Origin: Macrocystis pyrifera
Taxonomy: Eukaryota > Sar > Phaeophyceae > Laminariales > Laminariaceae
DNA length: 64,000 nt
Direction: 5' to 3'
Assembly (NCBI GenBank): GCA_031763025.1
Contig: JASSKH010000002.1
Location: 13,881,468-13,945,467 of the forward strand
Both the position numbers and the translations under genes were made by a program. This document shows, piece by piece, positions 1 to 64,000 of this stretch (its first letter is position 1; the number at the start of each line of letters is the position of its first letter). The notes under the pieces are model-generated. The model was not told where the DNA came from. It ran no database searches and saw only the letters and a list, made by a program, of their open reading frames with translations.

Positions 1-1000
1 TGTTCATACGAATAGTCAAGCGTAGCTTATATTTCTGAACAAATGCCTCACGAATGAGAAAATTGTCGTATAAGGACGAAACCGAGGAAAACGTCAAGAA
101 TCGGCAAAAAAACGAGAACGAAAAAAAGTCAAAAAATTGACAAAGTTGATCGACCAAAACCCAAAAACATAATGAAACATTCAAAACTGAGCAAGATATT
201 CGCGAAAAACAGATAAAAACGATAAAAAATCGCAAAAATGGGGTAAAGATCGTGAATTCTTCGAAAACGAACATACAAGCGGTGTTTTACGTGCGTCCCC
301 TTCTACAACTCATACGAATATTCAAGCGTAGCTCATAGTTCAGAACAAGCACCTCACGAATGACACCAAAAGCGGACGAAACCGAGGAAAACGTTGAGAA
401 TCGGCAAAAAAAAAAAACGAAAACGAACAAAAAAAAAGCAAAAACAAACAAAAACATTGTTCGATCAAAGATTAAAAAAAAATAGAAAATTATCAAAGCT
501 GAGCGACGTAACCGCAAAAAAAAAAAACGGATAAAAACGATGAAAAAAATCGACAAAATGGGTAAACGTCGTGAAATGTTCGAAAACGAACAGGCAAGCG
601 GTGCTTTACCTGCGTCCCCTTCTGTAAATTCCAGACCATACGTGCGTACTGCGAGCTCACATACGAACAATCACAAAAGCAGGGCGAGACTCTACAGATT
701 AAAGTTTAGAATCAGCAAAAATGCGAAAAATATACAATTTCGAAAAGAAACAGGCGAAAAAATCGAAGAATTCGATCGATCTAAACTCCAACAAAAGGAA
801 AATAATTCCGTAGGTTTACCTAGGGGTTCTATAGCGGAAATTCGAAACTTGCCTGTCTGTCTGTCTGTCTCGGCTCAAAAGGAAACTCCAATCCTCGCAA
901 AGCCTGGTCCCAAACCGCCCCCGACGTTAGCGTGTATACCGTGCGAATCGATAGCGGACACACATACAAGCAGTCTGGGCTAACGTTTTGGTTCAACGGA
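1..1000. repeat. A-rich tandem repeat, unit about 300-320 bp
   Basis: Two clear degraded copies lie head to tail, beginning near 1 and near 302. Both contain the order CATACGAATA, CAAGCGTAGCT, CCTCACGAATGA, GACGAAACCGAGG and a closing GCGTCCCCTTCT. A weaker third copy may follow from about 626. Pieces of the same unit (the AACTGAGCGA and GGGTAAACATCGTGA motifs) recur near 32190-32260 and 33030-33100, so this is a dispersed family as well as a local tandem. A (TGTC)n run sits near 850-872. The strings of Lys and Arg in reading frames here come from A-rich sequence, and I see no gene. Confidence 0.6.
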
Positions 1001-1498
1001 GCTCTGTGTCTTGAGCTACGCGACCCAGCCCCACCCGCAGGACAATCGCTTGTAGACAATCGCTTGTGCCAGAGTCGGTACGAGCAGCGAAATCTTTCGC
1101 AAATTGGCTACAGCGCATCGATCGTAACAAAAGTGAGATAATCTTCTAGAAGCATAGCTCGCTCAGCGCGATTAGTTAACGGCGTTAATGAGGTCGTTGC
1201 ACGACTTGCAAGGTCGCTTCTCGCTGTAGGGTCTTGACCTCATGGGGTTTGCGATATATTCTGTGGCGTTTTATGGCAGGGTCACTTCCTGATCCACACT
1301 AAATCGAATTACTTGCTTTTCAAACAGACAACAACAGCAGCAATTCGGAAGTTCTTGACACTGTGCAAGGTCAAGAACAATTGCTGCTCGATAGGAAAGA
1401 CCCGCAAGCATGGAAGCCCGCGCGCAAAGAGTTGCGAACGCACAGGCACTGATTTCTTCTCGGAGGCACGCCGCGCGCAGCAAGGGTCGGAAGGAGGC
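1001..1498. other. No gene recognised
   Basis: Mixed-composition sequence with short CAG-rich patches near 1325-1345. Neither strand shows a recognisable protein domain, RNA gene or clear repeat boundary. Confidence 0.5.
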
Positions 1499-2160
1499 TG
1501 CTGCTGCGAGAAGGTGTGTCAAACGCCCCCGATTACCGTTCCCTAAATAGCGTAGGTCAACAATTGTTGCAAGGGAAAGACGGCAGTGTTGCGCAACTTT
1601 GGTCCAACAACAGAGTTCTCGGAGCAGGTGCCACCACTACTACTGCTGTACAACATTTCCAGCAGAGCTTCTCCTTCCTGCTTCTCCGTCCCCTCATCAG
1701 CAGGAGAGTGGGCCTGATAACACCACGTGCAGCATGTCTTAGAGGCACAGTCCGAACGTTGTGGACAGGCACGTTCTGCCTACGAGTACTCGTAGAATTG
1801 GGTTTCGCTAGGTAGAACTCAAAGAACCAAAATCGTTATGAAAGGTGCCACCACTACTACTGCTGTACGACATCTGCAGCAGATCTTCTTCTGCTTCTCC
1901 GTCCCCTGATCAGTAGGAGGGTGGGCCAGACAACACCACCTGCACCATATCTTAGGGACACGGCCCGAACGTTGCCGTGGACAGGCACAGTCTGTCTACG
2001 AGTGCTCGTGTAGTTGGGTTCTGTTAGGTACAACTCAAAACAAAAAAACGGTTGATATTTTGCGAATTACAACCGCACCAGCACGAGAAGGCTTCGTTTG
2101 TGTGTGCGTGCACAGAGCCCACCGAGACTAGCATTGGTGCCGTGTGCGTTGAGCGCAGTG
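1499..2160. repeat. Dispersed repeat block, first copy (two ~195-bp subunits)
   Basis: Two direct subunits, about 1627-1822 and 1847-2038, share GGTGCCACCACTACTACTGC, CTTCTCCGTCCCCT, GTGGGCC, the GTCTTAG...GGACAGGCAC segment and the closing GGTACAACTC-like tail. The block ends with a CACCAGCACGAGAAGG...GTGCGTTGAG segment at 2078-2155. The same order (two subunits plus this tail, and the CTGCTGCGAGAAGGTGTGTC segment) is seen at about 29630-30230, so the whole block is duplicated within the window. It shows no coding signature. Confidence 0.65.
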
Positions 2161-3399
2161 GACAAACGTGGCCGAAAAAAACGATTAATCACACACGATG
2201 AAACAGTGACACACACACCTACAGAGAAACTATGAACGAGGCACCCTACTCTCGTACGACTCGTTTCAAAAAGACTTTTTTCCCTTGGAAAACCAAAAAC
2301 ACTCTCTGCAACCAGCAGCAGCAGCGGCAGCAGCAGCAGCGGCAGGACGCAGGACGCCAGGGTCAGCATCGCTGTAGGCTCGGCTTGTCGGTCCAACCCT
2401 TGAACCCTTTGTACACGTACTCGATTTTGGTTTGTATTTCCTAGTTTCCCACCTCGAAATTCGGCAAAATCTGAAGACGAAAAATCTATATGTAGACATG
2501 TCCAACAGAGCTTCTCGTACCAGGTGCCACCACTGTTAATATACCGGGTATTACTTTGTATCAAATGCAGTTTTTTCTGAAATAGTTCACTTTCCTCGTT
2601 TGGCCGCGGGTCTTTTCTCGTGCTTACTGCTGCGGGGCCCGCAGGGGGGCGGCGTGGACAGTACGGTGCAAGCGTTGGCTCCGGCCGGGCTCCGTGACAC
2701 ATGCTCTAGATGGTCAAAGTCACGTAACTCAACAAGAAACTCAGGGGATGGGGTCCCACTTCCGAAACGCCATCTAGGGGTTTGGAAACCTACCCGGATC
2801 TTTATATTTTTAGCTGCATTTTGTTTGTTCTTCTCGCTTCTTGCTGCAACTGCAGCAACAGCAGTACACAGCAGTGCTGCTCGAGCTTGTCCTGCTCGAG
2901 CTGCAGCAGTAGAACGACAGCAGCAACAGGCGTACGAGTTGCTGCTCGAGTTTAATATTGCTCGAGTGTCGCTGGGTGCTGCTGCTCTGCTGCTGAGTGC
3001 TCGTGTGCCCGTGGCTGCTTGGCCACGTCGTGCTCGTGTTCATCTCGTGCTCGGTGCGCTTGAGCAAACGAGTGATCGTGGTCCTGTGTCTTTTTTGCGG
3101 TGCAATAGGCTTGGAAACCTACTCATGTTCGTGCGCTCGAGTGCTGCTCGAGCAGTACGCAGCAGTGCAAGAACAGCAAAACAGGTGCACGAGTGCTGCT
3201 CGAATCGAGTGTTGCTAGGGTGCTGCTGGGTGTTGCTGCTGTTGCTGCTGAGTGTTCGTGTGCTCGTGACTGCTTGGCCACAAGACGTGAGATAAGGCTG
3301 TGTATCCACCACGTACATACCTGGTAGCATTTTTTTAGTATATCGGTGTGGTTCATCATTTATCGGATCTTTGTACAATACCACATATTGCGTTGCGTG
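2161..3399. other. CAG/CTG- and GCTCGAG-rich sequence, no gene recognised
   Basis: Contains a CAG-rich patch at 2318-2345 and, from about 2830 to 3290, dense GCTGCTCGAG and GAGTGCTGCTCG motifs in both orientations. The long open frames across this stretch (Cys/Leu/Ala/Val-rich on one strand, Ser/Gln/Thr-rich on the other) are what such trinucleotide-rich DNA gives by composition. Element A begins at 3400. Confidence 0.5.
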
Positions 3400-3743
3400 T
3401 GTGATAGAGTACCTTGATTTGTAGTTAATATACCAACCATCAGTAGGGGCCGTTAGATATTATTATTCCGGTTGGATCTTACTCCTTTTACCGTGTGGAA
3501 TAAAATATTTCGTATTTGTAGTATTTGATACCCAGGCTAGTATTCCTTCGTACATGTACGTACCCCGTTAACTGTTTGGAATAAGATATTTGTATTTGCT
3601 AAAAGGATACGCAGGCTAGTATCTAAGTAGCCGAGGGGACGGAGATGTACGCGTGTGGTATGTTCGTACGCCAAGTTTTACGGGGTGTTGTACTATTGAC
3701 GTTGAGGGTGACGCATGCAACCTTGCCAGTAGATTATAGCCGG

Positions 3744-3772
3744 TTGAAGCCAGATGATACTTCTGGCTTCAA
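3744..3772 (+). promoter_or_regulatory. Conserved LTR hairpin
   Basis: TTGAAGCCAGA and TCTGGCTTCAA form a perfect 11-bp stem with a 7-base loop, about 70 bases upstream of the AATAAA. The 29 bases are unchanged in the 3' LTR (17306-17334), although the LTRs around them have diverged. It could be an RNA structure near the transcript 3' end, but its role is not known. Confidence 0.6.
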
Positions 3773-3841
3773 AAACCATCTGCTTCCCCCCCCCCTCCCT
3801 TCTCACTCTTCTCGATTGCCGCTTCGAGCAAGCTTCGCATC

Positions 3842-3847
3842 AATAAA
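3842..3847 (+). promoter_or_regulatory. AATAAA polyadenylation signal in 5' LTR of element A
   Basis: AATAAA within the sequence CAATAAAATAAG. The same signal is at 17404-17409 in the 3' LTR, where it would serve to end the element transcript. Confidence 0.5.
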
Positions 3848-3961
3848 ATAAGAGAACGCCAATACGAACTAGGTCTGAGTTTGACCAAGCACAGACACCT
3901 GTGCCACACCTGTTCTGTGGATCATCATCTCTTGGAACCCTTACCACTCTCCCACATCACA

Positions 3962-6400
3962 TTTGGCGGCGTCGAAAGGGCTACATCTCTGCTCGTGGCC
4001 ATCGCCTCGACCTGTTCTTCGAGCCTTCTCCCCCCTTTGGGTGTGAGCCTTCCTCCTTTTTTTGTTTTGGCATGAGTCGAGTCACTGTATTTTAGAGTAC
4101 TTTGTATTTCTTCCTTTTTTTTCCTGTCTTTGTCTTTCTGTCTATCAGCGTTCGCGTTCTCCTCTGGGTAGCACCGCAATGTAACGCAACGCGCGCGCGT
4201 TGCGCCCGCCTGTAGAGACGACCGCCGTAGCGCGCGCGCCTGTTATATAGCTTGCGCCTTCGCGTCCGTGCGTTTCCAATGATCGATCCGTCTGACGAGC
4301 TTTCCGGAGTGATTTCACCACAGATCATCCTTTTTCATGAAGCTATTTATAGTTTGGGTTTAGATGACGAACCAATATAGAAGTCGCTGAAATGCACATC
4401 TCTGTTGCCGACGCAAAGAAGCTCATGTCGACACCAACAGCGACTATCGCTGCGTTGAACGCTTACTCGCTCCAAGTATCAAAATTGAAGACCAAAACTA
4501 CTCAGCCGTACACACCCACAGAGCCGACCGACGCTTGTAGCCCATACGATTTTTCATTTAACGTATCCCCGCGATGAGGCCTTACAGGAGTTTGTTTGCG
4601 AACCCCCGGCATATTGTTGTCCACATCACAGTGATTTTGCGTATGTAATGTACAGGCTGCAGTTACCTCACCCGCTTCCACCCACGGCCCTAATCGCTCC
4701 GTCCACAAATGATGAGTTGGATAACACACGGTTTGACGACGCTATATTTTTGTCCGATTTCCCTCTGACAGAGCACGCAGTTCATTGGTGTTCGTTAAGC
4801 CTTGATGGGCTTGAAAATTACCTAGACTTCGTAGGTACCGCGTCACAGAGAAACCCTGAACGCAGTGCCCCCGCCTCCCTCACCAATCTAGTGGAACCTC
4901 ACGATTGTGACGTTTGAGAGAGCATATTTTGCACCGATGAAGCATGTGACGCCTTCGTAAAATACTACTCTCTCTGCTTTTCACTTCGCAATGAAAGTAT
5001 ATTTTTGGACACAGGTCCCCTGAGTGATGAACATTTGACGAAAGATACGTAAATTCTTGTCGTCCTAATCGCACTTTTTTCAGATTTGCCAAAATACACA
5101 GGTCCCCTGAGTGATGATTTGTTTTTACGAAACATACGTAAATTCTAGTCGTCCTAATCCCACTTTTTTCAGATTTGCCAATATACGTAGGTCCCCTGAG
5201 TGATGATTATTTTTACGAAACATACGTAAATTCTAGTCGTCCTAATCGCACTTTTTTTCGGATTTGCCAAAATACGTAGGTCCCCTGAGTGATGATTTGT
5301 TTTACGAAACATACGTAAATTCCAGTCGTCCGAACCGCATTTGTTTTCAGATTTGCCAAAATAGGCAGGTCCTCTGCGTGATGCACTTTTCGACGAAACA
5401 TACGTAAATTTTAGTCGTCCTAATCGATCGCATTTTTTTTTTCGGCTTTGCCAAAACACGCAAGTCCCCCGTGTGTGTACTGTTCGACGAAACATACGTA
5501 AATTGTAGTCGTCCTAATCGCATTTTTTTTTCGGCTTTGCCGGAACACGCAGGTCCCCTGAGTAATGCACTCTTCGACGAAACATACGTAAATTGTAGTT
5601 GTCCGAATCGCATTTTTTTTTCAGACTTTCCAAATCACGCAAGCCCCCCGAGTGATGTACTTTTCGACGAAACATAGGTAAATTCCCGTCGCCCTAATCG
5701 CATTTTTTTTTTTTCAGACTTGCCGAAACATGTAAATCCCCCGAATGACAATTTTTTCGACGAAACACACGTAAATTCCAGCCGTCCTAATCGCATTTTG
5801 TTTCGAGATTTGCACACTTTTGCAGCTTTGGAGAACTATGACGAAATTTTCAACTATACACTATTAATTTTGGACAGGCATAATCGCATTTTGTTTCCAG
5901 AATAGCACACTTGTACAACTTTGGGTGAATATGGTGGAATTTTCGGCGACAAGAGAGTAATTTTGAGCCGTCCAAATAGCATTTTCTTTCTCGATTTGCA
6001 CGCTTTTGCAGCCTTAAATAAATGTGACGGAATTTTAAACGGTACGACTGGGATTTTGGGCCGTGCTGAAGGTAATGTTTTTCTGGATACAAATTCAGCC
6101 CAACCTTTGACAACTAGTAACACATTTCGCGACGAAGAAGACGCGAACACCAGCAGAGTTAATCGGTCTCTGAGTCTGACAGTAAACGACAGCGGTCTTC
6201 AGATACAGAGTGAACAATTGGAGGATGATTTTACCGCGAGCTTTGTTTTTGAATCACAAAGCGAGTCGAGTACATGTTTGGTAGGGTACCCTCTTCCACC
6301 CGTTAGACGGACACCATCTTCCCGTGCCCCCCCTCCTCCGGACTTTTGTCTCGTGTTTGATTATTTTTCAGCGCCCCCCCCCCCCTTCCTCTCTCGGGTA
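3962..6400 (+). other. Long leader of element A with weak extra coding potential
   Basis: About 2.4 kb lies between the LTR and the gag-like region, unusually long for this group. Plus-strand frames around 4390-4920 and 5900-6300 read like old protein sequence (mixed composition, Asp/Glu/Ser/Thr-rich, not low-complexity), separated by the 88-bp tandem repeat. They match no family I recognise. The leader of element C is also long (about 3 kb) but I see no shared sequence. Confidence 0.4.
5014..5815 (+). repeat. Tandem repeat, unit 87-90 bp, about nine copies, in the leader of element A
   Basis: Units start near 5014, 5101, 5190, 5279, 5368, 5461, 5550, 5640 and 5733. Each reads GGTCCCCTGAGTGATG, then GACGAAACATACGTAAATT, then GTCGTCCTAATCGCA, a T-run and GATTTGCCAAAA. 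More degraded units continue to about 6080. On the plus strand a unit can encode a 29-residue peptide repeat with the core DETYVN...RPNRIFF. Because unit length varies by one or two bases, I cannot say whether it was ever translated. Confidence 0.85.
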
Positions 6401-6769
6401 TGCGACTCCCGCCCTCCCAAACCAGCCTGGGCACGGGTCCTTTTTTCACCCCCTCCAGTAAGAAACCCCCGGGCCAGTCCGCGTCGTTCGAGAAACCCAA
6501 GATACAGTTGCGAGCCAACGGAGTGTCTCTACACTCCGTGACTCCAGCCAAGTCCACAGAAGTGTCTTTACATTTTCCCTTCATACGGGTCGACAAGGTC
6601 GTATCTTTGTACCTCCTTCCTTCACCGAGCACGAGCGGGACCACCTCAGCCCATCTAAAACCAGGTTTAAACCAAAGCACCAACTCAGACAACAGTGCAC
6701 CCACACGAACGGAGGACACACAGGGTCACACGCAGACGCCACACCATGCCGCGCTAACCTTTGCTACCA

Positions 6770-8220
6770 CATGGATGACAGCTCCCCTAAGCTCCTGCCC
6801 CCCCCAAAAAACAACGCAATCTCCATTGCACCACTACCTCCACAGTGTCCAGCGACCCCGACATCCCTGCTCACCAATGCAACCTCCATTGCAGCCCAGG
6901 CCCCTCCGCTTCCAACGGCGCCCGGCCTCGTACTCTCCATTGCACCAGTGCAGGCTCCAACACCCGTACCAAACAGCATGATCCCCACTACATCGGTACT
7001 CTCTCAACACCCAGTCGCTCCCACTTCCACACCGGTCACCCCCACTCCCACACCAGTCCCCCTTGTCGCAACTCCCACTACGCCCCAAACCACTGCAGCT
7101 TGTGCCCACGACTTTGATGTCAACCGCAAGTACATCGACTTGGACTATCGAAAATTGGAGCTCATCGACCCACTCCCTTTTCCCGCGGGAACCGACGACT
7201 GTGTAGGAGTTCAACAACTCATAGCTAGCGCCAATCTTGAATTGGAGGACATTCTCTCACGCTGTGACGACTCCCCGGACGGTATTCTAGACTCCCTGCG
7301 TTGGACACCAGGATGGATCACCCCGCTTCACCGGTGTTTCCGGATAGAAATCAAGACAAACACCAACTCCCCGTTGTCCCTCCTTATCAACAACACTTTT
7401 AAGCAGGTGCGCGATCACCTTCGGGAGAAGGATAATGCTGACCCGTCTGCCTTTCGCTTACTCTTGAGTCTGTTGAGCACGCACTTTGACCACGGCGATC
7501 AAGGCCGCGCATTCGGGCAGCTTCAGGCGTTCGGAGTACCAACGGGCACGGTGTATTCAATTTATTTGCGGGCTTTGAGGGAGTTGACATCCGTGGTGCA
7601 AGGTTCTGAAAAGGTCTTTAAGCTTAGCGATGCCATGGTGCTAGAGGTAGTGCGGACAAGTGTTAGCAGACGGTTCCTGCTTTGACTCCGGTATCGTACC
7701 CGAGTGAATTGATGACTGCGGTAGAACCTTCCCCTTCGATCCCGGCCATGTGGCAGGCTCATGAAGTGTACGCCACGAGTAACACACCTACCATAAATGG
7801 CAAAAATATTCTTCTTATACCTCCCCCGGAGGCCCCACGACGTTTTCGTCGTCCCCGCCGTCATCGGCTCCTGCTCAGCAGACCCGTTCGCGCAATCATC
7901 CCAACCCAAACCAACAAGGCTCCCAACGCAACCCCTACGTCATGAACGTCTCTACGTCCCCAGACACTGACCCTTTCCCTCTGGGTTACAACCACTGGTC
8001 TCTCGAACACTTCGATGAAGTGTACATGGTGTCTACCACGTTTTCGACCACCGGCCCCCCTCTCTGGAGTCCTCTCCTTGGCGCTACTGCCAGAGCGACT
8101 GCTCTTCGCACATGGCGTGGCGTATGTCTCAACTGCAGCGGAGAGGACCACAGCGTCAAAACGTGTCAAAGTCCCTTCATAAACAAGTCACGTGTGCTCA
8201 ATCCCGGCTCGACCAGATAA
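6770..8220 (+). pseudogene. Gag-like region of element A (capsid-like part and zinc knuckle)
   Basis: After a Pro/Thr/Ser-rich N-terminal stretch, the plus strand encodes a helical, Leu-rich segment (about 7110-7640) with the feel of a retrotransposon capsid domain: repeated Leu/Phe heptads and a segment reading FRLLLSLLSTHFDHGDQG. Near 8120-8170 there is a zinc knuckle of the C-x2-C-x4-H-x4-C type (CLNCSGEDHSVKTC), which in Gag binds nucleic acid. Position before NADAR, protease and RT fits Gag. The remnant is broken. The capsid assignment rests on position and helix character, since I could not run a profile search. Confidence 0.55.
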
Positions 8221-8229
8221 ACGACGGAG

Positions 8230-9790
8230 GCTACGCTTTTCAACAGTGGCAACAACGTATGCTCTGATACCGTCGGGGACAATATGAACGTCATGCTCAC
8301 CGGAACTCGAACTCTTATCCCAAGCGTTGCAACTCGAGGGGACACAACTCTGCCGGCAATTCCAATAACAACCGCCGATCCAACTCCCATTCTAAAAACG
8401 AGCGCTCCCACGGCAACTCTAACCGTACTGCAGGCTCCCAGTGGACCAACTACTCTCCCAATAACAAACAATCTCGGGATAGTTCGGCACAGTAACTCAC
8501 CCCCCCCTCCCCTCAAGGGCCTCCTTCATCTGCCCTCACCGTTACCGGTCCCACAACCCAGACCTCCACTCCCCCAGCTAACATGCGCCTCGGCCCCTCA
8601 CAACATGGAGGAAGTAAAAAATCCCTGCAACCGGGCACCTTCCGTACTAACTGACCAGCCGATGGTGAAGACTCGCTCGCCACTTCACCAGCGGCACTAC
8701 ACGCGACCGCACCGGGTACCTCTAAAGATTCTCGGACAGCGTATTTTGCTGGAGCCGCTGGCTCTACATACTCTCCCGACCCCCCCCCCCCCCTTGCCCC
8801 CCCCCCTCCTAACCTATCTTATATATCAACCACTCCATCTAGGGTTGGCCCCCTTGTTCAAGCAGTTGGTTTGAGGTGTGGGCAGGAGGAGGTGGGCACA
8901 CCGAGCACTCCCTCACCGCTCCCCTCGGTGTCCCCACTCGATGCGCGACGCCGCGCCTTGCCCGACAGTGCCGAAATTTGTGCGGATCTTGCCAATCTTG
9001 TGGGCGACACGACAACAACGGCCAACGGCGGTATCCACTCCCTCTCCGGCTCTGTTTCCCCCCCAGGATGCAGCTCACCCTTCATGCGACTCGCCGGACA
9101 CCTCACAGCGCTTCGCGCTTGGTGCAAGTAATGTCTGCCTGGTAGGTGAAAACCCGACATGCTCCGTCCCGGCATTGCAGGGATGCGAGGGTCTATGGTC
9201 ATACGACTACGGCCATGCATGAGATCGAGTACATCTCTCCTATCGAGTACACCCCCCCAGGACCATCGACCCCTGACTCGTCTACGTCGTCTGACCAACG
9301 ATGTCATCGGCGCACGTCATACAGCGTCCGCCGATCCCGGACAGTCCATTCTACGACCTGCGTTGGTTCCACAGGTTCTCCCGGACTCGTAGCTGCCCGC
9401 CCCGTGCTGACCACACCACTGTCCCTGGGCCCAAGGGACAGTTTTCCCGCGGACTCATCCGCGGAAGACTCGACCAAGTCACCAAAATTATGCCAGGAGT
9501 CACCTGTGCCGGCACCCACGCCCCGGTCACGGACTACTACAGGTACCGCACGTTCTTCCGAGTTTCTCCCTCCTCCGCATACATTAAATGCCGCTAGCAG
9601 GGACTCCTAGGGTGCTTCGTCACGACCGTCACGCCGGCACGTACATCTTCCCGGAGCCTCGACACGATCGACCTCACTCCACACGTCTTCGGGGACCAAA
9701 GCCGTTTTTTTTCCCACGCGCTCCCCGACAACGTCTCACACCACGTCTCCCCCCCCACTCCCCCCGACCCTGAACCCCTCCCAAAATATA
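8230..9790 (+). pseudogene. Pro/Ser/Thr-rich linker between gag and NADAR, element A
   Basis: About 1.5 kb coding for Pro/Thr/Ser-rich low-complexity protein with no recognisable fold. The stretch around 8870-8920 (frame reading LRCGQEEVGTPS) has a counterpart in element C near 53010 (LRCGREEAKTPS), so the linker is shared by both elements. The piece 9067-9262 also occurs, about 97% identical, inside the giant palindrome at 40833-41027. Confidence 0.5.
9419..9441 (+). promoter_or_regulatory. Conserved small hairpin upstream of NADAR, element A
   Basis: CTGTCCCT and AGGGACAG form an 8-bp stem with a 7-base loop. Element C has the same stem with a different 8-base loop at 53336-53359, at a comparable distance before its NADAR domain. 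It could be a structured RNA signal at the gag-pol boundary or only conserved coding sequence. Confidence 0.4.
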
Positions 9791-9796
9791 TATTTT

Positions 9797-10234
9797 TTGG
9801 ACCAATCGTCGGTCTTCTCTCAGTGGTACCCTTCGACGTTCACCGTCAACAACGAGCAATACAACTGCGAGGAACAGTACTTAATGTCGGAGAAGACCAA
9901 GCTTTTCGGCGACACAGCAGCTTGCCGGAAGATCATGTCCTCTCCGAATCCCGCACAACAAAAACACCTCAGCCGCTCCGTCTCCAATTTTAACCAAGAG
10001 ATTTGGGCACAGCATCGGTACGACATTGTTTTCAAGGGCAACCTCGCCAAGTTCTCGGCTCCCCCCTTACTACAACTCGTAGACACCGGTAACAAGTTCC
10101 TCGCCGAAGCAAGCCCTCACGATCTCGTCTGGGGCATCGGCTTCCGGTCTGACGATAAGCGAGCTTTTCAACCTCTACACTCGCCGGGACTCAACCTGTT
10201 GGGCGACATCCTCATGAAGATTCGCCACCAGCTT
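9797..10234 (+). CDS. NADAR domain (YbiA-like), element A
   Basis: About 146 residues match the NADAR family along their whole length. They open with SSVFSQWYP, followed by a YNCEEQYLMSEK stretch (family pattern: Ser/Cys-x-Glu-x-Tyr...Lys), a central conserved Trp (EIWAQHRY), a KF motif, then TGNKFLAEASPHDLVWGIG and GLNLLGDILMKIR. The family is represented by E. coli YbiA and by NADAR partners of DarT1-type toxins; known members cleave N-glycosidic bonds of riboflavin intermediates or remove ADP-ribose from guanine in nucleic acid. The Glu, Trp, Asp-x-x-Trp-Gly and Asn-Leu-Leu-Gly positions expected in the active-site pocket are visible. The domain lies between gag and the retropepsin. Fold assignment is firm; the reaction in a retroelement is unknown. 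Confidence 0.85.
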
Positions 10235-10486
10235 GACCCCCCCCCCCCTCCACTCCCGCCCTCTCTCCGCGCTTCTCGCGTCTCACCCTCCGAAAATGGG
10301 ATTCACGAAATCAGTGCAACCGTTCCGTCTCCCACCGTGCCCTCCGCACTGGAACACCTGCTGCCCCCCTTTCTCCCTGAAGCCACTCCTCCGCACACAT
10401 TGGTCTCTGCCATTTAGTCCGGAGCTGTTCTTCCCCTTGCATTTCTCTCCCTCATTGCCGAACATGGACCGGGTCTCTCGAGCGAC

Positions 10487-10900
10487 ATGGTTACCGTCGA
10501 CGACGCCTCCTTCGCGATCAGGATCAACGTACACAGTGGACCCTCCGCGTCCAACCGCTACGGCCTAGTAGCTCTCCTGGACACCGACTCCCCCCGGACC
10601 TTCATCTCCGCTGAAGCTTGGACCCGTGAGAAGCGCAACAATGCTGCGTCGGACATCTGTGAACGACACCCTTCTCCTCGTTCCTGGGGCGGCTTTGGTA
10701 AATCCATTCCGCTCCTCACTTCGATTTCCGTCCGACTCAGCATCCAGTTCTTGTACGACAGCACTCCCTCCGCCGAGCTCGCCGTATGGGCGTGCATCGT
10801 GCCGCATGGAACTATGCAATACCCCGTTCTACTGGGACGTGATAGCTGGATACGTTTCGAACAACGCACGTACTCCACCCTGCTCCGCCTCCCCTCGCGA
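10487..10900 (+). pseudogene. Retropepsin-like protease region, element A
   Basis: Reads VDDASFAIRINVHSG, then a hydrophobic-hydrophobic-Asp-Thr motif region (LVALLDT), and about 80 residues later YPVLLGRDSW, the Leu-Gly-Arg-Asp motif that closes the retropepsin fold. It corresponds in position and sequence to the DTGS-bearing protease of element C. In the family it processes Gag-Pol. Confidence 0.7.
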
Positions 10901-11419
10901 CCGCTCTTTGGCGAGCTCTCTCTAACCACTTCTTCCAAGAATGGCCTCTCCACTTTCATCTACTACAACCGACCTTCCCCCGACACCCTACACCTCGAGT
11001 TCGCCGGCGCTCACGCAGTCTCACTTTCGGCTACGCCGTCTCCCCTCCCGGTTAAACTGGTGCGTCCCTCCAGCATTTCGGTGCCCACCGGCCGCTACCT
11101 GGTTGACATGCTTCCCCGCGACGGTCTTTTCCCCGAAACCGAAATCTTCGTCGCCAACGGCTACCAAAATATCCCGCTCTAGGGTTTCATTGATCTTGAA
11201 CCAGGCGACCTTCTGGGGACTCCCTCTTCTCCCCTCATACGAATTCCGGTCTCAGCACTGCAAGGTCTCCTCGCGACGTCACCTCCAGCCTCAGCTGTTT
11301 TCGACGTTCACGCCCTGCACGACAACATCCCCGAGCACGACGACGGTACACCCCCCGCGGATCCCCCCAAGACCCCTTGCCGCAAGCTCGTGGAGCGCCT
11401 AACGTCCGACCAACGAACA

Positions 11420-12890
11420 AGCTTCCTCCGCCCCTGGCTCCGACTTCCGCTACACCTCCGCGAAAGCTCCTTCGACCCCCGCGGTTCTGGTTGGTCCCCT
11501 TCGGTCATCACAGCCCTGGGGGAAGTTCTTAGCGAGTTCCCCGATGTTTTCTCCAAGTCGAAAACCGACTTCGGCTCGTGCTCCCTTATTCCGTCCAAGA
11601 TTCCCATGCCCCCGGATAGCGCCCCCGTATTTTCCCGCCCTTACCGCATTAACCCTATTCTCGCCAAGCAGGCCGACGCTGTGCCCGACCAATATCTGGC
11701 TGCCGGCCTGATCCAGCACTCCACTTCTCCATACGCCAGCCCTACGGTCGCTATTCCCAAGAAAGACGGCAACGTTCGAATAACCTTGAACTACAAAAAG
11801 CTTAACGCCATTAGCTCCCTGGGCCAACTGCCCATTCCCCGCGTCCACGAGGTTCGCGACTCCCTCGGCATAGGCCACATCTTGTCCCTGTTCGATCTCG
11901 TGTCTTAGTTCCACCAAATCACCATCGACAAGGACACCATACCCCTGACTACCTTCTGCACGACCACCCGACTCTTCGAGTGGCTCGCCATGCCCCAAGG
12001 CAACAGCGCCGCGCCTGGCTGGTTCGTCAAGGTCATCAACGAGGTTATCAAAGAGCTTGACCGCGTAGCGGCCTACCTCGACGCCGTCATAGTTTTCGAC
12101 CCCGACCCTGCGGCCCATGTCTCCAACATCCGCTCCCTTTTCAAACGCCTTCGAAAACATAATCTCAAGCGCTCTCCGTCCAAAGCCAAGCTTGGCGCTA
12201 CCAGCGTCGACTTTTTGTGACACACCATTTCCTCCTCCGGCGTTAGCCCTAACGCCGCCAAAGTTGCCGCCCTAACCCAGATGCCCATGCCTACGAACAC
12301 CAAGCAAGTACGCTCACTTCTCGGAGGCATTGGGTACTACCGTAAATTCCTGAAGAACCTCTCCGCTCGGCTCCGACCCATTAACGTCCTGCTCAAACAA
12401 GGCGTTAAGTTCGTTTTCCCCCCGGAAATGGAAAATATCGTTCGCCAGATCCTCCAGGAACTCGCTACCCCTCCGACCTTGGCATGCCCAGACTGGGATG
12501 CCGTTGGCGACAACTACCGACCTTTTCGCCTCTATTGCGACGCCAGCATCAACGGTTTTGGCGCGACTCTCTAACAAGAACAACTCGACGGTTCCGTCCG
12601 TCCCATAGTCTTTATCAGCTGCACCAGCCTCGACAACGAATGATCCTGGACCCCCCTCGACCTCGAAGCCGGTAGCATCGTTTGGGTCATCAAACGCCTC
12701 CGCGGCCACCTCTGGTCCACCAAGTTCCACATCTACTCTGACCACAAGGCACTTGGGAGTAAGTCGGCGAACACAACGCTCACGTCCAACCCTGGCTGGA
12801 ATTCCTCCCCGCCTATTCCTACACCTTGGAGTACCGAAAAGGCTCAGCTAGTGGCCATACCGACTTCCTGTCTCGACTCCCACAACCAGC
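11420..12890 (+). pseudogene. Reverse transcriptase and RNase H region, element A
   Basis: RT fingers and palm motifs are recognisable from about 11590: GLIQHSTSPYASPTVAIPKK, then VRITLNYKKLN, LPIPRVHEVRD and FEWLAMPQG. RNase H follows, with FRLYCDASINGFGATL near 12525 and the closing YRKGSASGHTDFLSRLP near 12835-12880. The order protease-RT-RNase H is that of Ty3/gypsy. The region is broken. Confidence 0.85.
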
Positions 12891-13159
12891 GACCAATCTC
12901 GACCGCACCAGACCCAACCGCCTCACTACTCCCGACATCATCGGTACCTACCTTATCCAAGCCAGCGGTTTTACTCCGATCGACCCCTTCACCTCGGGTA
13001 TCGTTTGGGTGGGCTCGTCCTTCCCTCAACCGCTCTCTGCGACACCATCCCACCACCCCCCTTGCACCATAAACGATTTTGGCGATTCCGCCGCCACGGA
13101 CCACGTATGGACCACTCGGGCTTGGTTCATACCCCTTGCTCTACTGTGACTCTACCGCC

Positions 13160-13375
13160 GTTAAAGATACCGCCGCTGGACCGCGTCGCAGCCTTCCCGC
13201 CGGCCTCCACTTTGCTCAAGATGCCGCCGCTGGATTGTCTCGCAGACTTCCCGCCGACTCACGCTCTGCTCAAGATATCGCCGCTGGATCGTCTCGCAGA
13301 TATCCTGCCGGCCCCCGCTTTGCTCAAGATATCGCCGCTGGACCATCTCGCAGCCTTCCCGCCGGCCCCCGCTTT
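13160..13375 (+). repeat. 54-bp (18-residue) repeat, four copies, element A pol
   Basis: Four in-phase 54-bp units encode an 18-residue repeat with the pattern AQDIAAGPSRSLPAGPRF. They lie in a Pro/Ser/Ala-rich insert between RNase H and integrase. Element C has a Pro-rich insert at the same place (about 55860-56650) without this repeat. Confidence 0.75.
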
Positions 13376-14214
13376 GCCCAAGACCCTACCGTGAGCTCGC
13401 TTCGCAGCGCCTTCGTCGGTCACCTCTCTATCCTCGACCCCATCGCCGAATCGCCTTCCAGCTCCGAGAAAGCCGCCGTGACCGCTGGCGCTCCTGCTGG
13501 TGTGGTTTCCAGGCCACCCTTCGTCCCCCCATTGTCCACCTTGTGCGTCTCACCTTCGGCCACTCCTCGTTCCTCGTCGGGCTTAATTTCTTCTCGGACC
13601 CGTCATCGTTCCGCCGCTGCCGCTGGGACTCCCCTTACTCCTACGCACGACGGATTTGGCCGTCGAAGGTCAACTACGGCAGTCTCAAGACCTTTACCAA
13701 CCCACCGCTGTCCGCCTGCCGTCGCGCCCAGGCCACTGCCTCGGCCACCGGATGCAGCTCGTTGCAGCGCCGCTCAAGACTCTCCCTCACAGCTACTCCA
13801 GCCAGCGCTACGCCACCAGTGTTCCTGCCACCACCACAGTCCACCGCCCCAGGGCCTTCTCCCCCGCACTCCCCTACTCAACCACTCCCACCACCTGAAT
13901 CCGTTGTCCGGTCTGCTGACGACCCACACCTTAGTTCCTGCGTTGAGCGTTGTACCTCCACCGACTGGGCGCGCGAAGAACACACCGAACCCCTTTGCTC
14001 AGCTACCATACGATATTTTTCCTTGGGCTCACCTTCACCACCACCGGGTGACCTCTTGGACTACATTCCCTCGACCCGTCGCTCACTTCTCTCGGACGTC
14101 CTCGCCCTCGACGCGAAAGGTCAGCTGCATACAACCGACGACGACACAGTCCTTCTCGTTCACCGACCACACATGGCTCCCATGGGCCAACCTCGTACGA
14201 CTACGCCGTAGCCC

Positions 14215-15310
14215 CTCACATCGCCACCTCGCATTTACGTTCCAATGTTGATGCGACCGTGGGTCCTACACACTTGCCACTCGACCACCTCGTGCCACCT
14301 GGGTGTTGCTCGGACACTCACGATGCTTATGCGCTTCTACTGGTGGATTGGCATGGACATCTCCACCCACTGGTGGCTCCGCCGCTGCCTTAAGTGCCAG
14401 GCGCGAAAGTCTTCGCGCCAAACAATTCGCTGGCCCACCCTATCCCTGCCGCCACCAAACGGCCCCGGTATTCTCGTCAGCGTCGACTATTTCGGGCATT
14501 TACCCATCACGCCTCGGGGCAACGCCTACATCCTTCTTTTCACCGACCGTTTCATCCGCCGCGCCGACATGTATGCCACTACTGAGGCCGAGTTCACAGC
14601 ATCCGACACGGCCGACATCCTCGTCGATCGCTGCTTCCCTCTCTGAGGATGCCCCGTTTCTCTCCTTTCCGACAACGGCCTTCAATTGTGCGCCAAACTC
14701 TCCCGCGCCCTCTACGAGCGCCTCGGCATTAACAAAATCTCCACGAGTTCCTACCACCCCTGCACCAACGGTGGCGTCGAACGCGTCAACCACACCATGG
14801 CCTTGATGCTCGCCAAGGAAACGAACTACAAAAGGATTGGAACTTGCAACTTCCTCACGTCGAAAGCGCCTACAACAACTCCGTCAGCGCCGTCACCGGG
14901 CTGGCCCCCAACGAGGTGCACATTGGCCGACTGCCTCGCCTCCCCCCACTGTGTTCGACTCTCCCAGCATTGGCGGACATCAAAGCCTCAACCGGGACCA
15001 GCTCGCTTACATTGACCTCGCCACTGCTTGCCAGCAACGCGCCTACCGCGCCGTCCGGGAACTCCACGCTGTCTACGTCTCGCGCCTCGACCGCCGCAAT
15101 GCTCCCATCATGGATGCCCTCCGCCTTTCCCCTCTGTTCTCTGTCCATGGTTGGGCATGGATCTACAACACAGCTGCCACTATTCGCCAAGGCGCCAAGA
15201 AAGGTACCGACGCCTCAGTTCTCAAGACTAAAGTTTCCTTCACCTGGATTGGCCCGTTTAAGATCTTTGCCGTGGGCCCTGCACCAGCCTCGGCCGTTCC
15301 GGATGGACGG
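14215..15310 (+). pseudogene. Integrase region, element A
   Basis: An H2C2 zinc-binding region (His...His in HTCHSTTSCHLG, then CLKCQARK) at about 14265-14415 precedes a DDE core: Asp in SVDYFGHLP (about 14485), Asp in LLSDNGLQL (about 14670) and Glu in GGVERVNHT (about 14770-14795). The GPF motif (FTWIGPFKIF) follows near 15237-15265. In the family it inserts the cDNA into chromosomes. The copy is broken. Confidence 0.85.
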
Positions 15311-15534
15311 CCCCTTCACGACAAGCTCCTGTATTTCGACCTTCCCTCGGACATGCCGGGACGTGACTCCAAACACCGCGTCTGTCCCCGTTCTCCGCTG
15401 TAAGCCCTGCCGGAACCCCGACGACATCGACAATCTCTCCAAACACCTACCGGCCGACCTGACCAAGTATGTTCTCAGCTCCTTCTCCACCAAGTCCCCG
15501 TCCTTCCGCGTCACCTTCGAGGACATCTCTCCAC

Positions 15535-15710
15535 CGCCCGAAGGCCTCGAGGTGGACCAGATCTCGCGACACCAACTCGTTCGTGGCCGGGGAAGCGTTC
15601 TCGCCGTGATGTACGAAACACGCTGGGCCGGACTCCTTAGCCCTTCTTGGGAACACGAACGAGACCTACAGCTCCACCGATCCCACATCCTCCGCTATTG
15701 GTCGGGCACC
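15535..15710 (+). pseudogene. Chromodomain-like module at pol C-terminus, element A
   Basis: About 55 residues read EVDQISRHQLVRGRG, YETRWAG, LSPSWEHERDL and HILRYW. This matches the chromodomain plan: a first strand with paired aromatic/hydrophobic residues, then Y-x-x-x-W, then S/T-W-E-x-E-x-x-L, then a C-terminal helix ending in YW. Element C has the same module at about 58005-58180. In chromoviruses such modules direct integration to marked chromatin. The assignment is by motif only. Confidence 0.65.
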
Positions 15711-15869
15711 CCTTCACAGCACCGCCAGACCAACCGTTTATACCGCCAGATACGCATCGGGGCCGCTCAGCGTAAACTATCGCGGTCCCGGGGTGAAAAC
15801 TTCCTCGCTCCCGGGTACAGCCTCGTACCACGCACCCTTTGGCTTCACCGCTTCAGCTCTTCACCTCTA

Positions 15870-16080
15870 CCTGCCGGGGTACACCTCTGGTACAAGGCCC
15901 GCGATGGTCTCTGGTGGTTGGGCAAAGTTGCCCCGTGCGTCTCGACCGACACCTCCGCTAACTCCTACATCGCCCGCTTCCTCAACGACCCGGGCCCGAT
16001 CAAGATCACACACCTTCCATCCCTCTACACCACTCCACGGAGCGTGACTCAAGGATCCTGGTGCCTTCAGCATCATCAGG
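15870..16080 (+). pseudogene. Tudor-like aromatic module after the chromodomain, element A
   Basis: Reads GVHLWYKARDGLWWLGKVA, then about 20 variable residues, then YIARFLNDPGPIKI. The pattern G-x-x-x-Trp-Tyr...Asp-Gly-x-Trp-Trp-x-Gly-Lys-Val...Tyr-x-x-x-Phe-x-x-Asp is that of Tudor/Agenet-type SH3-like barrels. It is conserved in element C (GAHIWYKALDGLWWLGKVA). I infer a second chromatin- or peptide-binding module; no profile search was possible. Confidence 0.5.
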
Positions 16081-16154
16081 CCGGAGGACTAGCACGCGGA
16101 GTACTGCGAAATGCTAATGCACTCCCCCCACCACTCGTCCGCCCGACCAGTTAA

Positions 16155-16960
16155 CCGTAGCTGATGGTCGACGGATGCGTTACATTGTCGTGTACTAGTT
16201 TCGGGACCGGAAAATTCTGTGCGTCCGCTGTCTTTGACACGCGTTCGCTTTGTGTGTTGATTCCATCCAGCACTTCACGTTTCGTTTGTTTCGTTAGGAC
16301 GCAATTTGTAGCATAAAGTGTCATTGTACCTCCAGGGTCTACCTTTCTGTTGCACTTCCTTTTGCCTTTCCTTCGGGGCGGTCTTTCGGTCTTTACCATT
16401 TTTTTTTCCTCGTTTCCTTCGGTCCTTTTTTCTTTCCTTGCTTCTTTTTTTTTCCTTTCCTTGGTTTTTGTTTGATTACAAATACGTGGGGACCTTGTTG
16501 TGCCCTTCTCGCTCTAGCTTCATGTAAACTTCGCTCTATATCAAGTCTATTGCTGGCTTTTTCATTAGCTTTCTAGTTCGTGCCTTGCCTTGCTCGGTCT
16601 CTCCCGCTTCTCTCATAGCTTACACCGCGTGCAGCCACGACTTGTTACATCGGGCCCGCAGTTGCCCCCCCCCCCCCCCTTGATATTTCTAGTTTCGTAT
16701 GTTACCACGACGAACATCCCGTTGTGCTTTTACTCTTTCGTTTTCATGGCGTTTCCTTCCTTCTCTGGCGCGACTGCTGTCGCTACCAGAAGCGTCTTAG
16801 CCTCATTTACGAGGTACGGGTTGGTCTATGATCTCGTCGGCCTGTCGTTTGTTTTGAAAAGCAGTATCTTCGACCCCCCTCTTTCGATATTTCTGATGTC
16901 TAAGTAACCATCTTTATATCATCGTGGGATCTGCATCTATGACTATTCAGGGTGGGCTAA
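16155..16960 (+). other. 3' untranslated region of element A
   Basis: T- and C-rich sequence with runs of Phe/Leu/Ser codons in every frame, a poly-C run at about 16665-16679 and the closing GACTATTCAGGGTGGGCTAA next to the LTR. The G-rich AGGGTGGG is the probable polypurine tract. The same closing sequence precedes the 3' LTR of element C. Confidence 0.65.
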
Positions 16961-17503
16961 TGTGATAGAGTACCTTGATTTGTAGTTAATAGACCAACCA
17001 TCAGTATGGACCGTTAGATATTATTATTCCAGTTGGATCTTACTCCTTTCTACCGTCTGGAATAAGATATTTCGTATTTGTAGCATCCGGTACGCAGGCT
17101 AGTATTCCTTCGTACACGTACGCACCCCGTTAACCGTTTGGAATAAGATATCTGTAGTTGCTAAGAGGATACGCAGGCTAGTATCTAAGTAGCCGAGGAG
17201 ACGGAGATGTACGCGCGTGGTATGTTCGTTCGTCAGGTTTTACGGGGTGTTGTACTACTGAAGTTGAGGGTGACCCATGCACCCCTGCCAGTAGATTATA
17301 GCCGGTTGAAGCCAGATGATACTTCTGGCTTCAACAACCATCTGCCCCCCCCCCCCTTCCCTTCTCACTCTTCTCACTTGCCCCTTCGAGCAAGCCTCGC
17401 ATCAATAAAATAAGAGAACGCCAATACGAACTAGGTCCACCTGCGTCACACCTCTTCTGTGGATCATCATCTCTTGGAACCCTTACCACTCTCCCACATC
17501 ACA
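16961..17503 (+). repeat. 3' LTR of element A
   Basis: 543 bp, TGTGATAGAGTACC to CCCACATCACA, paired with 3400-3961. It carries the hairpin at 17306-17334 and AATAAA at 17404-17409. By eye there are about 38 differences from the 5' LTR, plus one length difference of around 20 bp near the 3' end. Confidence 0.9.
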
Positions 17504-18055
17504 TGTGTAATAGCCGAGTATTCACTGCCTTTTGTACAATGTGCCCGTGCCACACGGTTTGCTTATTATTCTGCTGCAGTAAGACCTATGCCAACGGGAA
17601 AGCGACGAATCAATAAAAAGTTTGAATTCTCAGTTTGTAGAACTGAGTCTCTGTTTTGGTAAATGAAAGTCTGTCTGTCTGTCTGTCCGCAAGGCTTATA
17701 TTTTCGAACACTATACAATGGCCATGTATAAGTTCGTTACAGAAGATATTCGTACGACGTTTTCGACCCCTATGGACCTCATTTAATGAAACATACCATA
17801 CCACCAGGCCAGGCCAATTTAGCCATATAATACATCCACGACATCGTACCATGGTACCATACCGCAAACGTACCATACCATATACCGTGTTTTTCCCGTA
17901 CCATACTGTCAACACATACCATACCACATACGGTGGTTTTCCCATATTCCCATATACCATACCACCAGCATATCCCATATTCCCATGTACCATACCACCA
18001 ACATATCCCATTTCCGATATTTCCATATTCTATACAACCAACAATATCCCATAAC
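17504..18055. repeat. (CCATA)-type microsatellite region
   Basis: From about 17790 to 18060 the sequence is dominated by ACCATACC, CATATACCATACCACC and CCCATATTCCCATAT motifs. A (GTCT)n run lies at 17670-17690. No gene is visible. Confidence 0.6.
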
Positions 18056-18290
18056 CCATACCGAGTTGGGGAGACGTCTATACACCAGACCAGGTGCCTG
18101 CTACGGCTGGAGTGCCGTCTTGTTGTGCAAGGGTGGCGATGAATACAAGAGTTGGTTCAGACGCCCATACCGAGTTGGGGGGAGACGTCTATTCACCAGA
18201 CCAGGTGCCTGCTACTGTTGTAGTGCTGTCTTGTTGTGCAAGGGTGGCGACGAATACAAGAGTAAGAGTTGGCTCAGACGCTTGGGTCCC
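18056..18290. repeat. ~107-bp tandem duplication
   Basis: Two copies begin CCATACCGAGTTGGGG near 18057 and 18165. Both run through GAGACGTCTAT, CACCAGACCAGGTGCCTGC, GTTGTGCAAGGGTGGCGA and GAATACAAGAGT. Unit length is about 107-125 bp, the second being slightly longer. Confidence 0.8.
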
Positions 18291-18369
18291 ACGCTCAGTG
18301 CACGCGCATTGGCCGCTGGTGTGCACGAAATAGATGAAAAACATTATCTACGAGTACTACTACTGCTGC

Positions 18370-19165
18370 ATCCGTCTCGAATGGCAAAAAGTGGGCTTTT
18401 TTTTTCAGGTTTGAGAGGATACCGTAGGACGCCGCCGGCAAGCTCTTGCCCCCTAGAGCATGCATCCACCTCATTTCTTCGAGCCCGTCATCTATACTAG
18501 TTGATCTTTCCCGCTACCGAGCGGGTTGCCTGTGGGCTGAGTCTCTGTCGAGATCGAGCGGTCTTTTACAGTTACTGTACAGCAAACGTCTATCGTCCGT
18601 CGCACGAGCAGGTCTTTTACAGTACAACAAACGTGTCGAATGGCAAAAAATGGGCTTCTTTTCAGGTTTGGGAGGATACCGTTGGACGCCGCCGGCATGC
18701 TCTTGCCCCCTAGAGCATGCATCCACCTCATTTCTTCGAGCCCGTCATCTATACTATATAATCTTGCCCGCCACCTCGCGGGATGCCCGTGGGCTGAATC
18801 TCGGTCGAGATTGAGCGTCTATCGTGTGTCGTCGCACCCACTGAAATAATACTTTGTTGGTGTGCTTCGCGTTTCCAAGCAGTATCATGACAGAATGGGA
18901 ATAAAAAATGCATTTCGTCTATCAGTACATCAGTACAACAAACGTCTCGAATGGCAAAAAGTGTTTTTTTTTTTTCAGTTTTGGGAGGATACCGTTGGAC
19001 GCCGCCGGCAAGCTCTTGCCCCCTAGAGCATGCATCCACCTCATTTCTTCGACCCCGTCATCTATACTAGTTGATCTTTCCCGCCACCGAGCGGGTTGCC
19101 CGTGGGCTGAGTCCCTGTCGAAATCGAGCGTCTACCGTGTATCGTGGCACGAGCTGAAGTAATAC
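18370..19165. repeat. Tandem array of a foldback-related unit (~270-310 bp, three copies)
   Basis: Units starting near 18376, 18637 and 18947 share CGAATGGCAAAAA, CAGGTTTGGGAGGATACCG, GACGCCGCCGGCAAGCTC, TTGCCCCCTAGAGCATGC, CCGTCATCTATACTA and GTGGGCTGAGTCTCTGTCGA. More distant copies lie at about 19280-19395, 20270-20370 and 21250-21460. The unit resembles parts of the giant palindrome (AAGGACGCCGCGGCCAACCT and CTCGCCCCCTGGA there), so these look like degraded single arms of the same element family. Confidence 0.7.
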
Positions 19166-20960
19166 TTTTTTGGTGCATATGGCGTTTCCATTTGCATACT
19201 ATAGCAGGTATTTTACAGTACAACAACAGGAGGGGGTTTCTTTTTGTGCCACAGCAAAATTATCTACAAGTACTACTGTGTCTCGAATGGCAAAAAATGC
19301 ATACTATCGCAGGTCCTTACAGCAGCGAAAGGAAAAAAATGGGCTTTTTTCTAGGTTTGGGAGGATACCGTAGGACGCCGCCGGCAGCAGTGGATTACTT
19401 TCTACTTTTCGCTTTCATTTGTTTGCGATCGTCATCGTATGTTTCTGTACTTGCATTTTCAATTTAATTATTTCGTACTGGAAACGTTCCTGCTTCCCCG
19501 CTTCTTTTATATGACAATCACAGTACTCTTTTGCATGCTGTTGTTGGATTCGCTCTGCGAAACGGTTTTTGCATGTATTGACCCGCATTAGACCCTGCGT
19601 TTTTTTTTTTTTCGTTCGACTGATTATTCAAATATATCGGTTGAACTCACAGCTGACGTGTTTTCTTAGTTCCTTATAAATATATATATATATAAAATCT
19701 TCGAGGAACCTTTCGGTAATTATTTATTTTTCGATTCGGAAATGCTATCTGACCAAAACAATTAAATAAATTGACCCCAATTTCAATTTAATTATTTCGT
19801 ACTGGAAATAGAGAGAATTATTTATTTTCCGTCTTCGGGCACACGAAATAATAACCCGCCAGTTGAAAATACATGTCAATCTGTCGAATGTGCAACAACC
19901 CACAAAATGTTTTTCATTGGCCAACAAAGCGTCGTCCTTCGCATACTCTACTATAGCAGTAGTAGAGCCTGAAAACTACTACTAAAAAAATGCGTATGAA
20001 CTCGTAGGTCTTTTAAAACAACAGCAGTTAGTTGAGTACTTTCTACTTTTCGCCTTTATTTGTATTTTGCGATCCTCGTCGTATGTTTTGGTACTCGCAA
20101 AAAGAATGACCTAAAATTGCATACTATCGTAGGTCTTGTACGACAGCAGTTAGTTGAATACTTTATACTTTTCGCCTTTATTTGTATTTTGCGATCTTCA
20201 TCGTATGTTTCGGTACTCGCAAAAATAATAAGCCGGCAGTTGAAAATACGTCAATCTGTCGAACGCGTAACAACACACAACAAAAAATGTGCTTTTTTCA
20301 GGTTTGGGAGGATACCGTAGGACGCCGGCGGCAAGCTCTTGCACCCTAGAGCATGCATCCACCTCAGTTCTCATTTCGCGGACAACTATTTCGCGGTACA
20401 GAGATCTCTTGTCAATCTGTCGTTTACCTGTTGTAATAAACAACCGATATGTTTTGCTTTGGCCAAGAGAGCGTCGTCAGCTTTCTGACTGATTGTTGGA
20501 GATCTCTCCCCGTTCATGTTTCGTTTTTCATTGGCCAACATTCTTGTATTTAGCCCTGCAACCCCAATTACACCTCAATGATATCGATCCCATTGCTGTG
20601 GTACTGGTGCGGGTGCTCGTGCCGTCTTCGTGTGCTGCTGCTGGATATATGCCCCCGCCGACTACTATAACAAGTGGTACCGGTAGTCAACAAGCAGACG
20701 CTCTGCCTGAGCCAAACACAGCACTCTGGGGTTCCGTCTGTGCTGGTCCCGACTGGCCTCTCCGGTCACTCTCAACAACTCCACCTGCGACTTCACAAAA
20801 AAAGAGACAAGCAAACTGAGAACAGCGCTCGAATGCATTTCATCGAGGGCTCGAATGCATTTCATCGAGGGCAATAACATTTTAAAAGATACCCGCCAAT
20901 TTTTTTTAGAACACCAATCCTATGGGCACGTTAAAAAAACAAAGGTTCCAGCTTCTGGAA
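19166..20960. repeat. Scattered repeat copies, AT microsatellite; no gene recognised
   Basis: A segment reading TACTTTCTACTTTTCGC...GCGATCNTCNTCGTATGTTT occurs at 19396, 20037 and 20160. A second, GCCGGCAGTTGAAAATAC...TCAATCTGTCGAA, occurs at 19855 and 20228. An (AT)n run lies at 19680-19694, and a 23-bp tandem duplication (CGAATGCATTTCATCGAGGG) at about 20829-20875. One open frame near 20580-20820 has mixed composition but no recognisable family. Confidence 0.45.
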
Positions 20961-21470
20961 AAGCCCGAAAAAAGCAAATCTGGGGCCGATGTTGGGCCAA
21001 GATCGGCTTGAGAAAAACTCAGGTCGATCTTGGGTTCGAAGCGACGACGTTCCGAGTCCTAGACAGACATCGATCGACATAACCAACGACTGCGTCATGA
21101 ATTCTGAACGGAGTGCGCTCCGCCCCACCCTTGGGTCACCGTCTTCACACAACGGCCAGTGACGTGTGGCGGGCGCTGGCCAGGCGTACGATAAAAAAAC
21201 AATTAGCCGCTGGTGTTTACAAAACAGAAGACAAAATTATTCGATCCTTCGCGAATGGCAAAAAACAGGCTTTTTTTTCAGGTTTGCGAGGATACCGCAG
21301 GACGCCGCCGGCAAGCTCTCGCCCCCTAGAGCACGTATTCACTTTCTATCTTCGATGCCGTCATCTATACTCATTGGCCTTGTCCGACATCAAGCAGGTT
21401 GGCCGTGGGCTGAGTCTTTCTCGAGATCAAGCATCTATCGTTGCACGAGCTGATTCTTATCAACTTGTTC
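20960..21470. repeat. Degraded relative of the giant palindrome arm
   Basis: Contains AGACAGACATCGATCGACAT, CAACGACTGCGTCATGAA and CTCCGCCCCACCC, in the order seen in the palindrome arm near 39940-40020 and 40170-40230. It is followed by the GGCAAAAAACAGGC...GACGCCGCCGGCAAGCTC segment of the tandem array. Confidence 0.55.
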
Positions 21471-22927
21471 ACAATTTGCAACGAGAGAAAACAAATTGCA
21501 CCGCCTGCAGCCGTTAGAAAAAAATCAAACATTAGAGTGTTAGCGCAGAACGAAAATTTAATAGAGTGTTTTCGTCGGTAAACTTATCCAAAAATGATGT
21601 CTCTCTCCGGCATGCGCTTTATCAATTTTTAAATATTGGCATGAATTTAAGATCTTCTCGGAAAACGAGAACGGATGGGTGTCGATGTGCAATAATTTGC
21701 AAGTGCGTGGTATGCTGTACCAATCTCGTATACGATGGATGAGCGCTGTGCGCTGTGTACCCGAATCAAACGTTGCTGCTGTTGTCGTGGTGTTCCTGAG
21801 TGTGTGGCTTGAGACACAGCGCTCCGGCGAGCCCTCCAAAAAAAGGCACCGCGCCGAACCCGACATCAGCACAGCAAAGCAGCAGACAGAGTGCATACAG
21901 TAAATAAACCTTCTGGCGGCCTGCGTTTCATATCTTTTCCGTGCCCTGCCGCTCTCCCAACACGTAGCAGCAAGGAACAAAAACAAGCAGTCAGAAACGA
22001 CACAGCAAGATGCTGCACCTGCTGTATGTACGTGTGTACTCGTACTTTAACCCTAATAAAGTAGGTTTCGTGGTACCAAGGTTCCAGGTACCTGTATATA
22101 TGATCACGATAGAAGAGCGCGGCTTCGGACACACTACGCACGAAAACACGAGACAGAGAGGGAAGCAGGAGAACCACCAGAGAGAAAGACAAGCGTACTT
22201 GATCCTCAGAGGAGCTGCACCCGGCGACCACAGCTAGACGTGCGTCGCCTGTCTCGTCGGAGCTGGCCGAAGAAGAGTTTTCCGCAGCCACATCTCTGCA
22301 CACAGCGATAGCTAGCTGCTGCTGCTGCTGTTGCTACGGGTCTTGTAAACAGCAAGGTCAACGAGCAATAAAGGCGCAAAAGCGCAGGGAATCCGCCGTT
22401 TCCACATCACCAGCCCTGTCCCCCACCGTGACATATGGCTCAGACCGCACGCCTATCGCACGGGGGCCGTCTCGACACGTGGAGGTCAAACGATGTCGCG
22501 AGGCAACGACGCATGGGCGTGTGGTCACATGCCTCAGGTGGCCAGCCAGTTCCTTTTGGTCGCACCTACACAGTATTGTTTCGGGTGTGCTTGACCAACC
22601 ACGGAGGCTCGGGGAGATGTAGACCAACCGTCTAACGTGGTCGTTGTCGTTTTCGGCTCTATGTATATTTTTCTGGCTCTATGTATATTTGCCTTTCAAA
22701 TATACATAACGCGGCCATATTTGAGTAAATTTGAGTAAATTTGGAAATAGTTATTTGCTATCCGTCGGTAACGGGGGAATACAAGTGGTCGTTATAGACA
22801 ATTTTTCACAAAGCGCTAACACTCTATTACTTCCCTTTTTTCCCACAGCGGCGGTACGAGGATATTTTCGGCTGTTATGTCCAAGCAGTATTTTGGCACG
22901 AAATTTTTTGGACTTCGCGTTTCCATT
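21471..22927. other. No gene recognised
   Basis: Mixed sequence. Minus-strand frames near 21870-22300 and 22360-22630 are moderately long and of ordinary composition, but show no motif I recognise and no clear start or splice context. Short direct duplications occur at 22657-22690 (GGCTCTATGTATATTT) and 22720-22740 (TTTGAGTAAA). Confidence 0.4.
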
Positions 22928-23312
22928 TGTTGGTCATAACCGTTCGCCATAAGTCGCACACATGTCTGATGTGTCTGATCGTGGATACGTGTGATTTGTA
23001 TAAGTGGATATTCCGCCAGGCTGGTGTGTCTAATCGTGCGGATACGTGTGATTTGTGTAACTGGAAAAATGCGGCGGGATTTATGATTTCCCGAATGGGT
23101 TTTGGTATAAACATCATCTGGATACCTTTATGGGGTCCTGGAACGAAGGGATAGCCCCCTTCGTTCACTTCTTCTTCTTCTTCGTCATCGGTGGTTTCTA
23201 ATATACACCTGGTTCAACATCTTCTCTCTGGCCTCATGGCAAACTCCCGGGTGTTCACCCACTGTCCCTCGTAACCGAGGCAATCCATTGCACGAGGTGA
23301 TCGATTATGCCA
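22928..23312 (+). repeat. Left 385-bp LTR-like repeat of element D
   Basis: It starts TG and ends CA and has the same length as 26569-26953, with about 2% divergence by eye. Recognisable segments include AAATGCGGCGGGATTTATG, GAACGAAGGGATAGCCCCC, a (CTT)n run and CAATCCATTGCACGAGG. Confidence 0.7.
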
Positions 23313-23476
23313 GCACGATTGATATATCAAATCTAACTCGTGTAAGGGTTGCAAGATGGACCCGTCGATCATCGCGGACCGACCTACAAGTCAGGATGCT
23401 CGTGCCAGAGGGTGAACGCAGGGATGGACTGCTACTGGACGCCGTGCTGAGGGAGACCCGGTGAGAGGTTGAAAAA

Positions 23477-23675
23477 ATGGGTTTTGTGGTGCCTGCTAAC
23501 GCAGTAGACGTCCCTTGGATAAAAGCTATACTCGCGAAGAAAAAATGGCGCGAGGGGCTGACCGACCAGGAAAAGGCCGACGTCGGGGTAGGGTATTGGA
23601 CTGCCGAAGAAAGGCAGAATCTCGAGGCTATAGCGCAACACGATAAACAGCAGCAGCAGCAACAGCAGCAACAGC

Positions 23676-23731
<56 letters not shown>

Positions 23732-24930
23732 TTTTCACCAGTACCAACAACAGCAATTCAGCGACCCCTACTACCCGCAAGATCACTGCCAATAGCAACA
23801 GCAGCAGCAGCAATGTTATCACCGGCAGCAGCAGCAGCAGCAGCAGTACCACCAGCGACAGCAGTACAGCGACCACTACTACCCGCAAGATCACTACCAA
23901 CAGCAGCAGCAGCAGCAGCAGCAGCAACGTTATCACCGGCAGCAGCAGCAGCAGCAGTACCACCAGCAACAGCAGTACAGCGACCACTACTACCTGCAAG
24001 AAATCCACCAATATGGAGTGGAAGTCCAGCGGCGAGCACGAGAAATAGTAGCAGCAGCACAAGAGAACATCGCCGACGCCGGCCACACACAAGTTGAGGA
24101 ACGAGCAGACAGGGGAGGAGCGCCAGCCCAGGAGAGCAGCGCCCTACCGTCGAGCCAGACCTCCTTGATCGAGCGTGCGTCGAGCGAGAAATACGGAGTA
24201 TTGTCTGTGCAGCAGCCATCGTCACCGCCAAATGCAGAAGATACCTTGCAAGTGGAGTCAGCCGAGGATCAGGAGTTGATTTTGATGGAGGAAGGTCGTA
24301 TCGTGGAGGAGCAGGAGGAGCAGGAACACGAGGTAGTTGTAGAAAAGCAGGTGTTGGTGGTGGTGGAAGAGAAGGAACCGCCGAGACTGCCGAAGCAGCA
24401 GCAACAGGGAGTGGTTTTGGAGGAGGCCGGGGCGGAAAAACGGGAGAGTCTACTGCCGCCGCCACCGCCAAAGCAGCAAGAGCAAGAGCAGCAGCAACCG
24501 CCGTCGCCGCCGCCACCGCCGTCGCCCCCGTCAAAGCAGCGGGAGCTGGAGCAGCAGGAGGAGCAGCAGCAACCACCACCGCCGAAACCGCCGCCACAAC
24601 AGGGGGAGCAGCAACAGGCGGAGGAGGGGCAGGCGAAGGAGCTCGTGGTGGACGAGCAACAGCAGCAGTCGGAGCCTACGTCGCCACCGACGCCGTGGCC
24701 GCCCCGTCCGCTACCCCAAATTACAATGGAGGGGGTGGGGCCGACACCTAGTGACGGAAATGGGCGCGAGGACGAGCAAGGTTTGGGCCTTCGGGGGGCT
24801 GACGGTGGGCAAGATGCCCGACGTTGGACTGATGGAGGAACACAACCGGCCGCAGCAGCAGCAACAACGCCAGGAGGAGCCACCAGCTTCGCCTTCTCCC
24901 GCGCCATGGCCGCCCCCATTGCCCGATGAG
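23477..24930 (+). pseudogene. Gln/Ala/Pro/Glu-rich coding remnant in element D
   Basis: The start region encodes about 55 residues of ordinary composition (MGFVVPANAVDVPWIKAIL..., then DQEKADVGVGYWTAEERQNL). These run into long CAG-repeat tracts (23645-23730 and 23890-23990) giving Gln or Ala runs by frame, with a Tyr/His/Gln repeat (QQYSDHYY). The 3' half is acidic and Gln/Pro-rich, with coiled-coil-like Glu/Gln stretches and PPPPP runs. No catalytic domain is visible and I do not recognise the family. The copy does not look whole. Placement between LTR-like repeats suggests cargo of a non-autonomous element. Confidence 0.4.
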
Positions 24931-25122
24931 CGCGAGGACGAGCAAGGTATGAGCGGATTTTGTTTTTTTCAGCAGCTTCGTGGGCTGGGGGACGGAGCCG
25001 AGACGTCGGCATCTTACGCGGCCGAGGAGGACGCGGGTACGCGAGAAGGACCAGGTCACCGTCTACAAGTTAGAGTAAGGAATGTATTCTTCATTTTTCT
25101 TAGTATCGTAACTGGACTGTAT

Positions 25123-25123
<1 letters not shown>

Positions 25124-25159
<36 letters not shown>
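25124..25159. repeat. Poly-C run, 36 bases
   Basis: Uninterrupted C run. A second run of 23 C lies at 25282-25304. Such runs recur across the window, and their true length may be affected by sequencing. Confidence 0.85.
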
Positions 25160-25160
<1 letters not shown>

Positions 25161-26045
25161 TATATGTACGTGCGTATATGTACGGTATATGCAACATATA
25201 TTTGTTTGCTTGGGCTTTTCATTTGTTTGGTAAGTTGGAAAATATTTGATTTTTTTGGTGTGTTCACTGGGTCATGTTGTACCCCCCCCCCCCCCCCCCC
25301 CCCCGCCGCGAAGCAAAAGCAATGATATTCTGGATAGTTAATGGATATTTTCTTTTTGCTTGTTGGGGCATATATTTTTCCCCGTTGGAAGCTGGGTGAT
25401 TTATATATAGTTGGCCGATCTAGTTGGAAGCAACTGGATTGTTTTGTAGGTTACCCCCCCCCCGCCATGCAGTGTTTGGTTAATATTGTTATTGACGTTA
25501 CTGCATATGTACGGTCACGTACGTAGGGAGGAGCTATAAGATTATGGTACTACTTTTCGTGCGCGTACCTATGCATTGTCTATTACTGTTTTAATTTTTT
25601 TGTGGTATGCAATGGGTATTTTTTAGTGGAGGGATTACAAGGAAGACATAGCTTTGGTAAGCTATCCCGTCGAGAGATTCGGGTGGTATTATACTGACTT
25701 GGAGGAGTAAGATATTTCTGGATTTTATTAAGTATACTGACTTGGAGGAGTAGGATATTTTCGGTTTTCGTGAGTTTTCGGAAATCGAAGGGCGATGTGT
25801 ACACAGCCGGGAGGCGGTTGTGCGTGTGTAGCAGTTTTTGAACTGATGACCGTTTGAATATCGCGGACAGAGGTCCGTAGTTACGGCAGTTCAGTGTTTG
25901 GGAGATGGTTTAGATGCTTACGCATAAGCAGTATGGTTTCGAAATTTGCATGGAATTTGAGTTATTGGAAAGCTGATGAGTACGGTTGGCCCACAAAAAC
26001 GAAGGCGAGACTTGTAGCGCGGGGGGATGAACAGAGAGCTAATAT

Positions 26046-26380
26046 TTGATTTTGGGTTTTTCGACACTGATTTTTATTTTTCGGATTTGAGTTTGGGTTT
26101 TTCGACACTGATTTTTAATTTTTCGGATTTGATTTTGGGTTTTTCGACACTGATTTTTATTTTTCGGATTTGAGTTTGGGTTTTTCGACACTGATTTTTA
26201 ATTTTCGGATTTGATTTTGGGTTTTTCGACACTGATTTTTATTTTTCGGATTTGAGTATGGGTTTTTTTTCGACACTATTTTTATTTTTTTGGGCTTAAG
26301 TTTGGATTTTTCGACGCTGATTTTATTTTTTTTAATTTAAGTTTGGGTTTTTCGACACTGATTTTGGATTTTTCGGATTC
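26046..26380. repeat. ~41-bp tandem repeat, seven to eight copies
   Basis: The unit is GATTTGAGTTTGGGTTTTTC followed by GACACTGATTTTTATTTTTCG, with alternating small variants. It lies inside element D just before its right LTR-like repeat. A two-copy repeat of ATACTGACTTGGAGGAGTA sits upstream at 25691-25750. Confidence 0.85.
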
Positions 26381-26568
26381 CACAGCAGGGAGGCAGCTGT
26401 TTGTTTCTATAAAAAAAAAATATTTCTGTGTTTGGATTAATATAGCACCACAGCAGTACTACTTATAGTGCTACGACAAGAGGATTTATGTGTTGGATAA
26501 TTGTGGACCTATTTGGAGTACGGTATATAGACACTATTATCATGACAGTGTACTGCGACTAGGGAGGC

Positions 26569-26953
26569 TGTTGGTCATAACCGTTCGTCATAAGTCGCAC
26601 ACATGTCTGATGTGTCTGATCGTGGATACGTGTGATTTGCAGAAGTGGATATTCCGCCAGGCTGATGTGTCTAATCGTGCGGATACGTGTGATTTGTGTA
26701 ACTGGAAAAATGCGGCGGGATTTATGATTTCCCGAATGGGTTTTGGTATAAACATCATCTGGATACCTTTATGGGATCCTGGAACGAAGGGATAGCCCCC
26801 TTCGTTCACTTCTTCTTCTTCTTCGTCATCGGTGGTTTCTAATATACACCTGGTTCAACATCTTCTCTCTGGCCTCATGGCAAACTCCCGGGTGTTCACC
26901 CACTGTCCCTCGTAACCGAGGCAATCCATTGCACGAGGTGATCGATTATGGCA
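26569..26953 (+). repeat. Right 385-bp LTR-like repeat of element D
   Basis: Paired with 22928-23312. It is preceded by GACTAGGGAGGC, a short purine-rich tract ending directly at the TG start. Confidence 0.7.
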
Positions 26954-27375
26954 TAGGTCTAACTCCTGTTGTTGCTGCCGCTACTGCTACACACAATCAC
27001 GGTATAGCTGCGACTGTTGCTGGCACAGGTTGTTGCTTTTCTTGCTGCTATCCGTATTTTATTTTTGCCCGCGCCACGCGGTTGCTTATCTTGCTGTTCC
27101 TCCTGTTGTTGTTGCTGCCGCTGCTGCTGCACACTGCTACGCACAATCACGGTATAGCTGCTACAAAATTGTAACAATGTTGCTGCTTCCGCCTTTTCTT
27201 GCTGCTACCCAAAGTATTTTTTTGCCCGTGTCACACGGTGGCATATCTTGGTGCTCGTGCTGATGACGCTGCTGCTGCACACTGTCACGGTAGAACTACT
27301 ACTACTGCTGTTGTTGCTGGCGCAGGTTGCTTTCCTTGCTGCTACTCTCAGTTCTTTGTGTCCGTGCGGCTGACG
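26954..27375. repeat. ~150-bp CTG-rich tandem repeat, three copies
   Basis: Each copy contains GCTGCTGCACAC, AATCACGGTATAGCTGC (or TGTCACGGTAGAAC), TTTCTTGCTGCTA and TTTGCCCGTGTCACACGG. Leu/Cys-rich open frames here follow from the composition. Confidence 0.65.
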
Positions 27376-27519
27376 TTTTTATCGCTCTCTAGCTATTTCG
27401 TGTACCAGTATATTTTGTACCGGGTGTTAATTGAATTGCGCGTCTATAGGGTTGTCCATCAACTCATTTTCGAGCTTGATCAGTTTTGATTGATTCTTTG
27501 ATCTTCCCGACAAAACACG

Positions 27520-29400
27520 TCCAGTTCACGCAGATCATGTAGATCCTACCCGGTGAAAATGCACATACCACACAGACCAAGATCCCACTCAGGGACACAC
27601 CTGCCAAATATTACAGATCCTGCAGATCATACATATCCTACAGACCCTGCAGGTCATGCAAACCCACCGATAAGCATGCAGATCATGCAGATCGTACAGA
27701 CCCCATCCCGGTCAAGATGAACATATCACATATATCACATATATTCCAGTCAGGTAGATCTTACAGATCCTGCAGATCACACAGATGTACAGATCATACA
27801 GATCCAGTTCCCACTCAGGTACAAACGTGTGAATATCTACCTCATACCCCATCCCGGCTAAGCATGATGCAAACAGCGATGAAGTATCCAGATTTACAAA
27901 TCCTACAGATCATACAGAAACCCTGCAAGTTCCCACTTAGGTACACACGTGTGAAATATCTACCTCATACAGACCCCATCTCGGCTAAACATGATGTAAA
28001 CAAGTGTGAAGTATTCAGATTTTACAGATCCTTCAGATCATAGAGAAATCCTGCAAGTTCGAGTAGGTTTAGCAATCTGGGAGAAGGGATCTTTAGGGGT
28101 GTCTTTGACTTAAAAATTGCGTAGCGCGGTCTGCACTTCGGAATCGTCGTCTGCAATTCAGAAATTTCCTGGTTCGATGCAAACGCGGCGCAGCCGCGTT
28201 TATGGCCAGTTTTGGCCCGTTTTGGCTGCGGTTTGGGGTCAGGGCTAGGGTTAGGGTTAGGGTTAGGGTTAGGGTCAGGGGTTGGGTTGAGTCTTCGCCC
28301 GTACCTTGATCCCAACAGGGACCAAAATACCTGAACAGCCTACCAACCTAAAGATCCCTTCTCCCAGATTGCTAGGGGACCTCCCACTCACGTACACACG
28401 TGTGAAATATCTTCCTCATCATACAGACCCCATCCCGGCTGAACATGCTGAATGCATGTGTAAAGTATCCAGATTTTATGAATCCTCCACATCATACAGA
28501 AATCCTGCAGATCATACTGATTCTGCGAATCGTACAGACCTCATCCCGGTTAAGATGTACAGATCATACAGATCACACAGATTCCACTCAGGTACACTCC
28601 TGTGAAATATCTACCTCATACAGACCCTATCCCGGCTACACATGCTGTAAGCAAGTGTGAAGTATCCAGATTTTACAGATCATACAGAAAATACAGAAAT
28701 ACCGCAGATCATACAGATCCTGCAGATCATACAGATCCTGCAGATCATGCAGACCCTGCAGATCATGCAGACCCACCGACAAAAATGTGCGTATCATGCA
28801 GATCGTACATACCCTATCCCGGTGTACAGTACAGATCACACAGAGCCCACTCAGGTAGATCATACGGATCCTGCAGATTATGCAAATCCTGCAGATCAAT
28901 GAAAACCATCGATAAACACGTGCACATTATGCAGATCGTACATACCCTATCTCGCTCAAGATGTACAGATCAGGCGGATCGGACAGATCCCATCCCGGTC
29001 GAAATGCACTGATTGTACAGATCACACAGAGATCTGCTAAATGATCCTTCAGATCATACAGATAGATCCTCCACATCATACATACATGGCAGACCATCCC
29101 ACTCAGCACGCAAGTGCAGTCATACAGACCAAGCAGATCTCACCGCCAAAAAAAGGGTGATACATCTACATCATACAAATCCTGCAGATCGTACAGATCC
29201 TTCAGATCATGTAGACCCATCCACGCAAAGTTATTCATCAGTTAATCACGGTACATGCATGTTCGATTAACATGTGTAGTTCATGCAGATCGTCCAAACT
29301 CCGCCCGGTAGAGGTGTACAGATCATCAAGGGTCACACATATATCGATGATGCAGATCCCACTCAGGCAATAAATACCTGGATGACACAAATCCCGTCAG
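27520..29400. repeat. Satellite-like CAGATCATA array
   Basis: About 1.9 kb is built from short variants of CAGATCATACAGATCCTG (roughly 9-10-bp and 18-20-bp spacing). It is mixed with a longer higher-order unit containing GTACACACGTGTGAAATATCT, ACCTCATACAGACCCCATC and CCCGGCTAA. The array is interrupted at 28070-28374 by an inverted-repeat element. Ser/His/Thr-rich reading frames are artefacts of the repeat. Confidence 0.85.
28070..28374. mobile_element. 305-bp MITE-like element with TTAGGG repeats
   Basis: 28-bp perfect terminal inverted repeats, TAGCAATCTGGGAG... at 28070-28097 and its complement at 28347-28374, enclose 249 bp. Inside is an array of four TTAGGG units preceded by CTAGGG (about 28245-28275). 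The element interrupts the satellite array. No transposase is encoded. I could not settle the target duplication. Confidence 0.7.
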
Positions 29401-29629
29401 TTTCCTTGAGAGTGCTACGCTTTCTTTTGAGCAATACAGTAGTCCACGCCTCCTATACCCCAAGACATACGAGAGCATGGAAGACTAGACTACTGTTCTT
29501 CGGTTTCAGCGATATTACAGTACTACTGTAACCCATGACTCATTTCACTCCGAGATCATTTTTACTCAAACCAGAGGTGCAAGGGTTTTACCTGCGTCTC
29601 CCTTTTGAACTAGCGACACCCCCCGGATT
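29401..29629. other. No gene recognised
   Basis: Unique-looking sequence between the satellite and the repeat block. It contains TTACCTGCGTCTCCCTT, a short echo of the repeat at 605-620. Confidence 0.4.
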
Positions 29630-30230
29630 TCATGCCACCCTCATCCCGAAGGAGAACCTTGTACTGCTGTACGACATTTCCAGCAGAGCTTTTCCTGCTT
29701 CTCCGTCCCCTCATCAGTAGGAAGGTGGACCTGACAATACCGCCTGCAGCATGTCTTAGGGACACGGCCCGAACGTTGCTGTGGATAGGCGCAGCCTGCC
29801 TACGAGAACTCACTCGTAGAGTTGGATTTCGTTAGGTAGATCTCTGAAAACAAAACCCGCTATGACAGGTGCCACCACTATTAATACTACTGCTGTACCA
29901 CATCAACAGCAGATCTTCTCCTGCTTCTCCGTCCCCTGATCATTAGGAGAGTGGGCCTGACAACCCCACTGCAGAATGTCTTAGGGACACGGCCCGAACA
30001 TTGTTTGGACAGACACAGTCTGCCTAAGAGTACTCGTAGAGTTGGATTTCGTTAGGTAGAACTAAAAAAACACAAACCGTTGCTATTTTACCACTTACAA
30101 CCGCACCAGCACGAGAAGGTTTCGTTTGTGTGTGCGTGCACAGAGCCCGCCGGGACTGGCATTGGTGCCGTGTGCGTTGAGTGCTGCTGCTGCGAGAAGG
30201 TGTGTCAAACGGCCCGTATAACCGTTACCC
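29630..30230. repeat. Dispersed repeat block, second copy
   Basis: Corresponds to 1499-2160. Two subunits at about 29650-29850 and 29868-30065 carry the same CTTCTCCGTCCCCT, CATGTCTTAGGGACACGGCC and CTCGTAGAGTTGG(A)TTTCG order. They are followed by CACCAGCACGAGAAGG...GTGCGTTGAG and by CTGCTGCGAGAAGGTGTGTC. Confidence 0.65.
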
Positions 30231-30940
30231 GTACTTTGCGTTGTGTTTGCCGACCACCCGCCCATGCTGCAACGCTATGTGGCGAAAATCCAACCTACCT
30301 CTCCACCCAAACCACCCATATTTTCTACTTTAATGTCGCATTTTTGGTAAATTGTCATGATGAGCAGACGAGGGTGTAATAGTAATTTTCTTTTGAACTA
30401 TCCGCCCACTAACCCACCGATGTGCCGATGCTTACTGCTAGACTAATAGGCGCAACCGACAGCTGCCACGCCGGCGGGGCCGATATACGTATATACCCAC
30501 ACCACCGACGTTCCGATGCTTACTCATGCTTTGGGTTATGTTTGTTGAGCCCCGGTCCCTGCTGCAACGCTATGTAGCGAAAAACCAACCCACATATCCA
30601 CTCAAACCATCACCAGCACATTTTATCTTGAACTAATCCGCCCACTTACCCACCGACTCTCCGATGCTTACTGCTGTACTAGTGGTACGACAGCTGCCAC
30701 GCCAGCGGGACCGGCATACGTTTATACCCACACCACCGACGTTCCGATGCTTACTCATGCCTCGGGTTGGGTTTGCTAATCACAACCCCATGCTGCAACG
30801 CAATGTGGTGAAAACCCAACTCACTTATCCACCCAAACCATCTACACCCCCAATCCGCCCACCAATCCACCGACGTTCCGATGGCTCTTGCTGTACTAGT
30901 AGTACGACCGCTGCTACGCCACGTTCCGATGCTTCCTGAT
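30231..30940. repeat. ~237-bp tandem repeat, about three copies
   Basis: CCGATGCTTACTGCT-type starts at about 30424 and 30661, with a partial earlier unit from 30236. Each copy contains ACAGCTGCCACGCC, TATACCCACACCACCGACGT, CATGCTGCAACGC, GTGGCGAAAACCCAAC and CTATCCGCCCACTAACCCACC. Confidence 0.8.
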
Positions 30941-32080
30941 GTACTAATGGTATTCGTATGAATTTCTACTTATGAGCCCTCGTACGATTATGATGGTTTC
31001 TTGACTGCCTGCCTCTTGGCTTCTTATCTTTGCTGTTGTGACTCTTGCAGGAGCCGTCGCAAATGTGTACCCTGTTCTCCCATCGTCAAGGCAGCTCCTG
31101 TCTTGGCGTGTGATCATCCTTTGGGCGTGGTTGACGGGAGTACTTTCACTGTGATGGAGAGGCTTGCCGGCGTCCTACCATCACGGACACCACCACCCCG
31201 TTCGAGTGCTACTTTGCGAACGCTCAGCTGTCTTTGACCTGTCGGGTTAGGGTGGGACAAAGTTCTGCTTCTTCGAGTATTGTTTCTATGAGCAGAGGGC
31301 GGACGTCGTCCGCTCCGCTGTTCTGTTCTTTCAACAGAACACATAGCGCGTGCGGACGTCATCCACTTATCGGAGCGCAAGTACGAGCGTTGGTTCGCTA
31401 AACAGGGCATACAGCACGGTGGGGTCTCCCGCTAGCGCGAGCGTTGGTTCGCCACACAGCGCAAACAGCACGGTGGGGATCCCCCCAGGCGCAGATCAAT
31501 CCGCGAGAGGGGTTTCGGCCGCAAGCGCGGTTCCGGCCGCGAGATTTCGGTTTCGGTCACGAGCGCGAAGATGACGGCTTCACCGGCTGGCGCGAAACAC
31601 GGTGGTTCGATTCAGGGCGCAGGCTTTCTTGTAAACTCGACTGCAACCCCGACCGCTAGGAGGCCTTGTGTCCGGGGGGGTAAGCGAAAATGGCCCCGGG
31701 TAGTGTAGATGCAGCGCATTTCTAATCGGATTCGTTTTGGCCAGTCTGTCTCTCTGCATCGGCATTGGGTTGGTGTAGCAAACATGCCACAGCATACATT
31801 GGTTGGGTTAGGTTGCGTTAGGTTGCGATAGAGGCCGTCGTGTCCAGGGGGAGAAAGAGTAAACGGCCCCGCGTAGATTAGATGCAGCGCTTTTCTACGC
31901 CTGTGACGGTGTCATGTGTTACCCTCCCTATACTGTGCCACAGCACCTTTCGATCGGCTCGTAATGTTTCTTTCCCTGTGTTAGGCTGCTGTATGTAGTA
32001 AATTTCGAGTATTTATATAGAAATAGGATGAACCGTCGTGTCTTTGTTCGACGAGTCAACTCCCCGCGCTGCTGTGTCAT
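30941..32080. repeat. Short duplications; no gene recognised
   Basis: A ~65-bp duplication (AGCGCGAGCGTTGGTTCGC...CAGCACGGTGGGG) lies at about 31375-31480. A ~170-bp duplication (GAGGCC...GTGTCC...GGCCCCG...TAGATGCAGCGC) lies at about 31660-31900. The rest shows no recognisable feature. Confidence 0.5.
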
Positions 32081-33370
32081 GTAGGTTTAATCAATGCAAC
32101 CACACAAAACTACAGAACTACTACCAGGTAAATGGTAACACCTAGGGAAGAGCAAGGCAACGATTGCCCTGCTCTACAGTTCAAACTGAGCGAGACAATC
32201 ACGAAAAGCTAATAAAAACGACGAAAAAAACGCAAAATTGGGGGTAAACATCGTGACTACTACTGCTGTACGTGTAAATATACGTTTTACGTACACAAGC
32301 ACGTGATTTCATGTGAGTTTCGTGTAGGGTGTTGTACGTGTAGTGCTGTCTTGTGTTGAGACAACAACTCAGGTAGAAAAAGTGCACACGCACATGCATG
32401 TGTGTAAGTTTCGTGTAGGGTGTTCTACGTGTAGTGCTGTCTTGTGTTGAGACAACAGGTAGAAAAATACAGCAATTAAGTGTCCATAGTGTTCATAATG
32501 AGGCCAGCAATTTTCCGTCCGACAATGTGCGGCATGAAAGAAGAGTGCCGTCGTCCATCGCTCGTGAAAACCCCCAGAAAGAAAGGCTGAAGGGAAACAA
32601 CAGTTATTTCCGTGAAGAAAAAGGCCAACTGCGACAAAAGCGTTAAACGGCCCACGATAACAAAGGACGACAGACAACCTACCCTTCTACACAGGTCGAA
32701 ACAAGACAACGGTGATACTACTGACTTCTTTGAACCTACAACCCGCGGTGCCCTTTTTGCATCCAAACACAGGTCACCCCATAGCGTTCGGGTTGGGGTG
32801 GTCAGCGTCTACTGTATAAGCATGCCTGGTATCTCCTGCTGCTATCACTTCTTCTGAAAACACGCAACAAACAATAAATAGCGGCAACAGCAGCATCTTC
32901 AATCAAGTAAACTTCTACCTATTAATAGCGAATAACTATTTCGCGAGAGAATTTCCAAACCTCCGTCCGACCTTGTATTAAATGGTAGCACCTAGGCAAC
33001 AGCAGGGCAACCCTTGCCCTGCTCTACAATTCAAACTGAGCGATATACTTGCAAAAAACGGATAAAACCGATGAAAAATATGGGGTAAGCATCGTGACTA
33101 CTATCCTACCTACTGTTGTACGTGCAAAAGGATGTTTTACGTGCACACGCACGTTTATGTATGTAAATTTCGTGTAGAGTGTTGCACGTGTACGTAGTGC
33201 TGTCTTGTTTTGAGACAACAGGTAAATTGCAGCAATTAAGTGTCCATAGTGTCCATAATGAGGTCAGCAATTTCCCGCCCGACAATGTGCGGCATGAAGG
33301 AAGAGTTCACTGTCGTCCATCGCTCATAAAAATCCCCAGGAAGAAAGGCTGAAGGGAAACAATTCCCTAG
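32081..33370. repeat. Dispersed repeat, two copies of a ~380-450-bp block
   Basis: 32130-32600 and 32978-33363 share GGTAACACCTAGG, GCCCTGCTCTACA, AACTGAGCGA, CGTAAACATCGTGACTACTA, TAGTGCTGTCTTGT, GCAATTAAGTGTCCATAGTG, GACAATGTGCGGCATGAA and GAAAGGCTGAAGGGAAACAA. Further pieces recur at 36714-36960 and 35880-35990. A small GCAGGGCAA/TTGCCCTGC inverted repeat marks several copies. Confidence 0.7.
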
Positions 33371-33420
33371 GGTTACCCTAGGGTAATCTAGAAGCAAAAT
33401 TAATTTCCTGTCCGAACGGA

Positions 33421-33730
33421 AAAAATGACAAAAAACGGTACACCAGAGCTTTTTGGCCAGTTTACGGTACGAAAAACTCAAACCAGGCCATCAGGGTACA
33501 TCCAACCCAAGGAAGATGGCATTTTCTGTCAAAGTATACCTTTTTTAGGCGAAACATCCATGCCCGTCCGTCTCACTTGCGAAAATGCCAAAAAAAAACG
33601 GCACACCATTTTATTTTTGCCAATTTACGGTACGAAAAGTAAAACGAGGTGATCAGGGCACACCAAACCCAAGTCATATGATATTTTCTGTCAATGTATA
33701 CCGTTTTCTGGCAATCAAACAATGTCTCGG
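33421..33730. repeat. ~155-bp tandem duplication
   Basis: Two copies (about 33425-33580 and 33581-33725) contain AAAAACGGTACACCA, CAGTTTACGGTACGAAAA, ATCAGGG(T/C)ACA, CAACCCAAG and ATTTTCTGTCAAAGTATACC. Confidence 0.75.
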
Positions 33731-33929
33731 TACAGCTTATATTTTCGAACAAACACTACGTTCGTCAATAGAAGCGCCTTCTTGTACTGTGTACTCGTGT
33801 TCAAACGAACGTACCAGGTACGAGTAACGCGTTGCTTATAGATAGTCTGAAGCCATTTTATTTCGTTTCGTGCGCGTGCGTGTAGTCAGAACACGGTACC
33901 ACGGTTGAGCCCGGCGCCGCCGCGGGCGT

Positions 33930-34365
33930 CAGTGGGTGCTAGCAGGTAGAGGAGGTGTTGCAAGGAGCGCCGTCGCCGTTTGCATGGCTAGGCGTCGCGT
34001 GTGTCTCGAGACACGCAGGAAGCACGAATGGGCTCTGCCTGGCCTCCTTGTGAGGCTCCGTTTGCACCATATACGAGATATAAGGGTCGTTTTGATATGC
34101 GAAATAATATTTAAGCGGTGCTTATTTTTGCGACCAAACTAAACTTCAAAAAGATTTCAATGCAGATTGAGCACCAACTTTGTCGAAGTGGTTTGTCGAA
34201 GTGGCGAAGAAGGGCTACGGTGAGCACCGGGCTTCACGCGAGGTGGGCGACGACGTTCACTGTGGCAGAGAGGGAGGACAACTTTATCCGGATCCAATCG
34301 GTGGTGAGGTGGTCGCGAGACGGGCGGGCGGCGTACAAGGCTAAGAGGGAAGCTCTGCTGTTCGT
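33930..34365 (+). other. Possible host exon pair with IQ-like basic helices (weak)
   Basis: Two plus-strand stretches have ordinary protein composition. About 33960-34040 reads VARSAVAVCMARRRVCLETRRK. About 34200-34360 reads TTFTVAEREDNFIRIQSVV, then RDGRAAYKAKREA. Both resemble calmodulin-binding IQ helices (IQ-x-x-x-R...R). The ~160 bases between them could be an intron or simply unrelated sequence. I see no start codon context or clear gene boundaries. It could be a fragment of a host gene or chance. Confidence 0.2.
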
Positions 34366-34649
34366 TTTTTTTCTTTCTGACCGGTGGGAACGTGTTCCAA
34401 TCAGGCAAAAAATTATTACGTGAGAGGGAAACAGGCACTGGGCCAAGGGATATTTACAAGCAAAAAACAACGTAAAAACATACTAGACTTTTCACCAATC
34501 AAAGCAGAGCTATGACTTACCGTATGACTTGCAAAATGGCCGTGATTGGCCAACAGTGCCGTTACAAGTGCTGCTGAGCATAGATATCGTATTGAGCGTG
34601 CTACGAGCACAACAAGCAGGCTGTTGTACATCGCTGCGGCCATGCCGCC

Positions 34650-35510
34650 CAGCAGCAGCAGCAGCAGGCAAACCATGCGCGTGAGGTGGCACATCCGCAG
34701 TGTACTCTATGGATGGCTTGTATCGGGGCCTGCGATATGCATCACGGAGGATGGATAGGTGGAGTTTGGGGTGCGGGCGCATGTATGTATCCCGACTCCC
34801 GTCCACATCCACCACGACGACGACCAACAACAACCGCCACCTGCCGTTGCCCAGCAGCATAGTCACAGGCCAAACCAGGGCGTGGGGTGCACACCCGCAG
34901 TGTATTCTCGGCTACTGTACCTGTAGTTGCAAGTGTTGGAGCCTACGACGCTTCATCGAGGATAGATAGGCAGAGCTTGGTGTGCGGGGGCATGTGTGTG
35001 TAACCCGACTCCCGAACACGCCCACCGATCAACAACCAACTAACTGCCACCAGGCAAAACTGCGTGAGGTGACACATCCAGGGTATACTCTTGGCTACTG
35101 TTGTACCTGTAGTAGTTGCAAGTGTCGGAGCCTACGATGCATCATCGAGGATAAATAGGAAGAGCTTGGGGTGCGGGCGTATGTATGTATCTATGTACCC
35201 ATGTATGTATCCTGACTCCCGACCACGCCCACCACAACGATCAACGACCAACTGCCACCAGACAAAACTACTCATCCTCCAGCAGCAGCAGGCGCCCAAC
35301 AGCACACCAGCAGCAGGCAAATTCATGCGCGCACGCTGGCATATGCGGGGTGTAGTTTATGACTATTCGCATGTATTGGAGCCTACGATGCAGCACCGAG
35401 GACGGATAGTAGGCAGAGCTGGGGGCACGGGCGCATGCACAGCATGAATGACATCCCGACTCCAAACCACACCGACCACAACGATCAACAACCGCCACCA
35501 GAAAAAAACT
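34650..35510. repeat. Degraded tandem repeat, about four copies of 190-280 bp
   Basis: Each copy has CGCAGTGTA(C/T)TCT, GTTGGAGCCTACGATGC, GAGGATAGATAGG, AGAGCTTGGGGTGCGGGCG, ATGTATGTATCCCGACTCCC and CACAACGATCAACAACC, with intervening CAGCAGCAGCAGGC runs. Reading frames through it are low-complexity. Confidence 0.7.
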
Positions 35511-36713
35511 GCTGTACCCGTCTGCTGTTGTTCTGAGCAGCAGTGCAATTCTCACAGCCAATCGAGAGGACAGCAGTACACATGTGCCTGCTGTCGCCAC
35601 CGTTTGCCTGCGCCACCACCACGCACCGCCGTCTCTGCTGTTGTTCGAGCTGCGCGGTTGGTATTTTGGATCTACAAGCTCGTCATAATTTCATTCACGT
35701 ATATAGTGGACCCAAAAGCTGCGTCACAGTAGTAGCAGGGTGCCCCCTGCAACCACTTGAGAGCGCAGCAGTAGTAGTAGCAGTATAGTTCCTGCGGTCG
35801 TCCTTTGCCTCCACACCATGCACACCGCCTATATCTTGCTGTGCAAACGTTGCTCGACCGGCATTGAGGCGGACGAAAATCGACTGAAACGCCTCAAAAT
35901 CGTTGGACGACAGACAACCTGCCCGTCTAACACCCTACACAGCTAGCCGAAGCAAGACTGCAGTGATACTGACTTCTCGATACCTGCAACCTAAGGTACT
36001 CACTTCTTATAGTGCCAAAACTAAATTTTATTCGAGTACCAAAACCACAAGAAAAAAGCGGAAATTCTATGGTACGAATACGTGCTTCCTACGTACTTTT
36101 CTTGATACTTACATTATAATTAGAACGATAACGGCCCACGTCAACAACGGTGCTGCCGCTTAGCGGCCGGGGTCTCGATCGGACCTCTCTGTATCACCCG
36201 TCGACCTGATGATCAACTCCACCTCAACAGCGGATGGCCAGGTGATGTCGTGGAACGGCATGCTCGTATCATGTACACTCGGACGGCTCTCGGATTCAAC
36301 TGGCAACTACACTACCGATTGCCATGTCGAGGACCATGGCCATATCGAGATAACCGCATCCCAATGTGTGTTGAAACGTTTTGATTTTTTGTGTGATATT
36401 GCTTCTCGATTCGGACTGCCTGCCTTCTTGATTCCGTCCTTTTGCTAGAACGCATTTTGCAGAAATGTTGCACGGCGCGTCCAGCCTCTCGAGTTCTGTG
36501 CAGCTACGTTTATGGTAACTGTTCGGTCGACAGAGTGTTGTTCACGGGGTGCATGTACGTAACGATCATTGGCGAAAGGTCAACTTGTATGCCTTTTGTC
36601 ATCTTGGATTTCGCTGCGGCGTTTTATTTGGTATGGCAGTGTTCGCGACACGTCGAGGTCATCGCAATCTGCGCGATGCGACTGTGAAGTTATGTTTTGT
36701 TTTTTTGCTTCGA
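35511..36713. other. Mostly unrecognised; one exon-like stretch
   Basis: 35880-35990 repeats part of the block at 32640-32740. At about 36185-36390 the plus strand is open with mixed composition (reading LMINSTSTADGQVMSWNGML, then TGNYTTDCHVEDHGHIEITA). It is preceded by a CCGCTTAG acceptor-like site and followed by a GTGTGT donor-like site. I do not recognise the family, and it could be a single host exon or chance. Confidence 0.25.
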
Positions 36714-37400
36714 AATAGCGGCAACTGCAGCATCTTCAAACAAGTAATAATATTCTACGTGGCAAATATCGACGTCGCGAGAGAATTTTCATACCTCCGT
36801 CCAACATTTTTTTATTATATGGTAACACCTAGGGAACAGCAGGGCAACCCTTGCCCTGCCCTACAATAATTATTTGCATGAAGAAAAAGGCCGACTGCGA
36901 CAGAAGAGTTAAACGGCCCACGACAACAAAGGACGACAGACAATCTACCCTGCCGACGACGCCACTTGTTAAATTTAAAGGTCGGAACACTTTGTATCCC
37001 TGGACAGGTCTGCCTATGAAGCCGGTACTCGTTGGTACTCACGTGTGTTATATGCTTAGAGACAGAAGAAGGGGCTCACTTCCGAGGGATATGGACAACT
37101 TTTGTCAATTAAAAGGTTTTGAGGCGTTTCAGTCGATTTTTGTCCGCCTCAATGCCGGTCGAGCAACTTTTGCACAGCAAGATATAGGCAGCGTGTGTGG
37201 TGTGGAGGCAAAAGACGACCGCAGGAACTATACTGCTACTACTACTGCTGTGCTCTCAAACGGTTGCAGGGGACGCCCTGCTGCTGTGCCGCAGCTTTTG
37301 GGTCCACTATATAAGTCAATGAAATTGTGACGAGGTTGTCGATCGAAAATACCAACCGCACAGCTCAAACAACAGCAGAGACGGCGTCCAGGCAAGCGGT
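36714..37400. repeat. Third partial copy of the dispersed repeat at 32-33 kb; no gene
   Basis: 36714-36860 matches 32877-33021 (AGCGGCAAC, GCAGCATCTTCAA, GCGAGAGAATTT, CCTCCGTCC, AACACCTAGG, GCAGGGCAACCCTTGCC). 36880-36945 matches 32612-32680. The remainder is unrecognised. Confidence 0.55.
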
Positions 37401-38106
37401 GGCGACAGCAGGCGCAATAACATTATGTTGTACTCAGGAGGAGTGTTACACGTAACACCCTAAGATAACGTTACCATGTTCGCCAGCACTACTAACACAT
37501 ATCATTGTGTTACAGGTAACACACTAACGTAACATAACGCAATAGCCAGCACTACTAACATTACGTTATTTAGACCCCCCATCTGATTGCATTAGGGTCG
37601 GATAACGTAACACTTAACGTACGTTATATACGTTACATTCTTAGCCGGCCCATACGTAGCATTATGTTAGGATGTAAGCCCGAATGCGAAAGTCTCTGTA
37701 ATATTATGTTACGGTGTTACCGTCAGTAAAGATCTGATGGTAACATTCCGTTACCGTGTTACCATAAAAACCAATCCGGGTCTAACTTTATGTTACTGAG
37801 GTACCGTTGGGGCCGAAGTCGTTCTAACGTAATGTTACTACGTTGCCCTTTGGATCTTCCCGATATCTAACATGTGTTACCTGTGTTAGTGGCAAAGCGG
37901 GCGTGTGGGTGTAACATAGCGTAGCCGTGTTGTCCAATTTCGCGACATCCCAGTAGGGGACACCTACAAAAATATCTCCAGAGGGGAGGATAGCATGGCA
38001 TCCCCGGTAAAACACCTCAATATTGTAAAAACCCCAAATCAGGGGATATTTAGGAGGGATCCCCGCAAAAGAAACGCGCCATTTATTTGCGGAAACCCCG
38101 CCAGTA
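37401..38106. repeat. GTTAC/ACGTTA-rich tract
   Basis: Dense short motifs GTAACA, TAACGTTA and ATGTTAC in both orientations from about 37415 to 37930. The sequence CGTTATCC and similar words continue on the far side of the giant palindrome (41307 onward), so the palindrome appears to have inserted into this tract. No gene is visible. Confidence 0.55.
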
Positions 38107-38129
38107 CGTTATCCGAGAGCAAGTCTAAA

Positions 38130-38767
38130 CAGCAGTGGACAAACCTTGATAGTAGATCTTCCTGAGGTAGCTAATTAGGCACTCTGATTGGCTAGGGGTA
38201 TGTTTCACGCGGCTTATCAACTTTCGAGTATTTCCCAGCCACAGCATCCCGAGTCATCCCGAGTCAACCTAGAGTCTTCCCAAGCTCAGCATCCACGCCG
38301 GCCGAGCCAACCTAGAGTCTTAACAAGCACAGCATCCCAGCACCGACCACTGGCATAGGGTTCGGGTTCGGGTCGGAGGGGCGGCTTCAGGCGTCCCACA
38401 CAAAACCCCCATACAGATCTACGATCAAGGTCTGTCCACCCCTCTAAAATAACGAGGAGTGGACAGACCTTGATAGTAGATCTTTATGGGGTTTTGCGTG
38501 GGACGCCTGAAGCCGACCCTCCGACCCGAACCCTAACCCTATGCCAGTGGTCAGTGCTGGGATGCTGTGCTTGTTAAGACTCTAGGTTGGCTCGGCGGGC
38601 GTGGATGCTCAGCTTGGGAAGACTCTAGTTGACTCGGGATGACTCGGGATGCTGTGGCTGGGAAAGACTCGAAAGTTGATTGAGCCGCGTAAAACATACC
38701 CCTAGCCAATCAGAGGGCCTAATTAGCTACCTCAGGAAGATCTACTATCATGCTTTGTCCATTACTG
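38130..38767. mobile_element. Nested 638-bp foldback element in the left arm
   Basis: A perfect-looking hairpin with arms of about 310 bp (38130-38444 and 38454-38767) around a 9-base centre. Termini are CAG...CTG. It sits exactly where the opposite palindrome arm is uninterrupted (CAAGTCTAAAATAGC), and comparison shows an AAA target duplication. The motif GGACAGACCTTGATAGTAG occurs at both the outer ends and the centre in inverted orientation, so each arm looks like a ~305-bp MITE with its own inverted ends and the element like two such MITEs head to head. Each arm carries telomere-like AGGGTTCGGGTTCGGGT or AACCCTAACCCT sequence. Confidence 0.8.
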
Positions 38768-40469
38768 AAAATAGCACGGGGCAGTTGACGCCAACTATCT
38801 TCCAATCAAATGGCTGAAATAACGCGAACGACGGGAGCCATCTTCCAATAAAATCGCTGTATTAACGGAAACCACGGGAACCACGTGAAATCACGCCGCA
38901 CACAAACTAGACGAAGAAAGACACAGCTCGCAGCTCGCACACACCCGCAGTCACGCGACGATTGACCTTCGATCTCGACATATAATTCACCCACGGTCAA
39001 CGAGCTTGGTACCGGGCAAGGCCAATGAGTGTAAACTATTGCCTGGGAGGTATAATTGGAATCCGTGGTCCAGGGGGCGAGAGGTTGGCCGCGGCGTCCT
39101 TTGCTCTTCGTCAAAAATTTGAAAAAGTTCTGTTTCGTGCTAACGGAGAGGAATCGAGAGCGTTTTTGTCGTCTGTTTTCTACACACCAGCTGGCAAATA
39201 AATATGTTTATAGAAGAGGCCACTTATCACCGGCCGAGGTGTGAGAACTATGATACTAGTGTGGGTCGGAGCCCCTAACCAGCGCGCTTCATCCAGAGTT
39301 CGTGACGTAATCGTTGGGTTTGTCGATCGGTGTCTAATCTGAAAAATGGTTTATTTTTAGCCATCGGAGAGGAGTGGAGATTTTTGTCGTCCGTCTTCTA
39401 CATACCAGTGCCAAAATGTTTTTTTTATCAGACTCCTGGTCAGCCCACGCCACATATCACCGACCGAGGTGTGAGCACTGTGACACTAGGCTGGGTCGGA
39501 GACCTTAACCAGCGTATATCGTTCAGATTTCATGACGGTGTCGTTGGTTTTGTCGATCGATGTCTGCCGAGGATTCTCATAAAAGTTGGCTCTAGTCAAT
39601 GGGAATGGGTATACATTGCTCCAGTACTTGCCAGAACAGGGGTTATATATACATTACGCGGCGCGCAATTAAAGTCCTCGAAAGCTGTCCCGTGACGTAT
39701 AAAGCTCCAGGTACCTGCCGGAACAGGGGTTTTATATACATGCGCGGCGCGCCATTAAAGTCCGCGAAAGCTGTCCCGTGACGTATAAAAATACAGGGGT
39801 TTTATATACATTGCGCGGCGCGCAATTAAAGTCCGCGAAAGCTGCCGCGCAATGTATATAAAACCCCTGTTCTGGCAGGTACTGGAGCAATGTATACCCA
39901 TTCCCATTGACTAGAGCCAACCTTTATGAGAATCCTCGGCAGACATCGATCGACAAAACCAACGACACCGTCATGAAATCTGAACGATATACGCTGGTTA
40001 AGGTCTCCGACCCAGCCTAGTGTCACAGTGCTCACACCTCGGTCGGTGATATGTGGCGTGGGCTGACCAGGAGTCTGATAAAAAAAACATTTTGGCACTG
40101 GTATGTAGAAGACATACGACAAAAAATCTCCACTCCTCTCCGATGGCAAAAAATAGACCATTTTTCAGATTTGACATCGATCGACAAATCCAACGATTAC
40201 GTCACGAACTCTGAATGAAGCGCGCTGGTTAGAGGCTCCGACCCACACTAGTATCACAGTTCTCACACATCGGTCGGTGATAAGTGGCGTAGGTGGGCCA
40301 GGCCTCTTCTAAAAACATACTTATTTGCCAACTGGTGTGTAGAAAACAGACGACAAAAACACTCTCGATTCCTCTCCGTTAGCACGAAACAGAACTTTTT
40401 CAAATTTTTGACGAAGAGCAAAGGACGCCGCGGCCAACCTCTCGCCCCCTGGACCACGGATTCCAATTA

Positions 40470-41035
40470 TACCTCCCCGCCCCATATTATATTATATATA
40501 TTATATATGGGTTGGGTTGGCGTCGGTTGGCAACGACACTGTAAAACATGCCACTCACTACGTGAGCTAGACATCCAGGGTACCTTTTTTTTTTTTTTGG
40601 CGGTCGCCCACAGCTGGTTGTCGAGTGAGATCATTTGTGCGAAGTAAAGAACCTTTACTCTGCACAAGAGAATTGATCGTATCACGTAGTGTTCAAGGTA
40701 AGGCACCCAAGAGGCAGTTACATAGTACTCCCATTGCTGTCTCTGGAAGTGGCCACACCGGAAATTAAACTAACTCATTGAAGCTGTCATCCATATGCAA
40801 GAAAGTCCGCCTCACAAGCGGTTCTTAGTAGGATGCAGCTCACCCTTCATGCGACTCGCCGGACACCTCACGGCGCTTCGCGCTTGGTGCAAGCAATGTC
40901 TGCCTGGTCGGTGAAAACCCGACATGCTCCGTCCCGGCATTGTAGGGATGCGAGGGTCTATGGTCATACGACTACGGCCATGCATGAGATCGAGTACATC
41001 TCTCTTATCGAGTACACACCCCCAGTCCATAATTT
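40470..41035. other. Extra ~550 bp in the right arm of the palindrome
   Basis: Absent from the left arm. It begins after ATTATACCTCCC and contains an AT-rich run (40484-40508), a T-run at 40584-40599, sequence of unknown origin and, at 40833-41027, the captured retroelement piece. Confidence 0.65.
40833..41027 (+). mobile_element. Captured 195-bp fragment of an element-A-like retrotransposon
   Basis: Matches 9067-9262 of element A (the linker upstream of NADAR) at about 97% by eye, from GGATGCAGCTCACCC to TATCGAGTACAC. It has no LTR and no other part of the element. It lies within the right arm of the foldback element. Confidence 0.85.
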
Positions 41036-41379
41036 ACACTCATTGGCCTTGCCCGGTACCAAGCTCGTTGACCGTGGGTGAATTATATGTCGAGACCGAA
41101 GGTCAATCGTCGCGTGACTGCGGGTGTGCGAGCTGCGAGCTGTGTCTTTCTTCGTCTAGTCTGTGTGCGGCGTGATTTCACGTGGTTCCCGTGGTTTCCG
41201 TTAATACAGCGATTTTATTGGAAGATGGCTCCCGTCGTTCGCGTTATTTCAGCCATTTGATTGGAAGATAGTTGGCGTCAACTGCCCCGTGCTATTTTAG
41301 ACTTGCCGTTATCCATTTTTTATAACACATTACGTTATCCATCTATAACGTAATCTGTACACTCGCACGTACTTTCGGA

Positions 41380-41446
41380 CTGCAGTCCCGTTTTGGGGAC
41401 AAGCCACTCAAATTCTGAGTAGTTTGTCCCCAAACCGGGACTGCAG
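41380..41446. repeat. Near-perfect 23-bp inverted repeat (hairpin)
   Basis: Arms 41380-41402 and 41424-41446 (CTGCAGTCCCG...GGGGACAA and complement, one mismatch) surround a loop that contains a second 5-bp stem (ACTCA/TGAGT). It is very similar to a small foldback or to a terminator-like structure. No gene adjoins it. Confidence 0.7.
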
Positions 41447-42076
41447 TTGTGAAAGGGTTAACACGGCAGTAACATACTGTTGACTTTAGATTGGGGGTGT
41501 ACGTTATCTACTAGCTTGTGTCACTACATACATTGCATACGAATTAACAGCATTAACATAATGCTATTAATAGTGTTTTATCGATCATTCGTATACGTTA
41601 TCCGTTTGGCGTATGTTTTGTTATGGTAGCAAGACTTCCGTACATTAAACCCTCACATAAGGCCCCACTCTAATGGCCTTACCTGATCGCCCATAAGTTT
41701 CTGGTCGCAAATATACTGATCGTTTGTGTGGATACCATGTCCCCGGAACCAACACGCCTACCCAAATAGTCGAAATCCCCGCATCCTTCGAGAAAGCTCT
41801 TCCAGAAGCTTTGCTCGGGGAACTCGGGAGATTGTCATGTCTGGATCTCGCCACGGAGTCTTCTCCTTCACGTTCCGCTGACGGATCCTCAGCGGCGGCT
41901 CTTCTGCCTAGCGGATTCTCCGCAGCGGGACATAGCAAGGCCCGGCTGAACTGTCCTTTGACCCGAGTGCCGCGAGAGCAACGATGATTGCTCGCCCCTC
42001 GGCTCTCACTCCTCATACCTCCCTGTCTAATCTTGTCATCGGGCTGCTGTCTCAGCCCGGGCTGTCCTACACTCTA
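41447..42076. other. No gene recognised; upstream of element B
   Basis: 41450-41640 continues the ACGTTAT-rich character. 41700-42000 has ordinary composition with open frames on both strands but no recognised family. I found no 5' LTR for element B here by comparison with 47390-47740. Confidence 0.4.
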
Positions 42077-42147
42077 ACCGTCGTAGTTCAACAGTAAGAA
42101 CACTCTGCTAACGCAGAGAGACGTGGGATCACGCCCCACCGGCGGTA
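42077..42147 (+). tRNA. tRNA-like sequence (possible pseudogene or SINE-type remnant)
   Basis: A cloverleaf is visible. The 7-bp acceptor is ACCGTCG/CGGCGGT (one G-U), the linker TA, the D arm GTTC/GAAC with an 8-base loop, the anticodon arm CTCTG/CAGAG but with a 6-base loop, a short variable region, and the T arm GTGGG/CCCAC with the 7-base loop ATCACGC. The TAGTTCAACAG string fits the internal A box (TRGYNNARNNG), and the B box fit is partial. The short anticodon loop and missing D-loop GG argue against a working tRNA, and no amino acid is assigned. It lies 90 bp upstream of the gag start of element B. Confidence 0.35.
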
Positions 42148-42237
42148 TCGACTACGAATCTTATTGGCGTCTGACGGCAGTTGATTACCAACAGCAAAAG
42201 TCGATTCGAGTCGGAGAGTTGAAATACAGCAGGAAGT

Positions 42238-42800
42238 ATGTCACACAGGGAAGCACAACATTCTTCTGGCACAGAAGAAAGCAAGGAGGACAGCCTGGAA
42301 CCCTCCGACGCCTCTGGCCCTGAGGTCTCCATAACCACGATACGGACTCGCCTCACCCGCATCGTCAACCGCGAGCTGGAGAGGATGGAAAATGGAGAAA
42401 TCGAGGTCTTAAGCGAGCAGCACAACGGCATGCTCCAACAATTGTTACAGTCTCCCCGGAACCAACGCCAGCAACGTCAGCATGGCCGCCAGCAAGGAGG
42501 CCGCAACGGGCGGAAGCAGCACCCGACGACCCACCAGCGGGAGCCTCGCCCGCACTGCACCTACGATAGGTGTGAGAAACCGGTGGGCCACTGGGAGTCA
42601 ACGTGCCTTCAAAAGGCACGCGACATCAGTGGACGTCACCAACGATCGTCAGGATTGTCCAAGCGTGACCGTTCCCCTTCTCCTCGCGTCAACCTTCGCC
42701 ACCGCAGCCGCCGCAACGACCGTGACCGTGACGACGACGACGACGACGATGATGACCGCAGGAGCCAGGCGAGCAACGCAACGAGGGACGGCAACTGACG
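42238..42800 (+). CDS. Gag-like protein of element B
   Basis: About 186 residues. An acidic N-terminal third is followed by an Arg/Gln-rich stretch, a zinc-knuckle variant CTYDRCEKPVGHWESTC (C-x4-C-x5-H-x4-C) at about residues 100-118, and an Arg/Asp-rich tail. It is short for a Ty3 Gag, and I cannot pick out a capsid domain with confidence. The position directly upstream of protease and RT supports Gag, which packages the element RNA. Confidence 0.6.
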
Positions 42801-43199
42801 TGGCCCAGCTGCTGTAGCGCTTGCAGCAGTAGGGACACACCTTGCTACTGATACGTTAGGCAAGGTTAGCGCGAAGAGGAAACTCTCCGCTGTAGCTGTA
42901 GGTACTAAGTCTGTCGTACCGAATGTCTTTGTCAATGATGGGAGTAACCAGCGAATTGATCGTGGTTTGTTGTCTGTCAAGAGTGTCCTCGTCTCAGGTC
43001 GGAGTAGTGGCGTGTCCAGCTCGCATCGTCCGCGCAAGCGGGTGACGTTGGCTGATGACACCCGTGTGTCTACGTGTGTGTCCGAATGTAACCGTAGTGC
43101 ACGGCGGTCACGCCACTCTAGTCATGTCCTGGGTGTCCCGGGTAATATTTACCCAGAGAAAAACAATAAGACAACTGTGTGGCATAGCTCGATGCTAGC

Positions 43200-43530
43200 G
43201 CACAGATCCAATCCTCTTTCTTTGTCTTTCTCGTCTCGCAGAGTGCAGATTTCTGGCTCTGTAGACAACTATCCAGTGCCCGCAATCACTGTTGATACTG
43301 CTACTGATATTTCCGTTGTCTCTCAAGTTTGGTTGATGTCCCACCCAACCTTGCGTTCTGTCACTATTCAACCTGTCCCACCAACCGCCGTTGCCTTGCG
43401 AGCAGCGAATGGTTCGCCGTTGGATATTTTAGGGTTCGTAATTTTTTCACTTACCCTCAGTACGATCACGCACGAAGTTGGAAGCGTTGGTCGTACCTTC
43501 TCTTGGTCCCGATTCAATACTCCTTAACAA
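43200..43530 (+). pseudogene. Retropepsin-like region of element B
   Basis: Contains a VDTATDISVV stretch, a variant of the Asp-Thr-Gly/Ala active-site motif, followed by a hydrophobic segment with LDILGFVIFSL about 45 residues on. Its position between Gag and RT is as expected for a retropepsin, but sequence support is moderate. Confidence 0.5.
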
Positions 43531-43579
43531 CAATGTCATGTCTAATTTTAGAGTCGTCCTTGATTGGGAAAACTAAACT

Positions 43580-44790
43580 ATGTCATTTGCATCTGCTGGT
43601 AAATCTTTCCCAGCAGTTCATCGTACTAGCAACCCTCCCTATCGCCCCGCTAACCCCTCCACTGCCTCTTCCCCCGACCCAAATATGTCCGTCGCTGCTG
43701 TCCACCATGATGCAGTAGGAGTATATATAATCTTGCGCGAACGTGTCGATCTTAAACCTCGACACGAGGCTCTTGTCGTAGCTTTTACTGATTGTCCCCC
43801 TGTCCAGGATTCTACTGTTGTCGTAGAACCTCGAATAATGTCTGAGCTTGAGTTCTTAGAATCAGGTAGTTCGTCGGTGTTCGAGAAAATCATTGTCGCT
43901 CGCACCCTCGCTACTTGGTATGCTGCTGACGGCTCAGTAGCAGTGCAACTTGCAAACCCGTCCTCTGATGGTGTTGCACTTCCGATTGGTTTATGTCTTG
44001 GTCAGTTATTCACTGTGTCAGTAGTGACGCCTGATCAACTACATGTGAACGCTGTTGAGAAAACTCCTAAATCAGTCAATGAACTCGTTCAAGCCAAATC
44101 AGAGCTTGAAGGTCCCTTGTCCAAAGCATTCACCGATACTAAGCTTTTACCTGACCAAAACGCCGCTGTCATTGATTTGTGCGCCCGGTACCGTCCTGTC
44201 TTTGCCTTGTCTATGTCAGAGCGTGGTCGTTGCACCAATGCCGAGGCAACGTTTCCCTTGCCCGCTGACACCCGTCCTGTAGACCGTGCTCCGTACCATG
44301 CCAACCCTCGTGCTACAGCTGCCATTGATAAATGTGTCCATGACATGCTAGAATGGGACATAATTGAAGAGCGTCCTAGCCCGTGGGGTAGCCCGTGTAC
44401 TGTTGTCGCAAAGAAGAACGGTAGCCCTCGTTTCTGTGTTGATTATCGTCATACCCTCAACCGTCATATCGTCCGCAAGAGTTGGCCCCTTCCGAACCTG
44501 GATTCCTGTCTGGATGCAGTAGGAGGCGTCAAGTTCATCTCTACTGCCGATGTCCTCAGCGTGTTCTGGCAACTGCCCGTTGCAGAAGAGCACATCGACC
44601 GGACAGCATTCGTCACTCCTACTGGCAAGTTCTGTTTCAAACGTAAGCCTTTTGGAGTTTGTAATGCTCCGTGGTTGTTTCAACACATGATGTCTGTCAC
44701 TTTTAGCCACCTTGGTCCAGAATCAGGTATTCTTACGTATATATTGATGATATTAGTTGTCTTAATTCTACGTTCGAAGCTCACCTGAAA
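43580..44790 (+). CDS. Reverse transcriptase region of element B
   Basis: From about 44230 the RT domain is clear: PYHANPRATAAIDKCVHDML and WGSPCTVVAKKNG, then RFCVDYRHTLNR, WPLPNLDSCLDAVGG, FISTADVLSVFWQLPV, FVTPTGKFCFKRKPFGVCNA and the YIDDI catalytic box encoded at about 44740. Upstream about 200 residues link to the protease. These are the Ty3/gypsy RT motifs in order; the enzyme copies the element RNA to DNA. Confidence 0.85.
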
Positions 44791-44802
44791 TCCCTTGAGC
44801 AA

Positions 44803-45530
44803 ATGTTCTCAGCGTTGCAGGCAGCAGGCCTAACTTTGAAACCGAGTAAACTTCAGTTCGGTCAGAAAGAAATCGAGTACCTTGGCCACGTTATTTCGGA
44901 AAAAGGCATCTCAATCAGTGCCGACCGTATCAAAGCCATTCTCGCCCTGCCTGAGCCTGAGTATATCAAAGATAATCGCGGATTTTTAGGTACACTCAAA
45001 TATGTCCGCCGTTTCATAGACGGTTACGCTGAAATCACAGCGCCGCTGGTTGAACTCACTCGTAAGGATTTTGTCAAAAAGGCCGCTTTCAAGAAGGCGT
45101 TTGGGCCCGCGCAACGTGAAGCTTTTGCTCGCGCTAAACGCGCCCTAACCTCTGCACCGGTTCTTAAATACCCGGACTTTACTCGAGAGTTCGTTATCCA
45201 TACCGATGCCTCAGAAGCAGGAGTAGGAGCATTTCTCGCTCAACCCTCACTCGACGGTAGCTCCGATTCTGATCTTGACATCATCGCGTATTACAGTCAC
45301 CGCTTTTCAAAAAGCCAACGTCATTATAGTGCGACCATAAAAGAGTGTTGTGCTGTGGTCTGGGCTGTCACCCACTGGCGTCCTTACCTATGGGGTAAGC
45401 ATTTCACTTGCTGTACCGACCACCAAGCACTTACGTACCTCTACAAAATGCAGGATACCTCTAACATGTTGACCCGATGGGCAATAGCACTTCCGAATTA
45501 TTTTTTTCACTGTCAAGCATGTCGCAGGCA
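44803..45530 (+). CDS. RT thumb/connection and RNase H of element B
   Basis: RT thumb motifs (LTLKPSKLQFGQKEIEYLGH, then VRRFIDGYAEITAPL) are followed by RNase H: FVIHTDASEAGVGAFLAQ (first catalytic Asp), YSATIKECCAVVWAVTHW (Glu) and FTCCTDHQALTYLY (Asp). RNase H removes the RNA strand from the hybrid during cDNA synthesis. The segment is a close match in length to Ty3/gypsy elements. Confidence 0.85.
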
Positions 45531-45541
45531 AGTTAAATGTT

Positions 45542-47386
45542 GTGCCTGACATGCTGTCTCGTGCTTTTAGTGAAGTGAACGGGGAACCCATCCCATCCGA
45601 GCCCAGATTGGCCACGATTTGTCGTAACGTTCCAATAGACGGACCTTACTATCCACCGGGACCCCGCGAATATGAATTGTCAGCTTCTAATTTGCACGAT
45701 GTAGCACCTGTCGAAAGCGATCGTGAATTGTTCATGAGCGCAGTGTCTGTCTTCCCTACTATAGATCCCGCGAAACTTGTCGATCTACAGAAAGAGGAAT
45801 TTTGTCAATACTTTGAGTATCTCCATGCGCCCACATCGGCCCCACTCCCTCCTGCAGAATCTAAGTACACGATGAGCTACTTCTTTTTAAATGAAGGATT
45901 GCTATTTCAGTCTTATCTTCCTGGTCATCTAAGGAAGCGTAGCACTTTCCGAGATCAACTGGTAGTGCCTACATCTCTCCGAAAAATTGTCATCAATTTG
46001 TGTCATGACTTACCAGCGTCCGGAGGTCACTTAGCTTTTAAAGCAACGTTCGACACTATTCGAGATATATTCTGGTGGCTGACAATGCCCACGGATGTCC
46101 GTACTCATATCGAAACTTGTCTGTCTTGCCAACACCATAAGTCATCCCACCGCGGGCCAAAGTTGCCTGTGGGACACCGCCCTGTCATGCGTGTGTTCCA
46201 ATGCGTCGCAGTTGATCTTGTCGAGTATAAGAGTTTGTCACAAGGAAATCGTTTCATCCTTTCGGTCATTGACCATCTAACTCGATTTGTCATTTTGATA
46301 GCGATCAAAGATAAAGCGGCTCGCACGATAGTTCGTCATTTGATCGAACGCGTGTTCTCGGTGTTTGGTTCCCCAGAAACTCTGCATTCCGATCAGGGGA
46401 CGGAATTTGAGAATCAACTTGTCAAGGAATTGCAGTCAGTTTTTGGCTATAAGAAAACGCTTACAGCAGCCTTTCGCCCTCAGGGCAACTCTGTCTTAGA
46501 GCGTGTTCACAGCACTGTCCACAATATGTTGGCTATGTATAGCAACTTGTCGTTCGATAACTGGACAGAGCTGTTACCCTTTGTCCAATTAGCGCACAAC
46601 ACCGCTTACTCGACCACGCTCCAGGAAGCTCCTCATTTCCTCGTGTTTGGACGCGCAGCTGTACTGCCTGTCGATCTCATTCTAAGAGTACCGTCCACCT
46701 CCGCACCGCAAACTCAGCTCGATTATTCGAAACAAACTGTCGCAAACTTGCAATTTGCATACGAGCTAGCCCGCCGTAATCTCAAAGAGCGAGCGGATAA
46801 GCAAGCGGCTGTCAATGAGACTCTGTCATTTCCCAGTTTCAACACTGGTGATCAAGTACTGATCCACCGCCCATACAACGAAGATGATGGTCCCAATCCC
46901 AACTTGATCAGCCCTTGGCGTGGACCGTATACCGTACGAGCGCAAATGTCCCCCGTCATCTATCGTGTCACTAAAGATGGCAACCCAACCGAGATTACTG
47001 TCCATCTAGGCCGGATGAAAAAGTACTTTGTCCCTCTGTCTTCCCCTATCCCCGACCTTGATGCGCTCGACGATTTGTTTTTGGGGACCACTCTCTCAGT
47101 GCCCGATCTTGAAGGCTCCTTGTCAAAAGTTACGATCGGTGCGTTCACAGTTGAGAGTATTGATGGACACAAAAGGGGAGTAGGAGCAGCATCTCTGACT
47201 AACTTTCAGTACCATCTCAAGCTTGAAGGTTATCCTACCCAGATGGGTATATGGCGTCATGTCAACGCCCTTCCTCAATGCAGAGAAATGATTGCTTCCT
47301 ACCGTGCTGCAGTATTGTCGACGGATTCCTCAGCATTTAACCCCCCTCCGCGGAAATCTCGTACTGTTCCCGCGGATGTACCGTAG
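45542..47386 (+). CDS. Integrase of element B
   Basis: About 614 residues. An H2C2 zinc-binding region (HDLPASGGHLAFKAT...CLSCQHHK) precedes the DDE core: Asp in CVAVDLVEY, Asp in LHSDQGTEF and Glu in NSVLERVHST. A GPY/F motif (SPWRGPYTVRAQ) lies near 46915-46945. The C-terminal ~110 residues are of unknown fold and do not look like a chromodomain. It catalyses cDNA insertion. It is the longest open frame of element B. Confidence 0.9.
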   Translation: MPDMLSRAFSEVNGEPIPSEPRLATICRNVPIDGPYYPPGPREYELSASNLHDVAPVESDRELFMSAVSVFPTIDPAKLVDLQKEEFCQYFEYLHAPTSAPLPPAESKYTMSYFFLNEGLLFQSYLPGHLRKRSTFRDQLVVPTSLRKIVINLCHDLPASGGHLAFKATFDTIRDIFWWLTMPTDVRTHIETCLSCQHHKSSHRGPKLPVGHRPVMRVFQCVAVDLVEYKSLSQGNRFILSVIDHLTRFVILIAIKDKAARTIVRHLIERVFSVFGSPETLHSDQGTEFENQLVKELQSVFGYKKTLTAAFRPQGNSVLERVHSTVHNMLAMYSNLSFDNWTELLPFVQLAHNTAYSTTLQEAPHFLVFGRAAVLPVDLILRVPSTSAPQTQLDYSKQTVANLQFAYELARRNLKERADKQAAVNETLSFPSFNTGDQVLIHRPYNEDDGPNPNLISPWRGPYTVRAQMSPVIYRVTKDGNPTEITVHLGRMKKYFVPLSSPIPDLDALDDLFLGTTLSVPDLEGSLSKVTIGAFTVESIDGHKRGVGAASLTNFQYHLKLEGYPTQMGIWRHVNALPQCREMIASYRAAVLSTDSSAFNPPPRKSRTVPADVP

Positions 47387-47740
47387 CACCTTACTGGGCT
47401 TAATCTTGTCTTGTTTTTGAGCGCTTTCTTTTCTGTCCCATCAGTTTGAGCAACAAGTGATGTTTGCCCTGTGCTACTGGTTCCATCATTTGTCTAATCC
47501 TCCTCCTACAGGAGTAAATTATGTTTCGGTGTTGTCACCGCATGGCTTGACATTTGTCCAGTGCGAGTACCGCGCACTTTCTGTGTTGCCTTCACCCTCC
47601 GTGGTGAGTTCTATACGGTGCACACTGTGTACTGTAGTATAGTTGATTGTTATTTTTTCGGCATCCAACTCAGTAGGAGGTCATGTCGTCATCTGATCCC
47701 AAGACTGAGTTTGTTTTCAAGTGTTAGGTTATCTTGTACT
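47387..47740. other. Sequence between element B integrase and element C
   Basis: T-rich; contains the purine tract CAGTAGGAGG near 47670-47680. It is a probable 3' untranslated region and perhaps the start of an LTR of element B. It ends in TACT (47737-47740), the left copy of the element C target duplication. Confidence 0.5.
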
Positions 47741-48193
47741 CGTGATATGGGTGGAGTATTCATGGGCTATAGATATAGATAATACGTTGCAGTCTTGTAG
47801 TCTCACGAATACGAGAATAATCCAAAGAATGGACTAACGCGGCGGATTTTCCGTTAGTCGAGAGTAACATTCTTTTAGGAATGTTCCCTAGGGTGGATAA
47901 CCCCCTAGACGAGAGTAATATTCCTTAACACAGATAGGACCACGAAGTGAGAAGTTCTTATATTAGCAGAAGAACGACCGGTAGCCATAGGAAAGTTCTG
48001 TAGGCGTACATCAGATAAGAGGAATTTAGGAGAGCTTGTGGCGTGGGGTGGGACGAGTATATCTGGGCGTCGAGTCCCGCCCCCTACCTCTCACTTCTCT
48101 ACCCGAGCACCTCCTCAGCTCTCGCCATCAATAAGAAGATCTAAATCAGAGTAAGCGAAGCACCGCTTTTCCAGCTGCCGTCGGATCATCACA
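47741..48193 (+). repeat. 5' LTR of element C
   Basis: 453 bp, from CGTGATATGGGTGG (3' copy TGTGATATGG) to GGATCATCACA. It contains inverted pairs GACTAACG/CGTTAGTC (47832-47859) and CTAGGG/CCCTAG just downstream. It shares the GTGAT...ATCACA end plan with element A. The internal region follows with TCTGACGTCGTCGC. Confidence 0.9.
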
Positions 48194-51170
48194 TCTGACG
48201 TCGTCGCATCCAACGAATGTTCTGGCCAAGCTCGGGACTGCAGCGCTTCTTCTAGATCTTCTCACGATCATGTGAGCCATCCCTATCCGGGAGGCATCTG
48301 GTTTTGAAGTCAACTTTTTATTATTTATTTTAATTTATGTTCCCTGTTTCTCGTTTCTTTCGTTCTTCTTGCACTCTCTTTTCTTTCGTTTTTTTTCTTA
48401 TTTTTATTTTTACGAACCTGCGTTACTGAGTGCGTTTATAGTGTAGAACGTGACAAGCTACCTGGTGGCATAAGTAGACGCTTCTCCCCTCTTATCAGGC
48501 ACCATAAAGTAAGCCCTGTTGTTCTTTCTTAGTAAGTACTTGATATAGAAGTACTGGTGCTATTAGCAGTACGATCGAGGTTTTTTTTTTTCCGCTCCCT
48601 GTACCCCGTCTCCGCCGTGGAATGACGAGGTCTTTGACCTCCACGATACGTGACGCCACGTGGTTGAAGGCACCTGGAGACCCCCCCAAATGACCTCGTG
48701 CTCATCGCACAAACCAAGCAGCGTTTTCCTTTGTACCCCTCCGCCTCGATATGCCCGCCCTTTCACAGGGAATGCACGTAGTAAGTACCACTCTGTAGGT
48801 GGAACTACTGGCACATTCTGGCCCACAGACATTTTGGCTGCATCTTCGGGTTTATACCCGTGTTGTATGGGATTTGACTCTCACGACGACTGCAAAGAAG
48901 CTGCTATCGTACTGATAGGACAAACACGCAGCAGTACGTGCCGACACCTTATTCTTTGATACGTGATGTGTATGCCGGTGGTGTGACTTACTACGCTATC
49001 ATATAGTATACGCATCTGTATGCAGCGTAAAAACGGCTCGACCATAATTGCGAATTGTGTCCGCTTGTATCCATCGCATGGAATATTCGCCTGCGAGTTC
49101 TTGAGAGGCCATTATTATTATTTATTTATTTTTACCTGATACGAGCAATGGTATACGTACGTATTGACTGACCTCACTTGCGACCCCCTGATAGCGAGAA
49201 GAATCATATATATTTTTTATTATTATTTTTTCATGCCCTTTGGTTACCGGATTTCAAACCATATACTAGCCTACAGAGACTGGTATGCGAGCGAGGTACA
49301 AATAGTGAATAGTGGTACCATGGTACGTAGTAATAATATTACGTATATAGTAGCGAAAATTCCCGTGAACCCCCCCCTCGTTCCCTGCCATATATGTAGG
49401 TAGCCAAACGATGCACAATTGGGTCGGTCCCCCCGTCTCGATGTGATGGAGTCGCACATCCATCGCATAGGAACGCATATACTCGCAGACGAATCTTATA
49501 TGGTTGCACGTAGCTCTTTATGGATATATCTGTAGGCGAATCTCACGTGGTTATACGTAGCTCGTTTGGGACCAGCGTACATATCTGCACCCCTCTTCAG
49601 ATTGGCCCATCCTTACGCTGCTTCTACCCTACGAGGTTGGTACAGAACAAGCGGCATGATGCACCTCCTGCGGCGCCTTTACTACAAAGACAGGGCGCAT
49701 GTTTCCAAAATTGACCAGATTTCTACTACATTTTTTTGCCCCACCCCCACAGCCTATAGGATACAAACAACGGCCATTATTCCATTTTTTTTTTGTTTTG
49801 TTTTACTACTGCTCTTTACGTGCACCTTTCCCAGCGTTAACGACATAACACAGCTTTATGATGCTGAACCTTGTCCCACAACTGCCTGTGTGCATCTAAA
49901 TTTCTCAGTTTTACGCCAGAAATAAGGTATAACCTGCCTACGTGCACGATCTTCAGCGTTAACGATACAACGAGGCTTTATGGCGCCCAACCTTGTCTGA
50001 CTACTGCTGTTTACGTCTACCCCCCTCAGCTGTACTACATTAACAGAATGTACGACACCTGATCTGGTCCGAATATTCTGTTTGGTCGTGTTTGTTTTCC
50101 CTCCCTTTCCCGTTTCGCTTTCGATTTTTGTTTTTTTTTTTTTCTTTTTTTTGCCCACTTTTTAGCCAAAGCAGGCTAGACACTGTTCGAATTGGTAACA
50201 AGTGATATTTTCCAGCGTATCCCATCCCCACCCGCTTTTACAAATATGCAGGGTACAGGCTGCCTAGAACTGTAACACTACAACGGCTACACAAACGAGT
50301 AACATATCATCTGTTTATCCCTTGTTTGTCCAGCTTCTCACAAAAACAGCAGCTGCCTGCTGCTCATATATGGAACATAATAACTGTGGCCCGGGCAGTG
50401 ACCAGTTCCAAAGAGATGAACTAAATGCTGGCCAAATTAAACAAAATAATATACAATTTTTCGCGGCGGATTAGAGTATTGGACCTCCCCACAGGAGCCG
50501 AATGATACCCTTTTCCACATTTTTACGTACCGGGGTCTATTTTTTTTTTTTTTGTTTCCCATTTGTGCTACCTCTACGATACCCTACGTATCTCACATCG
50601 TGTCGGACCTCGCGACGCCCCGAAATGCACCGGTTGCTGTCTGTTTTGCCACGGAACGACAAGCTGCCCACCGTTTAGGGAATCGCCCGATATTCTGTGC
50701 AGCTACTCAATAGTGCCGGCATGCTGCATTTTTTTTTCCAGACTCGACCTGCACATTTTCTTTACGGGTACTCTTATTTGTATCCCAACGAAAGGTCTTG
50801 CACTGCCCACGCTCTGTAATCGTCACGCCCTGCTATCATTACGAACATTGGGCATTTCAGACGGAGTTCTGTTCAATTCTGTTCAACTGATATCACTTGA
50901 GTGACCCCGGCGCGACTACCGTCAATCAAACGCGAGGCGCCTGACGCTAGTTAGATGCCCTCAACTATAAAAATATCCTTCGACGGGCACTAAAATCGTG
51001 GCACGCACAACCTCAACACCCCCTATCGTACGTCTTTACCGTCACTCCTTTCTCTCTCCTAGATCGGTTTGTTGGTATTGTAGCCGCCCACCCTGATCCA
51101 AGCCTGAATCCACCCACCCCCTCCATCCACCAAACACTTTCCCGCCCCAGTACAAGCGTTCCACCCGCCT
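48194..51170 (+). other. Leader of element C, no gene recognised
   Basis: About 3 kb of mixed, T-rich sequence with no recognisable protein domain. A short direct repeat (GGCGAATCTCACGTGGTTATACGTAGCTC and a variant) lies at about 49480-49565, and T- and C-runs are frequent. It shows no 88-bp tandem repeat like that of element A. Confidence 0.5.
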
Positions 51171-51174
51171 AAAC

Positions 51175-52820
51175 ATGGCCGAGAAAGCTTCCTCCACCAA
51201 CATTCCCGGCGCCCACTCCCCCGACGCCACCAACCCCCGCGAGGCGAGGTATGCCGCAAGGGCCTTTCGCGCTACCGACGACGACACCCCTGGCTTCGAA
51301 ACCATTCTGAGCGACTTCACGCTACACCCCACCACACCGGGATCTTCTCCAATGGGAGCAGGCACGACCAGTGCCGGGCCTACCATCAAACCGGAGGTCT
51401 CTGCACAGGAAACCCCCACCCTGGCTCTCAATCCGGGGCGTTACCAAGGCGATCCCACGGCCCTCCGTGAGCGCCGTGCGGCCCTCTAAGCCCACCCACG
51501 AGCAGCTCCTCCCTCTCGCGAAAGAGGGCGCTGACCTCCTACTCGTGTTACCGCCGTCCCCCACCCCTTCCTCGAACCCTTTCGACTCCACCTATGGGAC
51601 TACAGCTGCGACCGCGGCCACCACGGCCCAATCGCAGCCGTTCGGTCCTCACCATGGGCACCCTTTACGTCCGCCGCGATGTCTAGGACCACCACCTCCC
51701 AGCCTCCCAAAAAACAAACTGGAACCACAGTGTCCCAGGCACCACTACCGGCCCACCCTTGCCAGCCCCCATACCCACTGGGCACCGGCACCCGCAGACG
51801 TTCGGCTTTGAGCCCAATGACTGGGTCTTCCTCGACGCTAAGCTCCGCTGGATGCAGAGTACACGCGACGCGACGGCCTCGGATGTCTCGCTAGAGGCAC
51901 ACGGCGTATGGCGGCTCTTCACACCCGAATGTAACCCGTCGATCACCTTCGTTCTGGCCCGCGCCGCCACCGAGGGTGTTTCTTCCGAGTTCATCGGGGC
52001 CGCCCATACCCGTTTACTCGAGCCACGGTATTTTCACTCGAACGCCGGCCGCGGCTACGTGCGGAATCCAACCGTCTCGACCCGCTCCCCCCCCCCGACA
52101 CCCCCAACCACCCGCCCCACGACGGATACGCCATCGCCGGCGACACCACCCCTTCCCACCTCGACAGCGCCCCCCACGACGACAGCGCCCCCCTCCTCAC
52201 GAGCGCGCAGCCTGATGACGAGAACCAACACGGAGCCCACGACGGAGGCGGAACGTCGTGGTGTCCCACTCCCAAGCCCTACGAGCTCACGGTGACCACT
52301 GCCCCAACTGCAATGGCACGGACATAGTATGAAGACCTGCCCCCTGCGCTTCGCAACACGTCCGGCATCCTCAGCCCGGCAGTCGGACACGCCTACCGCC
52401 AATGGCAACGAAGGATGCTCTCCTACCGCCGTGGACACTACGAGCACAACCTTGAGCGGAACTCCAACCGCCACAACAACAACAGCCGTCGAGGCAACCA
52501 TCACAACAACCGCAGCGGAAACTACAACAGCAACCGCTCCAACCAGAACCACTCCCGCAACTACCGCGGCAACAACGGGCGCTCCGACAACTGGCGCCAC
52601 AACAACGGCCGGTCATACGACAACGGCAACCGACAGTCGCCAGGGCAACAGTTACATCGACAACTCATCGAGCCTGCCCCCTCGTCTTCAGCATTGACGG
52701 TGCATATCCCTGCGACCAACACTTCCGCACCTACCGCCCCCGCGAACATGCGGATGGGCAGCAACCACTCGGGTACCCACCCGAACCAACGGCAGCCGGG
52801 CACCTTCCGCACCAACTGAC
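51175..52820 (+). pseudogene. Gag-like region of element C
   Basis: Opens MAEKASSTNIPGAHSP, with Thr/Pro/Ala-rich sequence, then a segment near 51800-52040 (FGFEPNDWVFLDAKLRWMQS..., LARAATEGVSSEFIG) of globular, helical character. This is followed by a cysteine-containing stretch resembling the zinc knuckle of element A near 52290-52350 and a long Asn/Thr/Ser/Arg-rich tail. Position before NADAR and protease supports Gag. The remnant is broken, and similarity to the element A gag is weak outside the knuckle. Confidence 0.5.
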
Positions 52821-53335
52821 AAGCCGATGGTGGAGCAACTGCCGCATCTCCACCAACAGCATCTACTGCGAGCACCCGAGGCTCCCAGGACGCACGAGTA
52901 AATCACGTGCATCACGCCTCCCCGACCCCTGCCCTCCAATGCCTCCCCCCTACCCCAGCCCATTTCACAGCCGCTTGTTCAAGCACTGATCATCTTGCCC
53001 AAGTGATTGCCTTGAGGTGTGGGCGGGAGGAGGCCAAGACGCCGAGCCCCACCGGGATGCTCCACTCGACGTCTTCTGGCGGTGAGCAACGCTGCTTGCC
53101 GACTATTGCCGAGACCCCAGACATTGCTACCCTGGGAAACGTCTCGACGAATACGGCTACCAGCGGTTCCGGTTCACACGAAACTACTGTTTTGTCTACC
53201 GGGCCATCGCCCCCTGAGCCTGCCTCAAATTGGCCGCTCCATACGCGCTTGTTCCAGCATGCGCGCATTTCTTGTGACAGCGTTGAACCCCCGAACGACG
53301 GGCTTCCTCCAGCTGCCACGGTGTTGACACCACCG

Positions 53336-53359
53336 CTGTCCCTGAGCCTCGAGGGACAG
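53336..53359 (+). promoter_or_regulatory. Conserved small hairpin upstream of NADAR, element C
   Basis: CTGTCCCT/AGGGACAG stem of 8 bp with an 8-base loop. The stem is identical to that at 9419-9441 in element A, while the loop differs. Confidence 0.4.
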
Positions 53360-53767
53360 TCCCGTTTTTTAAATACGGAGGACTCGCGACCAACGTCGAC
53401 CAGGGTCTGCCCTGAGCCCCCTGACCCGTCCTCCTCGCCTGCTTCGCGCAAAGCGTGGACACGGACCCCAGGTGTGGCATCCCCTAGCGAGTATGCCCCT
53501 GTTCTCCAAAAGTTGGACGATAGGGCGCTTGAGGGTCGTTCCGCCCGGCTTATAAGCCCCGGCGAGGACCGCCCCGGTACCTCGGCTTTGCCGAGCAATT
53601 CCCCCGCGAACACGAGGGTTCCCGTCAGCACCGCTCGATCGTTGCTGACTCTACCTCCGTCGACGCCAGGCGGCGATAGGAATAATTATCGTCGCCCTCC
53701 ACCCCCAACATAAAAGACGCCATCAACTGCACACGTCACCGCAGAGGCAGCCTCATCTTTCCACTCC

Positions 53768-54218
53768 TTCTGGGACTCCTCTTCGGTCTTTTCGCAGTGG
53801 TACCTGTGCGACATCGAACACGATGAGTCCACATACAACTGCGCTGAGCAGATGATGATGGCGCAGAAGGCCGCGCTCTTCGGGGACATCACAACTGAGC
53901 GCCGCATCAAAGCGACCCGCGACCCGGCCCGCCAAAAAGCACTTGGGCGAACCGTTTCCGACTTCGACGAAATGGTCTGGGAGCGACACCGCTACAACAC
54001 CATCGTCCTCTACATTAACTTCTCCAAGTTCCGCCAACACCCGGAGCTACGGGAGGAGCTAATAGCAACCGGCGACAAGCACATCGCCGAGGCCAGCCCA
54101 CACGACCTCATCTGGGGCATAGACTTCAAGGCCGACCATCCGGACGCCTGCGACCCGACGCGTTGGCGTGGTCGGAATCTGCTGGGCAGGATACTGATGG
54201 ACGTTCGAGAAAGCGTCG
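53768..54218 (+). CDS. NADAR domain (YbiA-like), element C
   Basis: About 150 residues. It opens SSVFSQWYLCDIE, then YNCAEQMMMAQKAALFGD, KALGRTVSDF, MVWERHRY, NFSKFRQHPELREELIATGD, HIAEASPHDLIWGIDF and WRGRNLLGRILMDVRE. This follows the NADAR profile from end to end, more closely than element A (KF-x-QH-x-EL, ATG and WRGRNLLG are near-canonical). The conserved Glu, Trp, Asp-x-x-Trp-Gly and Asn-Leu-Leu-Gly positions are visible. The frame runs on without a break into the retropepsin, so in this copy NADAR is the N-terminal domain of a pol polyprotein. Known NADAR proteins act on ADP-ribosyl-guanine or N-glycosides; the role here is unknown. Confidence 0.9.
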
Positions 54219-54499
54219 GCGCCAATCGCTCCGCCCAACCTCCATTTCCTCCCCATCTTCACGACTCGGAGCCAACACCCGCCCCCACCGACTCCACCCG
54301 GGTCCCCCGCACAGCCGACGGCATCCACGAAACAAGCCGGACCCCTCCATGGCACCCGCCTACCTCTCCACTTGGGCCACTCCTACCGCCGTCTACCCCC
54401 GACGCCTACCCTAGCAGCCACTTTGCCCAAGTGTCCACCATCAACACCGCAGCCCACAGCCACCTCCCTACCCGCCGCCCGCCGATACCGGAACACGGA

Positions 54500-55490
54500 C
54501 CATGCCTTACAAGCGGCATCATTACCGTCGACGACGCGTCGTTCATGACGAAAGTACTCGTGCACGGCGGCCCCACCGCCACTACGCGCCGCGAACTCGT
54601 GACACTGCTCGATACCGGCTCGCCCCAGTCGTTTATCACCGCAACCGCGGTGGAACAACTGAAGGCTTCCCAGGCAGCCACCGATGCGTGGGAACGGCAC
54701 AGTTCCCCCCGTTCATGGGGAGGTTTCGGTACTTCAACCCCCCTCTCCACCTCCGTTTCCATCCGCTTAAGCATCCGGTTTACGCGCCTCCAAACCCCCA
54801 CCGCTGCCCTGGCAGTATGGGCCTGCGTAGTTCCTGCAGGAACCATGCAGCACCCCATCCTTCTGGGACGAGACAGCTGGATGCGCTTCGAGCAACGCTC
54901 GTATACCACGCTCCAGCAACACCCCCCCACCCCCCCCCACCAACCTCCCCGGCGAACCCGCGGTGAGCTCTTCTTGAATCACCATGACCCCAACGGAGCC
55001 TCAGCATTAATTCCCGACGATCGTTCCACTGACGACGTCTACCCCCTCCGATTCGCCGGCAACAAAGCTATTTCGCTTTCTTCCACCCCCAAGCTCGTCA
55101 AGGTCAACCGGGCGCGTCAGTCAGGCGCTCCAGCATTTACCGGGAACTACATGGTGAACATTCTCCCCCGCGAGAACCCCCTTTCCGACACGGCCATTTT
55201 CGTCTCCGACGGATACCAAACGGTCCCACTATCTGGATCTACTGATCTCGAGCCGGGCGACCTCCTCGGAACCTCCTGCTCCCCACTGGTACATGTACCA
55301 CTTTCCACCCTTGGACACCCTTCCTTGGCCCCTCCCCATCCCTCTCCGATTCCGGATGCACATGCCCTCCACGACATCATCCCCGTGGCCGACCAGAGCC
55401 CATCCACAGACGACCCTCCTACCGCACCAAAGCCCCGTGCCCACCGCTCCTTGCACGCCTCAACGCTGATCAACGGGAAAGCTTCCTAAA
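54500..55490 (+). CDS. Retropepsin of element C
   Basis: Same frame as the NADAR domain, after a Pro/Ser/Thr-rich linker of about 100 residues. TVDDASFMTKVLVHGG leads to LVTLLDTGSPQSFI, the Asp-Thr-Gly-Ser active-site motif of aspartic proteases. HPILLGRDSWMRF about 95 residues later supplies the hydrophobic-hydrophobic-Gly-Arg-Asp motif. A C-terminal segment (ENPLSDTAIFVSDGYQTVPL...) precedes further pol sequence. In the family it cuts Gag-Pol and acts as a dimer in the particle. Confidence 0.8.
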
Positions 55491-55739
55491 CCTCTGGCAA
55501 CGCCTGCCGTCACACCTACGCAACGTCGACTTCGACCGTCGTGGTTCTGGATAGACCCCATCGGTGATGAACAACCTGGGCGACGTCCTCTGCGAATTCC
55601 AGGACGTCTTCTCCACCACCAAGACTGACTTCGGCTCGTGCCCGCTAATGCCGTTCAAGATCACCGTACCCCCGGACAGCCCAACGGCTCGAGCTCCTTT
55701 CAGCGTACACCTACACGCTGGAGTACCGGAAGGGCACTG

Positions 55740-56690
55740 CCAACGGCAACGCCGACTTCCTCTCCCGGCTTCCCCAACCAGCCGCCGACGCCGACCGCAT
55801 CAGACGCAACCGCCTCACTGGCACCGACACCGTCGGCATCTACCTCATCGGCCCCTGCAGCTTCGCGCCGAACGACCATTCCGCCCCGGGTATCGGCTTG
55901 GGTGGGCTCGTGTCCCCCCATCCCAACCGTCCAGCCGCTCCCCTTCACCGACGACGACTTCCGCGACTTTAGCCTACTCGGACCACGTATGGAGTACCCC
56001 TCGCTTTCCCCCGCAACCCACACCTTCATCGGGCCTATTGCGACCCGCGACTCCACCACCGGACAGCTGGCCGGCACCGAGAATGCCGCCGTGAACGCCG
56101 GAGCTCCTCCAGGCTCGGCTTCCATGCCGTCCGTCGTCTCTCCGCCGCCCACCATTGTGGCCACGACACCAGCCCTTCTAGGTCTGATATCTTCTCGGAC
56201 CCGCCATCGCGTCGCCGCTGCCGCGGGAACCCCTCGGCCTACAGACGACTACCGGTTTGGACGCCGACCGCCGCCCAAGCCATTGGCGCCCACTACGCAA
56301 AGAGGGACCCCCTCAACAACAACGCCCTCTCCGCCGGCACCAACACCACCGGTAGTGCCCCTTCTTGAGCCCGTCGTCGAACCCGATGACGACCCCTACC
56401 TCCTCGCCTGCGCGTCGAGCACTACACCTACAAAGACTGGGCGCGAGAAAAACGCGCGGAGCCCCTGTGCTGCGCCACCATCCGCTTCCTGTCGTTGGAC
56501 TCCCCCAGCCCCACGCCGCACGACCTCCTGGGCTTCATCTCCCCGGCCCGGCGCCCACAACTTTCGGACGTCCTCACTCTTGCCTCCAAAAGCAAGCTAC
56601 ACCGTACCGACGACGAAACCACCCTCCTGGTCCAACGACCACCCACAACCTCATCCGGGAACAGCCTACCACCACCCGCCCCCTCTACCC
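55740..56690 (+). pseudogene. Pro/Ser/Ala-rich pol spacer of element C
   Basis: Begins with sequence equivalent to the RNase H end of element A (a YTLEYRKG-like stretch near 55710) and continues as Pro-rich low-complexity coding sequence up to the integrase. Element A has a matching spacer (about 12890-14215), including shared ATDHVWT/SYPLL-type segments. The function is unknown; a flexible linker is likely. Confidence 0.5.
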
Positions 56691-57770
56691 CACGCGCCTA
56701 CGTGCCAATGTTAATGCGCCCTTGGGTGCAGAACACATGCCACGCCACCACCTCTCTACACTTGGGAGTCACCCGAACGGTCCGCATGTTGGCACGTTTC
56801 TTTTGGTGGATTGGCATGGACGCTTCCGTCCGCTGGTGGATCCGCCGTTGCCTTCAATGCCAGGCGCGGAAGACCTCCTGGCACACCATTCGTTGACCCA
56901 TCCTTTCTCTTCCTTTGCCCAACGGGCCTGGCATCACCGTCAGCGTCGACTACTTCGGGCCCCTGCCGCTCACGCCGCACGGGAACGTCCACATCCTCCT
57001 CTTCACAGACCGCTTTAGCCGCCGCGCCGATATGTATGCCGTTTCAGCGCGCAGTTCACGGCCGCCGGCACTGCCGACATCTTCCTGAACGAGTACATCC
57101 CTCTCTGGGGGTGCCCGGTTACACTTCTCTCCGACAACGGACTACACTTCACCTCCAAGCTTGCGAACACCGTCTACGAACGCCTTGGCATCCACAAGGT
57201 CAACACCAGCTCCTACCACCCCTGCACCAACGGCGGCGTCGAGCGCGTCAACCACGTGCTGGCTCAAATGCTCTCTATGGTTGGCAACGAACAGCAGACC
57301 GACTGGGACGTGCTGCTCCCACACGTGTCGTCGGCCTACAACAATTCCGTGAACGCCGCCACAGGGCTTGCACCTAACGAAATCCACATGGGCCGCTTTC
57401 CTCGCCTCCCGCTCTCGGTCTTCGAACCCGACAACATCGGCGGTCACCAAAGCTTGGACCGCGATCACCTGGTTTACATCAACCTCGCCACCGACCGACA
57501 ACGACGCGCCTATTCCCTCGTCCGCGAACTACACCGACTCACCGTCTCGCGCCTTCAGCGCCGCAACGCGCCCATCATGGCCGCCCTCCTAGCACCCCCC
57601 CCGCCTTCACCGTAGGCGGCTGGGTTTGGGTCTACAACTCCGCCTCAACCATCCGCCAAGGCGTCAAAAAGGGCACCGACGCAACCGTCCTCAAGACGAA
57701 GCTTTCCCTGAACTGGAATGGCCCCTTCAAGGTCCTCGCCGTAGGGCCGACGCCCGCTTCAAACACCCCC
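56690..57770 (+). pseudogene. Integrase region of element C
   Basis: H2C2 region (NTCHATTSLHLGVTRTV, CLQCQARK) at about 56725-56870. DDE core: Asp in VSVDYFGPLPL (about 56940), Asp in LLSDNGLHF (about 57130) and Glu in GGVERVNHVL (about 57230-57260). GPF motif (WNGPFKVLA) lies near 57715-57740. It is close to element A in every motif. Confidence 0.85.
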
Positions 57771-58004
57771 GACATTCACACCCTTCACGACAAGCTACTT
57801 TTCCTCGACCTTCCATCGGACCTTCCGGGACGGGACTCCAAGCCACGCGTCTCCGTCCAACGATGCAAACCTTGCCGGAACCCCGACGACACCAGCGACA
57901 TCCCCAAGCATCTGCCCGCGGACCTTACTACATACGTGCTCACAGCTTCTGCCGCCAAGTCCCCCCCTTTACCACGTCACCGTCGACGACGTCACTCCTC
58001 CACC

Positions 58005-58180
58005 GGAACGCCTCGAGGTCGAGCAGATCACTGGCCATCAACCCGTACGCGGCCGCGGCGGGGTCATCGCCGTTCTGTACGAGACTCACTGGACTGGACT
58101 TCTCAGCCCCTCTTGGGAACGCGAGAAGGACCTTCAACACTTCCGGCGCCACATCCTACTGTACTGGTCACGATCACCAA
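58005..58180 (+). pseudogene. Chromodomain-like module, element C
   Basis: EVEQITGHQPVRGRG, LYETHWTGLLSPSWEREKDL and HILLYW: the same module as element A at 15535-15710. Y-x-x-x-W, S-W-E-x-E-x-x-L and the closing YW are all kept. It follows the integrase GPY/F region, the usual site of chromodomains in chromoviruses. Confidence 0.65.
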
Positions 58181-58329
58181 CCCAGCAACGCCAGACGAAC
58201 CGCCTCTACAGCCAGATGCCCATCGGCGCCGCTCACCGCGAACTGGCACGATCTCAAGGACAAATCTTCCTCGCCCCAGGCTACGCCTTGGTCTTCCGCA
58301 GCCTTTGGCTCCACAACTTCAGCACCACC

Positions 58330-58570
58330 ATCCTACCCTCCGGAGCACACATATGGTACAAGGCGCTCGACGGCCTTTGGTGGCTGGGCAAGGTCGCTCA
58401 CAGCTCACCCCCTGACGCCTCTTCGGGAACTCCGCCGGAGCCTTCGTCGGGAAGCTCCTACATCGTCCGGTTCCTGGACGACCCCGGCCCGATCAAGATC
58501 GACCTTCAGCCTGCCCGCTACACTACAGCACGGAACGCCGAATACGGATCGTGGTGTCTTCAACGCCATG
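58330..58570 (+). pseudogene. Tudor-like aromatic module, element C
   Basis: GAHIWYKALDGLWWLGKVA, a variable Pro/Ser-rich stretch, then YIVRFLDDPGPIKIDLQPAR. It is conserved with element A (15870-16080), including all Trp, Tyr and Gly landmarks, while the intervening stretch has changed in length. This is the pattern expected of a structured barrel with a variable loop. Confidence 0.5.
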
Positions 58571-58609
58571 GGAATGGGAGCCTAGCACGTGGTGCTGCGG
58601 AACTCTGAT

Positions 58610-60310
<1,701 letters not shown>

Positions 60311-60810
60311 TGTGATATGGGTGGAGTATTCATGGGCTATAGATATAGATAATACGTTGCAGTCTTGTAGTCTCACGAATACGAGAATAATCCAAAGAAT
60401 GGATTAACGCGGCGGATATTCCGTTAGTCGAGAGTAACGTTCTTTTAGGAATGTTTCCTAGGGTGGATAACCCCCTAGACGAGAGTAATATTCCTTAACG
60501 CAGACAGGACCACGAAGTGAGAAGTTCTTATATTAGCAGAAGAACGACCGGTAGCCATAGGAAAGTTCAGTAGGCGTACATCAGATAAGAGGAATTTAGG
60601 AGAGCTTGTGGCGTGGGGTGGGACGAGTATATCTGGGCGTCGAGTCTCGCCCCCTACCTCTCACTTCTCTACCAGAGCACCTCCTCAGCTCTCGCCATCA
60701 ATAAGAAGATCTAAATCAGAGTAAGCGAAGCACTGCTTTCCAGCTGCCAGAACAACCTGCGTCCCTTACCACTACCCTTGCCACTACCCTAGAGCGGTCT
60801 CCGCATCACA
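60311..60810 (+). repeat. 3' LTR of element C
   Basis: 500 bp, TGTGATATGGGTGG to CCGCATCACA. It matches the 5' LTR closely for about 430 bp. Its last ~70 bp are longer than in the 5' copy and contain CCCTTACCACT, a segment also present near the end of the element A LTRs. It is followed by TACT, the right target duplication. Confidence 0.9.
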
Positions 60811-60814
60811 TACT

Positions 60815-62340
60815 GTAGACCTACTAATAATGTAATCACCCACTCACCTCGTAGCAGGGGGGGTGATCCATAGGTCTAGTGGAGCCAAGAAGAATTTGTG
60901 TTTTAGTGTGCGTGCCAACCTGTCAAGCGGTTTTCGGTGTACTGCCATCGCGAGTCTACTCATGTTGTTTCAAGTTGCCGACCACAGTGCCCCTTGTAGA
61001 TTTTTTTTCTTCTTGTATTCGTCTTGTTTTTTTTATGTCTCTTCTTTATTCAAGACGATGTACATAGTTTTGAAATGTCTTCCACATACATGGTAAGTAT
61101 CGTACCAATTGAGGTTAATACCCAGTGGCGCGATGTCCTTCATTACTCGTATTGAATCCCGACTCCCATCGCTTCATGAGGGGTCGTTCTCAGGTTTTGA
61201 TTACATAGATATATTATATGTGTTTTCAATTGTAGGACACTTGTCTTTTCGTACTACTGTAAAAGGTGGTCGGAAAAGGTAGTCGGCACCATCGCACACC
61301 AGTGGAGGGATATGATAATAATATACCCAGCGTTCGCGCATGCCATTTGTCCTTGAGAAGATACGCCTCGTTCTGTTACAATCTGTCTCAATACAGATAT
61401 GAACGAATCATGGCATACATCATGTGTCCGCTTGTTGCACGTTTGTCTTGTCATCCACTGCACATTCTTACAGTGTCGCATGATCGAAGCATTGCTTCTC
61501 CATGTCTATCTGTGACACTTATGTCAGTCAACTCGTCGCTTGTAGTCCAACACATTGTTTTGTCTTTAACAATATCTGGTGTGTTTGGATGCGACCCTCA
61601 AGCAGCTTAATACTGTGGAAAGCGGCTTATTTTGTTGTACTTTTGTCACCGCCCAAGTGATTTTAAACTACGCTTGAATTCTGATTCGGTCTCGAACACC
61701 CATCAGATGACAAGCTCAGCTTAAATATCCAAAGTGTCCTTGTCACAGTATTAAATACTTGATATTGTCTCCGTCAGGTATGTCGTCAGGTTGCTTTTCA
61801 GCACTCGCGACCCTGTTACGCCTCTCATGCTTTCACAGCCATGTTGTCCACACGACGAGTAAATACTCAGCCGTGTAACGTGCGTCTTATTAGCATACTT
61901 TGTTAATAAATCCCGGGATACTCTACTGTCGTTGCTCGCGCACGTTTTTGTCCAGGATCAATAATTCAATGTCTCTTGTCGTAATCCACCAGCTGGCCAG
62001 CCACAGTGCGATGTGTATTGAACATATCGTCTGTGAAAACGGACTACTCTTTTGTCATCGCTTACCATTTTTCTGTCCGGTCCTATATCCGGATATACAT
62101 CCGGCTGTCTACGGTACTGCAGCAGATTTGTCTGTCCTGCTGTTATATCTATCATTTTACTATGATACGTCTGGCAATTATATATATATTACAAGGTTCC
62201 CCTTCGGGATGTGGGTAACGTGAAATCCCGGGGGCGTCGCAAGGCGAAAAGGGGGTCACAGGTAACACCCGTACAGCTGTTCTTGGCGGAAACGGCAGCC
62301 ACGGGTTAGCGTGTTGCTCGAAGGAAAAAGTAATAATTCT
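60815..62340. other. No gene recognised
   Basis: Ordinary-composition sequence with short open frames on both strands, none of them resembling a known family. If element C inserted into element B, part of this stretch could be the displaced end of B, but I found no matching sequence to prove it. Confidence 0.4.
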
Positions 62341-62725
62341 TAATAGTAGTCGGAAGGAACCGAGTACTACTCTTTTTTGTGGTGGACACTACACTACTAC
62401 ATGCACGCGGTACCATCGGTTGACTACTATACCGTCACTATACATCACCACTACGACTACGGGTAGAAGCAACATGCACTCTACAAAACACTACTACCTG
62501 GTACACTACTGCGACTACCAACTATACTGCTACAAAGTAATACTGCTGACCAAACCCTCATACAATCTACAGACAATCTCAAACAGAGAGGTCGTATAAC
62601 CACGCGGTACCATGGATAGGGGCATGACTGCTATAATATACTGTTACTCACACCACCAGTAATACGTAGATAGATGTAGTACAGGTAGAAGCAGCATGAA
62701 TAAATGCTGCACTGCAATATAATAC
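62341..62725. repeat. TAC/GTA-rich microsatellite region
   Basis: Dense CACTACTAC, GACTACTA, ACTACTGCGACTAC and GTAGTA motifs. No gene is visible. Confidence 0.55.
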
Positions 62726-62829
62726 CTACTACTACAGAACTGTTTGTTCCTATGATAGTACTAAAGCTTCCACGCAACGGCGCATCATGCAAGCGGCACT
62801 ATGAGTTGGGGGCATTACTATACATGCTG

Positions 62830-63575
62830 CTACTCTTCTTTCCTAACGGACCGAAAAAAAAAACACGATTCGTGATTTTTAGGCATGCCAAAAGATCACG
62901 ATCCGTGACATTTCAGTTCTAACGAAAAAAGCCGAAAAATGTCGCGTTTCGTGATATTTTCAAATAGTTAAAGTTCTGATATTTCAAACCCAACGTTTTT
63001 TTGGGGGTGTGGAGCACACTCTCGAGAGTGGGGCACGGCCAGGCCGGGCTGGGCCGTCCGCACCTGGCCCAGCCCGTGAGATATTCGAATCGCGGGCCGG
63101 AGCCTGACCCAGCCTGCGAGATTCCAACTTCACCGGCCGTCGGCCAAGCTCGTTTCGCGAGATTCCAACTCGCAGGCCGTCTGCCCGGCCTGGCCCGTGA
63201 CGTCTCCAGGTCATTTTCGCGTTTGTCTTTCAGCAGTGGCTCCTCTTCCTGGAAATTTCGAGACCACAACCTCCTCGTTAGCCCGCGCCCAGCGGTGTCT
63301 TTGGGTAGCCGCCCGTTGTCCACAAGCGGCGTACGAAGCAGAGTCTGCCATGCCCCTATGCCGACCATCGGATACCGTTGGTACACGTGGGTTGCGTAGT
63401 GCCTTGATCAGGCGTATTTTGAGACACGACAACTAAATGTCACGAATCGTGATTGTGTTTTTTTTTAGGGAAAAGCTAAAACAATTGGCATGAATCGTGA
63501 TTTTTGTAAAAAAATCACGATTCACGACAAAAATCTCACGAATCGTGATTTTTTTTGTTCGTTAAGAGTGGCCCT
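62830..63575. mobile_element. Candidate inverted-repeat (MITE-like) element with CACGAATCGTG palindromes
   Basis: The left end (TAACGGACCG, A-run, CACGATTCGTGATTTTT, about 62843-62880) is the imperfect complement of the right end (AATCACGA..., TCACGAATCGTGATTTT, T-run, GTTCGTTAAG, about 63525-63568). The palindromic word TCACGAATCGTGA and variants occur several times near both ends (62896-62912, 62942-62956, 63437-63450, 63488-63550). The centre (63010-63400) is GC-rich, with GAGATTCCAACT repeated and a 12-bp palindrome ACTCTCGAGAGT. No transposase is present. Confidence 0.45.
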
Positions 63576-63639
63576 TAATGTACACCAATACAACTAGGAC
63601 TCGTGTAAAAATATGGACCGGCATAATAGTACAAGGGTA

Positions 63640-63810
63640 TGTCTACAGTATAAAAAAAGTAGTTGGTGTAAAAAAGGGTAAATCTGCAATAGTAGTGTAA
63701 AAAAGGGTAAATCTACAACAATGAAAAAAAGTAATTGGTGTAAAAAAGGGTAAATCTGCAACAGTAAAATAAAATAGTTGGTGTAGGAAAGGGTAGATCT
63801 GCATACTGCT
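63640..63810. repeat. ~40-bp tandem repeat, four copies
   Basis: Copies of TTGGTGTAAAAAAGGGTAAATC followed by TGCAA and an A-rich spacer, beginning near 63663, 63695, 63735 and 63779. From there to 64000 the sequence is A-rich with no gene visible. Confidence 0.7.
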
Positions 63811-64000
63811 GTACGTAGTATAATTAAAGCGGAAGAAAGAGACAAAAAAAGCAATACCCGGACACAGCCACCACCAAGTACACACCTTGTTATATACTAA
63901 TGAATAGAAAATGCTTGCGGTATACCAGGTAAAAAAAATAAAAGTAAAAAAAACGTCCATACTATACGTCGTATAATAAAAGGGAATAAAAGAGAAAAAA

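Follow-up and report, generated by a model that had tools for sequence, protein, structure and literature searches.

The presence of a NADAR domain inside a retrotransposon of the kelp Macrocystis pyrifera raises the question of whether this domain is a regular component of the element and, if so, what it could do there. The window, that is the whole stretch of 64,000 nucleotides that we analysed, had been the subject of a preliminary description, in which a full-length NADAR domain at 9797-10234 was placed in an LTR-bounded Ty3/gypsy element, between the gag-like region and the retropepsin. The features of this copy, hereafter element A, are the following.

3400..3961, forward strand: 5' LTR, TGTGAT...ATCACA, paired with 16961-17503
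6771..7685, forward strand: Gag-like open reading frame of 304 amino acids, so labelled from its position only
8125..8166, forward strand: CCHC zinc knuckle of Gag (C-x2-C-x4-H-x4-C), translation CLNCSGEDHSVKTC
9791..10234, forward strand: NADAR domain, PF08719 with E=5.1e-42, model aligned with 8bau at TM 0.85, 13 ADP-ribose contact positions mapped
10505..10903, forward strand: retropepsin, tblastn with a family-B protease query, E=7.7e-55, 63% identity, DTD rather than DTG
11690..12256, forward strand: reverse transcriptase (RT), tblastn E=7.6e-101, 79% identity, 2 in-frame stops
12380..12837, forward strand: RNase H, tblastn in two pieces, E=4.2e-65 and 2.1e-9, 2 stops in 12380-12754
14230..14883, forward strand: integrase, PF17921 with E=1.4e-12 on the open reading frame 14245-14643, tblastn E=2.6e-100, 1 stop
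16961..17503, forward strand: 3' LTR, with the polypurine-like AGGGTGGGCTAA just before it

The LTR pair (93.0% identity, with 38 mismatches and 2 gap runs in 542 aligned bases), the zinc knuckle and the protease confirm the setting that had been proposed, and the order Gag knuckle, NADAR, protease, RT, RNase H and integrase is that of Ty3/gypsy elements. The four bases flanking the LTRs agree at 3 of 4 positions only, and a Pfam search of the Gag-like frame gave no match. One stop lies between NADAR and the end of the protease, in addition to those in RT, RNase H and integrase; with these in-frame stops, the change of DTG to DTD in the protease and a NADAR domain two residues shorter than its relatives, the element A copy is dead. 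With regard to a C-terminal chromodomain on the integrase, a chromodomain-like motif can be recognised by eye at about 15.6 kb; Pfam gave no match at E<=1 in window positions 14844-16151 or in positions 6806-9088 of another copy (L011). Two sets of repeats were also observed in element A: eight tandem units of 89 bp in the leader between the 5' LTR and Gag (5076-5797), and four direct repeats with a 54-bp spacing between RNase H and integrase (13164-13407).

The identification of the domain was borne out by the Pfam profile search, in which the open reading frame 9797-10417 of the forward strand matched PF08719 over profile positions 9-162 of 163 with 144.3 bits, far above the cut-off of 35.1. 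An AlphaFold model of 9791-10234 was built from a 36-row alignment (pLDDT 93.8), and its top match in the PDB is the ADP-ribose-bound Phytophthora NADAR 8bau (E=5e-10). The second match is YbiA of Escherichia coli (2b3w, E=4.8e-7, TM 0.78), a stand-alone bacterial enzyme, and nothing else in the PDB was matched by this model at E<=0.001. The roles of E43, K50 and E125 and of the residues in contact with ADP-ribose are those given for the Phytophthora enzyme, whose numbering is used here (PMC11543638, section 12). We compared these positions in 47 kelp NADAR copies, namely the two in the window and 45 others from the rest of the genome, which belong without exception to families B and W (defined below), family A thus being represented once; two copies (L005 and L008), five further family-A copies and the single copy of family D were left out of the count, which is biased toward intact copies because it was taken from the best-scoring matches. 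E43, K50 and E125 are all retained in 45 of the 47, and nine of the contact residues are retained together in 41. The position of Y84 is occupied by Phe in 46 copies and the D86 contact is lost. By eye, the family D copy likewise retains the three catalytic residues. At the position of E125, a Glu is found in every copy (47/47), which places the kelp domain in the YbiA subfamily, the BC4488 subfamily having an Asp there (PMC11543638, section 12). The retained residues, the fold match and the constraint between families described below support the kelp domain being a catalytically equipped NADAR, for which guanine-ADP-ribose hydrolase activity is predicted. The view of a Ty3/gypsy lineage marked by NADAR has held, and the retained residues make it enzymatically plausible.

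To what extent the domain is a fixed part of the lineage was addressed in the genome, of which 537,376,219 bases in 223 contigs were searched. At least four NADAR-Gypsy families are present: A, named for the window copy at 9.8 kb; B, for the second window element; W; and D, with one copy (L224). The PF08719 profile yielded 1264 first-look candidates, 150 of which were scored, all 150 lying above the cut-off. With the NADAR of element A as query (1217 candidates, 150 scored), at least 77 matches have at least 66% identity, the window copy included and two of them being adjacent pieces on one contig; below these, identity falls to 54% and 51%. No overlap between the 77 and the 150 profile-scored matches was found by eye, 24 of the 150 having been checked by script. 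The family D copy, on the reverse strand (L224, L230), shares 60% identity with W in its NADAR and 75% in its RT-RNase H, and also has a protease and an RT, read in two pieces. The preliminary description had allowed for a one-off insertion, with the domain missing from the other copies of the family; the family-A matches and the sister families B, W and D contradict this. As a side observation, the window contig is rich in NADAR, with 26 of the 150 scored matches where 4.1% would be expected, and with 9 of the 77 family-A matches.

The surroundings of the domain were read in 20 fetched copies, picked for long open frames and taken together with 3 kb of preceding and about 6 kb of following sequence. 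NADAR is followed by the protease in 20/20, RT and RNase H are present in 13/20 and integrase in 19/20; the order NADAR, protease, RT, RNase H recurs in 5/5 further family-A copies. With the two window elements included, the protease comes next in all 27 copies tested, so that the association of NADAR with retropepsin and RT in many copies, a check that had been suggested earlier, was obtained within the same genome. Starting from the polymerase instead, we searched with RT-RNase H as query and obtained 106 scored matches out of 4103 first-look candidates, the weakest one listed having 73% identity. A listed NADAR lies 1.7-2.4 kb upstream of 48 of these, and a random 20 of the remaining 58 were read, of which 19 have a NADAR and one (L227) has none; the domain is thus upstream of RT in 67 of the 68 RT copies examined. 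In one copy, L009, a single uninterrupted frame of 1696 codons spans NADAR, protease, RT and RNase H. These counts bear on the idea that a gene of the host, or a bacterial contaminant, merely happened to end up next to a retroelement. It could draw on the nearest NADARs found in collections restricted to prokaryotes and viral contigs, which are bacterial and viral-contig sequences with up to about 58% identity to W. Against it stand the near-constant presence of NADAR in the examined RT copies, at a regular distance where listed, and its single frame with Pol in L009; we rejected this explanation, which we regard as practically out of the question.

The second window element carries the domain in a different setting.

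47741..48193, forward strand: 5' LTR of element B, preceded by TACT, first base C instead of T
53768..54217, forward strand: NADAR, PF08719 with E=1.8e-37 (for the part in the open reading frame 53852-55489), tblastn 93% identity to family B
54536..54913, forward strand: retropepsin, tblastn E=2.5e-73
55687..55688, forward strand: junction of the missing RT-RNase H (about 1.17 kb), a breakpoint shared with other copies
56630..57349, forward strand: integrase, tblastn E=2.6e-99
60311..60810, forward strand: 3' LTR of element B, followed by TACT

Apart from the first base of the 5' LTR of B, the LTRs of both window elements have TG...CA ends. Those of element B are 97.6% identical over 451 aligned bases, with 5 gap runs, and are flanked by a perfect 4-bp target-site duplication, TACT; because of this duplication and of the near-identity of its LTRs, we regard element B as a rather recent insertion, for which RT was presumably provided in trans. 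RT-RNase H is absent from element B and from 7 of 9 fetched family-B copies. Compared with an RT-bearing copy (L010), the deletion breakpoint falls at the same place, to within 2 bases, in element B and in three other copies (L012, L013, L027), and the letters at the junction are alike in eight RT-less copies. Element B retains NADAR, protease and integrase sequences; the reading frame shifts past the deletion in L012 and L013, the two copies translated.

The abundance of this derivative was estimated with 25-base patterns, allowing up to 2 mismatches. Genome-wide, 124 occurrences of the pattern for the junction were counted, against 68 of the pattern for the start of RT in RT-bearing B copies, with 0 occurrences of either reversed pattern as control; among the fetched copies, the former was found in 7/7 RT-less B, 0/2 RT-bearing B, 0/11 W, 0/5 A and 0/1 D copies, and the latter in 2/2 RT-bearing B copies and nowhere else. 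By this count, a derivative that lacks RT and keeps NADAR outnumbers its RT-bearing parent, in a ratio that is approximate because a 25-base pattern misses decayed copies. The window contig holds 24 of 100 listed RT-less junctions (124 in total), as counted by eye.

All 8 RT-less copies read, element B among them, have kept NADAR, and this retention in a derivative with 124 junction matches, together with the fixed place of the domain downstream of the zinc knuckle, would suit a structural or RNA-binding module that serves packaging or the spacing of Pol and whose enzyme activity is incidental. A role in the processing of the RNA intermediate is indeed suggested in the passage of PMC12477816 that deals with such elements. 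Against it speaks the retention of E43, K50 and E125, with which the Phytophthora enzyme binds and cleaves ADP-ribose, in families A, B and W (45 of 47 copies) and, as judged by eye, in D; we consider this explanation distinctly unlikely.

The strength of selection on the domain was estimated between and within families. Between families, where dS is saturated, where family A is represented by the decayed window copy and where neither NADAR nor protease yielded a finite value for the W-A pair, dN/dS of NADAR is 0.17 (W-B) and 0.27 (B-A), compared with 0.15 for both pairs in the protease and 0.08-0.09 in RT. NADAR is the least conserved of the three, with 47-52% identity between families (protease 55-63%, RT 73-79%). 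Constraint on NADAR between families thus appears to be near that on the protease, as far as saturated silent sites allow. Within families, one comparison set aside 6 of 43 NADAR copies for their deviating length; in another, omega of NADAR is 0.69 in W (P=0.052, n=18) and 0.72 in B (P=0.09, n=22). The B copies were split by eye from the pattern positions into RT-bearing (1.11, P=0.67, n=7) and RT-less ones (0.57, P=0.034, n=13), two copies on neither list entering the total only. These values hint at weak selection in the young families, only slightly below neutral.

Such near-neutral change within families, the many dead copies and the tolerance of large coding losses seen in RT-less copies are what would be expected of a passenger that was fused once, stays open by descent and brings no present benefit. 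Families A, B and W, with RT identities of 73-79% and saturated silent sites, nevertheless all retain the catalytic residues and an open domain; under drift alone the domain would probably not have survived, and we hold the passenger explanation to be very improbable.

The NADAR queries matched the 64-kb window at 9.8 kb and 53.8 kb only (E<=1e-4), leaving without a match a third, distant Gypsy element.

43580..47386, forward strand: third Gypsy element, with RVT_1, RNase H and integrase

Its RT-RNase H is about 33% identical to that of W. Elsewhere in the window, 35627-41298 contains several large inverted repeats, some of them nested, with arms of 85-282 nt and 90-99% complementarity, which are possibly a foldback or DNA transposon; within this region, 40830-41025 has 97% identity with a stretch of element A, 9065-9260. 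A pair of 385-bp direct repeats with 98.4% identity (22928-23312 and 26569-26953), 3.6 kb apart, are perhaps the LTRs of another element.

The origin of the domain was approached through the prokaryote and viral-contig collections mentioned above. Their 152 NADAR loci were reduced to 145 with a stop-free stretch of at least 120 amino acids and then to 121 at less than 80% identity, and trees of 71 and 73 rows were computed, from which the oomycete, most of the viral rows and four rows that were short or on long branches had been removed. The preliminary description had asked whether the retroelement NADARs form one clade: in the best tree they do form one group, with low support (six rows, 57/54 in the 73-row tree; 70/8 in the smaller set). 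The pairings A+B (98/80) and W+D (99/97) are found in the 73-row tree. The unrooted RT tree gives the same split between A-B and W-D (100/99). Rooted on the distant, long-branched window element, it has its root beside W and unites D with A and B (100/100), in disagreement with the NADAR tree, which puts D with W. Because RT and NADAR agree on the unrooted split, a separate acquisition of NADAR by each family is not favoured, and a single acquisition followed by descent would be the simplest reading, to which the trees lend weak support. The search for nearest NADARs set aside short partial matches as well as L121, a contig end in a Litoreibacter metagenome-assembled genome where a decayed W-type NADAR (79% identity in the best piece) is joined to bacterial-looking DNA; L121 is probably an algal contaminant or a chimera.

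What could the domain do for the element? NADARs, the eukaryotic Phytophthora enzyme included, hydrolyse guanine-linked ADP-ribose in DNA according to the relevant parts of PMC11543638, and in the RNA test panel reported in PMC11833690 they were the sole hydrolase family that removed ADP-ribose from guanine, with no action on ADP-ribose at phosphate ends. We therefore tentatively propose, with a probability of roughly 0.45, that a YbiA-type NADAR, as a standing part of one brown-algal Ty3/gypsy lineage, strips ADP-ribose from guanines in the RNA or cDNA of the very element that encodes it. Situated in the N-terminal part of Pol, with the zinc knuckle of Gag before it and the protease after it, the domain would be translated with Pol and packaged in the particle alongside the RNA and cDNA of the element. 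There it would remove ADP-ribose from guanine bases of the RNA or of newly made cDNA, and reverse transcription and integration would thereby escape a block by host or symbiont ADP-ribosylation. What we infer here is that the domain is translated and packaged, which substrate it has, and that there is an attacker at all. Protection of nucleic acid is favoured since a Pol-borne NADAR would share the particle with both RNA and cDNA.

An enzyme that writes the modification was sought in the genome with DarT, PARP and KptA/Tpt1 profiles, and no guanine-ADP-ribosylating writer was identified, introns limiting the DarT and PARP searches. DarT (PF14487) had 0 matches, so that the pairing of a DarT1-NADAR toxin-antitoxin system was not found, and PARP gave one partial match (E=3e-6). 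The KptA/Tpt1 profile had matches above the cut-off; these enzymes yield ADP-ribose phosphates, by a chemistry that differs from guanine ADP-ribosylation. It is conceivable, if rather unlikely, that an undiscovered guanine-ADP-ribosylation activity of brown algae or their symbionts is directed against retroelements, that the lineage brings along in Pol an eraser of its own and that even the RT-less derivative, to which RT can be provided in trans, requires NADAR in cis in order to spread.

The KptA/Tpt1 matches also speak for another target, namely small molecules, in particles or in cells, such as signals or by-products that derive from NAD or ADP-ribose, among them immune signals, products of RNA repair and reactive intermediates of riboflavin. 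Small-molecule targets are preferred for phage NADARs in the passage of PMC9503650 on these proteins, bacterial and plant NADARs clear intermediates of the riboflavin pathway (introduction of PMC11543638), and the kelp domain is of the YbiA kind, as judged from its invariant Glu. This last point leaves the substrate unsettled, because YbiA of E. coli also cleaves guanine-ADP-ribose RNA, less than the C7 NADAR does (PMC11833690, in the part describing these assays). A covalent fusion to Pol would moreover be odd for the clearance of a diffusible compound, and we judge a small-molecule target unlikely. A retrotransposon lineage with a predicted ADP-ribose hydrolase domain fixed in Pol makes brown algae worth searching for ADP-ribosylation of nucleic acids as a defence used by eukaryotes. 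This hypothesis is clearly framed by the kelp copies, which combine intact catalytic residues with a predicted ADP-ribose-binding fold and include a naturally occurring derivative without RT and with NADAR.

Among known systems, the closest structure is that of the Phytophthora nicotianae NADAR (8bau, PMC11543638), which shares with the kelp domain the fold, E43, K50, E125 and most ADP-ribose contacts; its identity is 32% in the structural alignment, and the parts of that source that treat it describe no DarT or retroelement association. E. coli YbiA shares the fold and the glutamate typical of its subfamily (PMC11543638). As for mobile genomes, PMC9503650, where it treats viruses, reports NADARs packaged in phages and others embedded in the polyproteins of animal RNA viruses, argued to remove host ADP-ribosylation. 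In the latter, for example nidoviruses, the domain lies within a polyprotein with the polymerase and there is an RNA stage, as for kelp Pol; these are positive-strand RNA viruses without LTRs, likened here by description only. The Tx1 LINEs of the Pacific oyster bear a NADAR in ORF1 and are likewise retrotransposons, of the non-LTR type and with only divergent similarity, judged by the description in PMC12477816. A stress-induced Ectocarpus NADAR protein, Esi0017_0056, is described in the lines devoted to it in PMC7922944 without mention of a transposon.

The preliminary description knew of no Ty3/gypsy family defined by this domain, allowing for earlier reports, and such a report exists: Dinatale et al. 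2025 (PMC12477816) describe a NADAR-bearing Gypsy lineage in Ectocarpus, for example Gypsy-12_Ec32. Besides theirs, no other report of NADAR in an LTR element was found among the matches listed in open-licence PMC papers. Since Ectocarpus already provides a published case of such elements, the value of our results lies in extension, numbers and testability: the arrangement itself is known, and what is new are the kelp families, their counts, the residue and structure evidence and the RT-less derivative. In the account given in PMC12477816, every family of the Ectocarpus lineage has a NADAR in the N-terminal region of Pol, and the closest relatives of this domain are almost only bacterial. The position of the kelp domain is likewise N-terminal in Pol, as seen in the 67 of 68 RT copies and the 27 of 27 with protease next. 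A C-terminal integrase chromodomain is reported for Gypsy-12_Ec32, whereas Pfam recognises none in the two kelp stretches cited above. Compared with the Ectocarpus lineage, that of Macrocystis pyrifera stands out by its different host, its at least four families and an RT-less derivative that outnumbers its parent.
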